A DNA stretch of 64,000 nucleotides, taken from positions 186,001 through 250,000 of the forward strand of contig BRON01000013.1 of the NCBI GenBank assembly GCA_024345305.1, written 5' to 3'. Of the stretch, positions 1 through 64,000 are shown piece after piece. How positions within the stretch are numbered: position 1 is the first letter of the stretch; every line of letters begins with the position of its first letter. This stretch comes from Mrakia gelida (Eukaryota; Basidiomycota; Tremellomycetes; Cystofilobasidiales; Mrakiaceae). Position numbers and translations under genes: made by a program. Below the pieces are notes generated by a model. The model saw only the letters and a list, made by a program, of their open reading frames with translations. It did no database searches and was not told the DNA's origin.

Positions 1-1251
1 AATATTCGCGACGACAGCGCCCGAGGCTGCTGTGACTACAGTAGAAACCACAGGAAGAAGCCAGATTCCTGATATATCGGCGAAGGTGTGTTTTTGGTAG
101 AGGAACTGAGGTGGAATGCGAAGGAAGTGAGCGAGTCGAGGAACACGAGACGCGCCGTCGCGCGAGGTACTCGAGAACTTCGGGAAGACGAGGAAGGACT
201 GACCATGACGAAGGGAAGACCGATAGCTATCGAAAAAGAAAGTGGGGAGTCAATAACCTTGTTTTCAAAGAGAGGAAAGGACGAGTGAACTGAACGAGCG
301 AACGCGTCGTCGAAACTCACCAATCACCACCGAAATTACCACGTTGATCCACCAGAGCACCCAAGCGAACACTATCCATCTACGAAACCCAGCCCCCAAG
401 GAGCAGTATCAGCCCTCTCTCTCTGCCCTTCTCCCCTCTCAACCCGTCTCGCCTGGATCGGACTCACCTCCCACCCCACTCCCTCCCCACCGAAAGGACC
501 ACCATATTCACAATCGTCGACAAACCCATACTGAACGTCCCGAGGAACAGCGACTGAGAGGGATGGAAAATCATCGCCTTCCAGAGAGAGGGGTAGAGGA
601 TGTACCGAGCGCTGAATGAATGAACGGGCGAGCGTCAGCGTCGACGTCCCTCCCTCTCACTCCCCCCAACCTTCCTGGTTTGATCGACCACGAGACGAGA
701 CGACTCACCACGACATCGCCAGTATAGAAAGAAACAAGACCACGTTGAAAACGAAGATCACCTGCGTGCTCGATCCAACCCGCAAACGCATCAGCCCTCC
801 CTCCCTCCCTCCCTCTCTTCCTCTCCCTCGTCCGTTCGTCTGACTCACATCAGCAACGACCCTCAACCCTTTGAACTGATAGGGTAACTCATGAAGCAAG
901 ATGGATGTGATTCCTGTTCCCATGGTTGTTGAGAACCTGTCCCAAACCGAAACGAAACGAACTGGGTCAGCTTCAGCCCTCCTGCTCCTCCCTCCCTCTC
1001 TTTCCCTCCCTCCCTCGTTCGTTGAGTGGTCGAAAGGTGGGCACTCACCAACTAGGAGTAAAATGTCTTATCCTCCTCTTCATTTCGCTCGTTCGTCTCC
1101 CTTCCGAGTGAGAGCGAGGATGGGAGAGGAGGAGGAGTTCTTCTCGCGTGCGACTCGTTTCAGCGCAAGGAGGAGGGGAGGTTGAGCTTGAGGGTTCGGT
1201 GGGAGGTGGGGGAGGAGTTGGAGCGGTCTTGGTGCAGGGGATGTCCATCAT
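1..1251 (-). CDS. SSU1: SSU1-like TDT-family sulfite/anion efflux transporter (C-terminus cut by window edge)
   Basis: Plasma-membrane exporter of the tellurite-resistance/dicarboxylate (TDT) family, whose yeast member Ssu1 exports sulfite. I read exons 1049-1251, 849-936, 709-761, 468-611, 321-379, 204-226 and 1-105, with phases matching at every junction. The spliced protein has family hallmarks in order: RHFTPSWF, then MGTGITSILLHELPYQF in the first membrane helix, ARYILYPSLW, LFLGTFSMGLSTIVNM, WVLWWINVVISVV, GLPFVMFLYQKHTF and IWLLPVVSTVVTAASG. These align with the family's 10-helix core; the remaining helices lie beyond base 1. The 23-nt exon 204-226 is a microexon. The start at 1251 is the first of two candidates; an in-frame ATG at 1344 would add a low-complexity tail. 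The substrate is inferred from family only; malate or other anions are possible. Confidence 0.82.
795..814. repeat. (CCCT)5 microsatellite in an intron of the SSU1-like gene
   Basis: Five perfect CCCT units followed by further pyrimidine-rich sequence, inside the intron between exons 709-761 and 849-936. It may serve as an extended polypyrimidine tract on the opposite strand's complement, or be neutral. Confidence 0.9.
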
Positions 1252-1561
1252 TTTTGGGAGAGGGTGAATGAGAGGGTGTGGGTTCCTGGGGGTTGAGAGG
1301 AAGGAAGGATAGCTGTGAAATTTGTCGGTTGAGAAGCGAGTCACAAGAGAGACGGTGGAGGGGAGGGATTCGGATTGATGAGCTCAGAGCTCGTTCGTGC
1401 GTTCCTTTCATTCCGAAGAGACGGAGAGCAGGGCGCGGTTCATGCTTGCTGCTGTTTCTAGTTCGAAGACCAAAGTAGCTTTCGGAGATGTGAGAATGGT
1501 AGAAGCAAAAAGTACGAGCACATCCCGATCTAAGAGATCAACCTAACCCAACCCTCCCTCC
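1252..1561. other. Intergenic: SSU1-like 5' flank and SIS1 3' flank
   Basis: About 310 bases between two minus-strand genes. It must hold the SSU1-like promoter and the SIS1-like terminator region. I see no clear regulatory motif or ORF I would defend. Confidence 0.4.
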
Positions 1562-3608
1562 TTACGCCAACACCCTCTCCAACTCCCTCTTCTTCTCCTC
1601 GCTCAACTTCTCCGGCAGCGTCACGTTCCACCTCACGACCAAATCTCCTCTCTTCTTCACGCTCCCAGCTTTCGAGATAGGCATCCCTCGTTCCGCGATC
1701 CTGGTTTCCTTTCCTGGTTGCACGGGCGCGGAGGGGACGGGGATGGCGGTGGTGGTTCCGTCGAGGAGGGTGACCGTTCGAGTGGAGGTTCCTTTTGAGG
1801 TGAGCGCTTCGAGGAGGGTTAAGGGGAGGGTGATGATGAGGTCCGAGTCGAGACGGGTGAAGATGGGGTGGGGTTTCTCTTCGATGATGACTGTTGGGAG
1901 GCGAGGAGGGAGGGGTGGGAGAGGAGGTGGGTGGGTGATTGGGTGGGAGGGAAGGGTAGGGAAGAGAGAGTAAGGAGGGAGGTGAGGAGAAGGGAGGAGT
2001 GGAGTCGTCAGTAAGAGAGCTTGAGAGCAAGTGAAGGGAAAGACGAGGAAGAGGATGAGAGAGCGAAACGAGCGACGCCAAGAACTCACAAACGATATCG
2101 GCAGCGGGTCCGTCCCTCATCTCAGTTCCCATGCCGTCGTACCTACACACACAGACACACGAGAAGCGCGAAGGTCAGCTCGACTCATCTCTCTCCCTAC
2201 CCTCCCAGCTCAACGCAACCGAGATCCCCCAAACTCGAGAAGCTCAACTCACCGAACCTTGGTCCCAGCCTTCCAGCCAGCCTTCACGTTCACCGTCACG
2301 ATCTTCTCCTCCTCCGTCCCGTTAAGCATCTTCCTGGTGATCTTGAGCCTCTTGGTAACTCCGTTGTGAAGGTCCTCCAGCGAGACGGGCAGAGGTCGGT
2401 TGATGTCGGCGGGTTTGGGAGCAGGTTCTCGTTCCTCCTGCATGTGCGAATGGCCTCGTCCTCCACCCATTCCACCCATGCCTGTAGGACCATCGTCGAA
2501 GACCGAAACGAAGGGAGAGGAGGAGGAGAAAGAAGAGAAGAAAGGGGAGGAAGAGGCTCGAGGCGAGTTAGCATTCGAGAAGGGAAGGGAAGGGAAGTTG
2601 AGCTCGCTCGCGCGAGATGGCAAGCTGAGAGGTTGACGAGAGACTCACCACCGAAAGGATCTCCTCCTCCTCCTCGTCCACCACGACCTCCTCCTCCTCC
2701 CTGCTGACCCATGAACATGGAGAAGATATCCTCCATCCCTCCTCCTCCACCCATTCCTCCTCCTCCTCCGAAGCCTCCTCCTCCTCCCGGGAAACCTCCT
2801 CCTCCTCCTCCTCCTCCGAAGGGGTTCCCAGGCGGAGGTGCACCGGACTTGAGAGCTTCCTCTCCGTAGTCGTCGTAGATTTGACGTTTGTTCTGCAGCG
2901 ACGCGGAGCAAAGCGGGCGAGGGAAGATGGGAGAAGGGAGGAGACGTCAGCGTTCGTTCCAGTTCCATGGGGGCTTTCGACTCTCCCTTCCTATCAGCTC
3001 GCCCTCCCAGATACGCAAAAGTGAACGCAACACTCACAGGATCCGAAAGGACTTCAAACGCTTCTGAGACCTAACGCGAATCAACCGAACCCAAACTCAA
3101 AGGTCAGCACTCTTCTTTCCTTCCTTCGAGCTCGCACGACACCCAACTCCTGCCCTCTTCTCCCCCTCCCTCCTCGAGACGTTCAAACGCACCTGCTTGA
3201 ACTTCTTGGAAGCAGCCTCCGGGTTCCCAGGGTTTCGATCTGGGTGATGTTTCAGCGCCTACCAACCAAATCAAAACGAAAGCAAACGAGATCAGCGAAC
3301 CGAGATCATCCCCTTCCTTCGTTCGTTCGAGCTCTTTCCCCTTTCCTCGACTGCCCTGTCTTCGCTCCCTTCTCGAGCTCGCCAGGTATGGATAAAGAGA
3401 CACTTACAGCCTTCTTGTAAGCTTTCTTGATCTCATCGTCCGTGGCGTCCTGACGTTCCAACGTAAACGAGCAAGCAGAAACGAACGCACAAGGGAGAGG
3501 AAAGAGGTCAGCTCATTCGTTCTCCCTTCCTTCCTTCGATCGAACAGGTTGCAAGATGGTACGCACAGGTTGAACGCCGAGAAGAGTGTAGAATTTGGTT
3601 TCTCCCAT
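1562..3608 (-). CDS. SIS1: SIS1/DNAJB-type (class II) DnaJ co-chaperone
   Basis: Hsp40 partner of cytosolic Hsp70. Exons: 3567-3608, 3408-3449, 3193-3258, 3038-3070, 2649-2892, 2253-2481, 2099-2142, 1562-1890. The N-terminus MGETKFYTLLGVQP opens a J domain with the catalytic HPD in ALKHHPDRNPGNPEA. A long Gly/Phe-rich stretch follows, built mainly of GGA codons, then GMEDIFSMFMGQ. The C-terminal substrate-binding domains read PLPVSLEDLHNGVTKRLKIT and EEKPHPIFTRLDSDLIITL, ending SEEKKRELERVLA. There is no Cys-rich zinc domain, so it is class II rather than Ydj1-like. The first four exons are very short, splitting the J domain into four pieces. The next gene downstream is the SSU1-like transporter. 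Confidence 0.92.
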
Positions 3609-4128
3609 CGTGGAGTAGCTGGATGAGATGTGTAGGGGTTGGGGGTGAGGTTGGGTTGAGTTGGTTGGAGGGGAGATCTCGACGACGAGTTCGTTCGAAC
3701 GGCAGAGGGAAAGAGGAAGGTTCGAGAAGCGAGGAGAGGGCAGGAGAAAGAGGCTGGAGTGAGAACGCGAGAGAGCGTGGGTTTGTTTGGTTTTAGGGAT
3801 GTAGAGGCAAGTCAAAGAGGACCACGAAAAGAATCAGACGGGGAGTGTGCGCGAAGATTTTCTCCAGGCGGGAAGGGAGGGAGTTGAGGAGCGACGCGCG
3901 CGTTGATTCGGTTCGGTTCGGTTCGTCTCGTTTCGTCCTTCTCTCTTTCCCCTGAAAATTGCAAACTTGCAGCGAGCAGCGAGCACAAGATATACATCAG
4001 TAATTTCTCTCATTCCCGAATCCACTCTCTCCATCCCCCCTCCCCCTCCAATCCCCTCCCTCGAGCGTCCTCGCCGTCGTCTCTTTCCTCAACAAACTCA
4101 TCTAGATAATCACGCAGAGCTACCTCTA
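3609..4128. promoter_or_regulatory. Probable SIS1 promoter region with one heat-shock-element-like dyad
   Basis: About 520 bases upstream of the SIS1 start and downstream of the HAD phosphatase. At 3720-3729 there is a TTCGAGAA dyad (form nTTCnnGAAn), roughly 115 bases upstream of the ATG, consistent with an HSF site as expected for a chaperone gene. At 3906-3935 there are tandem GGTTC/GTTTC units. A single dyad is weak evidence for HSF control. Confidence 0.35.
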
Positions 4129-5929
4129 TTAATCCTTCTGGTTGATAGTAACAAACAGTTTCCCATCCTTCCACTCAGCCGATACTCTGTAACGAAACGA
4201 ACCAGTGAAACGAGCGAAGCGGGTCAGTTACGATTCTCTCGACTAGCGACGCGTTCGTCCCCTCCCGCTCTCTCTCTCGAGCTCGTTCGGTCAAGAAGAA
4301 CCGAGGACTCACTGCGACAGATCATCAACGTAGTACGTTGGGTTAACCTATCGGCACACACACACACCAGCAAAACGTGTCAGCTTGTTTCGAGTGAAAG
4401 GGGAACGAAGACGATGGGTGGGTGGGTCGACTCACAGCCTGCACAAGCTTAGGTGCGTACCCCGTCCCAACAGCGAGGACGATGGCACCAGCCGCAAGAC
4501 CGGAAAGAGCTCCTGCTGGAGCGTCTTCTACCACGAGGCCTGGTGAACGCGAAAACGAGTCAGACGAGGGAAGGGAGCGAGGTGGCTGAGGCAAGAGGGA
4601 GGGGACGACGAACATCGCTTGATGTCTACCTCGAGATGCTTAGCTCCCATGAGGTAGGGGTCGGGGAAGGGCTGGGGAAAACAAAATGGGAAACAAAAGG
4701 TTAGTCGAGTTGAAGGGGAAGGGACGGGACGAATTGAGAGAGCGAGGTCGAGACGAGACGAACCTTCCCCCTCGTCACATCATCAGCAGTGATGATATCC
4801 CTAGGCATGGCTCCAAGACCTGGTCCGAGGATCCGGAGGGCGGCACTGGCGTCTGATGACCCCAACCAAAACAACAACAGAAAGGCGTGAGCGAGGGAAG
4901 GGGAGGGACGCGTCGAGCTCGAGGGTCGACGAGTTGAGGGGTTTGGGGACGTACAAGCGTTGGTAGCAGAAGTAACGATACACCATCCGTTGGCTGGTCC
5001 TTTCCGGAGTTGGTCGAGGAGAGAGCGGACTCCTGGGAGGACTTCGAGTCCTTCTTTGCCCTGGAGCGAAAGGAGAGCGAGCGAGGGAGGTCAGCTTGAG
5101 CTCTGAAGGTTGTAGAGAGTGCCTAGAGCGGAACAAAACGTACCTGAGCCATAAGCTCACTAGCTCGAGGAACGATCCCAGCTTCAAAGCGTTTGGTTTC
5201 CTCGACTCGCTGGAAGGGGTGGATGGAAGAAGAGAGAGACTCAGCCCAGCTCGGCTCGATCCGAGATCTCCTCCTTTCGGGAAGGACGAAGGGCGAAGAG
5301 ATAGAGACGTACCTCCTCCTCGGTGAGCTGAGGGAGGTATTTACGGAAGGAGACGATAGTTTGGACTCCGTGGGACTGTAGAAATAAAAACAAGACAAAG
5401 CAAGGGAAGAGGAAGAGAGGGAAGGGAGGGGAAAGAAAGAGGTGAGCTCGAACGTTCTTGGTGTCCTTCCTTCGCCCTCCAGCTCTTCCTCCAGGCAGCC
5501 CTCTTCTTCAGAGAACCTCGAGCCGGACCCTCTCTCATCGTCTGTCTCCTTGGAGCCCGAGCTCGAGGTCGAACTGAAGAGGATCATGAGACACTCTTGC
5601 GTTCGTTCGAGAGAGATGCGAGCGAAAGATGACTGACCTCGTTCAAGATGCTGTTGTAGTCAAGCCCGTACTTCTCAGCGAAATCAGTCCAGACAGAGTT
5701 GACTGCTGGGGTACTAGAAATGAGCGTTCCATCCTGAAAGAGGGAAGAGAGAGTCAGATCTGAGATGGAGGAGAGGGAAGAGCAGCGAAGGATGGCGAGA
5801 GGTTTGAGAGCGCTGGCGAGCTTGACTTCTTCGTCCCTTCCCTCCTCGCCGAGAGCTGTAGGGAGGGACAAGAGAGAGACTCACCATATCGAAGAGGACA
5901 GCATCGAGCTCGATAGTAACGGGAGCCAT
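4129..5929 (-). CDS. HAD-superfamily phosphatase (GPP/DOG-like)
   Basis: Cytosolic small-molecule phosphatase, most like glycerol-1-phosphatase or 2-deoxyglucose-6-phosphatase. Exons: 5885-5929, 5638-5733, 5313-5375, 5144-5209, 4955-5060, 4764-4852, 4614-4671, 4436-4539, 4313-4347, 4129-4186. Motif I is LFDMDGTLISSTPAV with the nucleophile DxDGT, split across the first intron. Next come SHGVQTIVSF, motif II in WCIVTSATNAY, the motif III Lys in TRGKPFPDPYLMGAK, and motif IV in CLVVEDAPAGALSG. Length (about 240 aa) fits the family. Two introns use GTTCGT donors, which are common in this genome. It is divergent from the MYND gene, with 531 bases between the two starts. Substrate cannot be told from sequence; GPP-type is the default. 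Confidence 0.85.
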
Positions 5930-6460
5930 GTTCTGAAGAGGCTGGGTTTGGGAGGGACGTGGAGGTTGGATGACAGAAGTCGAAAGGGAAGGAAAGCGAA
6001 GGTGAGCTCGGAGAAAGCGAGGGAGCCAGGGCTCCGTCGCTATTGACCGGTCGGAGGAGGTCTTGGGGAGCTGATCTTGCAGTAGAACCTAGTTTGGATC
6101 CGGAAGATTCTTTCTTATATTCTATCTGGGAGCTTGGACAGAGGTGAAGATCTGACGGAGAGGGAGAGGCGAAGAGAGGGAACCGGAGCGAGAGCCGCTT
6201 TCAATCTCGGTTTTGAAGGTCGTCTCGTCGAGGGCCTGGAGGGGAGGGAGGGAGTTGTTTCGGGGTGAGTTTGGGCTTGGGAAGTAGCAGAGAAGATTTG
6301 AAAATTTCGAACAGCCAGACCGAGAGAAAAAACGTGGTTGGGTCGTCGCGGGCGAGACGAGAAAGGGAGGAGGGAAGAAGCTCGAGCTCAACTTTCGTTT
6401 CCTCCCTTCGACGTCCATCAGCTCTCCTGCCCTTCCTTTCCCTCTTCTCATCTCCCATCC
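5930..6460. promoter_or_regulatory. Divergent promoter region (HAD phosphatase / MYND protein)
   Basis: Gap between two divergent starts. It contains purine-rich and pyrimidine-rich stretches typical of this genome but no motif I can name. Confidence 0.4.
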
Positions 6461-7859
6461 ATGTTAGAATCCATCGCCATGGAGCTCGGAATGTTCCTCG
6501 GCCTTCACGACGGAACTTGGGTCCAGAAGATGGACGCTATCTTCGAACGAGATCGACTTGTAGCGAAGCAGGGTCACCATCTCTGCAAGCGTCCCGCCTT
6601 GAAGAAGTTCCACGATCAGTACAACCACGCTCACATGAGGGTAAGTGTCTAGGTGCACGGTCTTTGTAACGTGATCAGACTGACGTCTTCTTCGTTTCTC
6701 GCCAGTTCTACGTGGTCACTGATGAGGCGGAGAAGACAGTCGTGAAAGTGAGCTCGTCCCGTCCACGCTGGCTTCCTTCTCCGCGAACGCTTGCCTCTCC
6801 TGAATTGGATTGATCGAGGACAGCAGTTGACGTATACTAGCACTGACCGTCTTCATCTCGATTCAGTGCCACATCGCCAGGTTGTATCTCCCTGCGCTCG
6901 TCGAAGCGACACTTCTCTCCTGCTCTCAATCCCTCCACAGGATCTGGATCGATCTTCTACAGGACGTTTCTCCGGTGCCTGACTTCTCCAGGTACATCAG
7001 AGATCACCCAAGAGGACCTGATCTCTTCCTACGGGCTTCCGAAGCATTCTCGGATCATTTTCTCGAGCTCGACGCCTTCGTTCATGGTGCTGTTCGTCCT
7101 TTCTTCCCTTTCTTCGATATAAGGAGGTCTTCTCACCCGGCTGATTCGTATCTCTCTTCAACAGTACTACGGAGGAGTCTACCTTGGCTACGCCCAAGCC
7201 TGTTCGAGCCTCAGAAACTGGAGTGGGCTCGTCCACTCGTCCTTCATGATCGGCTCCTCCGCTTCGACAGCGAATTCGGACCTCTCACAACCCGTCATCG
7301 TAAAGCTCAGACAGCAGGTATGCTCGCTTCATCATGAGCTTCAACAACACCTCCGATCCCAGGTCAAAGCTGTGGGGCAGAAGGATCGCTTCGAGGCGCT
7401 CCACGAAGCTCTTTATCACCTCACCTGCCTCAAGGGCTGCCTCTCGGGATTCTGCGTGTTTGGGGACTGTCCACGATCTCGAGGTGCTTGGCAGACGTGC
7501 GAATCTAGAGAGCACGGAGCTTGTCGAACGTTGGAAGAAGGGGAAAAGATAATGGCTTGTGGGAGAGTGAGTTGCGTTTTCGCTATGCCTTGCCTTGGTG
7601 GGGTTTCTCGTTACGTGAACTGATCCGCCTGCTTTCCTGCTTCATCTCCACGCAGTGCAAGTCTGTTCGCTACTGCTCTGAAGGTTCGCGTCGTTGTCTT
7701 CGTCTTTCGTGCACTCATTCGAGTCGTCGCGTCGTCTTACTGTACTCTCGAAGCTGTCGCGAACTCACTGAACCTCTCCTCACTCTTTCTTGTTATTCAG
7801 ATCACCAACGAGCCCACTGGAAAGCCCACAAGCCTACCTGCTTCACTCCTATCTGGTGA
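6461..7859 (+). CDS. MYND-type zinc-finger protein
   Basis: Protein of about 300 aa with a C-terminal MYND finger, a protein-protein interaction module. Exons: 6461-6640, 6706-6747, 6867-7079, 7165-7566, 7656-7683, 7801-7859; reading frames agree across all. The body (MELGMFLGLHDGTWVQKMDA, then SRYIRDHPRGPDLFLRASEA) is helical and typical of fungal MYND proteins of unknown role. The finger reads CGRCKSVRYCSE, then DHQRAHWKAHKPTC after the last intron. Canonical MYND fingers have YCSxxCQ; here the equivalent position is His (YCSEDHQ). The donor at 7080 (GTTCAT) is chosen on frame; a GTGCTG donor 5 bases later would break it. The 45-nt stretch 7318-7362 could be an unspliced in-frame intron. 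Confidence 0.75.
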
Positions 7860-8856
7860 CTCGTGCTGGATCACGTCGCGGGAGCAGAGGGAGTCGGCGC
7901 GTTGTCGTCGATTTGAAGATCGGATCGTATGAGCTCGCCTCGTTTTCTCTCTCGGTGCTCGCTGCTCCACGAAGGAGTGAAAGTACCTAGATCTCATGAA
8001 AAGACGGCTGACTTCTCTGCGATCCCCTCACCGTGTGGAACGAGGCGCTTTCGGTTCGGAAAAGCGCGTCGAACAGGAAGCTCGACGCGTCGCGTTGTTC
8101 ATCATCGACCTTCCACCCCTCTCCCGCTCTCTCTCTCCTCCTAGACGCTCCAGCTCACTTCAGCGTAGCAGCACATTCCCAGCCTGGGCTCTCGTAAATC
8201 TTCGTGGCTATTTTTTGCTAAGCCTTCTCGACCGTCGATCGGTACTCTCGACGCTCCATCGACCTCTGTCCCTTTCCTCGGATCCCACGTCGCCTTGTCT
8301 CGGTCTCCCTCCTCCCTTCCCTCCCTCTTCCTCGACCGAAATTTTTAGTGCCGTCTCCACACGTGATTTTCCTCTACCCTAGGAGTCGATCGACGGCACT
8401 TCTGGCGGTCTCAGGAGAAGGAAAGACAGGTGGACACGCCCAACCCTCGTGTCTCCCTCCGCCTTCAGCCCTTTCGCTCGTTCGCTCCCACGCTCTCGCT
8501 CGTAACAATTTTCACCGTCGATGCCGAGGGTTTCCTTTCGCGAAACGACCAAGGAGACCAAGATAAGAAAGCTCGTAATGAAAAGCCGAGGGGATCGACC
8601 CTGATCGTCTGAAACTCTTTCGATTTCAGGGTTGCCGGCGAGAAAACAAGCTGAACTCAAGAGTCCAGCCCAACCACGACCTTCTCTCTCTTCTCCTCCT
8701 CCTCTCGAAACTTCTCCCCTTTCCCTCTCCCCTCCCTCTTCCTCCCTCGACCTCTCTTCGACTGGAATCGACAAGAAAAGAGACGCAACCTCCCTTCAAA
8801 GACTCGGTTCCTCTCGTCCTCCCTTCCCTCGCTTTCGTTCTCGCTTCCAGGTCGAC
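7860..8856. other. Intergenic region upstream of GT90 gene
   Basis: About 1 kb without a supported gene. The last 220 bases are open in frame with the GT90 gene but have no ATG, so I read them as 5' UTR. Pyrimidine-rich tracts cover 8100-8340. A GACGCGTC palindrome is near 8082. Confidence 0.4.
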
Positions 8857-11800
8857 ATGCCTACTCGTCGGATGCTGGCGCTCGTGCTGCTGTCTTCGTT
8901 ATGCACCTCCCTCATCCTCTTCACCTTCGTGCGGCCACCACCACTACCTCTACCCGAGTTCATGAGTCCGAATCGAGAGTGGGCAGAGTGGGGGTCAGAC
9001 GGACAATGCGTGAGTCGTCCGCCCTTCCTTCCTCCTCCTCCTCCTTCTTCCCTTCTCCCCTCCCCTCGCTCCTTTCACCCGCTTCGAGATCTCGGAAGGA
9101 TATCCTCCCACTCAGATGGGAGATCAGAACACATCCACGACTCATCTGTCGCACGAGTTACTCGTGCTCCGACTCGGTATATGAATCTGGAGGAGGGACG
9201 AGCTCTCGCCAACACCTTTGCTCCTTCGGCGGGCTCCCCGCGCCGTCCTTCCCTTTTTCTTCCTTTCTCTCCGATTGTCGCACTCCTCCGCCTTCCTTGT
9301 CGCTCGACCCCAAGATCGCATGCTGACCTCTGCTTTCTCCTCGCCTTCCCTCGTTCTCAGCTGTTCCTCTCCCCTCTAGCCGAGCTCTCAGCGGCCGAAC
9401 GAGCTGCAGCCGTCGCCTCCCTTCCTCTCTTCTTCCACCCCTCCTCGCCTGCCCTCCATCAAAACGCAGGAATCCTCCCCGTAACCACCCACCCCATCGT
9501 CTCCCCACTACCACCCTCCAACCCTATCCTCTCCCTCATCGCTCAAGGAGAAGCTCGCTGGTCAGCGCTTATGTCAAGTCAGTCGAGGTCGCTCGAGGAA
9601 GCCGTCGTCGAGTACAGGAGGAGGAACCACGGCAGGGAGCCACCAGTAGGGTTCGACGCTTGGTGGCAGTTCGCTCAGAGCAACAAGGTCCTGCTCCCGG
9701 ACGAGTACGATCCCATCATGGAGGGTTTGGCGCCTTTCTTCGGAATGTCGAGCTCGGAGGTGACGGACAGGGTCAAGGAGGCGGAGAGCGTGAAGGAGAC
9801 CTACACCTTGATCGTGAAGGAGGGAGGAAAGGTCGTGCTGCAGTGGAACGATGACTATAGTCGAGATGTCTGGTGGTGAGTCCCGAGTTGTTGTTGTGGG
9901 CCGGTCGAAGAGCCGGGAGGGAGGAGCGTGTCAAGCGCGAGCTCGAGCTGACCTTCCCTTCCCGCCTCGCCCTTCCTCCTTTTCCCTCCCTCGCAGGAGC
10001 TCGAGATCAAGAGCCGATGCTCAGATCAACCTGATGGAACCCTTCCTCGATAAACTCGGAGACATGAGGTGAGCTGCAGTTTTCTTTGTCCTCTCGTCTC
10101 CTCGCGTCCAGCTTCCTTCCAAACCTTGCTCACCGTCTCTCGTTTAACCTTCCGGCTCTTCCCTTTCTTCCTAGGATTACCTTCTCGATCCACGATTCCC
10201 CGAGTCTGTTCATCCCTTTTGCTAGGAAACAAGAGCTGCTCGGTCTCGCTGAAGGCAAAGCTCGTACGTCCTGTCCTGGGCTCTTCCTGTCGAGCTCAAC
10301 TCTCGACCTCTCGACTTGTTTCGGTCCCTCCTTCCCACCGAAAGCTGACCGTTTTTGTTCGACGCGATCAACAGACACCAACAACATCAAGGAGGAAGAT
10401 AAGCCTACGGCGGATTGGGCCTCGAGTTGTGGACCTGAGACTGCTGCTAGGAAGGGAGAGAAGGGTCCTGGAGAGAAGGGTGAGTCGAGTCTTCGTCGTC
10501 CGTCTTCGTCCCGGGTGAGCTCGAGCTCATCCCTTCGTGACTTTCTCTTCCCTTCGACTCCGCAGAGAAAGACACCATCAACTTCGTATCCGATCATCAA
10601 GCTGCTATGGACCCTTGCAACAACCCATCTGTTCGTCCTTCTCCCTTGTCTAGAAGCTAGCCGTCGTTGCGAGCTCGAGTCCTGACCCTCCCCTCCCTTC
10701 CCTTCCCTCCTCAAACAGCTCCTCAAGTCCCACTCCCACTTCCTCCGCCCTCTCAACGCAGAATCTACACCTCGTCCACACACTCGACTCCTCCCCATCC
10801 TCAGTCTCTCGCGGACGCTGGTCAACGCGGATGTTCCCGTCGCTCCCGTTGGCATCGTGAGCGGAGGAGTTACGAGGGAGGATGTTGGAAGGGAGCCGCT
10901 CGCTGGGTGGGCTGGGAAGAGCGACAAGTTGTACTGGGTAACTCCTGCCCCCTCTCTCTTGACCTTCGAGCTCCCCAAGCTGACCGAAACTCTTCGTTCA
11001 TCTGTGCAGCGAGGAGTGCCCAACACCCACACGAAGACTCCAATCTCGACGAACGTCTGGGCCAACTCTCATCGTACTCGATTCCACACCCTCGCTACCT
11101 CCAACTCCTCGACTAAACATGCTGTCATGGCGCCAGCTAGAGCTCGAGACGGGTCGTTCGAGATTGGACACTGGGACGAGGAGGAGCTGAGGGAGATCTA
11201 CTTGGACGGGAAGCTCGAGGGAGAGTGGGCGTGCGAGAGTGAGTCTTCCCTCGTTCCTTTACCCACATCTCATCCCTCGACTGGACGCTGATCATATCGC
11301 TTCGGCTCTCTCTTTTTGCAGAGAACGACAAGGAGTGCGAGAAGCATCGGTTTGTCCTCGTTTCGCATCTCGCCTCCCGCTCGAGCGAGTCGCGTCGCTA
11401 ACCTATGCTCGTTTCTTCTTTGTACAGTTTGCTCTACTCTGGAAAGACCAAGGACCTGAATGAGCGTTCGAACGACTACAAGTATGTTCTCGATCTCGAC
11501 GGAGAGTCCTGGTCGAAACGGTTCCCCAAGTTGATGGCCGCGTCCAAGTGAGCTTCGCTTCCCCTCGATCTCTTCGTCTCGAACCTCTCACTGACGCGAG
11601 ATGTCTTCCGTCTTCTTCCCCATCAGTCTCGTGATCAAAGCTGGTACGTCCAATGCTGTTCGAAGTCGCCGAGCGAAGAGCCTTCGACGAGTCGTTGTTG
11701 ACGTCCTGTTTTCCTTCGCGTTCATCAGGTGTCTTCCCTGAATGGAACATGGCTTCGCTGCCTGGATGGTTCGGATACGTGCCCGCCAACGTGAGTCCTT

Positions 11801-12413
11801 CTTTCGGCTCCCACCTCCCCGCCGTCGCCATCGCTGACCTCGTTTCGTTCTTTCTCAGATCGATTACTCGGATATCTTCTCGATCATGGCCTTGTACGTC
11901 TCTCTCCCTCGCTTCCCATCCTTCTTCACGTCTCCAATCTGACCCCCTCTACTCTTTTCTTCGCCCTCTCAGCTTCCGAGGACACCCAGACAACTTCAAG
12001 GGCTCTCACGACCGAGTCGCTCGTCGGATCGCTTCGAACGGACAGTGTTGGGTCGAGCGAACTTGGAGACGAGAGGACATGCAGGCTTACTCGTTCCGTC
12101 TGTATCTCGAGTACGCTAGAGCTGTGCATCCCGAGAGAGATACCGGAGTGATGGTGAGTCTGCTTCTCTCCTGTCTCTTCCCATCCTCATCGAGCGTCGA
12201 ACTGACCCTTCGTCTCGCTCGATCCAGGATTACAAACTCGGCTCTCGACCCCCTCCCACTGGATCCTCACCCCAAAAAGCCTCGGGAGAGAAGAAGAAGA
12301 AGATCGCTGGAATCGGAGCCATCGAACCCGTCAAGATCATCACTCCTCCAAAACCTGCAGGAGGAGGAATCGTCGCTCGTCGTCGGTCGCCAACTTTCGC
12401 TCCCGAACGATGA
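8857..12413 (+). CDS. GT90 (CAP10-like) glycosyltransferase, type II membrane protein
   Basis: Golgi/secretory glycosyltransferase of family GT90, which includes Cryptococcus Cap10 and xylosyltransferase Cxt1. Exons: 8857-9009, 9361-9875, 9997-10068, 10175-10263, 10375-10479, 10566-10630, 10719-10937, 11010-11238, 11322-11349, 11428-11547, 11627-11643, 11729-11790, 11859-11893, 11973-12153, 12228-12413; they sum to 2076 nt, a clean 691-aa ORF. An N-terminal signal anchor ([19 protein letters not shown], about residues 7-25) gives type II topology. Core GT90-like segments are [79 protein letters not shown] and [15 protein letters not shown]. The tail is Pro/Lys-rich. One exon is only 17 nt. 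Donor and acceptor sugars are unknown; cell-wall or capsule-type polysaccharide, or glycolipid, are reasonable guesses. Confidence 0.85.
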
Positions 12414-13062
12414 TCTCTCTCTCTCTCGCATCTCTTCCTCTCTTTACTTTCTAGCACTTGGGCCGCTTGTTCCCCTCATCTCTTCTTCTTTCGCTCTATC
12501 TCTCTCCTACCCATCCACCTTCTTCTCTCCTCTCGCACGGACACACACCACCCTTCACTGTATCATCCTCCCACACGTCGTTCTTTGCTTTCCTTCTCTC
12601 TTGCTCGTCTTGGAACTTGCAAACCATCATTTCATACACATACACTAGGTTACTCTCTCTCTCTCTCAGATCTAACCCTAGCTTTCTTGACTCCCCATAG
12701 ATACCCTTTTTGAGCGCTCGCATCTTGTTGCCTCACCCCTTCGTCTCTCGCTCTTCGGAACCACCCACCACCGTCGGCTTTTCCCTTTCTTCTTTTGGGT
12801 TTCCTCCTCCCCCTTCCACTTACTTCGTCTATCTACTTACTTACGTTATTCCCTCTCTCATCTTCGTTCGGCGGTTAGCAGCATTGCATGGTCTGTTTTC
12901 CCTCTTTCTCCCCTTTCGAGTCAAGCGTTGGGGAAAGCGACGACGCGTCGAGAGATCCGGCTCTTTGTCGTTCAAGGTCATCAAAGAGGAGTGAATACTA
13001 GACGAGAGAAACAAAGGCTAATGAAACGACGAACAAAAGAGGGTATTGGAAAAGCGACTGGT
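12414..13062. other. Convergent 3' region (GT90 / LRR-like gene)
   Basis: Holds the 3' UTRs of two convergent genes. It is pyrimidine-rich, with CTTACTTACGTT-like tandem CTTA units near 12835 and a GACGCGTC palindrome near 12940. No ORF is supported. Confidence 0.4.
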
Positions 13063-14831
13063 TCAGGCTGATCGTTCCTCCCCCGACCCATCGAACCTCC
13101 AGCAATCCACCTTCTCCAAAAACGCTCGTCGACTCTTCGCTGCTCCTTCAACCGAGATCGTGCCTCTATTCTCCCCGTAGCTGAGCACCTTCCTGACCTG
13201 AGGATCACTCAACGGCTGATCTCGGAGGGTGTCGCGGTTTCCGAGATGTATGAGAATCTCGAAGAGGAGTTCCGCAGGGAGGGTTGCGAGCGAAGGAGGA
13301 GGCGGAGTAGCGTCCGTCGAGGAGGAGGGGGATAGAGGGTTAGGTCGGGAGTGGAAGATGGTTCGGAAGGGAAGAAGGAGGGCGGAAGCTTTGTTTTGAG
13401 CTTCAGCTCGGAAAGTTCTGTTCTCCTGGAGCAACTCGTTCAGTCGATCTCGCTGGACGTCGTCCTCCGTTCCTTCCCAAAACTCTCGAGGAGGGAGCCA
13501 GAGAGCCTGGATGGTGGTGTTGTGCTTCTCGACGGTTTCGACGAGGGTGGCGAGGTCTTTCGTTGATTCGAAGGCGCATTCCGACTGGCGAAGATCGAGG
13601 TACTCGAGACCTTTCTCCGAGCTTGACGAGCGAGACGATGGCGGTCTCGCAGATTCGACTGTCGGCGTCCCAGCGGAGGGAGAGGTGACGGGTCCCGGTG
13701 GCTGAGTTGGACAGTCGATGGCGGAGGTAACGGAGGAAGGATTTGAGGAGTGGGGTGGGCATGGAGGAGGAGGAGAGGTCGAGTCGTTCGAGTCCGACGT
13801 GTCGAGCGAGTCGAGAGAGCTCCTTCTCCGCATTGGGATGAGCGGCGTAGTTGATGTTGAAGATGACTTCTCGGAACTTGGGAAGGGAGCTCATGAAGCT
13901 AACGAGGATTCCGAGGGCGTTTGCTAGCAGAGGAAGGAAGAAAGAAAAAAGAGGTCAGTTCCTGCTCTGTCGCGCGGACTGCTCTCGACGATATCCGTCT
14001 CCATCCCCTCTCAGGCACAGCAGAAGCAAGACGAGTCTGGCTCACTAGGTGTTTTAGCAGTCACTTCGGCTCGAACGCTCTCCACCTTCGAAGCGTGCTT
14101 CTTCACGTGGACGAGGACATGGAGGAAGGGTCCGTTGGCGAGCTCGGGCGTGATCGTTCCCAGCGAGACTGTCTTGCTCTCAGAGTCGAGGTCTTGCATT
14201 AGGATTTTGAGGTAGAAATTTGAGGATGCCTGAGAGAGAACAGAGCAGCCAAAAGAGTGTCAGGGGAATAGGTCAAGTAGACGAGGCAGAGAAGAGAAGG
14301 ACGCAAGTCGACGAGCTCGCAACCTCGTCGACCAGCGCTCTGCTTCCTCTCTCCCTTGACCCCAACCCCACACCTTCCAACAGAGACGAGACATGATCAC
14401 TTACCCTTTCCCTTCTACTCCACAGGAATCTCGATCCTGGTCGCATCCATCGCGAACCTCGTGTAGGAAGGATCTCTCCTCCCAAGCTCCCCTCCTCCCT
14501 CGCTCGTGCTCTCGAACTCGTCCTCGTCCAGGAGTTGATCCATGTACTCCTGCTCGTCATCGTACTCGTCCGAGTAGATGCCTCCTTCTTCGTCGTAGCC
14601 GTAGTCGTACCCTCGATATCCATAGCCGTAGCCGTAAGCGTCGTCCCTGTCCGAGTCGTCCTCGCTGTCGAACTCTTCCTCGTCCTCCTCCTCCTCTTCT
14701 TCCTCTTCCTCGGAGGCTGCTTGATTTGCGACGACGGGGGCTGGTTGAGGGGAAGGAGAGGGGGCCGAGGAGTCTTGGATGGAGAGACTGGCGAGGTTTG
14801 GGATGCCGTCTGAGGGTGGAGGAGCTGACAT
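13063..14831 (-). CDS. Acidic N-terminus, leucine-rich-repeat-like protein with a C-terminal F-box-like segment; reading frame broken once
   Basis: Not assigned to a family. Exons: 14424-14831, 14046-14229, 13063-13923. The N-terminus (MSAPPPSDGIPNLASLSIQD) leads into a Glu/Asp tract and a Tyr/Gly-rich region (AYGYGYGYRGYDYGYDEEGG). Then come LRR-like segments: GTRHLSLRWD, GLERLDLSSSSM, GLEYLDLRQSE. Near the C-terminus LATLPAELLFEILIHLGNRD resembles an F-box. The last exon changes frame within about 13608-13625: upstream reads VSLVKLGE, downstream EKGLEYLDLRQ one frame over, so one base too many (an AAA run) or an unrecognised intron. The splice donor GTGGAG at 14418-14423 is non-standard but required by frame. 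It is divergent from SYF1, starts 305 bases apart. Confidence 0.65.
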
Positions 14832-15136
14832 GACGAGAGGGGAGGAGAAGGGAGATGGTGGTCGTTTGGGTGAGCTCGACGTCTGAGCTCTCTCCCTTTC
14901 CGTTTCGCGTGTTTTTCTCGGGGTCAAAAAAGGGCTGAAAGATGCTCATTCTAGCCTTCTTCTATACGAGATCAGACATGAACACAAAACATGGCTCTCT
15001 CTTAGATACATTTCCTCGCCCAAACTCCCCTCCCGAACTCGCTCAACGAGTTGACCTCAACGACGACCTCTCTTCTCCTCCCCTCCCCTCCCCTCTCTCT
15101 CCCTCCTCTCTCGAGAGCGCTCCCTCTTTCTATCGG
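14832..15136. promoter_or_regulatory. Divergent promoter region (LRR-like gene / SYF1)
   Basis: About 305 bases. SYF1's frame is open upstream to an in-frame ATG at 14978, so part may be coding or 5' UTR. No named motif seen. Confidence 0.35.
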
Positions 15137-18100
15137 ATGTCCCCTCCACCTGCGACCCTGTCGTCTCTCTCTTCCCTCTTCCCTCTCACCTCCCCTATCC
15201 CGAATCCTCTCTCCCATCCTGAGATCCTCCATCCTGATTCTCTCACGACGGAAGAGGATCTCCTCCTCAACCCTGAGAACTTCAAAACCTGGTACTCTCA
15301 CATCACAGTCACCAAGGATCGACTCGCCATCCTCGAGAAGGCTGAACTCGCAGCGGAAGAGGAGAAGGAGGGAGGAGAGGACAACGTCTCGAGCGTCTTG
15401 GGTCCTTTGAGGTCAGCTTCCCCTCCCTTCGCTTCCTTCGCTCTCTCTTCCTCCTCCTCCCATCCATCCATGCTCTCGTCACTCTCTTCGCTTTTATATA
15501 TACTGACTCACCTCTGCTACGTTTCCTCCCTCCAGAACCCCCGCCTCTCGACTGGCTCTTCAAACTCTTACGTCTCTGTACGAACGAGCTCTTCAAGTCT
15601 TCCCTACCTCGTTTAAACTCTGGAAGTCCTACATCCTCATGCGTCAACGATACGTCCTCGGCCCTTCCGTCCTCTCAGGCCAGAAGAAGAAGAACAAGTC
15701 CAACATCAAGAAGATCGACGTAGGAGAGATCCTCATCGAGAACAGGATCGCTTGCGACTGGGAAGGAGGTCTCGACGGAGTCGTCGGTTACGAGGAATGG
15801 AGGTCTCTCTTCGCTACTACAGAAAGGATGATCCGCTGGTTGCCTAACGTGAGTCTCATCTCCTTCTATATCTTCTTTGGTCTCTACTCGAGCTCGAGAT
15901 GGCAGGTCGGTGGTGCGAGCTCAAGCTGACCGACGAGCGACCTCCTTCCCTTCACCTCCTTCCCTCCCTTTCCTCCAGCTCCCCGTTCCATGGCACTTCC
16001 ATCTCCTCCCTCTCCTCCACCCTCTCTGCCCTGCTCCCCTCGCTCGAACCTACGGACGAAGAGCTTTCGATCGAGCCCTTCGAAGTCTCGCTCCCAGCTT
16101 GCACTCTCGCGTTTGGGGACTCTACCTCCGATGGGCTGAGATCCGAGGTGGAGAGAGCGGCCGACGTGTTTGGAGACGTTTCCTCAAGGTCAGTCCTCAC
16201 TCTTTCCTTGCTTTCTCTCTTCTCTGTTTCCAGAGCTGACCTTCAAGTCCTCGCATCGCTTTCCAGGTCGACCCCTCCCTCACTCCCATCTACCTCAAAA
16301 CCAATCTCCCTCTCCCTCTCGAATCCTCCAAACTCCTCCTCGCCCTCGCCCGTCGAGCTCAACAAGGAACCTACACGCCCGCCGAAGGAGAATCCCCTTA
16401 CCAGCTCTTCGTCAACTGGCTCGAAGCCGTCGAGGGATCCGCCGAGGACGTCGGCATGGACTGGGAGGAGACCGAGGAGAAGAGAGCAGCTGAGTCCAAG
16501 GTCGAGGAGGACAAGAAGGCCAAAGAGGAGAAGAAGACGGAGGACGCTGCTTCCGTGGGAGGCAAGTTGATTCGGTTCGATGGACCGATGAAGCCTCTCG
16601 AGGCGAAGAAGGTGGTGGAGGCGAAAGCTAAGGCTGCTAACGGAGCTGGGAAGAGGGAGGCGGAGGTGTACGACGAGGACGAGGACCCGTCGAGCATGAG
16701 GAAGTTGGACGTGGAGGCGATTGTGCTGAAGGATGGGTTGAAGGTCTACAAAGATCAGGCTGGAAGGCTGTGGACTGGGTTGGCGACGTACTGGATCAAG
16801 AGGGGAGAGTTCGAACGAGTGGGTCCTCCTCCTACCCTTCTCCTTCGAGGTCGCGAGCTTTGCGTCGAGCTCACGCGATTCCCTTCCCCTTCCTCCCTTC
16901 CCAACTCCTCTAGGCCAAGTACACCTTCGAGTCCGGTATCTCCTCCGTCCTCACCATCCGAGACTTCACTCAAATCTTCGACGCCTGCGCCGAGTTCTCG
17001 GAAGCCCTGATCTCAACTCTCATGGACGCTCTCGCCAACCCGGATCCCGACGACGAGGACGACGAGGCTGCTGAGACCGAGACGGAGCTCGACGACGCGA
17101 TGAAGGAGTTCGAGGAGTTGATGGATCGACGTCCGTTCTTGGTGAACGAGGTGCTGCTGAGGAGAAACGCCAACGAGGTGATCGAGTGGGAGAAGAGAGT
17201 CGCTCTGTTCGAGGGAGATGATGAGAAGGTTCGTCTCCTCCCTTGCTCCCTTCTCCTTTCCCTCTTTCGATCTGGAGCTGACCTTCCCCTTTATCTTGAT
17301 CCTTGCAGATCGTCGAGACCTACAACAAAGCAATCGAGACCATCAACCCTCGGAAAGCGACTGGCCCTCTGTACCCTCTCTACGTCGCCTTCGCCAAGTT
17401 TTACGAGCAGGGAGGATCGAAGGACGCCGAGACTGGGGAGTCCAACGCCGATCCCGACGTACCAGCAGCGAGGAAGATCATGGAGAAGGCTACCAAGGTC
17501 CCTTACAAGACTGTCGACGAGCTGGCGGAGGTGTGGTGCGAGTGGGCGGAGATGGAGTTGAGGAACGAGTGAGTTTGTCTTCGATGTTTGAGAGCGAAGA
17601 GCGAGAGCTGACCCTTGCTTCTTGGTTGGTGTAGGAACTTCGACGAGGCTATCCGAGTGATGCAGAGGGCTACGACGACACCGAAGAACACGAAGATCAG
17701 CTACCACGACGAGGTGAGTCGCGTCTCCTCTCACCTTTTCTTCGTTCGACTTCGAACGAAAGCTGACTTTCGACGCCTTCTCTTTTGCAGTCTCTCTCGG
17801 TCCAACAACGTCTCTTCAAGTCGCTCAAGCTCTGGTCCTTCTACGTCGATCTCGAGGAGTCCATCGGAACAGTCGAGACGACCAAGGAGGTCTACGATCG
17901 GATCATGGAGCTCAGGATCGCCAACGCTCAGGTCAGCATGCCTTCCCTCTTTTCTTCGCACGAACGACGCGTCGTTCTCGAGCTGATCGTTTTCTCTCGG
18001 TACGTTACACAGATCATCGTCAACTACGCCACCTTCCTGGAGGAGAACAAGTACTTCGAGGAGAGTTTCAAGATCTACGAGCGAGGAGTCGACCTTTTCA

Positions 18101-19346
18101 CCTTCCCCGTCGCGTTCGAGATCTGGAACGTCTACCTGTCCAAGTTCGTCAAGCGATACGTGAGTCCCAACCTCTCCCCCATCCATGCCTTCGCCAAAGA
18201 GAACGCTTCGAGAAACTGACTCGTCCTTTTCCTTCGTTCGTCGTTCGTCTCTCTCAGGGTGGAACCAAACTCGAGCGAACTCGAGACCTCTTCGAGCAAG
18301 CTTTGGAGAAGTGCCCCGAGAAGTTCTGCAAGCCTCTCTTCCTTATGTTTGCCCAACTCGAGGAGGAGCACGGTCTCGCGAAGAGGGCTATGTCGATCTA
18401 CGATCGAGCGACTCGAGCTGTCAAGCCGGAGGACAAGTTCGAGGTGAGTCGTGCCTCGTTTCGTTCTCGTTCTTGTCTCTCCCTCTCTTCCCTTCCCGTC
18501 TTCCTCTCTCGCCACTGACTTCTTCGACCCTCCCCTTCTGCTCTTTCTCAGATGTTCACCATCTACATCGCCAAAGCCACCGCCAACTTCGGACTCCCCG
18601 CGACGCGTCCCATCTACCAACGAGCCATCGAGGTCCTCCCCGACGCCCAAACCGCTCAGATGTGTCTCCGGTTCGCCAACCTCGAACGGAAACTCGGAGA
18701 GATCGATCGAGCTCGAGCCATCTACGCTCATGCTTCCCAGTTCTGCGACCCGAGAGTCAATCCTGCTTTCTGGACGGAGTGGAACTCGTTCGAGAGTGAG
18801 TCGACCTTTGCTTTTCTCTCGCCTTTCCTCCTCGCTGCCGCTCGACGAGCTCGTCCCTCGTGACTGACACCCCTCTCTCTTCCTCGCTCTCACTCAGTCG
18901 ACACCGGATCCGAGGACACCTTCCGAGAGATGCTTCGAATCAAGCGATCCGTCCAAGCAGCCTTCAACACCGAGGCTTCCTACGTCGCCGCCCAAGCCGC
19001 TTCAGCTCGACTTGGAGCCAAAGCCAAGGCCGCCGCTGCCGACGATGGAATGGACGAGGACGAGGGAGGAGCTGCCGATCCTATGGCGGCGTTGGATGGA
19101 GGAGCGACGAAGGGACCCAGTTTCGTTGCGGCGAAACAGAAGACGGGGATCAGTCAGGTTACGGTCGAGAGCGAGGAGGTGGCTGCTCCTGAGGCCAACC
19201 CTGATGAGAGTGAGTTGTTCTTCTTCTTCCTTCTTTTGTGGTTGGTGGGGGTGGGGGAAACGAGAAACCAAAACTGACGCGAGACGCGGCTTCCTCTTCG
19301 TTTTCGTTTCGTCTTCGCAGTCGAGATGGACGAGGACGATTTCTAG
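15137..19346 (+). CDS. SYF1: Pre-mRNA-splicing factor SYF1 (XAB2/Cwf3 homologue)
   Basis: Spliceosome component of the Prp19/NineTeen complex, built of HAT (half-a-TPR) repeats. About a dozen exons; the first runs to 15411 and the last is 19321-19346. HAT repeats begin at LLLNPENFKTWYSHI and run on through LQVFPTSFKLWKSYILMRQR, VWGLYLRWAEIRG, LFVNWLEAVEG, EVWCEWAEMELRNENFDEAI, KLWSFYVDLEESIGTVETTK, FEIWNVYLSKFVKRYGGTKL, MFAQLEEEHGLAKRAMSIYD, LRFANLERKLGEIDRARAIY and FCDPRVNPAFWTEWNSFE. The last is a very strongly conserved SYF1 signature. The tail ends in an acidic MDEDDF. A charged insertion (EEDKKAKEEKKTEDAAS) sits near the middle. The start at 15137 gives the usual N-terminus; 14978 is an in-frame alternative. 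Confidence 0.95.
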
Positions 19347-19684
19347 CTGTACGGAGAGTTTTAGGTTTTATATCATTATGTCTGGCTCTGGCTTTCAGCG
19401 TGATCCTGAAGCCTTGCGGCGAGTGAGCGAGAAGGTGAGAAAGGAAAGGCTTCACGCACGCAGCAGAGAGAGGTCTCGCTTCCAGATCGAGACATTCATT
19501 CATGAAGGAAGGGGGACAAAGGGAAAAGCCGTAAAGTAGCGTGCGTGTATATTCGTGTGATGAAGTCGTGAAGTGCGTGAAGAAGAATGAAAACTCGAAA
19601 GGCAAAAACAAACGAAACGAAACAAGCGGACTGGTCAAACGCGTCGGACCCCTTCTCAGTTCTCCTACTCAACCGCACACTCCA
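19347..19684. other. Convergent 3' region (SYF1 / RRM-family gene)
   Basis: About 340 bases between two convergent stops. It is A-rich with AAACAAACGAAACG-type repeats near 19607-19624. Nothing else seen. Confidence 0.4.
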
Positions 19685-22600
19685 TCAGGTCAGTTCTCCA
19701 CTACCTCCTTTCCTCCTCGAAGCGTAGCCGTTGTCCGTTTGACGTTCCTGGAAGGGAGATTGAGCTGCAGCGAGAGCCGCTGGTGGTCCACCGATCTCGG
19801 ACTTCGCGAAGGTAACCTCGAGACGATGGGTTCCGAGTGTTCTTCCTGGGTGGTCAGAGTCGTCGAAAATGAGTGAAAGAACGCGAGAACGAGACGATTC
19901 AGTAATAATGTAAAGACGAAGAGGTGGGACAAGAAGGAGCAGTGAGGAGGTAGACAGACGCGTACCGTTCATCTCACGTCGAGCTTCGTTCGCCGCTCTG
20001 AAGGTTGCGAACGCAAGGAAGGCGGTCGGAACAGATCTCTGGATCGATGGAACTCGAGAGCTTGTTATGAGAGAGCGAGAACGCGTCAGGATCTGGAGAG
20101 AACTGGTTGAAGGAGAGAGGGAGGAAGAGATCGAAGAGGTCAAGCTCACGCGATTGGTCGATGACCGAAGGCAGCGAAGGATTGACAGATCTCAGATTCG
20201 GTGAGGACTGGATCAAGGTTCTGAAGATGAGGAGGGACGTGTCGACACGATGAGCCAGAGAGGCATCCAAAGGGTCGGAAGAGGAGTGTGCGTCGGGTCC
20301 ACTCACCGAGAGAGAGAGGGTCCTGCAGAAGTCCTTCGAGGTTCGTTCCATCGTAGCATACGAGGGATGAATAGTTCGTGATCCAAGGTACTGTCCCTTC
20401 GAGCCCACAAGCGCGTTTCGAGCTGTTCGAAGGAAACGAAGAGGGCGGAGTCAAACGAGTCTCGTCGTCGAATGATGTGAGAACGACCGATGGACTCACT
20501 CGATTCTGGACTGTTGAAGCTGACGAAATCCATGATTGACTGGTCGTAGGAAGTGCGAGTCGTGACGCTGCGAGGAATAGCAAGGACGGAGGGTCAGCTT
20601 CGATCGAGACGACGCGTATGAGAGCAAAGGACCGAATCTAGAGCTCACTCGATGACGGTTCCGAATTTGGAGAAGAAGGAGAAGAGATCCCTCTGCGTGA
20701 TCAGAGGATCGAGGCCCTGGATGAAGAGAGAGACGAAACGCACGCGCGTGAGAGAGAGGTCGGGTTTTCGCCTGTGATTCTGAATTCTGACTCACGGGGA
20801 CGTGGATCATGCGCGGGTTGTATCCGTCACTCGCATCGGGACCTCCGGGTATACTCATGTCGTGCAGATAGGAAGAGTACTTTGTCGAGTCGGAAGGACG
20901 GCGAGGTCGAGGAGGTGGCGGAGAGCGCTCGAGAGGAAGTTGATTGAAGTACCGAAGGCTCATCTCTCGTCCTCCCAGATTGAGACCTAGAAAGCGAGAA
21001 AGACGAGTTTGGGTCAGTCTGGCTCGCGAGAGATGCAAGCAAGGAATCTCACCATCGAACTGTCGAGCCGCCTCGGCGCCTTGACGCGTCTGTTTGAACA
21101 AGACGAAGTCAGCTCGACGATCGACGTCCGACGCATATTCCCCAAGACTCATCAGCGAAGCGCGTACAGTGAAGATCAATCGAGCGCGAGCTGAGGAGTG
21201 GTCGGTCGCACGCTGAATCTCGATGCTGTCAAACGGGAGAAAAGGCGAGAGTCAGGACAAAGCGCGTCGAAAGGAACGGAGGGAAAAGAGCGACTCGCCT
21301 ACACTGTCCTGAGCCACGCAAGTATCGTCGGATGTCAGAGTCTTGAGTTCCGTAAGCGAGGCTCTGTAACGGAAAGCAGGTCAGGTGCGAATACGAGAAA
21401 GACGAAGAGAGGGAGAGAGGGAAGAACGAACCTCAGCCATCAACGTTCGAGAGTTCACCTCGTCTTCCTCCGCAAGAGCGCTCCTCGATGACGTGTATCT
21501 CGGACGAGGAGAAAAAGATCGGTCTCGAGATCTCGAGGGCCTAGCTTCGTAGTAGCTGAGTTGAGGGACGGGTGAGGGTGCAAGTGAGAGGCTCTTGACG
21601 AAGAAGATCGAGATGGGACGATCCTTGACGACGATGCCTGGGAAGAGAAGAGAGAAGGGAAGTCAGACGTTGGCGTACTCACCTTGAAGGAAGAGAGCTC
21701 ACCATCCAGTCTCTGAACGATCTCGGCTGCTCGACGCGTCTGAGCGAAAGGAACCGACGTCAAGGTCAACTCGAGTCGACAGAGCGAGCGGTTTTCACGT
21801 CACGGCGTAGCGTAGCGGCTCACAGGGAACTCCAGATGGGCTTGACATATTCCGTTCTCGATCGAGGTCTGAATCGTAATCCTGAAGAACGAAGGAAGAA
21901 CAAGACGGTGAGAACTCGAACGCGTCGAACGAAGCGAACGAGAATCCGATCGACTCACTCGGCACTCGCACTTCCGTAGATGTATCTCTTCACCTCCGAA
22001 ACTCTGAATCCAAGAGGCAAGTTCTGCGACGAGAGAAAGAAGAGGTTACCACTGAAAAACGAGCAACGAGAAGGAGCAACGAACGACGCACCTCGCAAAT
22101 CAACGATCTCGAATCGACCTCCTCCTGCTCGGTGAGACGTCGATGAGAAGAGGACGAGGCACCGACTGGAGAACTCGATCGGCTTCTAGAATTGAGAGGA
22201 AAGAGGTATGGTGAGTGTCAGCTGAGGAAGGAGAGCGAAGGCGGTGCGAAACGAGACGCGTCGCCACTCACCGAGTCGCTGACAACTTGCTGGGACGGGG
22301 AGAAGGCGATCTTAGGGCTTTGGCGTAGTAGGGATCTCTGAAGAACCAGCAGTTAGTCCACCAGTCACTCGTTTAAAGCTCGAAGTGAGTAGGGAGAAGG
22401 AGAGCGGACGAACAGCGACGGACTCCTAGAGGCTTGAGCTGGCGTGCGAGAGACGTCTTCTTGATGAGGCTCATGGCCGAGCGACCAGGCTCGATGAGAC
22501 CTGTACATAAGCCAAGAGCAGCGCATCAGTCCGTCGCTCGGCGAAGAGAAGAGGAACGAGAAGGAAGAGAGACGAGAACGTACCCCTGTTCGATGGATGA

Positions 22601-23021
22601 AGGGAGAAGAGTCGAAGTCGAAGCTGAGCCGAGCGTTTCATGACTTCCCTCATTTGACTCTCTCTCCATATGGTTCGCTGACCTGCTCAAAACCAGCCCT
22701 CAAAGCTCTCGTTAGCGTCTCAACCCATCCTCAACCTCTTCGGTGAGTCGAGAAGCTCACCTTCTCGACCAAGCTTCAATCTTCTCCGCTAGCGGATCCC
22801 TCTCCGTCTCCCTCTCCCTCTCCTCTCCCTTCGACGGCTCGATCTCGAGGTTTTGGTGGGGCGGAGGTGGAGTTGGCTTGGTGAAGGGTTGTTTGAGAGA
22901 TTGGAGAAGGTTGAAGCATCTGAGGAGAGAGAGGGGGAGAAGGGTCAGGAGAACGAGCGAAGGAGGGAGGGAGGGAAGGAAGGGAGTGGAGCCGAGCTCA
23001 CTCGAGCTCGACTTCGTCCAT
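19685..23021 (-). CDS. Multi-RRM family protein, member 1 (four RRM-like modules)
   Basis: Member of the local RRM family; RNA binding is inferred, role unknown. First exon 23002-23021 (20 nt) encodes MDEVELE, then CFNLLQSLKQP. A charged Pro/Glu linker follows, then two atypical modules opening RSLICENLPLGFRVSEVKRY and RTLMAESLAYGTQDSDIRRY, each closing on TRRAAEIVQRLDG or TRQGAEAARQFDG. Two more standard RRMs open GLDPLITQRDLFSFFSKFGT (exon 20649-20716, 68 nt) and NLDPVLTESEICQSFAAFGH. The RNP1-like strands are MDFVSF and AFLAFATF. Key later exons: 20500-20567 (68 nt), 20307-20422. Stop at 19685 (GGSGELT). Some 5' junctions between 21900 and 22950 are approximate. It is convergent with SYF1. 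Confidence 0.75.
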
Positions 23022-23584
23022 CGTGCCCGGTCCAGGGTAGAGAGAAGTGTCGGGTGTCGTCTGAGAGGGATTCGATATGTACAGTTGGGTAGAGGGACGA
23101 GTTTGATGAGAGAGTCGAAGCTGAGTAAGAGCAGGAGGGAGGCAAAGAGAAGGAAGGCAGGAGGTGGGGGTGAGCTCGACCTTTCCCTCCGCCCTCCGTG
23201 TCGGCTTCGTCCCTCAACGGCTGAGGTTCATAGCCCAGGATCTCCAGAGTATAGTCACCCACCTGGCGCAGTTTGGACGCTACGAGCACTCTGAATCGTC
23301 GAAAAGAGGGGACTTGTTGTGAAGACGAGATGGCCGTTTGACGTTCAAAACAAAACGAGCTCGTTCGCTCGTCCTCCCTTTCGTCGAGCGGTCGCGAAGG
23401 CGCGTCGTTCACACCAGCTAATCATGGAGAGAGCGACCTTCTGGCTGGCAGAGGATGATGCATGAAGGTAACCTAGAATCGAATCTATCGACGAAACGAA
23501 GGGTCGTGGAAAGTCGAAGAGCGAGACGAAAACAAAAACGAACGAAGGCGCGTCAACGAGAGGGAAAGAAAGAAAACAGCGAGC
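23022..23584. other. Upstream region of RRM member 1
   Basis: About 560 bases holding the promoter of the minus-strand RRM gene and the 3' end of the next minus gene. ORFs here are unsupported. No motif named. Confidence 0.35.
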
Positions 23585-25690
23585 TCAATTCGGCACCTCC
23601 ACCATCGATTCGAAGAACAGTGTGTCCATCTGAAGAAGCGAGAGTAGCGAGTCAGCGACGGAGACACGAGGATGAAGGAGAGAAGGAAGACAAGAACGAA
23701 CCTCTCCCTCGTCCTTATCGGCCAACGCGATCGCTCCCTTCAACGAGAACCCCTTGATGTAGACTGCTCGGAGGAGATGAAGATGGAGCATTCTCGAGGA
23801 GATCTGGAGACTGTGGGAGTGGGTCGACCCTGAGGGAGGGAGGAGAAAAGAAGGGGAGGTCAGTCGCAAGCGAAGGAAGCGACGACGACGTCGAACTCAC
23901 AGGGAGTTCCCTTCAGCTTGATCTCGTGGCAACCAGGTTCTTTCGAGAGAGGGCCGGAGTGCTTGATTCCAGCTGTCCAGGCAGCCTGTAGAACGACGAA
24001 GGGGAGGAGGAGGTCAGCGAAAGAGGGGAACACGCGTCGAACAAAGAACGAGACGAACGTTGATGTGATCCTCGACGCTTTCGACGACTGCTTGAGGAGC
24101 ATCGATAAGCCAGACTTTGTCGTCGTCTGATCAGAAAGGTAAGGGGAAGGGAGTCAGGGCTCGTCGAAAAGAGAGCGTAGGAGAAAAAGGGAGTGGAATC
24201 GACTCACCTTGGAAACTGATGACCGATGTCGATGAAACGAAAACAGAGAGAGATCAGCGAGAGGTCTGGAGAGTATCCTCCGCCGTACAACGAAGCTAAC
24301 GCACCTCATCGAAAAGAACTGAGTGGGAATCTCCGACGGCGCTCCCTCCTCGCGTCGCAAGTAAAGCGTGTCCTTCGAGGAGTCCTTCCCGCTCGCGTCG
24401 ATAGCAGCACAGAGGACATAGTTCTGCTTAGCGAGAGCCGAGAGGATGGTGCTCATCAACCTCCTCACCCTGGGAGGAAGGAAAAAAAGAAGCGGGTCAG
24501 AAAACGAACGCGTCGAGCTCGCTCCTCAAACAACGAACGCGACGAGCGAGTCCGAGGACAGCAAAGGATAAATGCTCACGATATACCAGCTCTTGTTCCT
24601 CTTGCCCCCCAAACTGTTCCCTTGAGGTGTACTTCCCATACTTCGGACGAAAGCATCGGCGAGGTAGTCGCTGGATCGTACGTCTTGCTGAACGAGTCCT
24701 TCGGAACGCCGTGGGAGCTGATCCCTTGAGGCCAGGCGTCTTGAACGGCGTGAAGGATGGGAGTGTGAAGAGATCCAGGGAGGTTGATGAACTGAAGGAC
24801 GTTGTCTATGGGGTTGCGAGGGCGAAGGCGAAGGAGGGGAGCAGAACGAGAACGAGAAGATGGCAGAGTTCGCCAAGGGAAGAAGAGAAGAAGGAAATCA
24901 GCACGAGCTCTTTCGCTTATACCCATTCCCGAATCTGGTTATCCTCCGAGAACAAGCGAGGGAGAGGGCTGGACTCACGACGAGACAAGGCTCTGAAGGA
25001 AGGGTGGTGGGACGAGAGTGCGAGAGTGAGATCAGTCAGCGCGGGTTTCTCCCCTTCAGCTGCCCTTCCCCAGCCGACCCACTACTTCGAATGTATACCG
25101 AGAGTTTAGAGAGAGAGAGGGAGAGTCACTTACAAGATGGCATAGCAGCAAGTTGTTCCCGAGAGACCGTTGCAGATCAAGACGCCCGAGTCGTCGAGGT
25201 TGACTCCGGCTCCCAAGCTCACGCTTGCTGATGCTGAGGAGGAGTGAAGAGAAGTCCTGGGAGATCCAAGACTGGGAGGAGAAGAGAGAGGTGGGACGCG
25301 ACGGGAGTCAGCTTGAGGGAGATATATACGAAAGAGAAGGAGGAAAAGCGAAGAGGGAATAGGAGAGAAGGGAGGAGGGAAGGGAAAGCGTCGAACTCAC
25401 CTGCTTGTTCCGTTTCCCGTTCTCGAACTCAGCGAGTCCTGGAAGAGAGAGTCCGCTCGAGAGGAAGAAGTGGATCCGACGGTGGATGTCCTGAGGATGG
25501 ATTTGGGGTTCCCAGAAGCAGAGCCTGAGGAGGAGGAAGGGGCAGCGGAAGGGGAGGAGGCGGATGAGGGTCCATCGAGGTTGGGGAGCGAAGAGTTGGA
25601 AGCTGCAGGCGATAAGGAAAGCGTTTCCAGTTTGGGAGAAGCTGATCCCGAGGACTGCTTGGTAGGGCCGCGGTGGAAGAGAGAGGGCAT
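23585..25690 (-). CDS. Conserved fungal hypothetical protein with two related domains
   Basis: Not assigned a function. Start MPSLFHRGPTKQSSGS at 25690 begins a Ser/Pro-rich disordered N-terminus of roughly 100 aa. Downstream exons encode DNVLQFINLPGSLHTPILHA, then a segment WEVHLKGTVW followed by RRLMSTILSALAKQNYVLCA, DASGKDSSKDTLYLRR, FQDDKVWLIDAPQAVVESVE, and then HEIKLKGTPW followed by MLHLHLLRAVYIKGFSLKGA and DKDEGEMDTLFFESM. The two blocks (hydrophobic strand, LKGTxW, R-[LM]-[LM] helix, small-residue strand, acidic turn, DTL) look like a tandem repeat of one domain. Similar proteins are, from memory, widespread in basidiomycetes but uncharacterised. Nine or so exons; several junctions approximate. 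Stop at 23585. Confidence 0.65.
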
Positions 25691-26181
25691 GGTGACAGTA
25701 GAAGGAAGGGCGGTTGAGATGGTGCTGGCCGCTGGGAGGAGAGCTCGACCTCAAAGGGACGACTCCGGTTTGAAGCGAGGGAGAGAAAGGTGTCGTCAGC
25801 TTTTGAAAATCTTCCGAAGAAGAAAAATCTTCTCGCTATCAGTCCAAAAGATGCTCTCGATGATGTAGAGATCGCTTCTGAACGTCTCTCTGCACTTTTC
25901 TCGCTCTGTTTGGTTCGAGAATTGTTCCTCTCGCCCGTCAGGCCCGCGACGCTCGTTCGTCGCCTCAAGGAAGCCAGGCAGATATCGATAAGAAGCAGAG
26001 AAGAGGGGGAGTCGGAAGTCCTTCATTCATGGTGTCGTAAATAGTCGTATAAAAGAGTGCAAAAGAGGGGAAAAGCATGTCGTTCAAGGCGTCGTCGCGT
26101 CGTCGTCCCTCGTCGTCTCCCACTCCCTCCTCGCCGCCTCGTCTCAACTGGATCAGGAAAGAAAGAGGGATGAAAGGTCTG
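25691..26181. other. Intergenic: hypothetical protein 5' flank / RRM member 2 3' flank
   Basis: About 490 bases. Contains short GAAGAAAAATC-type A-rich segments near 25810. No gene supported. Confidence 0.35.
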
Positions 26182-29100
26182 TCAGTTGCCGTCTCTTCGA
26201 GAGCTCGAGGAAGAGAATGTAACTCGCCGTCGTCTCTCGATCTCCTCGTCACGTCCCGCGTCCGAACGTCTCCTCGCCTGCTCGACTCTCGATGATTCCG
26301 GTGAAGAGAGATCGAACTTGGACGTGGAGGTTTGAACTCGCTGCGATCCCATCCTCTTGCCTGGAAGCAACCGAGCAAAGAAGAAGTGAGGGTCAGCGGA
26401 ACGTGATGAAAAACCTGAGCGACTCGCGCGACGCCCTCACCATCCATCTCCAGACGAGCTCGAGCCGCGTCCTCCTTCCGTTCAAATTGAACGAAACCGA
26501 TCATGAAGCTACCTCTTGAGTCCTTGGGCCAGCTGGTCTTGGCTCTGACGACGGAACACGTAGCGAAACAAGAGGCGGGAGGTCAGAACAAAGGATCGTG
26601 AAGAAGACGAAGAGGCGAAGAGGAAATCAGGACAATGCTCACCCGACGAGTGTTCCGAATCTCGAGAAGGTCCGAGCCAGGTCTTCTGCGTCGTAAGAAG
26701 GGTCGAGATCCTGAGACGAAGGTCCAAGTGTGTCAGGTTCGGCTCGTTGAGAGGATCCGAAAGGGAGACGACGGATCGGAGAGAGAACGAACTGACAGGT
26801 AGATGGTGTTCGTAGAAGCGGAAGGGGCACGGCTGTTAGCCCCGAGCTTGGAGTAGCTGACATCGGACCGTCGACGTCCAAGGAGCTGTCCGTTGGATGC
26901 TAGGAGGGCGGCTCGAGCTGAGGTTTCGGGAGGAGGAAAAGCGTCAGCATCAACTCGCGTTGTTCGAAGCTTTGAACTGCTTTCGACTCACCGTCGCGAG
27001 TATCTCGGAAGGTCACGAAACCAAGAAAGCTATCTCGAGATAAAGTCCTGACGCGAGCACTACAGCAGCAGAGAGGACACGAGCAGGAGCGTAGAGCAGC
27101 GTCAGTTGAGAGTCAATCGAGATACAGCGCGTCTCGTTTCGAGACTGATGCGACTGACCTCTCGATTGGCCCGAAGGGCGAGAAATGACGGAGAAGATCG
27201 CGCTCAGTGAAAAAAGGATCGAGATGCTGCATCAGAAGGGCAAAGGGAAGCGTCCGTTAGTCTCGATACGAGGAAGGTTGAGTCGAGATCAAGCTGTACT
27301 GACAGGGATGAAGAGCGTGTAGAGATCGCGCGATGGATCTTGAGATAAGACCGAAGGGGTAGATGATATCTCGTGACGATCTCGAGGAGTCGAGTAAGAT
27401 GGAGAGCGAGACCGAAGACGTCGTGAGGACGGTGAAGGAGGGGACGGGAAGGAAGGTCGATCTGCGACGAAGTGGCGGTCGTGATCTCTCCTCCTGGTTG
27501 ACGATGGAGATCTGCTCCTGTTTCTATACCACGAGTGATCAGATGTGCCAACCGAAGACCCTCTTCGAGCCTCGAAAACCGGGAAGGGAAGGAGGGGATG
27601 GACGCGTCGACGAACCTGGGAGAGAGCGACCTCCGACGACCGCGCGATTCCTCGACTCTGCATCAAGAAGCAAGACGGCGGGTAGTGATTCAGCAGTACG
27701 AGATCGAAGACCGAAGCTACGAGACGGCGAAGTACTGACGAGGGCGACGAGGGATGCCTTCCTCTGGAACTTGAGTCGTCGTTGGCCTTCCTCGGAGGGA
27801 CGAGAGAGGAGGTCGATGCTGCCGACAGATATACGAAGGGTCAACTCAGTGTGTGAGGAAGGGTTAGTCCGAATGATCGAGGCTCTCACATGTCGAGCGA
27901 GCCTTTGAACCCAGCCCTCCGTTCCTTCTTCTTCCCTTTCGAACCCTTGCTGATCCGCGACGATCGCTTCGAGGGAACATGCCATTCTGCTCTAGCGAGA
28001 CGGACCGAGAGTTCCGATGATCCGACGAGGTGGCCTGGAGAAGAAGCGAAGAAGAGGAAGGAGTCAGGCCCGAGTGTGCAACTTTCGAGATCACTCGTCG
28101 AAACGAACCGTTGAGAGCAGAGATGGCGTTTTCAGCCTCCGATGACTTCGAGAACTGCAGATATCCTATCAAAGAGAGGCTTGGCCTATGCATCTTGACG
28201 AACTTGAGCCTGCAGACGAAATTGGTTCGAGATCAGCCAAGGGTTCGACGCGTCTCGACGAAACCGGAAGAAAGGAACGAACGAACTCCGAGATCGATCC
28301 ATAACCCTTGAACAAATCCTTTACGTTCTCAGCCGTGTATGATGGATCGATGCCCTGCGATAACATTCAAGGATCAGGGCTCAGAAGGGAAGAGAGCGAG
28401 AGACTTCGACGTAGCTCACCTGGAGAAACAGCGTCCGGCTGCTCGCAGGTCGACCATCCTTCGATAGAGGTGCGGTATTGAGCCTCGGGCGCAGGCATCG
28501 GGACATCAGGAAAGTACCGGTAGTCTGTTCCAGAGCGAAGGCAGCTGAGAAGAGAGATGGCACGTCGTCAACAGCGGAATTCGACGCGAGGGAAGAGAAA
28601 CGACAGAACGACTCACCGTCTTTAGGAGATCGAAAAATGACGTAGCCATGGACGAGATAGCGTGCTAATTCCACGACCCTTGCACTGAGAAGGTTTGCGA
28701 AAGAATGGGAGAAGGTCAGCAAAGGCCTGCCTTCGTCGAGCGAGTCGAACCGCGACTGACGATTCCAGTTCGCCGAACGTGAGGAAATGTCTGAAGAGCT
28801 TAGTGTCGGAGACCTTGGGATCCAATTTCTAGAATGGCAACAAGTCAGCTCAAGGTGAGACGTCGAGCTTCCGAGAGGGAGAGAGGGTGAGAAGGGACCG
28901 ACGGGGATGAACAGAGCTGAGCCGTCCGAGCTGTGGTCGTTCGGTTCCTCCTCCTCCTCCACCAGTTCGCCCTCCTCCAGTTCTCCGTCCTCAGGTTCCT
29001 CCAGAGGCTCAGGTGTGCTTTAAACAAGGAAACATCCGCATTAGCGAGCGAGAACGAAGAGAGGCAGGAGAGGCGAGGTCCGACTCACTCGCTCGAGCCG

Positions 29101-29560
29101 CCATTCGTCGACGGGGGAGCTTCGAGGTTCTGACTGCTTCAACCGAAGGCGAAGACGCGACTGGTCAGCGATCATCACAGCAGTATATACACCATATCGT
29201 GATCTAGCAATACTCACTTCATCAGCACATCCACATCAACCTCGTCTCCTTCCTCAACCTTCAAACCTCCCTTCTCGTCTCCCTTCGCTCCCTCCTCCAT
29301 CCTTCCGAGCCCAGCCTTCATATCCTCAAGGAGCATGAAATCCCTCGCCGCCTTCGAGTCAGGCAAAGGTAGATCCAAGCTACGAAGCATCTCGAAACAT
29401 CTGCGAAGAATGAACACAAGAGATCAGCTCGAGGAAGCGAGAGAAGCATCGAGGCAACGCGAAGGGGAACTCGAGCTCACTGAATGTCAACCTCGTCCAG
29501 CTCCTCTTCTATACGTTCCCGAGCTTCGGCGAGATCTGCACTCGTATCCTCTGATAACAT
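26182..29560 (-). CDS. Multi-RRM family protein, member 2 (four RRMs, RS-rich middle)
   Basis: RNA-binding family member. The N-terminus (exons 29481-29560 and 29218-29400) carries EEELDEVDIQ then CFEMLRSLDLPLPDS, the family motif. After an acidic linker (EPEDGELEEGELVEEEEEPN) RRM1 opens KLDPKVSDTKLFRHFLTFGE (28761-28828) and RRM2 GIDPSYTAENVKDLFKGYGS (28287-28354), with RNP1-like GYLQF. An RS-rich linker GRRRSLSPRSRSPSSTRRRD precedes RRM3 HLDPFFTERDLLRHFSPFGP (27159-27226) and RRM4 DLDPSYDAEDLARTFSRFGT (26643-26710) with RNP1 MIGFVQF. Ends RRRRVTFSSSSSRRDGN. I join the halves because the second lacks the family N-terminus and the phases fit if a GTTCAA or GTTCGA donor near 27920-27950 is used. 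Otherwise it is two genes, 27886-29560 and 26182-27666. Confidence 0.7.
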
Positions 29561-30249
29561 TGCCCGTCGTCACTACGAGAGCGGGTGAAAGTCGTTTGTT
29601 GCTGATGAGCTGAGGGCAAGGGAACGACGAACGGGTCGACGGAAGGAGAAGGTGATGAGCTCGACCTTTCCTTCTTCGGCTCGCCCCCTCCCTCTCTTCT
29701 CAATCCGGCTCTTGATCAAGAAGACCACTGAGCAAGATTACTCACCTGTAGATATCCGAGTGGTCTTCTGGCTAATCGAGCAGTTTCAACGAAAAGAAGG
29801 AGGATGGTGGGTTTGGGAACGAACGAGATCCGTTCACGCTCCTCGCGAGGAGGCGAGGTGAAGCTCCGTGGTCCTTCTTCTCTTTCCTTCGCGACCCAAA
29901 CAGAACGACGAAAAAGAGCACCTGACCTCAAGAGGAACATCGATAGCTCTGCGACCGGATCTCTCATGCTCACTCCATCGAGAAAGACAGATCGCTGTGC
30001 GCTTTTCCCCTCCCTCACGGTGATCGAGCCTCGTCGACGCGTCGCGAAACAACACGCACCGACGCACAGCTTCGTGCTGCTGCTCTCATCACACCTGCAC
30101 CCCTGTCACAATAAGATCGTACTCCGTCCTTGGCTTCCTTCTCCCTCCGAAGGTCGTCCTCTCGACTCTCGAGTCCTCCAATCTTGAAAAGACATCGTCC
30201 AAAGCGAGATCGTGAACAACGAACGAGAGCCAAATGAGAAGCTAGATAT
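29561..30249. other. Upstream region of RRM member 2
   Basis: About 690 bases; promoter of the minus-strand RRM gene and 3' flank of the next. A GACGCGTC palindrome is near 30035. No supported gene. Confidence 0.35.
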
Positions 30250-31189
30250 CTACTGCTGACTCTCCAACTTCACCCTCACTACCTCCTCCATCTCCTGATC
30301 CTGATCCTGATCCTCCTCATCTGCACTCCCTCCTGCCCTCACCCAACTCTCCTTGGGCCTCACCGACGACGCAACCACTCCCAACGACCCAGTCACTCCC
30401 ATCAGCCCACTCAACGCCACCCTGGTCGCTTCGGGACTTCTCCTGGGCACTTCCGAGTCCACTGATTTCGGTGTGGCCGATCTGCGAGGCGAACGAGGAG
30501 GAGGAGAGGCCGACGACGCGTTTGACCATCGCTGAGGTTGTTGTTGCTGCTTGGCCTCCTTTCGAGCGAGGAGTTTGGCTCGAACGAGAGAGAGCTTGGC
30601 TGATCGGATAGGGCCGATGGAGGAGTCCATTTCGGGTGAGGAGTGAGAGGGGGGAGGGGTGGAGGGTCCTGAGGAAGTGGAGGACGACGACGAAAGGGAG
30701 GAGGGCGAGGGAGGCGCGTCGTCGAGTTGGTTCCTTCGTGGAGGAGGAAGAGGGAGTTGGATTTGAGGGATCATGTGGAAGGGCTGTTGATGTTGGGATT
30801 GGAGGAGGAAGAGTTGAGTTTGGAGGGAGAGGGAAGACGCAAGTGGCTGAGAGAGAGGACGAAGGAGATCGAAGAGCGAAGGACAAAGAGCGAGGGATGA
30901 AGAGGGAAGTCAGAAATAGCCCGAGAGTCGACGAGCGAAGAGAAGAGAAAATCTGAGAGGGACTCACGTCTTCTTCAGCTCTCTTAGCACCGAGGATAGC
31001 GAGAAGAAGCTCTCTGTCCCCTCCTCCGTTCTGAGCAAAGGCATCGAGGATTTCTCTGAGGGAAGGCGGGAGAAGGTGGAAGGTGCTCGAGGAGGGAGGA
31101 GGCGTCGTCGAGGTTGATTGATCGTGTCCTTGCTGCTGAAGTTGAGAGGTTGAAGCGACGGGAGGGAGGGTAGCGGTAGAGCTGGACAT
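30250..31189 (-). CDS. Hypothetical Ser/Pro/Gln-rich protein
   Basis: Two exons, 30968-31189 and 30250-30846, give a 272-aa protein with clean phases. The first exon encodes a disordered start and a short predicted helix pair, LPPSLREILDAFAQNGGGDR then ELLLAILGAKRAEED. The second is Pro/Ser-rich and contains SIGPIRSAKLSLVRAKLLAR followed by KEAKQQQQPQ, a basic amphipathic helix, and a C-terminal acidic Asp/Gln/Glu repeat (EEDQDQDQEMEE). No catalytic motif is visible. Composition suggests a nuclear or scaffold role, which is only inference. It lies between an RRM gene and an F-box-like gene, all on the minus strand. Confidence 0.65.
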
Positions 31190-31843
31190 GGTGGTGATGA
31201 TGAGAATGCGAGGCAGGAAGAGGATGATGTGGTTAGAGGGAAGGGAGCGAAGCGAACAAGAGGAAGAGAGGACGAAAAGACGAGCGTCGCCAAGACTTCT
31301 ATTCCTGATGGATTCGAGTTCTGACTGGATTCGAGGGAAGATTTTGGTATGAGGAGTTAGCTGAAGTGATGCAGAATCCAATCGAAGACCTACTGAAGCT
31401 CTGGGAGAAAGATTGAGAGGGAGGGAGGGTGAGAGGGTCGTCGGGTATTCACGTCGCGTCGAAGCTGAAAATAAAGCATCCTTGGCAGAAACGACCAGCG
31501 CCCTCGAACGTCTTCTCTGGTAGAGGGCACCCTCGTGAAAACCTACGAAAACGCCACACCTTTCTCTCGGTTGTTGTAGAAGCGAACGGTAGGGAAGAGG
31601 AGGGACGGGCACAAGGGCTCGCTCGATGTCAGCCTCGCTCGACTCGCTTTTCTCGATTCCGTCTTAGCTCTCTTTCTATACTCGTTCAAGAGCCTCGACT
31701 TGACGCAGAAACTCACGTGTATTTGGGAGATTCCTCCTCAATTTACTGAGACTCTGCTCGCAGCGACGACAAGATCGCGCTTTCAGGTCGGCCCCTTGGA
31801 TGAAGAAGCGGATTCGGTCAGAACCCAGAGATCGTCAAGATTT
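31190..31843. other. Intergenic: hypothetical protein 5' flank / F-box-like 3' flank
   Basis: About 650 bases with no supported gene. Confidence 0.35.
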
Positions 31844-33581
31844 TCAACAAAGCTGCTGAGTCGCAACCTCGAAGATCCGGGACGAGAGGAGGGGGGTTGA
31901 TGAGCTGAAAGGGACGAGACGCGTCGTCGTGATCGTTTTGAAAGACGACGGACGACGCGGCTCGAAGTGAAGAACGACCAAAGAAGACATTCGATAGTGA
32001 TGGCCTGTGGTAGAGCGAAGGTGTCGAGTAGACGCGAGGGAGCCAGATATCGGTTCGAAAGCTAGGACCGAGCGAAGTCTGCAAGAGAGAGAAGAAGAAA
32101 GAGAGGATTAGCTTTCAAAGGTCGAACGCAGTTGAGGACCAGTAAAAGTTTCAGATCGAGGGAGCGAGCTCACGAACAGGGGGTAAATTTGCGTGCGTGA
32201 GACCTGTGAGCAAAGCGAGAGAGAAAGAGGATCAGGACGAGTCGACAGGAGGAACGACGAGACGCGTAACTCACGTCGAAAGGCGACTCATAGTGAGATA
32301 TCGTGCGTAAAAGGAGGTGGAGAGGTTGATAAAGGTGCGGATGAGGGAGCTGCTGATGAAGGGAAAGGGAAAGTGAGCGTCAGCGACGAGAAGAAGAGCG
32401 CAGAGGTCGAAACGCGACGCGTCGAAGGTCGAACTCACGCGGAAGTGTGGAGCGAAGTACCGAGATGACGTTGATGTCCAAAGAAGCGTAGGTTCACTGA
32501 AGATAATAGTGAATATCGGGAGGGAAAGAAGGTCAGCTAGGGAGAGACGGACGAAGGACAGAAAATCGGAAAGGACTGACCTTGCAGTCGACTTCGAAAC
32601 GAAGGAGCTCGAGCATCCTCTTCCTCTCCTGTACTTCTTGACCGTCCTTTTCCAACGACTCTCGCACATGGTAAAGAATGCGACTGTGCTGCTCCTGGGA
32701 TAAAACCTGAACCACAACCTCCTTGACCTTTGAGCACGACAGGAGGCAAGCGTCCCTCTCTCCCGACACCTCAGTAAAGCAGTGGATCTCGAAAGGAGTG
32801 TCGTGGTCTGAACTGTTCCGGAGGTCAAAATATAGTACGAGGGACCCATCCTGGAGGTTGAGAAGGAAGTTCAAGTCGGTGATGAAGTTGAACCCAAAGC
32901 GGGGGGAGGAGGGACGGAGGAAGACGTCCGACCAAGACCAGGTTTCGACTCTCGTCCACTTCTTGAGCTCGAGCGCCAACGGGAAGGGGCCATCCTGATC
33001 CGGATCTCCTCCAAAGGGGGACGTGAAGGTGACGTGAGCCGGGTCAAAGACGTCGAGCATGGAGGAGTAGAGGTCGAAAGGGTCGGGCTCGTCCTCCTTG
33101 TAGCCGTAGTCGTCTCGCATCGCCGCTCGTCGACAGAACTGGACGTCCAACATTTCAATTCGGAGAGGAGACGAGGAAGGAAGTCGAGCGGTAGTGATTT
33201 TGAAGGCCCGTCGGGCGAAGTGGTCGTCTGGGACTCCGAGGAAGGTGAAGGTTTGGAGTCGAGCGAGGGAGAAGAGGTGGTCGAGGTGAGGAGCGAGGGA
33301 GGTGGGTTTCTGTTAGAAGGCGAGACGGGTCAGGGTCCTTTGTAAGATGAAGATGTTAAGGAGATACTTACCCTCTTGTAAAAGAGTCGAGCGAACTGGT
33401 ACAGTCCCTTGATGACGATGTTTCGATAGAGGAAGGGAGATGCGGCCTCGAGGAAGGAGAGCGAGACGAGGCAGGCTTGGACGAGGCTGGGAGCGTCGCA
33501 GAATGAGAGGATCGCTCGTTTCATCTCAACGGGGAGGGAGGGAAGAGAGTTGAGTTCTTGGGAGCGAGTTCGAAGGGCCAT
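31844..33581 (-). CDS. F-box-like protein, paralogue 1
   Basis: Predicted substrate adaptor of an SCF-type ubiquitin ligase, from an N-terminal F-box: LPSLPVEMKRAILSFCDAPS, then LVQACLVSLSFLEAASPFLY. Exons: 33372-33581 (210 nt), 32586-33309 (724 nt), 32439-32496 (58 nt), 32275-32349, 32174-32203, 31844-32078. These sum to 1332 nt, a complete 443-aa ORF, only if intron 2 begins at a GC donor (GCAAGG). The canonical GT five bases later gives an immediate in-frame TGA. The body (ARLQTFTFLGVPDD, VETWSWSDVF, KVKEVVVQVLSQEQHSR) matches the copy at 42697. Its start is 403 bases from the divergent RRM member 3. Confidence 0.75.
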
Positions 33582-33984
33582 GTTTGGGTTGGATTGGGAG
33601 GGACGCTGGTCGTTGCGAGGGAAGGAGGGGAGGTGAGCTCGTCGTCCTTTTGGTTTCCGAGTGGAGCTGCCTCTTTTCCTTCGCTTTATCGTCCATCATC
33701 CCCTTTTCTTGACCTCAAGCTCTCAGAGGCTATATACATCTAGGAGTTCCCGAAGCTTTCAATAAATCGATCTCTGTGAGTCCTGGACGAAGCGTGCGAG
33801 AGGTCCGAGGAGGGAGGGACGGAGAGGTCGAGCTCACCGTCCTCCCTCCTCCCATCCTCCCTCCCTCCTTCTCGCTCTACTCCACTCACAGCCACGACTC
33901 TCTTCCTTCACCTGCCTAGCACTCCACCAGCATCTGACGTCCTTCTCCGAGCTTGACCCTAAGACTCTATCCCAACGGCACAGA
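33582..33984. promoter_or_regulatory. Divergent promoter region (F-box paralogue 1 / RRM member 3)
   Basis: About 400 bases between divergent starts. Pyrimidine-rich (CCTCC)-type tracts at 33838-33875. No named motif. Confidence 0.4.
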
Positions 33985-36485
33985 ATGGACGAAGTCGAAC
34001 TCGAGTGAGCTCGGCTCTGGCTCCTCCCTCCCTCTTGCTCGGTCTGATGATCTTCTCCTCCTTCCTCTCAGATGCCTGAACCTTCTTCGAGATCTGGGAG
34101 TACCAAGCGACCCATCTCAGTTTCCCCCAGCACAGCAACTCGAGCTGAGAGGCAGGGAGTCAGGTGAGAAGATTGGAGTTGGAGCTGATCCCTCGGAGGA
34201 GAGGGTGGATGCCTCGAGCCGGTGAGCGCTGCCTCTCTGCTTTTCTTCCATCAAGCCTTTGGCTGAGTAGAAACGCTTGAACTCTTTGTTACTTGGGGAG
34301 ATCTTTGACGGAGATGCATCACGGGTCGATTCGAGAGAGGGAAAGGGACTGGGAGTCGAGGTGAGTTCGCGACCTCTTCCTCGTCGACTTCTCTCCAAAG
34401 CCAACGCTGACCTTCGTTCTCTCGTACGATTGTAAATCATTAGAGGTCAATCTGCTTCACCAGATCCTCGATATCCTCTCGCATCGGATCAGGAGAGAGA
34501 AACGAGGTGCGTCCGATGTCTCTTGGCTCCTCGTCCTACCTTCCTTTTTGACTGAGACAGCTTTCTTCCTGCTTGATTAGCTTCGAATCGACTGAGACTA
34601 TCGACCTATATACAAAGTACCCCAGGGACGGTCACGATCCCTATACCCTCTACCTCAAGGTGAGTGCTCATTCGCGCTGCTGACTCGTCGGCGCGTCGTC
34701 TCCTCGAGACGCGTCCTGCTTCGACGGCCTGCTGATGCCACCACTTGATGCCTCTCTTGTGTCGCTACCGGGACCCCGCAGGAAATGGATCCAGGACTGC
34801 AAATACACGACCTTCGGAGTCTCTTCTCCCCGTTCGGTCAACTCATCGAGTGCGTCCAACGTCGTGTCTTTCGGTTGATGGGACAGACTTCTGACGTCTC
34901 GCTCCCCTCCTTCATGTCAAAGCGTTCGCATCAGACTCTCTGGTCGAAAAACCGTCGGCTTCGTTCAGTTCAAGAGAACCCTCGACGGTTCGACCTCAGT
35001 GGCTCCCGTCTTTTCATCGATCTCACCTTGCCAACCCGATCTGCCTTCCTTTCCCCTCCTGAACGCGACAGCTGACCGTGCTCTCGAAAAGATGAACCAC
35101 ACCGTCATCGGATCCAAGCGAGTCGCCATCATATACGCTCAACGTCGATCCGAGCCACCTGCCGTCGCGTCCCAAGATCCGTCTTGCCGAACTCTGCTGG
35201 TCTCCGTGAGCGATGTTTCCACCTTCCTGAACGCGAAGTTGCACTGAAGTACCACTTCTTTTCGGTCTCAGTCCATCGATCCCACTCTCAAATCGTCAGA
35301 CGTCCAACAAGCCTTCGAGAGGTTCGAACGAGTCCTCGAGTTAGTCTGGCGTCTCCGCCTTCGATCCCTCCCGCTACGACCGACGATAACTGACTCTCTC
35401 AACCTACGCCTGCAGTATCCAAATGCTCGACTCAAGTAAACGCCGACCGATCATCATCGCCTTCCTGATCTTCGAGAACGCGTCGTGTGCTGCTCGAGCT
35501 CGAGAAGCTATGGACGGTGAGCTCAATCCATTCGCTCGTCATCGCTCATCGGGATGGCACGCGATGAACTTTCTTTTGTTTGTTCCAGGAATGACTCTCG
35601 GATCTCGAACGATGACAGTCTCGTTCGCGAGGAAAGAACGACTCGTTGAATCACCCTCCCCCTCCTCATTCAGGCGCTCCTCGACCCGCTCCATCGACAG
35701 TATCACGGATACAAGAAGTCGCCCGGGAAGATCTAGATCCAGATCTCCCATCTCTCGAACTCCCCTTCCTCGACACGACGACGCACCACGAACGCTGATC
35801 TGCCAGGTCAGTCTCGTCTCTCGATTCTCGTTCTCTTTCGACCGACCCACTCGCTGACTCTCCTTTATGCTTCACCAGAACCTACCTCACTTCATCACTG
35901 TTGGCTTCCTCAAGGAGCGGCTCTACGGCTGCGCAGATGCATGGTGTGTCGCGATTTCCTTACTTTACCTTCTCGTCGTCGTGTTCGTTTGCGTTTCCGA
36001 CCGTCTCCTTCTTTCGTTCTCCAATCCCAGGATCACCCTCCTCCCCGATCCCGATGGAGACTCCGCTTCAGCCAGTCTCAGGTTTAGGGTAAGTTCTTTC
36101 TCCCTTGCTTGAGTCTCGTCAACGAAGGCCCGTCGAACTGATCTCATCGACGCTCTTTCGTTTCGTTTCGTTTCGTTTCGTTTCGATCGTTTCGTACAGA
36201 CTCGAGAAGCAGCCGAGTTCTTCAAGCACGACCACGGTGCGTCCGAGTCTCCCTCTATCTCCTCCTATACCTCGTCATCCCTCCTCGCTCGCATCAGCTC
36301 ACTCAGACTTCTCGCTATTCCGCCTCGCGTCGGATCGCGAAACAGGAACTGGCTTCGTCCTCGGTTCGCGACGAATCTCGCTCTACTTCCAGGACGATCT
36401 ACCTCAGTATCAGGGGTACTCCTCGGCAACAGGAGGCTTCCGCTCGGACGTTTGGTCGGCGAGTTCTGAGGGGAGGAGATGGTGA
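33985..36485 (+). CDS. Multi-RRM family protein, member 3 (three RRM-like modules)
   Basis: RNA-binding family member, the only one on the plus strand. First exon 33985-34004 (20 nt) encodes MDEVELE, followed by CLNLLRDLGVPSDPSQFPP. After a poorly resolved linker (34200-34660, alternative splice choices) come RRM1 EMDPGLQIHDLRSLFSPFGQ (34782-34849, 68 nt) with RNP1 VGFVQF (exon 34923-34987), and RRM2 SIDPTLKSSDVQQAFERFER (35272-35339, 68 nt) with IIIAFLIF. An RS-rich linker (SRPGRSRSRSPISR) leads to an atypical module, TLICQNLPHFITVGFLKERL, akin to SLICENLPLGF in member 1. The C-terminus ends RSDVWSASSEGRRW. RNA targets are unknown. Confidence 0.75.
36156..36185. repeat. (TTTCG)6 microsatellite in an intron
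   Basis: Six perfect TTTCG units near the 3' end of an intron of RRM member 3, close to the acceptor at about 36200. Confidence 0.95.
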
Positions 36486-36658
36486 GGAGGACGAGAGGGG
36501 CGACGTCGACGACGCGTGTTCTCTTGTTTTGATGTCGTACTTTAGCTCTTTCTCGTCCACTTAAGATTTAACGACTTTCTCGACGCCCAGAAACTATCAA
36601 CTATCTTCTCGACAACGTGCACATCGAAGATGGATCCTCCTTCTGCTCGACTCCCACC

Positions 36659-39556
36659 TCAGCTCCTCCCAACCATCTCCCCTCCCACCTTCCTCTCCGC
36701 CTCTCCAAACACCCCCTTATCCACAGCCTCTTTCAACCTCAACTCCGCCTTCCTCCCCACGTCGCCTCCAATCTCCCTCGCAAGCCTGATCCCAGCTACG
36801 AGATCCTCCGCGGCGAGCGCCGGACTCGACGCGTCCTCTTTCGACGCCGAAGCTTGGAAGACGAGGCCGTCGACGAGGGAGGGCAGATCCTTGGCTTTGG
36901 CGAGGAGAGAGTAGTAGAGCGACGAGATCCGTGGAGTGAGGAGAGGGAGCTTGGAAGGGTCGGCTTGGACGGTCGTGATGAAAGTTTTGGCTCGGTCGAG
37001 GGAGGAGGTGTTGAGGCAGGCGAGGAGAAACTGTTTCGATGGAAAGAGGGAAGATGTAAGGGTTAGTTTTGAGCGTCGACTCTGGGAGATCTACGCGAGA
37101 GGGAGGAAGAGAGCGAAACTGACCATCTCCACCGACTTCGCGTCCACACCCGGTCCCTCCCTCGCCTCCTCCCAAAGTCTAAACACCTCCTTCCAATCCT
37201 TTCTCATCACCACCTGCACCTCCATCAACGTTCCAAACATCGACGACCCCCATTTCGTTCCTTCCTTCTCCTTCAATTCCTGCACCACCCGCGCCAGCGT
37301 CTGGAACGTCCTCTCCTCGGCCTTCCCTCCTCCCGCTCGTCTCCATCGACGAAGGTAAAGCTGGATGAGATCCTCGAGAGCGTAGCCTGGCTCGGATGAG
37401 GGTGCTGTATCGTTGAGATTGAAGAGTTTCGAGGAGATGAGGGCCGCTGGGGATGGGGACGACGGGTGTTGTTCGAGGGAGGAGAGGAAGGTCGTCCAGA
37501 GCTTGGGGAGGGCTTCGGGGTTGAGCTTTTGGGCGTGGAGGAAGGTGTCGACGACGAGGAGGGCCTGTGGGAGGTTGATAGCCATGGGGAGAAGGGGGAT
37601 AGCGAAGGAGGGAATGGAAGGAGTGGAGTGAATGAATCCTGAGGGAGAGGTTTGGAGGTCGCGAAGGATGGGAGCGAGAAGACTGAAGGGAGGCGTTGGC
37701 CCTTTGACGTTGATGAAGACGAGGAGGACTCGAACCAAAGCGTCCGCTTGCTGTCTCCAGTTGAGGGGTGGTGATCGGGAACGAGGCGCGAATTTTGAGT
37801 AGAGCTCGGTCGCGACGACGAGGGATCGATCCGACGACGAGGTGCTGACATCTCGCGATTGAAGAGCACCGAACGCTCGTCCTCGTGAGAGTTCGGAATC
37901 TCGAAGATCCTGCTCCGTTCGAACGAGCCACGACTCATCGATTGAAGATCCCTCCTCCTCCGTCGCGCGTTTCGACAACTCCATGACCTCCTCCAACCGA
38001 ACGGCGAATCCCGTCTCCCAGTCCTGGAACATCGACTTGGTTGGTGGGATGACCTGCGTCGGGAGGCGATTCATCGCAGCCCAGACGATCTTCAACTCCT
38101 CGGCGTCGAACTCCCTTCGTTGAGCATCGTAGAGGACGTCGACGAGCGCTCGAACTCGGGGTTGAGAGTCGAGCCGGCTGAGGAGTGGGAGGAAGTTGTC
38201 CTTGAGGTCGAGGCCGAGCTTCTCGAGTGAGATTGGTGCTAAGGGTCGAAGGTCGAGCATGGTTGCGACGATGCTGGATACGACTCCCGCGAAGTGGAGT
38301 TGGGCGCCGACAGGTGCTCGATTGGCGTAGGCGAGGATTCGAAGGAGGATTTCCGTCTTTTCGGGGATGACGATTCTCTCCAATCGAGGGTAGGCTTTCT
38401 GATAAAGGTGGAAGGCGGTTTCGACGTCTTGGGTGGAAGGTGGAGGCGTGGTTTGGAGGATGCGAGAGAACTGGAGGAGACGCGACGGCGTGACTGGCTG
38501 GACGTGCGACGGTTCGGGGAAGCTCTCGTTTCCGTGGCGAGGCAGGGTGGATAGAGGAGGAGGAGGAGATGAAGAAGGTGGTGGAAGAGTAGGTTTTGAA
38601 GGTAGTGGAGACGAGGGTCGGAGTGGAGGGGTGAGGGGTGGTGCTGGGAAGGAGGGGAGTTGGAAGGTGTCCGGCGTTGTTGTTGTCCAATCCTCGACTC
38701 GTCCGATAGCTTGACGAACGTCCTCGAGCTGGACCTCCGTGCATGAAGAAGGGGTGCACCTCCTCAGCCCTTCAACGATCTCGACGGCTTCCGACGCGCT
38801 CGTCGCTCTTGACGCGAGGTCGACCGCGAGCTTCCTGAAGGCGTCCTGGGAGAGGAGGAGATCCAAGTCGTCGCGCCCGGCCTGAAGGACGAGTTTGAGG
38901 GAGGGGAGATGGACGTTCGACTTGGGGTCGGGGCGACGAATGAAGAGGAAGAGGAGGCGAGAGAGGGACTCCCGGATCCACTTGCGTCGTCCCTCGTCCT
39001 CGACTGCTGCTGACGACGTCGAGATAGCGTGAAGGATGGTTGACAGCGCTTGAAGGTGATCGTCGGTAGTCGTTGCGAGATTGCGGACTGTTCTGAAGAG
39101 CGGTCGGCCCTGTTCGAAGAACTCTGAAGTCCCACCGAGTGCGTCTGGTCCTTCCTCCTCGAGACGTGCTGCCAGAGCGAGGCTCCTTGCTCGATGACTG
39201 GCTATCTGATCTTGAGTGAGCCAGAAATTTTTGGATGATGGTTTGGAACTCGAGGCTTTTGGTGTTGACGTTGACGGTGGGGAGGTGGTGGATGGCGAGG
39301 AGGATCGGACGTGCAGGGGAGGAGGAGGTCGACGAGTCGAAGGAAGCTGGGACGAGGGGCTTGGAGATGGAAGAGGCTCGAGGATGGAGGGATGTGATGA
39401 GGAGGAGGGTTCTACTGGTGACGGGGAGGTGGTGGAAGGATCCGATGAAGGAGTGCTGGAGGTGAACCGACGTGGGATGGAAGACGACGTCGAAAGTCGA
39501 GGGAGGAGGAGAGCTCTCGAGCCGGTTCGACGGCTTTGTACCAGGATCGACCTCAT
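36659..39556 (-). CDS. Large predicted mitochondrial helical-repeat protein
   Basis: 934 aa in two exons, 37124-39556 and 36659-37030, phase 0 at the junction. The N-terminus MRSILVQSRRTGSRALLLPR is Arg/Leu/Ser-rich and lacks acidic residues, a good mitochondrial targeting signal. A Ser/Pro-rich spacer of about 80 residues follows. The rest is alpha-helical: DDHLQALSTILHAISTSSAA, ESLSRLLFLFIRRPDPKSNV, VRALVDVLYDAQRREFDAEE, WRQQADALVRVLLVFINVKG, LPQALLVVDTFLHAQKLNPE, VFRLWEEAREGPGVDA, LYYSLLAKAKDLPSLVDGL. These look like degenerate PPR/TPR-type repeats, so a role in organellar RNA metabolism or translation is plausible but not shown. The upstream ATG at 39577 lies before a probable splice or leader and is not favoured. 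Confidence 0.75.
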
Positions 39557-40247
39557 CTTGGACCTGGATTCGAACAAAGGATAGGTCAGAAGTCAAGTAG
39601 GCACTCAATCCGCTGTGTGGAGAGCCTTGAGGAAACTCACGACGAACGAAAGACCGACGAAGGAGAGCGGGAGGAAGGAGGAGGTGAGCTCGACTCAAAC
39701 TTCCAAAATCGATCTAACCAGAGAAATTGGGCAGAGAAAGGTAGAAAAAGCAGACCAATCAGTTCATTTTGCTCTAAGGATGAGTTGTGAAGTTCAAGAT
39801 CTGAAATCAAGCTCACGATGCTGCCGAGAGAAGCTGCTGAAGGGGGAGGGAGGAAGGCGAGGGAAGGGAATTCCCTTGAGCGAGAACGACCTTGATTCTT
39901 GCTTGATTCCTTCTAAATCTGGCAAACGAGGGCAGGTTTAGGTCAGTCGACGCTTACAAGACGGTGTACAAGACGGTGTTCGAGGAGTTGGGTCCTACTT
40001 ACTTGCTTTTAGTCGAAGCGTCGATGGGGTTATGGAGGGAAGGAGAGGTTGTGAGTTGCGAGCTTCGAGTCGCGAAAACGTAGAGGTATCGAGCGCGAGC
40101 TCGAGTGTCCCGACTCTCTCTCCACAACTCCTCTCAAAGCCAAGTGTCGAAGAGCAGTGAAAGACATGAAAGAAAAACAAGCAACCAGAACAATCGAAGA
40201 AAAGAAGGACGAGAGACTGATCTACACAAGCAAGAGAGAGAGACGGA
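39557..40247. other. Intergenic upstream of the mitochondrial-type gene
   Basis: About 690 bases between two minus-strand genes. It is A-rich near 40160-40215, likely the 3' flank of the next gene. Nothing else supported. Confidence 0.35.
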
Positions 40248-42378
40248 TCACTCCTCTTCTCCCAACTCCCCACTCTCCACACACCTCTCCCTCACCTCCC
40301 TCCAGACTCTCTTCCTCCCCCTCCCAACCCCAGCCAACCTCTCCCTCACCTCCTCCAGCCTCTCGACGTACTCTCGAGAATCAGCTAGGAGCTCTCCCTG
40401 AAAACGAGACGAACAAAACGGGTCAGCTCTTCTCTTCTCGCTCACCTTCTCTTTTCTCTCCCACACCAGATCGACGTCAGCGACTCACCAAAGCGTCCAT
40501 CCCTCTGTACAGCGCCTCCTTCTGCATCTCGATGTTGAGCACCGCAACAGGAGGAGGGGGCATGAGCCCCAACCTGACTCTGATTTCCTCGACGGGTCCG
40601 AGAGCGCTGATCCCTTCGGGCGAGATGAACATCTTTTCGAGCGCGGAGAGGGAGGAGGTGTTGGGTGAGAGGGGAGTGGGAGTGGCTGCTGGAGGGGGAG
40701 AGGGGATGGTGGGCGGGGAGGCGACGGGAGTAGGGTGGGAGGGTGCGTCTTGAGGAGGAGGAGGAGCGGGTTGGGAAGTCGCGTCGACGACGTCGGTGGT
40801 GGTTGAAGGAGGAGGGATGGCGATGGAGGAGGTTGAGGCTTCGGTTCCGTTGGTGGTGGGAGCAGCGGGAAGGTCGAGAGGATGGTCGACTCCGTTGGTT
40901 GTAGGGATAGGAAGGGGAGGGAGGTCGGTCGCGTCCATCGGTGTTGGTCCAGCTTCGACGACTTCAGCCTCGACGACCATCGGCTCTTCCTCCTTCTCCA
41001 CCACAACAGCAGCAGCAGGATGATGCTCCTCCTCGTCCTCACTCTCGTCTCCACCCCTCCTCCCTCTCACGACCTCCTCCCTCCCCACTCCCCGTTCCCT
41101 GCACTCCTCGAAGAACCTCCCCAGAGCCTTCAGCAAACCCGTCTCTCCTTCGATCAACTCTCCCGCCGTCCTTCCCAACGCGTCCTCCAGGTGTCCGGAA
41201 GCGAAGGTGTGTCTCATGGCTGGAGAGCAGACGATCTCGGTGAAGGATCTTGGTGGGGAGAGGAGGTAGGAGAGCGAGGAGGAGGAGAGGGAGGGTGGTG
41301 GAGAGGGAGAGCGAAGATGGGAGAGAAGAGGAGGCGAAGGTGACCGAGGAGGAGAGCTCGCTGGACGGAGGGAGGCGGGGAGGTGATGCGAGAGCGTTAG
41401 ACGCAGACGAGCTCGGAGACGATCTTCGGCCTGTCGGAAGAACATGGGAGGAGGAGTGAGTCTGCTGAATTAGAAACAGAGGGTCGAGGAGATGGGAGAG
41501 CGGAAGGAACGAGTGAAGTCGAGCTCGGTCACTCAGCCGAGCGAGCTCTCTCCTCCTTCCCTTCCCTCCCTCCTGGCCATCCACTCTTCTCCCGCTCAAA
41601 CAAAGATACAGAAGCGGCGACTCACCTCTCTCTCCCCTACTCCCATCCCCCAAGCGACGGCTTTCCCTCTCCTAACCCATCTCGCTCCCTTCTTGAGCTT
41701 GTTGCCTCGATTGCCTTCCCTCGCTCCAGGCAGAGCCTCAACGTCCTCGCTCAATCCTCTACCGAGATCTCCAAGACCGAGTGCGGAAGAGGTGTAGGAA
41801 CCTGAACCTGATGCGTAAGGGACTGAGGGGAGGAAGGGAGTGTAGTAGCTCGTAACATCGGCGGACGGAAGAGACCTGGAACGGAACGAGAGGGGAGAGG
41901 AGAGGAGGGAGGGGAAGAGAGTTCAGCTCGTGGGATTCTTTGAGTGAAGAGTTTATGTCCCTTTGATTGAGCTTCTAGCTCTCGTTATATACGCCGACAT
42001 CCTCAGAAGAGATGGATGTACTCACGAGTACTCTTCCGATGGAACTGTCGAGCTTCCAGCCTGGCCTCCTCCTGCTCCTCCTCCAGCTACGACCCTTCCA
42101 GGTCCAGCTGCTCCTCCTGCCCCTGCTGCTCCTCCGAACGCCTGACGAGCGTACCGAGGAGCCTGTTGTTGCTGCTGCTGTTGCTGAGCGAGGTGGGCTT
42201 GTTGTTGTTGATCGTGCTGCTGCTGTTGAGGGTTGAACTGGGCGGGAGGTTGCTGCTGGGAAGGAGGTGGAACCCTCTGCTGCTGCTGAGCCATCCCTTG
42301 CTGATGGAGCTGCTGTTGTTGCTGCTGCTGTTGGATGTGATGCGGATGGTGCTGAGGGGGTTGTTGATGAGGGAACAT
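40248..42378 (-). CDS. RXT2-like transcriptional regulator with polyQ N-terminus
   Basis: Possible subunit of the Rpd3L histone-deacetylase complex. Exons 42026-42378, 41626-41875, 40489-41430 and 40248-40397 give 564 aa with consistent phases. The N-terminus is Gln/His-rich (HHIQQQQQQQQLHQQGMAQQ and further Q runs), then Gly/Ala-rich. The second exon has TSYYTPFLPSVPYASGS and EGNRGNKLKKGARWVRRGK; the NRGNKLK...VR.GK block is what I associate with the RXT2 N-terminal domain. The third exon encodes an Arg-rich helix (AEDRLRARLRLTLSHHLPAS) and a long acidic/Pro-rich segment. The C-terminus ends in a charged coiled-coil (SREYVERLEEVRERLAG). The assignment rests on one motif. It is divergent from F-box paralogue 2, 318 bases between starts. 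Confidence 0.55.
42161..42345 (-). repeat. CAG/CAA trinucleotide tract encoding polyglutamine
   Basis: Repeated TGC/TTG units on the plus strand encode several Gln runs (up to 8) in the RXT2-like protein. Mixed CAG and CAA codons, so not a pure repeat. Confidence 0.9.
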
Positions 42379-42696
42379 GCTTGAAAGAGAGGAAAGAGAA
42401 GGGGATGGGAGAGAGAGAGAGGAAGGAAGACTCGGAGGAGCTCAGCAGAAGATGGGAAGTTCGGAAACGCGATCGAGCCGCCCGATAGATGTAAATTCAA
42501 TCGAGCTGGAAGAAAAATGTTCATCTCAAAGATTGAGGGCGTCCTCGAGCTTTTCATTCGTTCGCATTTTTTCCTGGAACGAGACGACCGGAAAGACGAG
42601 GCGAAGAAGGAGAGAAAGCTCAGCTGTCGGCTCCTCCCTCGAGTTGACCTTCAACGTCCAGCATCCCCTTCCCCTCGTCTTCTTCGCTTCGCAAAG
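42379..42696. promoter_or_regulatory. Divergent promoter region (RXT2-like / F-box paralogue 2)
   Basis: About 318 bases between divergent starts, mirroring the arrangement upstream of F-box paralogue 1. No named motif. Confidence 0.35.
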
Positions 42697-44456
42697 ATGG
42701 CGTCGTCCAGATCTTCCTCGGCACCCCACCCTCTTCCCTCCCTCCCTGTCGAAATGAAACGAGAGATCCTCTCCTTCTGCGACGCTCCCACCCTCTTCCA
42801 AGCCTGTCTCGTCTCGCACTCCTTCCTCGAGCTCGCATCTCCCTTCTCCTATCGAGACATCGTCATCAACGGACTCAAGCAGTTTGCTACACTCTTCTAC
42901 GAGGAGGTTAGTATCTGCTCCTCATTCAAATACTACTCAAATGCCCCTGACCTGTCTTCTCCTCTACCAGAAACCCACCTCCTCCGCTCCTCACCTCGAC
43001 CACTTCTTCTCCCTCTCTCAACTTCGAACCTTCACTTTCCTCGGAGTCCCAGACGACGGATTCACTCGATACGTCATCCACATTACCACCGCTCGCCTCC
43101 CTTCCCCCTCACCGCTTCGAATCGAAACGCTGGACGTCCAGTTTGGTCGAAGAGCCGGTCTGGGAGGCTACGGATACAGCGAGGGCGAGAACCCGGAACT
43201 CTACTCCTCCATCCTCGAGTTGTTCGATCCAGTCCACGTCGCCTTCACATCCCCTCCTGGAGAAGATCCGTACCACATGCTTCCCTTCCCGTTGGAACTC
43301 GAGCTCAAGAACTGGACGAGACTGGAAAGCTGGTCTTGGTCGGACGTTCGCGTCTGGCCCACCCGTCACTTCGGCTCCCACTCCATCACCACCTTGGAGT
43401 TCCTTCCTCAACTTCAGGACAATTCCCTTGTTCTTTTATTCAACCTCAGGAAGGAGCCAGACTACGTCCGTCACGTCGAGGCCGTGTGCCTCCAGGAAGT
43501 GGTGGCCAAAGACGAGGACGAGGAGTTCTGGCTCTGGTCGTGCCAAAAGGTCAAGGAGGTCGTGCTTCAGGTCTTGTCACAAGAGCAGCGCAGTCGCCTT
43601 CTTAGGGAGATGCGAGAGTACTTGGGAGGGGGGGGCGTTCAGGATGCAGACGAGACGGAGAGAATGCTCGAGCTCATTCGCTTCGAGTTCGACGGCGAGG
43701 TGAGCACTTTCAGATGTCCTCCACTTCGCGCCGCCTCTCTACTTATTCTCTGTTCTTTCTCTGTCTTCACCTAATCCCAGTGATCCTCCGCTCCTTCGAA
43801 CACGCATTTCGACTCGCAACTTCGCTTCCTGCTGCCTCGTGAGTTCGTTCTTGGAGAGACGCGTTGCGGCCTTGAACCTCTACGCTCTCGTTTTCGTCGC
43901 TGACGTTCGTTGTCCCTTTCCCTTCCTCAGCAACGGCCTCCGATATAACTATGCCACTCTCTCCATCTCCATGAACGCACAATATCTCGCTATGGGTTGC
44001 TCTTCGACGTGAGTTCCGCGTCTCGTCCTTTTTCTCTTCGACTCGAATCTTGCCTCGTCCTCACTTTTTTCTCTCTCTCTCTCGCTTTGCACGCAGACCT
44101 TACGCTCACAACTCCAGCCCGAATCGTAAGCTCGGCTCATCGATTTCGATTCTCCACCCGTCCTGCGCCTCGTTCGACCTGCGAGAGCTGATCCTCTCGT
44201 TCCCTTTCTCTCTCTCGCAGACTTCGCTCGTCCCCAGCTTCCGGCTCCTACCCCGATCCCTCGCGTCCATTCGTCACCTTTACTTTTACCACCGGTCATC
44301 ACGATAGAATGTACTCTTTACTCGCTCTGCTCTTCAACTCACATCGTCGTCTCTCGACGCGTCTCGTCGCGTTCAGCTCAGCGACTCCTTCCCTTCCATC
44401 ATTCTTCGTCCGTTTCGCCATCGCATCACAGTCGTGTATATATCGAGGGAAAATAG
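42697..44456 (+). CDS. F-box-like protein, paralogue 2
   Basis: Sister of the gene at 31844-33581. Exons: 42697-42906 (210 nt), 42971-43694 (724 nt), 43781-43838 (58 nt), 43931-44008, 44097-44125, then 44221 onward. The F-box reads LPSLPVEMKREILSFCDAPT, then LFQACLVSHSFLELASPFSY. Matching body motifs are LRTFTFLGVPDD, LESWSWSDVR and KVKEVVLQVLSQEQRSR. As in paralogue 1, the frame continues only if intron 2 starts at GC (GCGAGG, base 43695); the GTGAGC at 43700 would give an immediate TGA. Exon 5 is 29 nt against 30 nt in paralogue 1, so the last exon's homologous frame (TTGHHDRM) is entered only with a one-base adjustment. As read, it ends at TAG 44454-44456. The C-terminus is therefore uncertain. 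Confidence 0.7.
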
Positions 44457-44556
44457 CTCTACGTATATGATTCGTTCGTTCGTTACACATTAGCAAGAAA
44501 GAGAAGAATCCAAGAAAACAAATCCACCCGCCCTTCCTTCGTTCCGTTCGTCCTAC

Positions 44557-47500
44557 TCAATCCAACCTCCTCCAACTCTCGTCCCCAGGTCCACCTCTCC
44601 CCTCCTCCCTCTCCAACTCCCTCCTCCTAGCCCTCCTCTCTTCCTCCCCACTGTCCTCCCCCTCGTCCTCCTCATCGCTCGCCACCAACCTCTCCCTTTC
44701 AAGCTTCCCGCTCCTCCCCTTCCCCGAACTGGCACTCGCCACTCGCCCAGCAGAGGTGGCCGCTGCTCCCTTGAGCCACCCTACACCCTGCTCCATGACT
44801 CTCAGACCGTCCTTCAGCGGGTCCTGAGTGTTCGAACGGGAATGGGGATGGTGTTGGGAGGAGGAGGAGCGGGAGTGAGAAGAAGAGAGGGAAGCGTGTC
44901 GGTTCAGCAGAGCTGAGGCTGAGGAGGTGGTAGGTGGTGGTGGAGCTGGTTTGGAAGGGTGGGCGTAGAGGGAGTTTCGGCGCTGAGGTGGTGGTGGTGG
45001 GGGTTTAGGGTAGGTAGGCGAGGGTTGGAGGATGACTGTTGAAGGTGGTGGAGGAGGAGCCTGAGCCATAGGTTGAGGGAACGGATATTCTCGTTCTGGT
45101 CGAGCGGACGCGATGATAGGTGGTGAGCGGAAGGGAGAGGTGACGAGGGAGTGAGAGCGATGAGATCGAGTTCCTCCGACCAGACCGATGGACGCGTTGA
45201 CGGTGGCGAACTTCCCTCCTCCTCCTCCTCCCCCCACTCCAGAGCCGGTTGGGACAGGTGAGATCCCCACACCGTCGGTTCCACTGCTTCCTCCTGCTAT
45301 GCTTCCACTTCGACCGCTTCGGGCTCCGGAGGAGAGGACGGAGGAAGAGCCAATGACTTCGAACTTCCTCTCTCGTCCTGCGCTCAGCTCTTCTTGTTTT
45401 CGAGCTCCTTTGGCGGCGAGGAGGCTTTGTTGGATGAGAGGAGTGGTATGGAAGGAGTTGGAGTGGGTGAAGGTGGTTGGTTTGGGAGGTTTTGTTGGTG
45501 GAGGTTTGGGTTTGGAGGGGGAGTTGGTGGTGGAAGAGGAGGAGTCGCCTGCTGAGGCTTGGGCAGAGGAGGAGGCGAGGGTCGGGTTGTCTCGAGGAGG
45601 AAGGGGAGGGGCAGTGGAAGAGGAGGGGTTGGACGGTGATTTTCCGATGACTGAGGAAGGTCGTCGGCGAGGTGGGAGAGGAGGGGAGATGGGCGATTGG
45701 TCGGAAGGGATGGATTGGCGAGAGGCTGAGTCGAGACGCGTTCTGAAGGGGTTGGAGGAGGGAGATCCGTCGACGTTGATCATGAGAGGAGATCCTGTTG
45801 AAGGTCGAGGAGGGTGTGCTGGGGAGGGAGAGCCACCAGGGACAACGGTGGAGGAGGAGTGAGGGGAGAGTCCGAGCTTTGCAGCGACGAGAGGAGAGAA
45901 AGCCGACGACGAGACGGTGAGGAAAGACTCCGTCGTTTCAGAGCGTTGTACTCCGCTCTTCGTCGACGACGACGGCTTCCCTGATCGGATCCCCTCCCCT
46001 GAGTGTTTCGAGTCCGAATCCTCCCTTCCACTCATGGGAGTCTGCCATCGTCGATGATTCCGTCCGACCTCCTCAGCTCCCTCGTCTTCTGAACTCGAGC
46101 TCGACGGCGAAGAGTCGTCCGCCAACGCGTCCTCCGTGACCTTCTTCAACCCATCCGAGTCCGAAGAAGAGGGACCTCCTTTGGCGTTCGATGGTAGAGG
46201 CTTAGCGGGGGAGGCGGAGGAGGGCTGAGAGCTGCGACGGAAGGGATTGGGGTTGAGGGGAGGAGGAGGTTGAGGGGAGACCTGAGGGTGTAGCTCTTTG
46301 GAGAGGGAAGGAGTCGACCGATGGCCTATGACGGATGATGGAGCCGAGGAGGAGTTCTTGCGAGCGAGATGCTGAGGTGGTGGAGGAGGTTTCGTAGTGG
46401 ATCGAGGAGGAGGGTAGGGCTTCGACGCGGAGGAGGAAGAGGAGGGTTCGGTCGAAGGCAGGGGAGGTGCAGCTGTGGATTCGGAAAGGTTCGGAGAAAG
46501 AGCAAGATCAGAACACCATCTCTTGTATGGATCGGATCGAGAAAGAGAATATCTGAAGAGCCTCCCGAGAGAGGCAATGCTCCTTCCTTCCCTCGACGCG
46601 TCTCCGGCGAGTGACCAGGCCGGGTCTCACGAGCTCCTCCTCCTTCCCTCGTGCCTTCCACCACCATATCCGAAACAGTGAAGACAAAAGACACGCGTAC
46701 CTTGCCAGAACGCCAGCTTCCTTCCCTCGATGTGAACTGGTTTGCCGAGCCTCGAGTGGCCGACAAGACGAAACACGACGAAGACCTCGCCTCCTTTGAG
46801 AGGAGGCAACGCTCTCAGATGGCTCTGGGAGATTGAGTTCCTAGGTTGCAGAGAACGATGGTTGGGGTGGAAGATGGAGAGAACCTGCATCGAATCGAAA
46901 GGGAAGAAGACAAAGCAGGAAGAAGGTTCAGCCCGAGGGAAGGAAGCAACGGGACGTGGAGGTTGAGCTCAACGACGAATGGGGGAGGAAGAGCTCGGAG
47001 GACAAGATGATGGAGGGACTCACGTCTTCCCAGACCTGTTCCTCGACTTGAAGCTTCTCAAGAAGGAAGCGACCGATATCGTCTACCCTGATGAGAGCTT
47101 CGAGCGCTTCCTGATCAGAAATCGAAGTTGGTGTTGTTCGAGTTGAGGAGGAGGAGGAGGAAGCGGTGGGGACAGCTGGTGGAGGGAGGAGTTCGTCGAG
47201 CCAGAGCGTAAAGGGAGTGTACTCCTCGGGGGACAGCTGAGAGGAGAAGACGGAGGAGATACGAGAGTCAGTTGGTGCGTACAGAGCTTCGAGCCAGAGA
47301 AGCGGTGAGAAGATGAGGTAAGGGGAGGAACGGAGCGGAGGGCGACCTGTCTCTCCAGCTCTCGACTCGCCATCTTCTTCTTGAAAAGTTAGCAAATGCG
47401 ATCTCTTCCAGAAGTTGAGCATGCATTCGCTCCTCGTGCTCTGGATAAGTCGTCTTTGAAGACCTCGAAGAGACGACGGGAAAGGCCAGATGCTAGCCCC

Positions 47501-47628
47501 TTCGAGCTCGCGCTCGCTTGCATGAGCTTCAAGCTCCCTCTCTCTCCTTCGACAACCCTTCAAGCGAGCGAGAACGACGGTCTACTCACAGCTGAATGGT
47601 GAAGGAAGAGAGGTCGAGCTGCTCTCAT
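44557..47628 (-). CDS. Large proline/serine-rich protein with poly-Pro (SH3-ligand-like) motifs
   Basis: Not assigned to a family. The main body, about 46490 down to 44557, is one long exon of disordered sequence with many SH3-type ligands: PISPPLPPRRRP, APPLPPRDNP, KPKPPPTKPPKP, AQAPPPPPSTV, YPKPPPPPPQRRN. The C-terminus is acidic then basic (ASDEEDEGEDSGEEERRARR). Upstream exons hold a short folded domain: LSPEEYTPFTLWLDELLPPP, LIRVDDIGRFLLEKLQVEEQ, VLSIFHPNHRSLQPR and FRLVGHSRLGKPVHIEG. The pattern recalls EH-domain-like modules of fungal adaptor proteins in endocytosis or signalling, but I cannot confirm it. The 5' end is uncertain: an ATG at 47628 (MRAARPLFLHHSA) is a candidate. Its stop is 100 bases from the convergent F-box paralogue 2. 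Confidence 0.55.
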
Positions 47629-48007
47629 GCTGGGAGGCTGAGGAGAAGGAGAAGATTTGACGAGATGGTGAGCGTTGGAAGCGAAACAAGAGGCTGACGT
47701 CCCTCTCTCGAGCTAGTTTCCTCTCGGCCCCCGGAAGCTTTTCCCGCCCTCGAAACCATCTCTAGCTGACTTCTACAGAGGTGGGAAATCGTCCTAGTAC
47801 ATTTTCACCTGGGGTTTGTTTCGCGGAGGCAAAAATATCTCAGCGAAATCCGAGCTCACGCTCACGTTTGTCGTCTCCTTCGATTTGTTCAGCTCGACGC
47901 TCCTTCCCCTCTCACCTCATCCATCAACGTCTCTCTCCAAAGTGACTGCCCCTCACCTCGTTTTCTCGCGGGTCCGAGCTCGCCTACCTCTCCTCCATCG
48001 ACGAACG
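47629..48007. promoter_or_regulatory. Divergent promoter region (Pro-rich gene / QTRT2)
   Basis: About 380 bases between divergent starts; no named motif. Confidence 0.35.
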
Positions 48008-49846
48008 ATGGCTACCTCCTCCTCCTCTCCTCTCACCTTCACCCTCCTGAACGAGGCCGAGTGCTCTTCTCGAGTCGGACTTCTCTCGTTCACTCGCCCG
48101 TCTGATGGAACTCACCTCGAGATCGAAACTCCTGGATTGATCCTCAACCTGGAAAGAGGAGTCCTTCCATACATCTCAACCGACAACAAACAGAGATCAA
48201 ATCTACCCTCCTTCGCGCACACTTCTCTCGATACAACGTGAGCTCGACGAAGCTCACCTCTTCATTCCTCCTTCCCTCTCGTTTTCCCACTCGCTCGACG
48301 CGACTGACTTCCGGGTTCTTCCTCTTTCTTCAGCCTTCACCTCCCCACCCCCTTATCGACCCTCCTCCCTTGCTCTTCAACTCCCCATCCGCTGCACAAG
48401 CACCTCCTTCTCCCACCTCGTTCGACTCTCCTCTCCCTCTCGCTCTCCAACCCCTCGTCCCACCTCCTCTCCCAACCTTACCAGAACAACCTCATCTCAG
48501 CAATCACTTCAAACGGATTCAAGGATGTCGCCCCTAAAACCTACTACGACTCGGCTTTGGCTCTGAAACCGGACATCATCTGGGCTGCAGCGGACACTCG
48601 AGGAGGGATTTCTGGGAAAGGGGATGCTCAGGTTGGAGCGGGGAAGAACGAGGGAAAGAGGGCTGAGAGTAAAGGAGTGGAGAAGAGTTTGAGGTGGTTG
48701 GGTGAACTCGTAGAAGCTGCCGCTGCTAAGTCGGAGTCGGGCTCGACGCCTGTGCTGTGGCAGGAGTTGGTGGGAGGGTCAGATCCGTTCGCGAGGAAAG
48801 CGTTCGTTGAGGGTTTGCTCGCTCCCTCCTCCGACCCCAACACCTCTACAACCTCGTCGCTGGACTCCCACCTCTCTGGATACACCCTCCCTCTCCCCAC
48901 CCTCCGAGCACGTCTCTGCCCTTCGACCATCACCCCACCCTCAGTCCTCACCCTCCCTCCATCGTCGCACCACCCCCTCCCCTCCTCCTCGTTCCTCCCC
49001 CTCCTCACCCCCTTACTCCAACCCTCCCTCTCCCTCCTCCCCCAAACCAAACCCCGCTACGCCCCCGCCGCCTTATCACCGCACGAAATCCTCGGTCTCG
49101 TAGGCGACCTGGGAGTGGATCTCTTCGACGCGACGCTCGCACACGAGGCCACCGAGATGGGAGTTGCGTTGGAGTTCCAGTTCCCCCTTCCTGAGGGCTG
49201 GGAAGTCGGGGAGGAGAAGAAGGAGGTGGAGGTGGGGATTAATCTGTACGATGCGAAGTGGGAGATGTGTTTCGAGCCGCTCTCGGATGGGGGTGTGAGG
49301 AGTTTGGCGAGCAATGGAGGGAAGGGTGAGAGGGAGGTTGGGGAGACGTTGGTTCATTGCTCGGTTTCGGCGAAGGAGAAGGTCGTTGGAGAGGGAGAGG
49401 AGGGGGAGCCGCTGACGAGGGCTTATGTCCATCATTTGTTGATGGCTCATGAGTGAGTCGTCCTTTTTCTCTCGCCTCGTTTCTTTTGCGACGCGTCTTT
49501 CTCCCTCTCTCCTTCCTCTCTCCCTCGACCAACCTAACTCCTCCCTTCCCTCCCCTCCCCTTCCCCATCCGTGCACCACAGACTCCTCGCCTCCATCCTC
49601 CTCCAATCGCACAACATCGCCCACCTCCAAGCCTTCCTCGCCTCGATTCGCTCGACCCTCCTCCTCGGCCAGTCCGTCTTCGACCACGAGCGGGCAAGAT
49701 TCGAGCGGTACTACTCTGGCGAGATGGGAGTGCTAATGGAGGCGAAGAAGTTGAGGCTTGGGGTGAAGAAGGAGAGGGGGAAGGGGAGCATGGGGAAGGA
49801 TAGAAGTGGGAAGGTGGGAGATGGGGAGGGGAGTGGGAGTGATTGA
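48008..49846 (+). CDS. QTRT2: Queuine tRNA-ribosyltransferase accessory subunit 2 homologue
   Basis: Non-catalytic partner of the eukaryotic tRNA-guanine transglycosylase, which swaps guanine 34 for queuine in GUN-anticodon tRNAs. Exons 48008-48237, 48334-49452 and 49582-49846 give 537 aa. Family segments: RVGLLSFTRPSDGTHLEIET, TPGLILNLERGVLPY, DVAPKTYYDSALALKPDIIW, LGLVGDLGVDLFDA, RAYVHHLLMAHELLASILLQ and SHNIAHLQAFLASIR. In this family the zinc site is CxCxxC plus a His; here the CxCxxC position reads CSVSAKEK, keeping only the first Cys, while the YVHHLL His is present. A Glu/Gly-rich insertion (EKVVGEGEEGEPLTR) occupies the rest. The C-terminal tail is basic. It may be a diverged or zinc-free subunit. 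Confidence 0.85.
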
Positions 49847-50303
49847 GAGAAGGTTGGGGCGGTAGAGGGTTAGACTAATGGCTGGATAGATCGGACTCTC
49901 GAAGGATGGGTAGTCTGTTCGAAGACCTACGCTTTGATTGGTGAGGGCAAGACGAGGCGACGAGGAGAAGGAACAAGAGAGAGATGGCGACGCGACGTTG
50001 GCTCGACCGACTCGCTTCTCCTTTTATTGTGACCTTTTCGCATGAATTTTGCCAGCAGATTATGACACACTCGAGTGTCTATCTTTTGCTCTCCAGAAAG
50101 ACACGAAACAACGAAAAGAAGCGCTCGAACCCCCTTGACGACCGCGCTCGCTCGCCGCTTCAGCTTTTCGTTCGAAGCGGAAGAGCTGGAAACCTCCAAC
50201 ACTCATCCAAGGTTCGTCCTCCCTTCCCTCCCCTTCCCTCCCTCTCTCCCCTCCCCTCCTACTATCCCGAGGCTGACCTCAGCTCTATCCTGAACTTTTT
50301 AGA
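49847..50303. other. Intergenic between QTRT2 and RPL10A; RPL10A promoter
   Basis: About 456 bases. Contains the 3' end of QTRT2 and the upstream region of a ribosomal protein gene. TCCTTCCCTCC-type tracts at 50215-50260 and a TTTTTAG just before the ATG suggest a 5'-UTR intron acceptor. Confidence 0.4.
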
Positions 50304-51468
50304 ATGTCCAAACTTTCAGCGTCCAGCGTGCGAGGCTTCATCAACACCCTTCTTGCCCAATCTTCTCTTCACGAGGAGGGAGGAAAGAAGAGGAACTTCG
50401 TCGAGACCATCGAGCTCCAGATCGGTCTCAAGAACTACGATCCTCAGCGTGATAAGCGGTGAGTCTTCTTCGCTTCATTGTGTACATATACGAAGAGGGT
50501 TGGTGGGAGGGGAAGGAAGAAAGGGAGAGAGGTGGAAGGAAGGAGGTCGTCGAAAAGAACGGTCTAGCTCACTTGTTTTCCTCCCCTTCTTCGCTCTCCT
50601 CCTCGTATAGATTCTCGGGAACCGTCAAGCTCCCCAACGTCCCCCGACCCAGGATGTCCATCTGCATTCTTGCCGATGCCGCTGATATCGATCGAGCTAA
50701 GCAGATCGAGCTCGAGTGTGAGTCTTCGTCCCTCCCTCCCTCCCTTTCCCTCCCTTCGCTCTCAAAGCTGACCTCTCGTCTCCCTCCCTCTTTGTAGACA
50801 TGTCCGTCGATGACTTGAAGAAGCTCAACAAGAACAAGAAGCTCGTCAAGAAGCTCGCTCAGAAGTACCAGACCTTCCTCGCCTCCGAGACCCTCATCAA
50901 GCAGATCCCCCGATTGCTTGGTCCTGGTCTTTCCAAGGGTTCGTTCGCTTCTACTCTCTCTTTCCCTCTCCCCGCTCGAGCATATACTCACCTTCTTCTT
51001 CTTCGCTTCCCCCTCATACAGCCGGAAAGTTCCCTACTCCCGTTGCCCACGCTGAGGACCTCGGAAACAAGGTCAACGAGGTCAAGTCGACCATCAAGTT
51101 CCAGCTTAAGAAGGTCCTCTGTCTCGGTGTTGCCGTCGCTCACTGTGACATGACTGAGGATCAGGTCCTTGCCAACGTTATGCTCAGTGTTAACTTCTTG
51201 GTCTCCTTGCTCAAGTGAGTCTTCGTTTCCGTTCGCTGGTTCGCTCTCGAGGTCGCACGACTCGAAACGCTCGCTAACCTCCTCGCTTCCTTCGCACCTC
51301 CTCGTTTCCAGGAAGAACTGGCAGAACGTCAAGTCGCTTCACATCAAGTCGACTATGGGCAAGGTGAGCCTTCTTCCTCCTTTCCCAACCTCTCGCGTCG
51401 AGTCGAACCAAATCGCTGACCTCTTCGCTCCCTCTCTCCCTCCTCTTCAGCCCCTCCGAATCTTCTAA
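50304..51468 (+). CDS. RPL10A: 60S ribosomal protein L10a (uL1)
   Basis: L1-stalk protein of the large ribosomal subunit. Exons: 50304-50458, 50611-50717, 50798-50938, 51022-51214, 51312-51363, 51451-51468; total 666 nt, 221 aa, close to the family's 217. Family sequence is unmistakable: [80 protein letters not shown] and [20 protein letters not shown]. The last coding exon is 18 nt. Codon use is less biased to CTC/TCG than neighbours, with strong AAG and GTC use as expected for high expression. A run of short introns is usual for ribosomal protein genes in these fungi. Confidence 0.97.
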
Positions 51469-52189
51469 ATTCGGTCCCCACCCTCCTCCCACTTCCCAAC
51501 TCTCACTCTCCACCCTTCAAATCAACCCCATCAACTACCTCTCTCCACCCCCCTCTCACTTCCCAAATCAACCCCCCTCTCCCTCTCGAACCATATCAAC
51601 CAAGCACGGACGAAACCCCACCACACCACCCTTCGCTTCTCTTTCTCTCCTTCTCTCGGAAACCCCTGTCACCCAACTGCCTCGCACGCGAACACCCAGC
51701 CTTTTCTTCCTTCTCTGTGGGACACCTTCGTTGGTCTTCTCATGGAAATAGAGGGGGGGAAAGGTGAGGGAAGCTGGGGGGATTTTGGAGGAGGTGAAGT
51801 TAGTTGCGTTGGTTGGTCGGAGTCTTTGCTTTTGGTTCTTCTAGTCGGTTTGGTTCTTCTTTGGTTTGCTAGTGTTCGGGACGAGGTTTTTGTGTTTTCC
51901 TTTTCATTTATACGTCTTCTACCTTTACATCACGATCAAAAACGAGATTGGGAAACTAGAGGAGAGGGTAAAGAAAGCAAGGACGAGAGGAGCGAGGCGA
52001 CGAGCGAGACGGACGACGAACGAACGAGGTGAGTCTCGCTCTTCTTCGCTTCCCTAGTCACCCAAGGCCTTGTTACCTACCTCTTCAGCTAACATCTCTC
52101 TGCTTTTCTCGTCTTGTAGAAAGTCGAAGGAGAGCCGAACCCTCTCCTCGAGCGAGGCGACCTGAACGCCTCTCTCTGCCTCTCTCGAA
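51469..52189. other. 3' flank of RPL10A and 5' region of the coiled-coil gene, with a probable 5'-UTR intron
   Basis: About 720 bases. 51475-51680 is very C-rich. G/T-rich sequence follows around 51745-51900. At 52029-52119 a GTGAGT...TTGTAG stretch looks like a 5'-UTR intron of the downstream gene. No coding sequence supported. Confidence 0.4.
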
Positions 52190-54790
52190 ATGAGCTCTTC
52201 CTCTTCCTCCCTCCACCCACATCTGCCCCCTTCCATGTCAACTCCACCCGAAGTTCTCGTCGCTCCCGAGAAGAAGAAGCAGATGCCGAGCAGAGTCGTA
52301 GAGGACGTGGGACGGATCAGGGGAGCTCTCAGCGGTACGTCAAGCTCCGTCGTCGTCTCCTCTCGCTCCCGTCGAGCTCACCATCTCCTCCTTTCGGTGG
52401 GATGGACAGATACGACTCATCTTCTCGACTCGTTCAAAGACTCTCTTGGGGACATCGTGGTTGCGAGCAAGGCTTCGAATGCGTCGATTGGGGAGATGGT
52501 GGGCGTGTGCAAGGAGGAGAGGAGGGAAGCGAAGGTGGTGATGGAGAGGATTGGTGAGCTCGCTCGTTCTCGTCGCTTCGCTCTTCTCTTGTCCCTATAC
52601 TCTAAGGAAGGATTCACGAGGGCATGCTCTACGTCGTTCAGGGTGCTGACGGTCCTTAACTCTCGTCGCTGGCCCAGATCAACACATCCAGCAGCAATCT
52701 CACCTCCCATCCGACCTCGCTTCCCTCAGATCCCTCTCCTCCACCGCCGCTTCCGAGCAGACTCTCACCTCGCAGAGACTCGAGAAGGTCGAGTCGGCTC
52801 TCGTATACCTCAGTACCAAAGTCTCGTCTTTCGAAAACGTACGTTCCCTGCCTTTCTCGAGCGCATATACTCCACTCCCTCGCTTTCCTCTCCCGCTGAC
52901 CTCCTCTCATCGTTCCCAGTTCTCCACAACCCTCTCCACCCTTTCCCAAACCCAAACAGACCTTTCCACTGCCGTTCTTCAATTCTCCTCGACCGTCACA
53001 CAAATCTCAAACTCCCAAACCCAGATCTCTCAAACCCAAGCTTCGATGCTCGTTCTCCTCCAACGACTCGACGCTCGTCCATCTCCTCCTCAGCAACCGG
53101 GTTCTTCTCCCAACATCTACGTCAAGATCCTCGATGGAGTTTCGAGCGTTCTCGAAGGGTCGGAGAGGAAGAGGAGGAGGGACTGGGAGGATGGGGAGAG
53201 TGCGTGGGATGCAGGGTCGACGCGAGGAGGGAGGAGGTCGAGCGAGATGATGACGGGTGAGGGCGAGGAGAGTCGAGAGAGGAGCGAGAGCGCTAGGACT
53301 GAGGAGGGAGGGAGTAACAAGAGGTTCAGGGCAGACGCTGGTGGGGTGGGCGAAGAGCTCCTCCCTAGGTCGGACGAGGACGAAGAGGTCGATCAACTCG
53401 CGTCCTCGTCCTCGGAGGATCGTCGTCAAGTCGCGTCGTTCACCAACCATCCTCCCTCTCGATCCGAATCCGACTCGGTCCATCTCTTTCGCTCCGACGA
53501 CATGGGGAGTGAATCCAGATCAGCTTGGAGGGATCCTCAGAACGAGAGTGGTGGAGGAGCGCTTCCCTCGTCGGACTTCGACCAGCACGAGACTTCGAGG
53601 TTCGAAGGCAGCTCTCAACAACAACAACGCTCCTCCCCTCCTCAGCAGCATGAGGCATCCAACTCGATCTCGCGTACGCTTCCGATGGACAGAGGATCGT
53701 CGTCGTTCGCTGTTGGGTCGTCGTCGCCGCCGAGGAAGGGAGGAGAGCAGTCGGAGAGGGAGCTGTCGTCGACGAGTTCGAGCGCGTCGAAGAAGAAGCC
53801 GTTGGTGAGGAGGAAGAGGAAGGAGAATCAGGATGAGGATGTGAGTCACTCTTTCTTACTCTGTACTACCTCATCTGGCGAGAACTGACCTCGATCTGCT
53901 TCGTTTCCTGGTAGATCATCCCCTTCAATCCCTCTCCGGACCCTTCCCTCCTCGAATCTCCCATCGCCTCGAAATCGAAAGTCAAAGCCGTTCCGTCGAC
54001 CCCCATGCCCAGACCACTCTCCAACCACAACTCTAGCGTCTCTCCTGCCTCCACCTCTCTCGTCGCCGGTCCTTCGAAACCTGCATCAACTTCCTCGACG
54101 GTCGGCGCGTCCAAACACCTCTCCCCTGCGACTCCGTTCCACTCCGCTTCTTCGCTCGCAGCCGCACATAATCAGCATGCCTCTGGCTCTCCCATCTCTT
54201 CCTCTGGCCGAGGACTTTCCAAGACCCTCGCATCATCAACATCAACCTCCTCCAAACCACCCGTCGTCGGACCTCCCTCCTCCTCCCTCAAAACCCCCAT
54301 CACTCCCCTCCCCAGCTCAACCTCCATCCCCAAACCACCCACCCCAGCCTCAGCCACCCCAGCCTCAACCCGCCGTCATCGAATCCTCATCGCAGAAGAC
54401 GAAGCCGCCGGATCCTTCCTCTCCCAATCTCCTCCCTCCGCGTCGCAAAGTCAACCCGTCGTCGAGGGGCTCGTCGATCCCATCGCTCCCTCTTCTTCCT
54501 CTTGTCCTCAGCAACAACAGCCACCTCCTCTCCCACCTCTCCCAAACTTCTTCGGCAACTCCATCACTCCTCCCTCGGCTGTTCTTGCTCAACCGCCGTT
54601 GAAGAGGAAGAGGATGTTGCTGATGGGGGATGGGTCGACGCAGGAGGATGAGGATGAGGAGGAGGAGGTGGAGATCGGTGGAGGTGGAGAGGAGGGCGAG
54701 GGAGATGCGGGGATGCAGGCGCTGGAGAAGGCGATGAAGGAGGATGAGGAGGAGGGGATTGGGAGTTTGGGTGGGAGTTTGGGTGGTTGA
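52190..54790 (+). CDS. Nuclear-type coiled-coil protein with long disordered C-terminus
   Basis: Not recognised. Exons about 52190-52334, 52410-52553, 52678-52838, 52920-53840 and 53915-54790 give about 748 aa. The N-terminal third has heptad-like Leu/Ile/Val spacing: THLLDSFKDSLGDIVVASKA, EERREAKVVMERI, LEKVESALVYLSTKVSSFEN, TQTDLSTAVLQFSSTVTQIS, ASMLVLLQRLDARP. After that it is Ser/Glu/Arg-rich with basic clusters (SERKRRRDWED, SKKKPLVRRKRKEN, PLKRKRMLLMGD) that look like nuclear signals. It ends in an acidic Glu run and LEKAMKEDEEEGIGSLGG. The layout (short coiled coil, then disordered basic tail) resembles chromosome-axis or meiotic proteins, but that is speculation. Confidence 0.7.
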
Positions 54791-55107
54791 GCGGTGAAAC
54801 GGGCTGGGAATGGAAATGGAGCAGGTTGATGGTGTGGAGGGGGCTGTACTGGTGATGGTAATGATGAGTGTTCGTGTTGAACGACTAGGAGGACAAGGAA
54901 AGGAGCAGGACGAGACGCGTCGTGATTTTTTCGAGAGCAGCAGCGAGTCGAGAGCTCAGATTCAGAGCTCCAAGAAAGAAGGATAGCAAATAACCGCTGC
55001 ATATCATTTCCGTGATCGTTAAAAGGTATACGTATGAGCAGAGCAATGCAGGGAGAGAAGCTGAACGCCAACGACGCGACGAGCAGCACGAGGCGTTTCG
55101 CTCGACT
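54791..55107. other. Convergent 3' region (coiled-coil gene / RRM member 4)
   Basis: About 317 bases with a GACGCGTC palindrome near 54915. No gene supported. Confidence 0.4.
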
Positions 55108-57409
55108 TCAGACCTGGTCCATCCTAAGCTTGCCTGAAGGAATGAAAGAAAGATGACAAAAGAGCTCGGTCAGTTCCGTTTTCGGTTTCGAAGATAGGTA
55201 GACGATTGGGAGCTCACCTCTCTTGGGATCGAACGCGTCGTCCACGCCGTCGACTCGCTTTCGTTTGAGAGGTTCCGACAAGAGGGTGTGATTTGAGGGC
55301 TTCAGCTCGAGTGCAGGCTCGGCCGGGAGTTTTGAGGGTGGTAGCGAGAGAGTTCGAGGCTTTCGGATGCTGAGAGGGTTCGAAAGGTTTGCGAAGACGA
55401 CGGAGATCGTTCGGTTTGAGAGCGAAGTGCCTGAGGAAAGCGAGAGCGCAGTGAAGGATCAAACTCGTTCTTGCTAAATCAGGCGAAACTCACCTTGCAG
55501 AGATGACTGTGCAGATTGAGCTGTAGAAAAAGGGGAAAGAAGGAGGGGTTAGGTCTTGGAAGTCGACGACGACGACGAACGCGCGACGCACCATCTGCCG
55601 GATTTTGGAACTTGACGAAGGCGTATACGGACATGATACGAAGCCTGAGGGAGAGTTAAAATGAACCGAGTCAGATCTGTGCATTGACAGCGCTGAGATG
55701 GGACGAGGGAGGAGAAAAGACCACGAACTCAACGAGCGGTCCGAAGACCTCGCATCGTTCCTTGAGCAGATTGAGCGAGCAGAGTTCATCGATGGGCTGC
55801 GAGAGACGATGAAGGGCGTCAGAAGAGGTCTATACACCTTATGATACGACCGAGGACCCACAGCCAGGAAGAGAACATCGTCCGATCTGGCAAGAGAGAT
55901 CGTTTTGGCGAGGTGGTGATGTTTCGACGGGCTGAACTTCATGCTTTGGACCGATCTCGTCTCGGTGGTCGAGAACGACATCTGAGCAGTAAGACATCCG
56001 AGCTGCTGGTGCTGAGTGAGAAGTTCGGCGAGGAAGGCTGAAGATAAAGGAAGGAGAATGGTCAGGCGTCGTCGAGGAGCGAGGATTTAGGAACGCGTCC
56101 ACGCGGATTGGAAACGAACCATCAACAGGATCACTGAAGGTGATCAGAGAGCTTTGAGTGTATCCGGAAGCGTGTTGGCGGATGATTCGAGTGCTGTTGA
56201 AGGGATGTTCGAGGATGAGGATACAGTGGGTAGGAGAAGAACAAGAGGAAGAACAAGAGGAAGCAAGGACTCACGACAAGACGTTTCCAAACTGTCCGAA
56301 GTGATGGAGGAGATCGATCGGTTTGAGATGGGCGTCGGCCTAGAGGGAGGATACGTTAGCTCACGAGGTTCGAGTCGGTGTCGAGGGAAGAAGGGAGATA
56401 GACTCTGCACGCACATGAACGAAGAGGGTGCAAGGATCCATGGACTTGCCGTCGCTCGTTTGAACCAGCGCTCCAGGGACGACAGGCAGAGCGGCCAAGA
56501 TCTTGGGGTCCAGCATTCGATACACGTACTCGATGAGCTCGGGCTCGATCTTCGGTTCGCTGTCACCGACAAAAGAAGCACGAGAAGGGAGGAATCGCGT
56601 GAGCGACCTTCGTTCGTTCGTTCGTTCGCGAAACGAGAGTGTCGAGCCTGTGCCAATTTTCGCTCTTCTGGACTCACAATCCGAGACCAGGACAAGGCTT
56701 GTCGATGATGGGAACCGCCATCAACGAAGTGGAGGTGGAGGGGAGGAAAGAGGATCCCTCGGATCTCGACGTCGAAGCGAGAGATTGACTTCGAGACGTC
56801 GACGGAGACCTGTTTCGGAGACGCAAGGAGGAGTTTTGACGTCAATCTGAGAGCAGCATTCCTCCAACATATCTCTAACGCACCCTTCTGAGTTTGATCT
56901 ACCAGACTCGAGCGAGAGTGAGTGAGTGAAGCAGCGCGACGTTGAGCTCAACCTCCCACGCGAAAGCGCCGCGAAAACTCACCTTGAACCCGATTCAGAC
57001 CTTTCGCCAGCAGCAGACATCGCTCGAGGAGCTCTACAGCTGCATAATCGAAGACTCGGAGTCAAAACCGAGCTGGGATTTACAAGAAGAGGAGAAACGA
57101 GAACGAGACACTCACTCCTTCGCGAGGCTCGACTTCTGGTCCGCCCTCCTCTCCTCGTCCTTCGACGACGAAGGGACCTTCGAGGCGGGTTTGCCAAAGT
57201 CCGTCTCCTTCGAAAATCCTAGTTCGGCCAGTGTGTTGTAGCACCTGAGAATCAGAGAAGGCCAGCTCGAGAGAAGGAGGACCAAAGGGAGGGAGGGAGG
57301 GAAGTTGAGCTCGCTCGTTTCCTTGGAGCTCCATCATCTTCCTCGTTTGTGTATCTTCCTCGTCTGTGTGAGAAAGGGAAAGGACGTACTCGAGTTCAAC
57401 CTCGTCCAT
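55108..57409 (-). CDS. Multi-RRM family protein, member 4 (two RRM-like modules)
   Basis: RNA-binding family member 19 kb from the main cluster. First exon 57390-57409 (20 nt) encodes MDEVELE; the next gives CYNTLAELGFSKETDFGKPA. A Ser-rich linker leads to MAVPIIDKPCPGLGFEPKIE. RRM1 spans CTLFVH, ADAHLKPIDLLHHFGQFGNV and the RNP1-like strand SSLITFSDPVDG. RRM2 opens PIDELCSLNLLKERCEVFGP (55729-55796, 68 nt) with RNP1-like YAFVKF. The C-terminus holds RTISVVFANLSNPLSIRKPR, a basic segment KRKRVDGVDD, and ends RMDQV. In all it has about 12 exons. RRM1's opening exon is 65 nt. Role unknown; one intron contains a (TTCG)5 repeat. Confidence 0.75.
56609..56628. repeat. (TTCG)5 microsatellite in an intron
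   Basis: Five TTCG units inside an intron of RRM member 4. Confidence 0.9.
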
Positions 57410-57791
57410 CCCTTCCGTCGGATCGTCGAAGAGACACATCGCCATCTTGGTTCGTTCGCTGTCTGGCTGAAAGGAGAAGGAGGGACTGAAGAGGAACGAG
57501 ATTGAAGGAGTGGGAGCTCAGATCAGCTCCAGCTTCGACATCTCCTGGCGTCTCGTTTCTCTGCTAAGGCGAGAGAGAAGCTCACAAGAGCGGGAGCGAA
57601 AGAAGCAGTGGGTTTGATGGGGAAGTGGAAGAGGGAAGGAGAGGGGAGGTCGTCGTGGTTGGATCTTCAAGGAGCGACGTTCCTGAAGCTCCTCTGCGGT
57701 TTGAGGGCGTCGTCAGGCGCGCCTGGTTGCGAAGACTTTCACGTTTCCTCCTTGTAGTCGATCGGGAGTAGATAGACACTACTAGATCTCA
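57410..57791. other. Upstream region of RRM member 4
   Basis: About 380 bases, holding the promoter of the minus-strand RRM gene and the 3' flank of the F-box/propeller-like gene. No motif named. Confidence 0.35.
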
Positions 57792-60306
57792 TCACATCGA
57801 AAGTACATGGAAGTTCCAAGTTTGTCCTCCCTGAACGAACGAAACACAACACCGACGCGAAGGAAGGTCAGTCTGGTTCTCGTCTCCCTCGCCTCGTCCT
57901 CCTTCGTTCGAACCAAAGACACTCACCGGCATCGCCTTCGACGTCGCCACCAAATGATCCCCATCGAGCATCACTCCCTCACTCGTCACCCCCTCCGGCA
58001 GCTTCACCACTCCCTCCCGATAAGGCAAGCTCGTCAAAACGTCCTCTTTGAACGTATTTCCCGCCCGCGTTTGCGCAGGGACTTTGGTAGGAGTGGAGAT
58101 GAGACGCATCGATCCGTCGTTAGAGGGTTGTTCTTGAGGAGGAGGAGGAGGGTCGTCGGAGGAAGAAGATGTTTCCCAGGAGGAGGAGGAGCCGGCGGTC
58201 TTGACTGAGTTGGCTCGAGCGTGGGAGGGAGGAGGAGGAGGAACGAGAGGTTCGGAGGAGGAGGGTCGGGTAGGGACAGGGTGTCGAAGTCGATAGGGGG
58301 CGAAGTCTCTTAGGACGACGTCTTGATGAGTGGGAGCTGGACCGGAGGAGCGATGGGAGATGGTTCGGTAGCCTTCGACGAAAGTGACCTGAACGAAAGC
58401 AGAAGGACGCGACGCGACGAACGAGGTCAGCTTCGGACTCGAGGGCTGGAGAAGAGGAGAGAGAGAAGTGAGACTATTTACCCAAGATCTCTGCACCGGA
58501 TTAGAAGCCTCGAACATCCTACAACCCTTCTCTCCCCAATTCTCCCACTTCATCGGTCGCTCGTCGATTTCCACCTCCTTCCCATCCTCCCCTCCCTTCT
58601 TCGCTCTGCGCTCGTAATCCTCCACCTCCTCGACCAACTCATCCCTGAGCATATGCACGTAAAACAGCCTGTTCCCAGCGAGCAAATCGAACTCCAGCAC
58701 TCCTCTCGAAGGGTTCGTCGTGTGAGGTCGTCTCCGCTTCTCCAGTCCTCCAAAAACGAACGGCGTGTTCGAGCTCGGTGGGTCGGGTCGGATGTCGAGG
58801 AGCATGATGGGTTGGGAGAGAGCGTCTCTGTGGAGGGCTGGGAAAAGGCGGGAGGAGATTTCGGTGGCGAGGAGGGAGGGGGGAGGAGCGCGAGGGAGAT
58901 GGAGGGAGGAAGAACGAGGGGGTGGTGGACGGGGACGGTCGAGGAGGGTGGAAGGAGAGTCGATATGGTAGGTGGAGAGGATGGGACAGATCCCGTTGAC
59001 TGTGAAGCCTAGGAGGACGTAAGACCGAGGAGTGAGGAGGGAGATGGAAGGGTAGACGAGCGTTTCGGGGACGGGTAGGCGCTGGAAGACGAACGAAGAA
59101 GAACAGCGAGACAGGTCGCGTTAGTCTTAGCTTCGTCTATTTGACGAAAAATAATAGCACTCACAGAGATCTCCTCTCCAGTCTTCCAGTTCCAACAAAT
59201 CACAATCTCCTGCTCCAGCTCCGTCACCGTGTTCGAGACCAAGCAGACGAGCGTCGACTCGAGCACTTGAACCAACAGCCTCCCACTCTCCACTCCCTCC
59301 GTGCTCGTCGCCTGGGTCCCATAAACTCCCTCCTCGAGCGTAACATCAACGTCCAGAACCTGCTTCTTGGTTCCCTCCCTCGGCTTCCCCTCCATGTCCA
59401 TCAGATGGATCTGGTAGAGAGGTCTCCTGCCCTTGGTTCCGTTGGAGGCTCGGGTCGCGAGAACGATGAGGTTTTGTCCTGGATCGAGAGTGAGATCGAG
59501 GAAGGGACCGACGTTGAAGTCGAGGGTGACGGGGTCGGAGTCGACGGGAGCTGGAGAGAAGGTTGGAGAGGGTGTGGTGGCGGAGAGGGAAGGAAGAGGG
59601 TGAAGCTGAATCGAGCAGGGACGGAGGTGGTCGAGTTCGCTTGGAGAGGCATCCTTGGGAGCGAGGTAGTTGGTTCCTCGAATGAAGATAGAACCTTGGA
59701 GTTCGTAGATCGTTCTGGAGAGAAGAGAGGACGGCAAAGAAGAGAGGGGCCGGCGTGTGAGCTTGGGCTGGGCGACGGTGAGGGAAGGGAAGGAAGGGAA
59801 CGTCGAAGCTCACGATTCTCTCTCCACCTGCATCTGTTCCCACTTCCCATCCCTCGCTTCCCAGTTACGCTCCCTCTTCTCGAGAAGATCCAGTCTCTCC
59901 GCTGCGGGGAAAAAGTCCTGGTCTTGAGTTGGGACGTCTCCTGATCGTTCGCAGGCGAGGACGTAACGAAGAGTGCTCGATTTGACGAAAGCGTGGAAGA
60001 AGGAAGAAACGAGTTGGACTTGAAGAAGATCCAGGGGAGGGAGGTAGGTGCAGATCTGAAGGAGAGAGCGAGAGAGAGAAGGAGGTCAGATCAAGAGCGA
60101 GAGAGAAGAGAACAAGAGAGAGAGGGAAGGACCTTGAGGATGAGCTCGCTCGGGAGGTCAAGAAGTTCAATTCGAGCTCGCATCTCTTGCGATTCTTCAG
60201 GGGCGACGAGTTGAGATTGAGGTGTGCTCTGATGAGAAGACAAGGGTCAGCCTATGTGACTGTGCATAGCGGAGGGGAGAGAGGGAGCTCACAACTTCGT
60301 TTCCCA
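57792..60306 (-). CDS. F-box protein with propeller-like C-terminal region
   Basis: Predicted SCF adaptor. The start at 60306 gives MGNEV, then after an intron a stretch ending RIELLDLPSELILKICTYLP, followed by PLDLLQVQLVSSFFHAFVKS, a good F-box. The long remainder has strand-rich segments: WTIYELQGSIFIRGTNYLAP, DLTLDPGQNLIVLATRASNG, YQIHLMDMEGKPREGTKKQV, LVCLVSNTVTELEQEIVICW NWKTG, PSISLLTPRSYVLLGFTVNG, GVLEFDLLAGNRLFYVHMLR. This matches the F-box plus irregular beta-propeller layout common in basidiomycetes. A Ser/Pro-rich insertion (SSDDPPPPPQEQPSNDGS) interrupts the last third. It ends NFHVLSM. Substrate unknown. Unrelated in sequence to the two F-box paralogues at 31.8 and 42.7 kb apart from the F-box itself. 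Confidence 0.7.
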
Positions 60307-60749
60307 TGAACGTCGAGCGAACTTCGCGAGATCGAGATGACGAGCGAACTTTGAGTTTTTCTCGCTCCTTGACGACCCTCTATCACAAGTGAACTTCTCG
60401 ATGCGTTCTGTGAAATCTTCCAAATCAGATCCAGCCATCAGAGAAGATTAAAAAAAAATCGAACGTAAACTTCGAAAGGAACGCGTCGCGACGGAACCCT
60501 CACCGGCCATTCGGCCCTCGGCAGAGCAGTGCATACTCGCCAGCACCACCCTGCTAATCTCCGTCGTCTCATCCATCGAGATTGTGTATTTTTTAGTTTG
60601 CGCTCCTGCTCTGACGACGAGAATCCCGTCGGGGCATCTACTTCCTCAGCTCATCCCTCGTGTTTCCCTTTCTGTCTTTCTCCCTGTCTCCCTCTTCTCT
60701 CTCTCGCCTCCCACTCGTCCTCTCCAGTCTCTCAGAATCACGACATGCA
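60307..60749. other. Intergenic: F-box/propeller gene 5' flank and FCP1 3' flank
   Basis: About 440 bases with an A9 run near 60450. No gene supported. Confidence 0.35.
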
Positions 60750-63700
60750 TCAACTCCCCTCAAAACTCCCCTCCAACTCCTTCGCCCAAGCCTCCATCTC
60801 CCCAGCATCCCCTTCCGTCCCCGTCTCGCTCCCTTCACTCCCACTCTCCCCAAACAGCCCTTCCTCTTCCTCATCCTCGTCGTCTGCATCCTCCATCCCA
60901 TTGGGACTCGAAGGCTGCTGCTCGTGGGTAGACGGGTCCATCTTGGATCGTTTACTCGGTATCGGATTCGTCGGACGTGGGTTGGAGGACGAGGGGTCGG
61001 TAGGGTCGGAGGGAGTGGAGATGGTTGAGGAGGGACGGGGACGTTTACGGCCGTTCGCAGAAGAGGAGGTTGAGCGGGAGCGGGAGTGGGAGGAGGATAT
61101 ACTGGGTTGCGCGGAACACGAGAGATCAAGAGAAGGATGGTTCAGCTCGAAGAAAGGGGGAAAAAAGGAACAAAAACGAGACGCGCGAACTCACCTCTCC
61201 GTCTCACTGACATCTCCACTCCCACCTCCATCATCCGACGACTCGTCCAAAAACTCATCCAGTTCCCTATCCGCCTGCCCCCAATCCAGTTCCCCCAGAT
61301 CAATATCCCCTACCACTTCTTCCAGATCCTCGTCCTCGTCCTCGTCGTCCTCGCCCTCGAGTTGCCCGTCCTCCTTCGCGACGGTCGAGCTGGGCTGAAG
61401 AGAAAGAGAAGACGTGGTTCCGTTGACTTTGGTGACGGATAGGCCGGAGGGAGGTGGAGGGTCATGAGGAGGTGTGGTCGAGCGTGGAGGAGGTGGGGGT
61501 GGTTGGATGAGGAGGTAGTCGTCCTCGTCCAGACGGCGGAATTGGGCGATGGAGTCGATGAGCCAGGAGGGGTGGACGATCTTGATGTGTGGGCTGTAAG
61601 GGGGTTTGGAGGCTTCTTGTACTTTGAGGGTTCCTTCCTGTGGAACCAGGAGATCGAGGCAAAAGGGGACGGGGGTGGGGTCAGCGAGGCAAGAAGAAGA
61701 CGAAGGAACGACGCGAGAAAAGAACGAACCTGTTTTGCGAGCAAATGAGTGACTTGACTTGAAAGCTGCTTCTCGCACGACGCTCCGTAGGTTTTGGAAA
61801 GTTGCCAGATCTCGGTCCTGCGGTCGAAAAAGGAAAAGCGAACACTCGTCAGCCCTTGTTCGCGAGTCGAATCAAGTCGAGACGCGACGGAAACGAAAGA
61901 GAGCTCACGATTCAGGAGCTGCTCCGAGAGGGATCACACCAGAGAAGAGGAGTCGACAGCCTCGAAGGACGTTGGCTTTCAGTTGATCGAGGATGACCTG
62001 GAGAAGGTACGAGGTAGAGAGACAGTCAGCGAGGAGGACGACGGAGAGAGAAGGATGAGGGAAAGAGACGAGCGAACCTTCACATCCGGTGGCGAGGACG
62101 AACTACTCTTCGACTTCATCGGGGTTCCGTTCGCGAGTTTGGCTTTGCGACGATCATGCGAGTCGTAGTAGTCGTGGTGGATTTCTCGAAGGATCTGTTG
62201 GAAAACGAACCGCAAAACGTGAGAGTCAGTTTCGACGCGTCGTCCTCCTCCCTTTTCCCCTTCCTATCCTTTCCCTCCCGATAGTCCTACCCACCACCAC
62301 ACCAACCATCTCCAAAAGGTCACGAAAGAAGCGAACTCACCCCCTCAAGCCTCTCCAACTCCTCATCATCGCTCCTCAAAAGCGCCTTCCCTCTCCCTCC
62401 TGCATGTTCACTCGCACTCGTGCTTCCATCGTCCTCGTCACTCCCACTCCCACTCCCCTCAGCCTCAGCAGCCTCCTCCTCAGCCTCCAGCTTCTCCTGC
62501 TGCTTCGCCAAACTCCTCTCTCCGATCTGATCCTCAATCACATGGAGTTGAGCCTCAGCGAGATGCTCTGCGTCTTCCGCTGTTGGGAGGACCAGGCTTG
62601 ATTCGGAGGTTGTTGGGTCCGTTGAAGATGAGGTAGGCGAAGGTGAGGTGGTGGGTTTAGGTGAGGAGGAGGAAGACGAGGCGGAGGAGGAGGGGGAGGA
62701 CGAAGAAGAAGACGAGGGAAGTTTGGGGAGGAAGGACGAGTTGATGTCGCCTATCCCAACGAAGAAGTCGTCTGTGAAATCGCAAACCGAGGGAAAGAAA
62801 AGTGTCAGGGAGGGCGAGGAACGTCGGTGAGGGGTGAAAAGAGGCGAGCGAGAGACGTACAAGGCACGACCTTGACGAGATTCCGACTTCCCTCCCAAAC
62901 ATCCGATCGATCATCAATGATCACGACCATGCTCGTGTCGACGGGGAAGAGGCGAGCTATGCTTTTGGCGGTCAGACCTGTGGAACGCAAGAACACACCA
63001 CCTCTGTCATTTCATCGCTCTCCCAACAACAAGGAAAGAAGAGAGACGCTCGTACTCACTCCCACTCTCATCCCGACTCAAAATCCTCCTTCCAAAGAAC
63101 TCCCCCTTGGGATCAATCACCTCGCACACCTTCTCCGCATAAGCTCTCGTCCCCATCGTGTAGACGTGCATCTCGTAGAGTTTCGAGAGGTCGGCGAGGA
63201 AGGCTGGGAGACCAGGTCTGTGCGACGCGAGAAGAACAAAGGGAGGGGAATCGCGTCAGCTCGGCTCTCGTCCATCTTCAGCCCATCGCTGTCGTCCTTC
63301 CGTCCTTCCCCAGCTCGGGTCGGAGCGCGAGTCGACTCACCTCGGTTTGATGTAGTACCAACAATCATCCTCGACTCTCCCTCCAGCCGACAAACCCAGC
63401 TTGAACCTCCCGACGTCTCTGAGCGCTTCCTCGTTAGGGTTCCTTCTCTTTCCCTTCCCCTTCGTCGTCGTCGTCGTCGCTGATGAATCCTTCCCCTTCC
63501 CCTTTCCTTCGGCTGATGGGATAAGACCACACTCGTCCATCCATTCTCCAACGGTGGGATCGACGGTAGCGTGGATGATGGTTTGGTCGAGATCGACGAT
63601 GAGGGAGAGGCGACGGGTTGAGAGGAGATGGGAGGTTGAGATGGTGTCTAGGCGGGAAGCTTCCTGCGGATGTTGAAACGACGAGCGAGCATAAATGATG

Positions 63701-63927
63701 GGGAGTGGAGAGAGGGAGTGAAAGAGAGTCAGTTTGAGGAGCCTTCTCGAAGAGAACAACAACGAGAAGAGAAAGAGAAGGACGGGAAGGGACGGAGAGA
63801 CGTCGCTCGTCTCCTCCCTCCAGATCTCGAGATGCGAACGAACCTCCAACGAAACCAAAACAGAGGTAGTGTCATGACTCATCCGTATCGATGCCCTTGA
63901 TGCTTGTGAGGGTCCCAGATAATCAGA
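60750..63927 (-). CDS. FCP1: RNA polymerase II CTD phosphatase FCP1 (N-terminus beyond right edge)
   Basis: Nuclear phosphatase that removes phosphate from Ser2/Ser5 of the Pol II C-terminal domain. The first visible exon reads SDYLGPSQASRASIRMSHDT, typical just before the FCPH domain. The catalytic motif is SLIVDLDQTIIHATVDPTVG (DxDxT form). Next are YEMHVYTMGTRAYAEKVCEV, FFGRRILSRDESG, MVVIIDDRSDVWEGSRNLVK and FFVGIGDINSSFL. A long Ser/Glu-rich spacer precedes a BRCT domain: VLRGCRLLFSGVIPLGA, QVTHLLAKQ, KIVHPSWLIDSIAQFRRLDE. The acidic C-terminus ends MEAWAKELEGSFEGS. A Lys/Gly/Thr low-complexity insertion (TTTTTKGKGKRRNPNEE) splits the catalytic domain after the DxDxT block. About 10 exons are visible; the 5' end lies beyond base 64000. 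Confidence 0.93.
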
Positions 63928-64000
63928 CCTGCAAACGAAAAACCAAAGCTCAAAATCAAGGTCAGCTCGGTCGGACCGAATCTGCCCTCCCTCCCTTTTG

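Follow-up and report, generated by a model that had tools for sequence, protein, structure and literature searches.

The cold-adapted basidiomycete yeasts of the genus Mrakia probably possess a distinct multi-RRM family, with at least 10 genes on one contig and modular arrays arranged behind a common head. Four of these genes lie in the window, the 64,000-nucleotide stretch analyzed here (positions refer to it unless a contig is named), and six others were found elsewhere on the same contig, C13; in one further gene, the head is present and no RRM was detected. The original prediction, made from the nucleotide sequence alone, had read the window genes as a lineage-specific, rapidly diverging set and had proposed profile searches of the spliced models, a genome-wide copy count, and module trees as checks. 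The copy count given above and the searches described below support its reading of a family confined to one lineage, which is a variant within RRM proteins and no new kind of system. The birth of new RNA-binding proteins is hard to watch, because multi-RRM families are for the most part ancient and conserved. Here, a single fungal lineage seems to harbor a young, recombining RRM family whose steps of change can still be followed: class-specific introns mark the modules, a single conversion tract and a single head-swap junction stand out, and a sister species carries an A-B-C form. If expressed, the family would allow the acquisition of new targets by multi-RRM proteins to be studied as a natural experiment.

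Four intron-dense multi-RRM genes in the window

Gene 1 (19685..23021, minus strand) has a curated spliced model of 21 exons, GT-AG throughout and with an open frame, that encodes 599 aa with the head followed by modules C-C'-A-B. Gene 2 (26182..29560, minus strand) carries an acidic N-terminus, a diverged head, and modules A-B-A-B; its curated model is provisional across the linker at 27522-27740 and includes an exon start, at 27056, without AG. Gene 3 (33985..36485, plus strand) was assembled from curated exons into a 441-aa protein with the head, modules A-B-C, and the C-terminus VWSASSEGRRW. On the basis of the curated model and the module tree, with aromatic counts in addition for C, its modules have the approximate limits 34639..35145 (A), 35185..35655 (B), and 35786..36420 (C), all on the plus strand. 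Gene 4 (55108..57409, minus strand; curated model, 399 aa) has the head and two diverged RRM modules, A and a classless one designated X. All exon structures are predictions from sequence.

Pfam RRM_1 (PF00076) scored above the cut-off in all four genes but in part of the modules: three of four in gene 1 (three stretches, 1.2e-22), four of four in gene 2 (four stretches, 2.4e-45 with the model halves joined), only A and B of the three in gene 3 (2.4e-21), and one of two in gene 4 (one stretch, 4.8e-12). The modules that Pfam missed were called by comparison with the rest of the family. Four long ORFs of the window matched no Pfam family above cut-off. As judged from these predicted structures, all four are credible genes with many introns and several RRMs, and the spliced models and Pfam matches agree with the proposal of four related genes with two to four RRM modules. 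The linkers had been described as RS-rich or acidic. RS enrichment proved weak, since the RS+SR counts of six models were equaled or exceeded by 29, 31, 64, 156, 228, and 807 of 1000 shuffles; R+S amounted to at most 26 in any 50 residues of eight model pieces. An acidic linker was clear in gene 2 only (16 D/E in 30 residues, versus 7-10 in the seven other pieces counted).

A common head encoded by exons 1 and 2

By pattern search and in the curated models, the peptide MDEVELE makes up exon 1 of gene 1 (23002..23021, minus strand), gene 3 (33985..34004, plus strand), and gene 4 (57390..57409, minus strand), with a phase-2 intron at the identical position. The start of exon 2, C.NLLQSLG.P-like, is likewise shared by the four window genes, and the common head recurs in the six other copies on C13. 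Exon 1 of gene 2 (MLSED...LDEVDIQ; 29481..29560, minus strand; curated model) likewise ends in a phase-2 donor, and its head reads LDEVDIQ followed by CFEMLRSLDLP within a longer N-terminus. The predicted shared N-terminus therefore holds for genes 1, 3, and 4, and gene 2 carries only a diverged form. A 25-base exon-1 pattern built from genes 1, 3, and 4 gave 7 matches at ≤2 mismatches in the 34.86-Mb genome (25 contigs) versus 0 for the reversed pattern, which places the common head beyond chance; the remaining 4 of the 7 matches were inspected, and all proved to be family genes. In a full scan of C13:1-308,700, a head-exon-2 profile returned 6 members at 25.2-34.2, all of which had been included in building it, and a next best score of 15.4. 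The sequence of a head-profile match at window position 41857 (score 13.0) was read, and the match was taken as chance.

Three module classes in varied order

The RRM modules fall into classes A, B, and C, distinguished by sequence and intron layout, and occur in the orders ABAB, ABC, AC, CAB, CCAB, and others. In a tree of 31 modules, in which the bootstrap was not settled and 6 of 28 inner branches were well supported, class C formed one side of a branch (98/95), as did A (86/76); B did not (2 changes). Class labels had been given from sequence and intron layout together, and the tree is no blind test of them. Modules from different loci paired, namely C2 of gene 1 with C of gene 6 (98/94) and B2 of gene 2 with B2 of gene 9 (98/93), and long branches led to A1 of gene 2, A1 and X of gene 4, and C1 of gene 8. 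X was retained without a class, and the cut-off C of the M. frigida protein P0001 (see below), the half fourth module of gene 6, and the B remnant of gene 10 were omitted. The tree and intron layouts bear out the claim that module number and order differ across copies, in that the same classes are common to the copies and occur in varied order.

Excluding the M. frigida rows and X, the RNP1-5 aromatic was retained in 10 of 11 A modules, 8 of 8 B modules, and 1 of 9 C modules, and the RNP2-2 aromatic in 8 of 11, 3 of 8, and 0 of 9, respectively. Even A and B modules mostly lack the RNP1-3 aromatic (retained in 2 of 11 and 0 of 8, respectively), and RNA binding may for this reason be weak. A and B appear to keep part of the RNA-contact aromatics and C to have lost most, the pattern from which we infer function.

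Relatives outside the genome and comparison with known proteins

Searches of 5.8 billion proteins with the family alignment found, among 7,993 candidates listed, one full-length relative, the Mrakia frigida hypothetical protein BDY24DRAFT_63723 (P0001), and profile searches of these proteins found no named one-to-one orthologue among the candidates listed. P0001 resembles the family in its head (MDDVELECWKLLQSL), a linker with RS runs, and modules A-B followed by the start of C, with 34% identity to gene 3 and 35% to gene 7 over most of its length; it differs in that its model is cut inside C, and it is the only such protein among the candidates listed. Its N-terminus as query matched P0001 alone among 251 candidates, and gene 2 alone as query gave four weak partial matches (18-44% coverage).

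The genes might be ordinary diverged paralogues of a conserved multi-RRM protein of the PABP, nucleolin, Nop4, Gbp2/Hrb1, or Pub1/HuR type and constitute no new family, which we consider unlikely. In the PDB, the A+B profile matched PABP chain 6r5k best (1.2e-50, four stretches) and the C profile nucleolin chain 9cb5 (4.7e-22), and Foldseek listed Pub1, Hsh49, HuD, HuR, and PABP among its matches to P0001. However, such PDB matches are expected of RRMs generally, and the P0001 model is poor (folded alone, mean pLDDT 44.9, pTM 0.27), so that the Foldseek list was given little weight. The single full-length relative and the sparse matches to gene 2 and the P0001 N-terminus also argue against this explanation, as does a run of four RRM matches at C7:1256002-1257317 that may be the canonical PABP of the genome.

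Pab1-type PABP resembles the family in its several tandem RRMs, but the family has variable module order and its own head, and the PABC/MLLE C-terminal domain was absent from Pfam scans of genes 1-4 and 7. Nucleolin, for its part, shares with gene 2 an acidic region, but the family head, module order, and copy number differ, and no RGG of the nucleolin C-terminal type was counted in eight model pieces. SR and SR-like proteins of the Gbp2/Hrb1 type likewise combine RRMs with short RSRSP runs and an atypical last RRM, the third RRM of Gbp2 being atypical; unlike SR proteins, the family has no true RS domain, given the R+S maximum and dipeptide counts above. The literature searches made found nothing on a lineage-specific expansion of RRM genes in a fungal genome; papers that treat Mrakia genomes and RNA binding showed nothing on such a family by title and abstract start, and neither "rna-binding" nor "rna recognition" occurs in the main text of PMC12749792.

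Probable exchange between copies, and selection

Genes 9 and 10, 20 kb apart, share a tract of 812 columns at 97.7% identity, introns included, flanked by 77% identity in 100 columns upstream and 64% in 600 columns downstream; 0 of 1000 column shuffles reached it. This is the pattern left by gene conversion, which would have acted between the two copies. A second pattern involves a block at 32200..34036 that spans an F-box gene, a shared promoter, and exon 1 of gene 3, and that is repeated at C13:361701-363557, at the gene 5 locus, with 82% identity. The F-box gene lies head to head with gene 3 (32271..33581, minus strand; low end approximate, model uncurated) and was identified by Pfam F-box-like (4.1e-07 on 33375-33581) and a paralogue search. 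The block measures at least 1.84 kb (low end examined to 32200), with 83% identity in the promoter, and the likeness of genes 3 and 5 stops within the RRM gene's first intron. Past this point, exons agree at 38-62% and introns at 34-61% of aligned positions, about the level of forced alignment. Such a junction is the pattern that a head swap ahead of much more diverged bodies would leave.

In 9 of 10 comparisons dN/dS took values of 0.13-0.67, which suggest purifying selection and speak against positive selection; with a high dS throughout, infinite in one of the ten, this is weak evidence. Positive selection, for which no dN/dS above 1 was found in these nine comparisons, was accordingly rejected with the same reserve. 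While the lineage-specific part of the original prediction is supported, "rapidly diverging" comes down to paralogue distances with these dN/dS values.

One could instead see here a recombination-fed repertoire of RNA recognizers in conflict with RNA viruses, killer plasmids, transposons, or organelle RNAs, for which the restorer-type PPR clusters of plants provide a comparison. The clustering on one contig, varied module order, conversion tract, and head-swap junction all fit this view, but dN/dS lies below 1 in every comparison with a value, the acidic head is by eye unlike a mitochondrial presequence, and no target is known; we regard it as quite unlikely. In the Mrakia family of modular arrays that we favor, an ancestral array such as A-B-C-C'-A-B would have been duplicated, inverted, and scattered along the chromosome, with different modules dropped from each copy. 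Two of the copies would have undergone gene conversion, and head and promoter would have been replaced by way of intron 1, where the common intron phase would preserve the reading frame. The A-B tandem, like PABP RRM1-2, Pub1, or HuR, would bind single-stranded mRNA; module C, without aromatic contacts, is predicted to bind a protein partner; and the head is predicted to form a short helix by which every member docks on the same partner, such that paralogues would bring a single complex to distinct sets of mRNAs. A far bolder proposal, to which we give little credence, is that the chromosome is a reservoir making new RNA recognizers, in which a docking head and promoter are recombined via the phase-matched intron 1 onto shuffled, converted RRM arrays as an RRM counterpart of modular recognizer repertoires, possibly directed at RNA parasites or serving adaptation to cold.

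As an evolutionary pattern, the family resembles the TLO genes of Candida albicans, regulators that have expanded in a single fungus and that keep a conserved 5' portion while the 3' portion diverges (PMC5908203). The TLO genes differ in that they encode Med2 Mediator subunits, and positive selection, not seen in the Mrakia family, has been reported for them.

Integrity of the copies and their distribution

We propose to define the family by head exons 1-2 with the phase-2 intron, followed by A, B, or C modules. The full models of genes 1, 3, 4, 5, 7, and 8 show this arrangement in open multi-exon frames (curated models; that of gene 7 has one GC donor and a stop just past its modeled end), and genes 2, 6, 9, and 10 fit it with a diverged head, a putative start, or damaged parts. 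Gene 6 carries an apparent break of the reading frame and one half module, gene 10 an early stop, and genes 9 and 10 both read GTC at the position of the start ATG in other members, making their starts putative. These defects, and the long branches in the module tree, would suit a mostly dead family of pseudogene copies of one or two working genes, but the six open frames, the dN/dS values, and the conserved head peptide make this very unlikely.

Confinement to one contig was rejected as special to the RRM family, as the closest copies of the F-box family used as a control are confined likewise, with the best five on C13, the next five on C19, and weaker ones spread over many contigs. That the genes form a selfish or meiotic-drive family concentrated on one chromosome, as the wtf genes of fission yeast are, is highly improbable despite all ten members found lying on one contig, given this control and the location of STE3 and Homeobox_KN matches on other contigs only. 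C13 was for its part rejected as the mating-type region, with STE3 on C16 (4 of 4) and Homeobox_KN on C11 and C14 (2 of 2), none being on C13. Further RRM-bearing stretches of C13 (L005-L008) gave only weak matches to the A+B profile (best 3.1e-07) and none to the C profile, and they were taken as other RRM genes.

Four related multi-RRM genes

Models of the four RRM genes of the window were built with a small splice-site and codon program followed by hand curation, and their ends match the limits originally predicted: g1 at 19685-23021 (-), g2 at 26182-29560 (-), g3 at 33985-36485 (+) and g4 at 55108-57409 (-). Pfam RRM_1 scored above cut-off in all four genes, detecting 3/4 modules in g1, 4/4 in g2, 2/3 in g3 and 1/2 in g4, and the modules it missed were assigned by comparison within the family. 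The curated models read C-C'-A-B in g1, A-B-A-B in g2 (where one linker has no settled model and one exon start lacks an AG), A-B-C in g3, and A plus a module without a class (X) in g4. Genes g1, g3 and g4 share the N-terminus MDEVELE, followed by a phase-2 intron; exon 2 opens with a C.NLL-like stretch in g1 and g3 and with CYNTL in g4. The head of g2 (exon 1 plus the start of exon 2) reads LDEVDIQ, then CFEMLRSLDLP. The original prediction was right about the genes themselves, about their kinship and about the lack of a known family that fits them; its RS-rich label should be toned down, and recombination between copies is to be added to its account. The set is not a new kind of system.

Relatives and copies in the genome

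A search with the family alignment returned at least five proteins at E ≤0.001 among 7,993 scored. The best, the Mrakia frigida hypothetical protein BDY24DRAFT_63723 (P0001; 1.7e-84), is the nearest protein relative among the matches listed; the next reached 2.1e-21 at 28% coverage. Searching with the P0001 N-terminus found P0001 alone among 251 candidates, and g2 gave four weak matches among 7,991 scored. These searches suggest that the family is likely Mrakia-specific, graded so because the database may be short of other Mrakia proteomes or contain broken models.

The genome comprises 25 contigs and 34,857,517 bases, and the window lies at 186001-250000 of contig C13 (1,351,869 bases). An exon-1 pattern gave seven genome matches at ≤2 mismatches, all on C13, against none in the control; since it was built from g1, g3 and g4, the independent matches are the other four (g5-g8), all of which were inspected and modelled. 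A looser pattern that allows ≤3 mismatches gave 22 matches. The same seven recur without a mismatch, three more on C13 (274128, 294648 and 1272941) have 2 mismatches, and the remaining 12, which lie on other contigs and stand at pattern level only, have 3, where the control yields 1. Those at 274128 and 294648 belong to the family (g9 and g10) and read GTC where the start ATG is expected. The third, g11 (L011:742-2840), has MDAIELE as exon 1 and CLDLLRELGVP at the start of exon 2, and no RRM was detected within the 4.8 kb examined. A hydrophobic, membrane-like frame follows its head exons, with no Pfam family above cut-off.

Across the whole of C13:1-308,700, a profile of head exon 2 scored g1, g2, g3, g4, g9 and g10 at 25.2-34.2, partly by construction since the profile includes them; the next score was 15.4. 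Genome-wide protein searches with g3, g7, P0001 and g2 found solely RRM-level matches off C13 (best E 0.027, 1.7e-4, 0.021 and 1.5e-5, respectively). There are at least ten RRM members (g1-g10), all on C13 and spanning 205 to 578 kb; ten is a lower bound because the genome beyond the profile-scanned part of C13 was covered by pattern and protein search, exon by exon. Among these copies, g6 and g10 show an apparent frame break, half module or early stop, possibly decay.

That confinement to one contig is special to the RRM family was ruled out by an F-box control, whose closest copies likewise lie on C13. For the F-box protein of 42758-43774, the five best copies (itself and four at 49-62%) lie on C13, the next five (32-39%) on C19 and weaker relatives on many contigs (41 matches in total, some being pieces of one gene). 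The window holds F-box paralogues at 32271-33581 (-) and 42697-43774 (+) (Pfam F-box-like, 4.1e-07 and 4.7e-06). Close copies in the M. gelida genome tend to stay on one contig, and same-contig copies may have arisen by local duplication, then inversions.

Module classes and probable recombination between copies

Class A modules have introns in phase 0, phase 2 and then phase 1 inside helix 2; class B shares the first two (phases 0 and 2), with phase 1 after helix 2; class C has phases 0, 2, 0 and 1 and a 37-base exon of type TR.AAE.V..LDG. In a tree of 31 modules and 79 columns, whose bootstrap is not settled, a single branch separates all C modules from the rest (98/95), another does so for A (86/76), and B requires two changes; as the labels derive from sequence and introns, the tree confirms rather than discovers the classes. 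The order A-B-C of g3 recurs in g7, g8 and M. frigida, and further orders are A-C (g5), B-C'-A-B with the last module partial (g6), C-A-B (g9) and C-A (g10). All except that of g4 are readable as parts of A-B-C-C'-A-B, which may have been the ancestral array. On that reading, the C modules of g9 and g10 make up a third branch within class C.

These two genes lie 20 kb apart in opposite orientation and share a tract of 812 columns at 97.7% identity, introns counted; outside it, identity is 77% in the 100 columns upstream and 64% in the 600 downstream. The pattern fits gene conversion. Genes g3 and g5 each have an F-box gene as their head-to-head neighbour (that adjoining g3 matches Pfam F-box-like at 4.1e-07). 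Identity between the two loci is 82% over the 1.84 kb that takes in the F-box gene, the intervening promoter and RRM exon 1 (promoter 83%), whereas from intron 1 onward it is 38-62% in exons and 34-61% in introns (exon 15 lies outside the comparison). Since the introns in this second part are as diverged as its exons while the promoter stands at 83%, the two parts differ in age, and the simplest reading places a junction inside intron 1. The g3 block also matched short stretches at exon 1 of g1 (76%, 97 bases) and of g7 (89%, 50 bases).

Selection and predicted function

NG86 dN/dS was 0.13-0.67 in 9/10 comparisons, rough values because dS is high, and infinite dS was obtained in the tenth; the ten gave no sign of positive selection. 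The RNP1-5 aromatic is present in 10/11 A, 8/8 B and 1/9 C modules, RNP2-2 in 8/11, 3/8 and 0/9, and RNP1-3 in 2/11, 0/8 and 3/9. From these residues, A and B would be expected to contact RNA and C to contact protein. The head is predicted, with low confidence, to form a helix in P0001 (residues 3-15).

Other features of the window and genome

Window GC is 53.0-58.5% in 2-kb steps; PMC12749792 (2025) lists assembly GCA_024345305.1 at 34.9 Mb in 25 contigs and reports a GC content of 55.8% for an M. gelida strain of its own. An ORF at 48308-49456 (+) matches queuine tRNA-ribosyltransferase (PF01702, 1.2e-10), and frames at 63337-64000 (-) and 61191-61871 (-) look by eye like a CTD phosphatase of the FCP1 type that includes a BRCT-like part. 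Elsewhere, two STE3-type pheromone receptor matches lie ∼37 kb apart on one contig (C16:465013-466017 and C16:503471-504508) and bear on the mating system of M. gelida.
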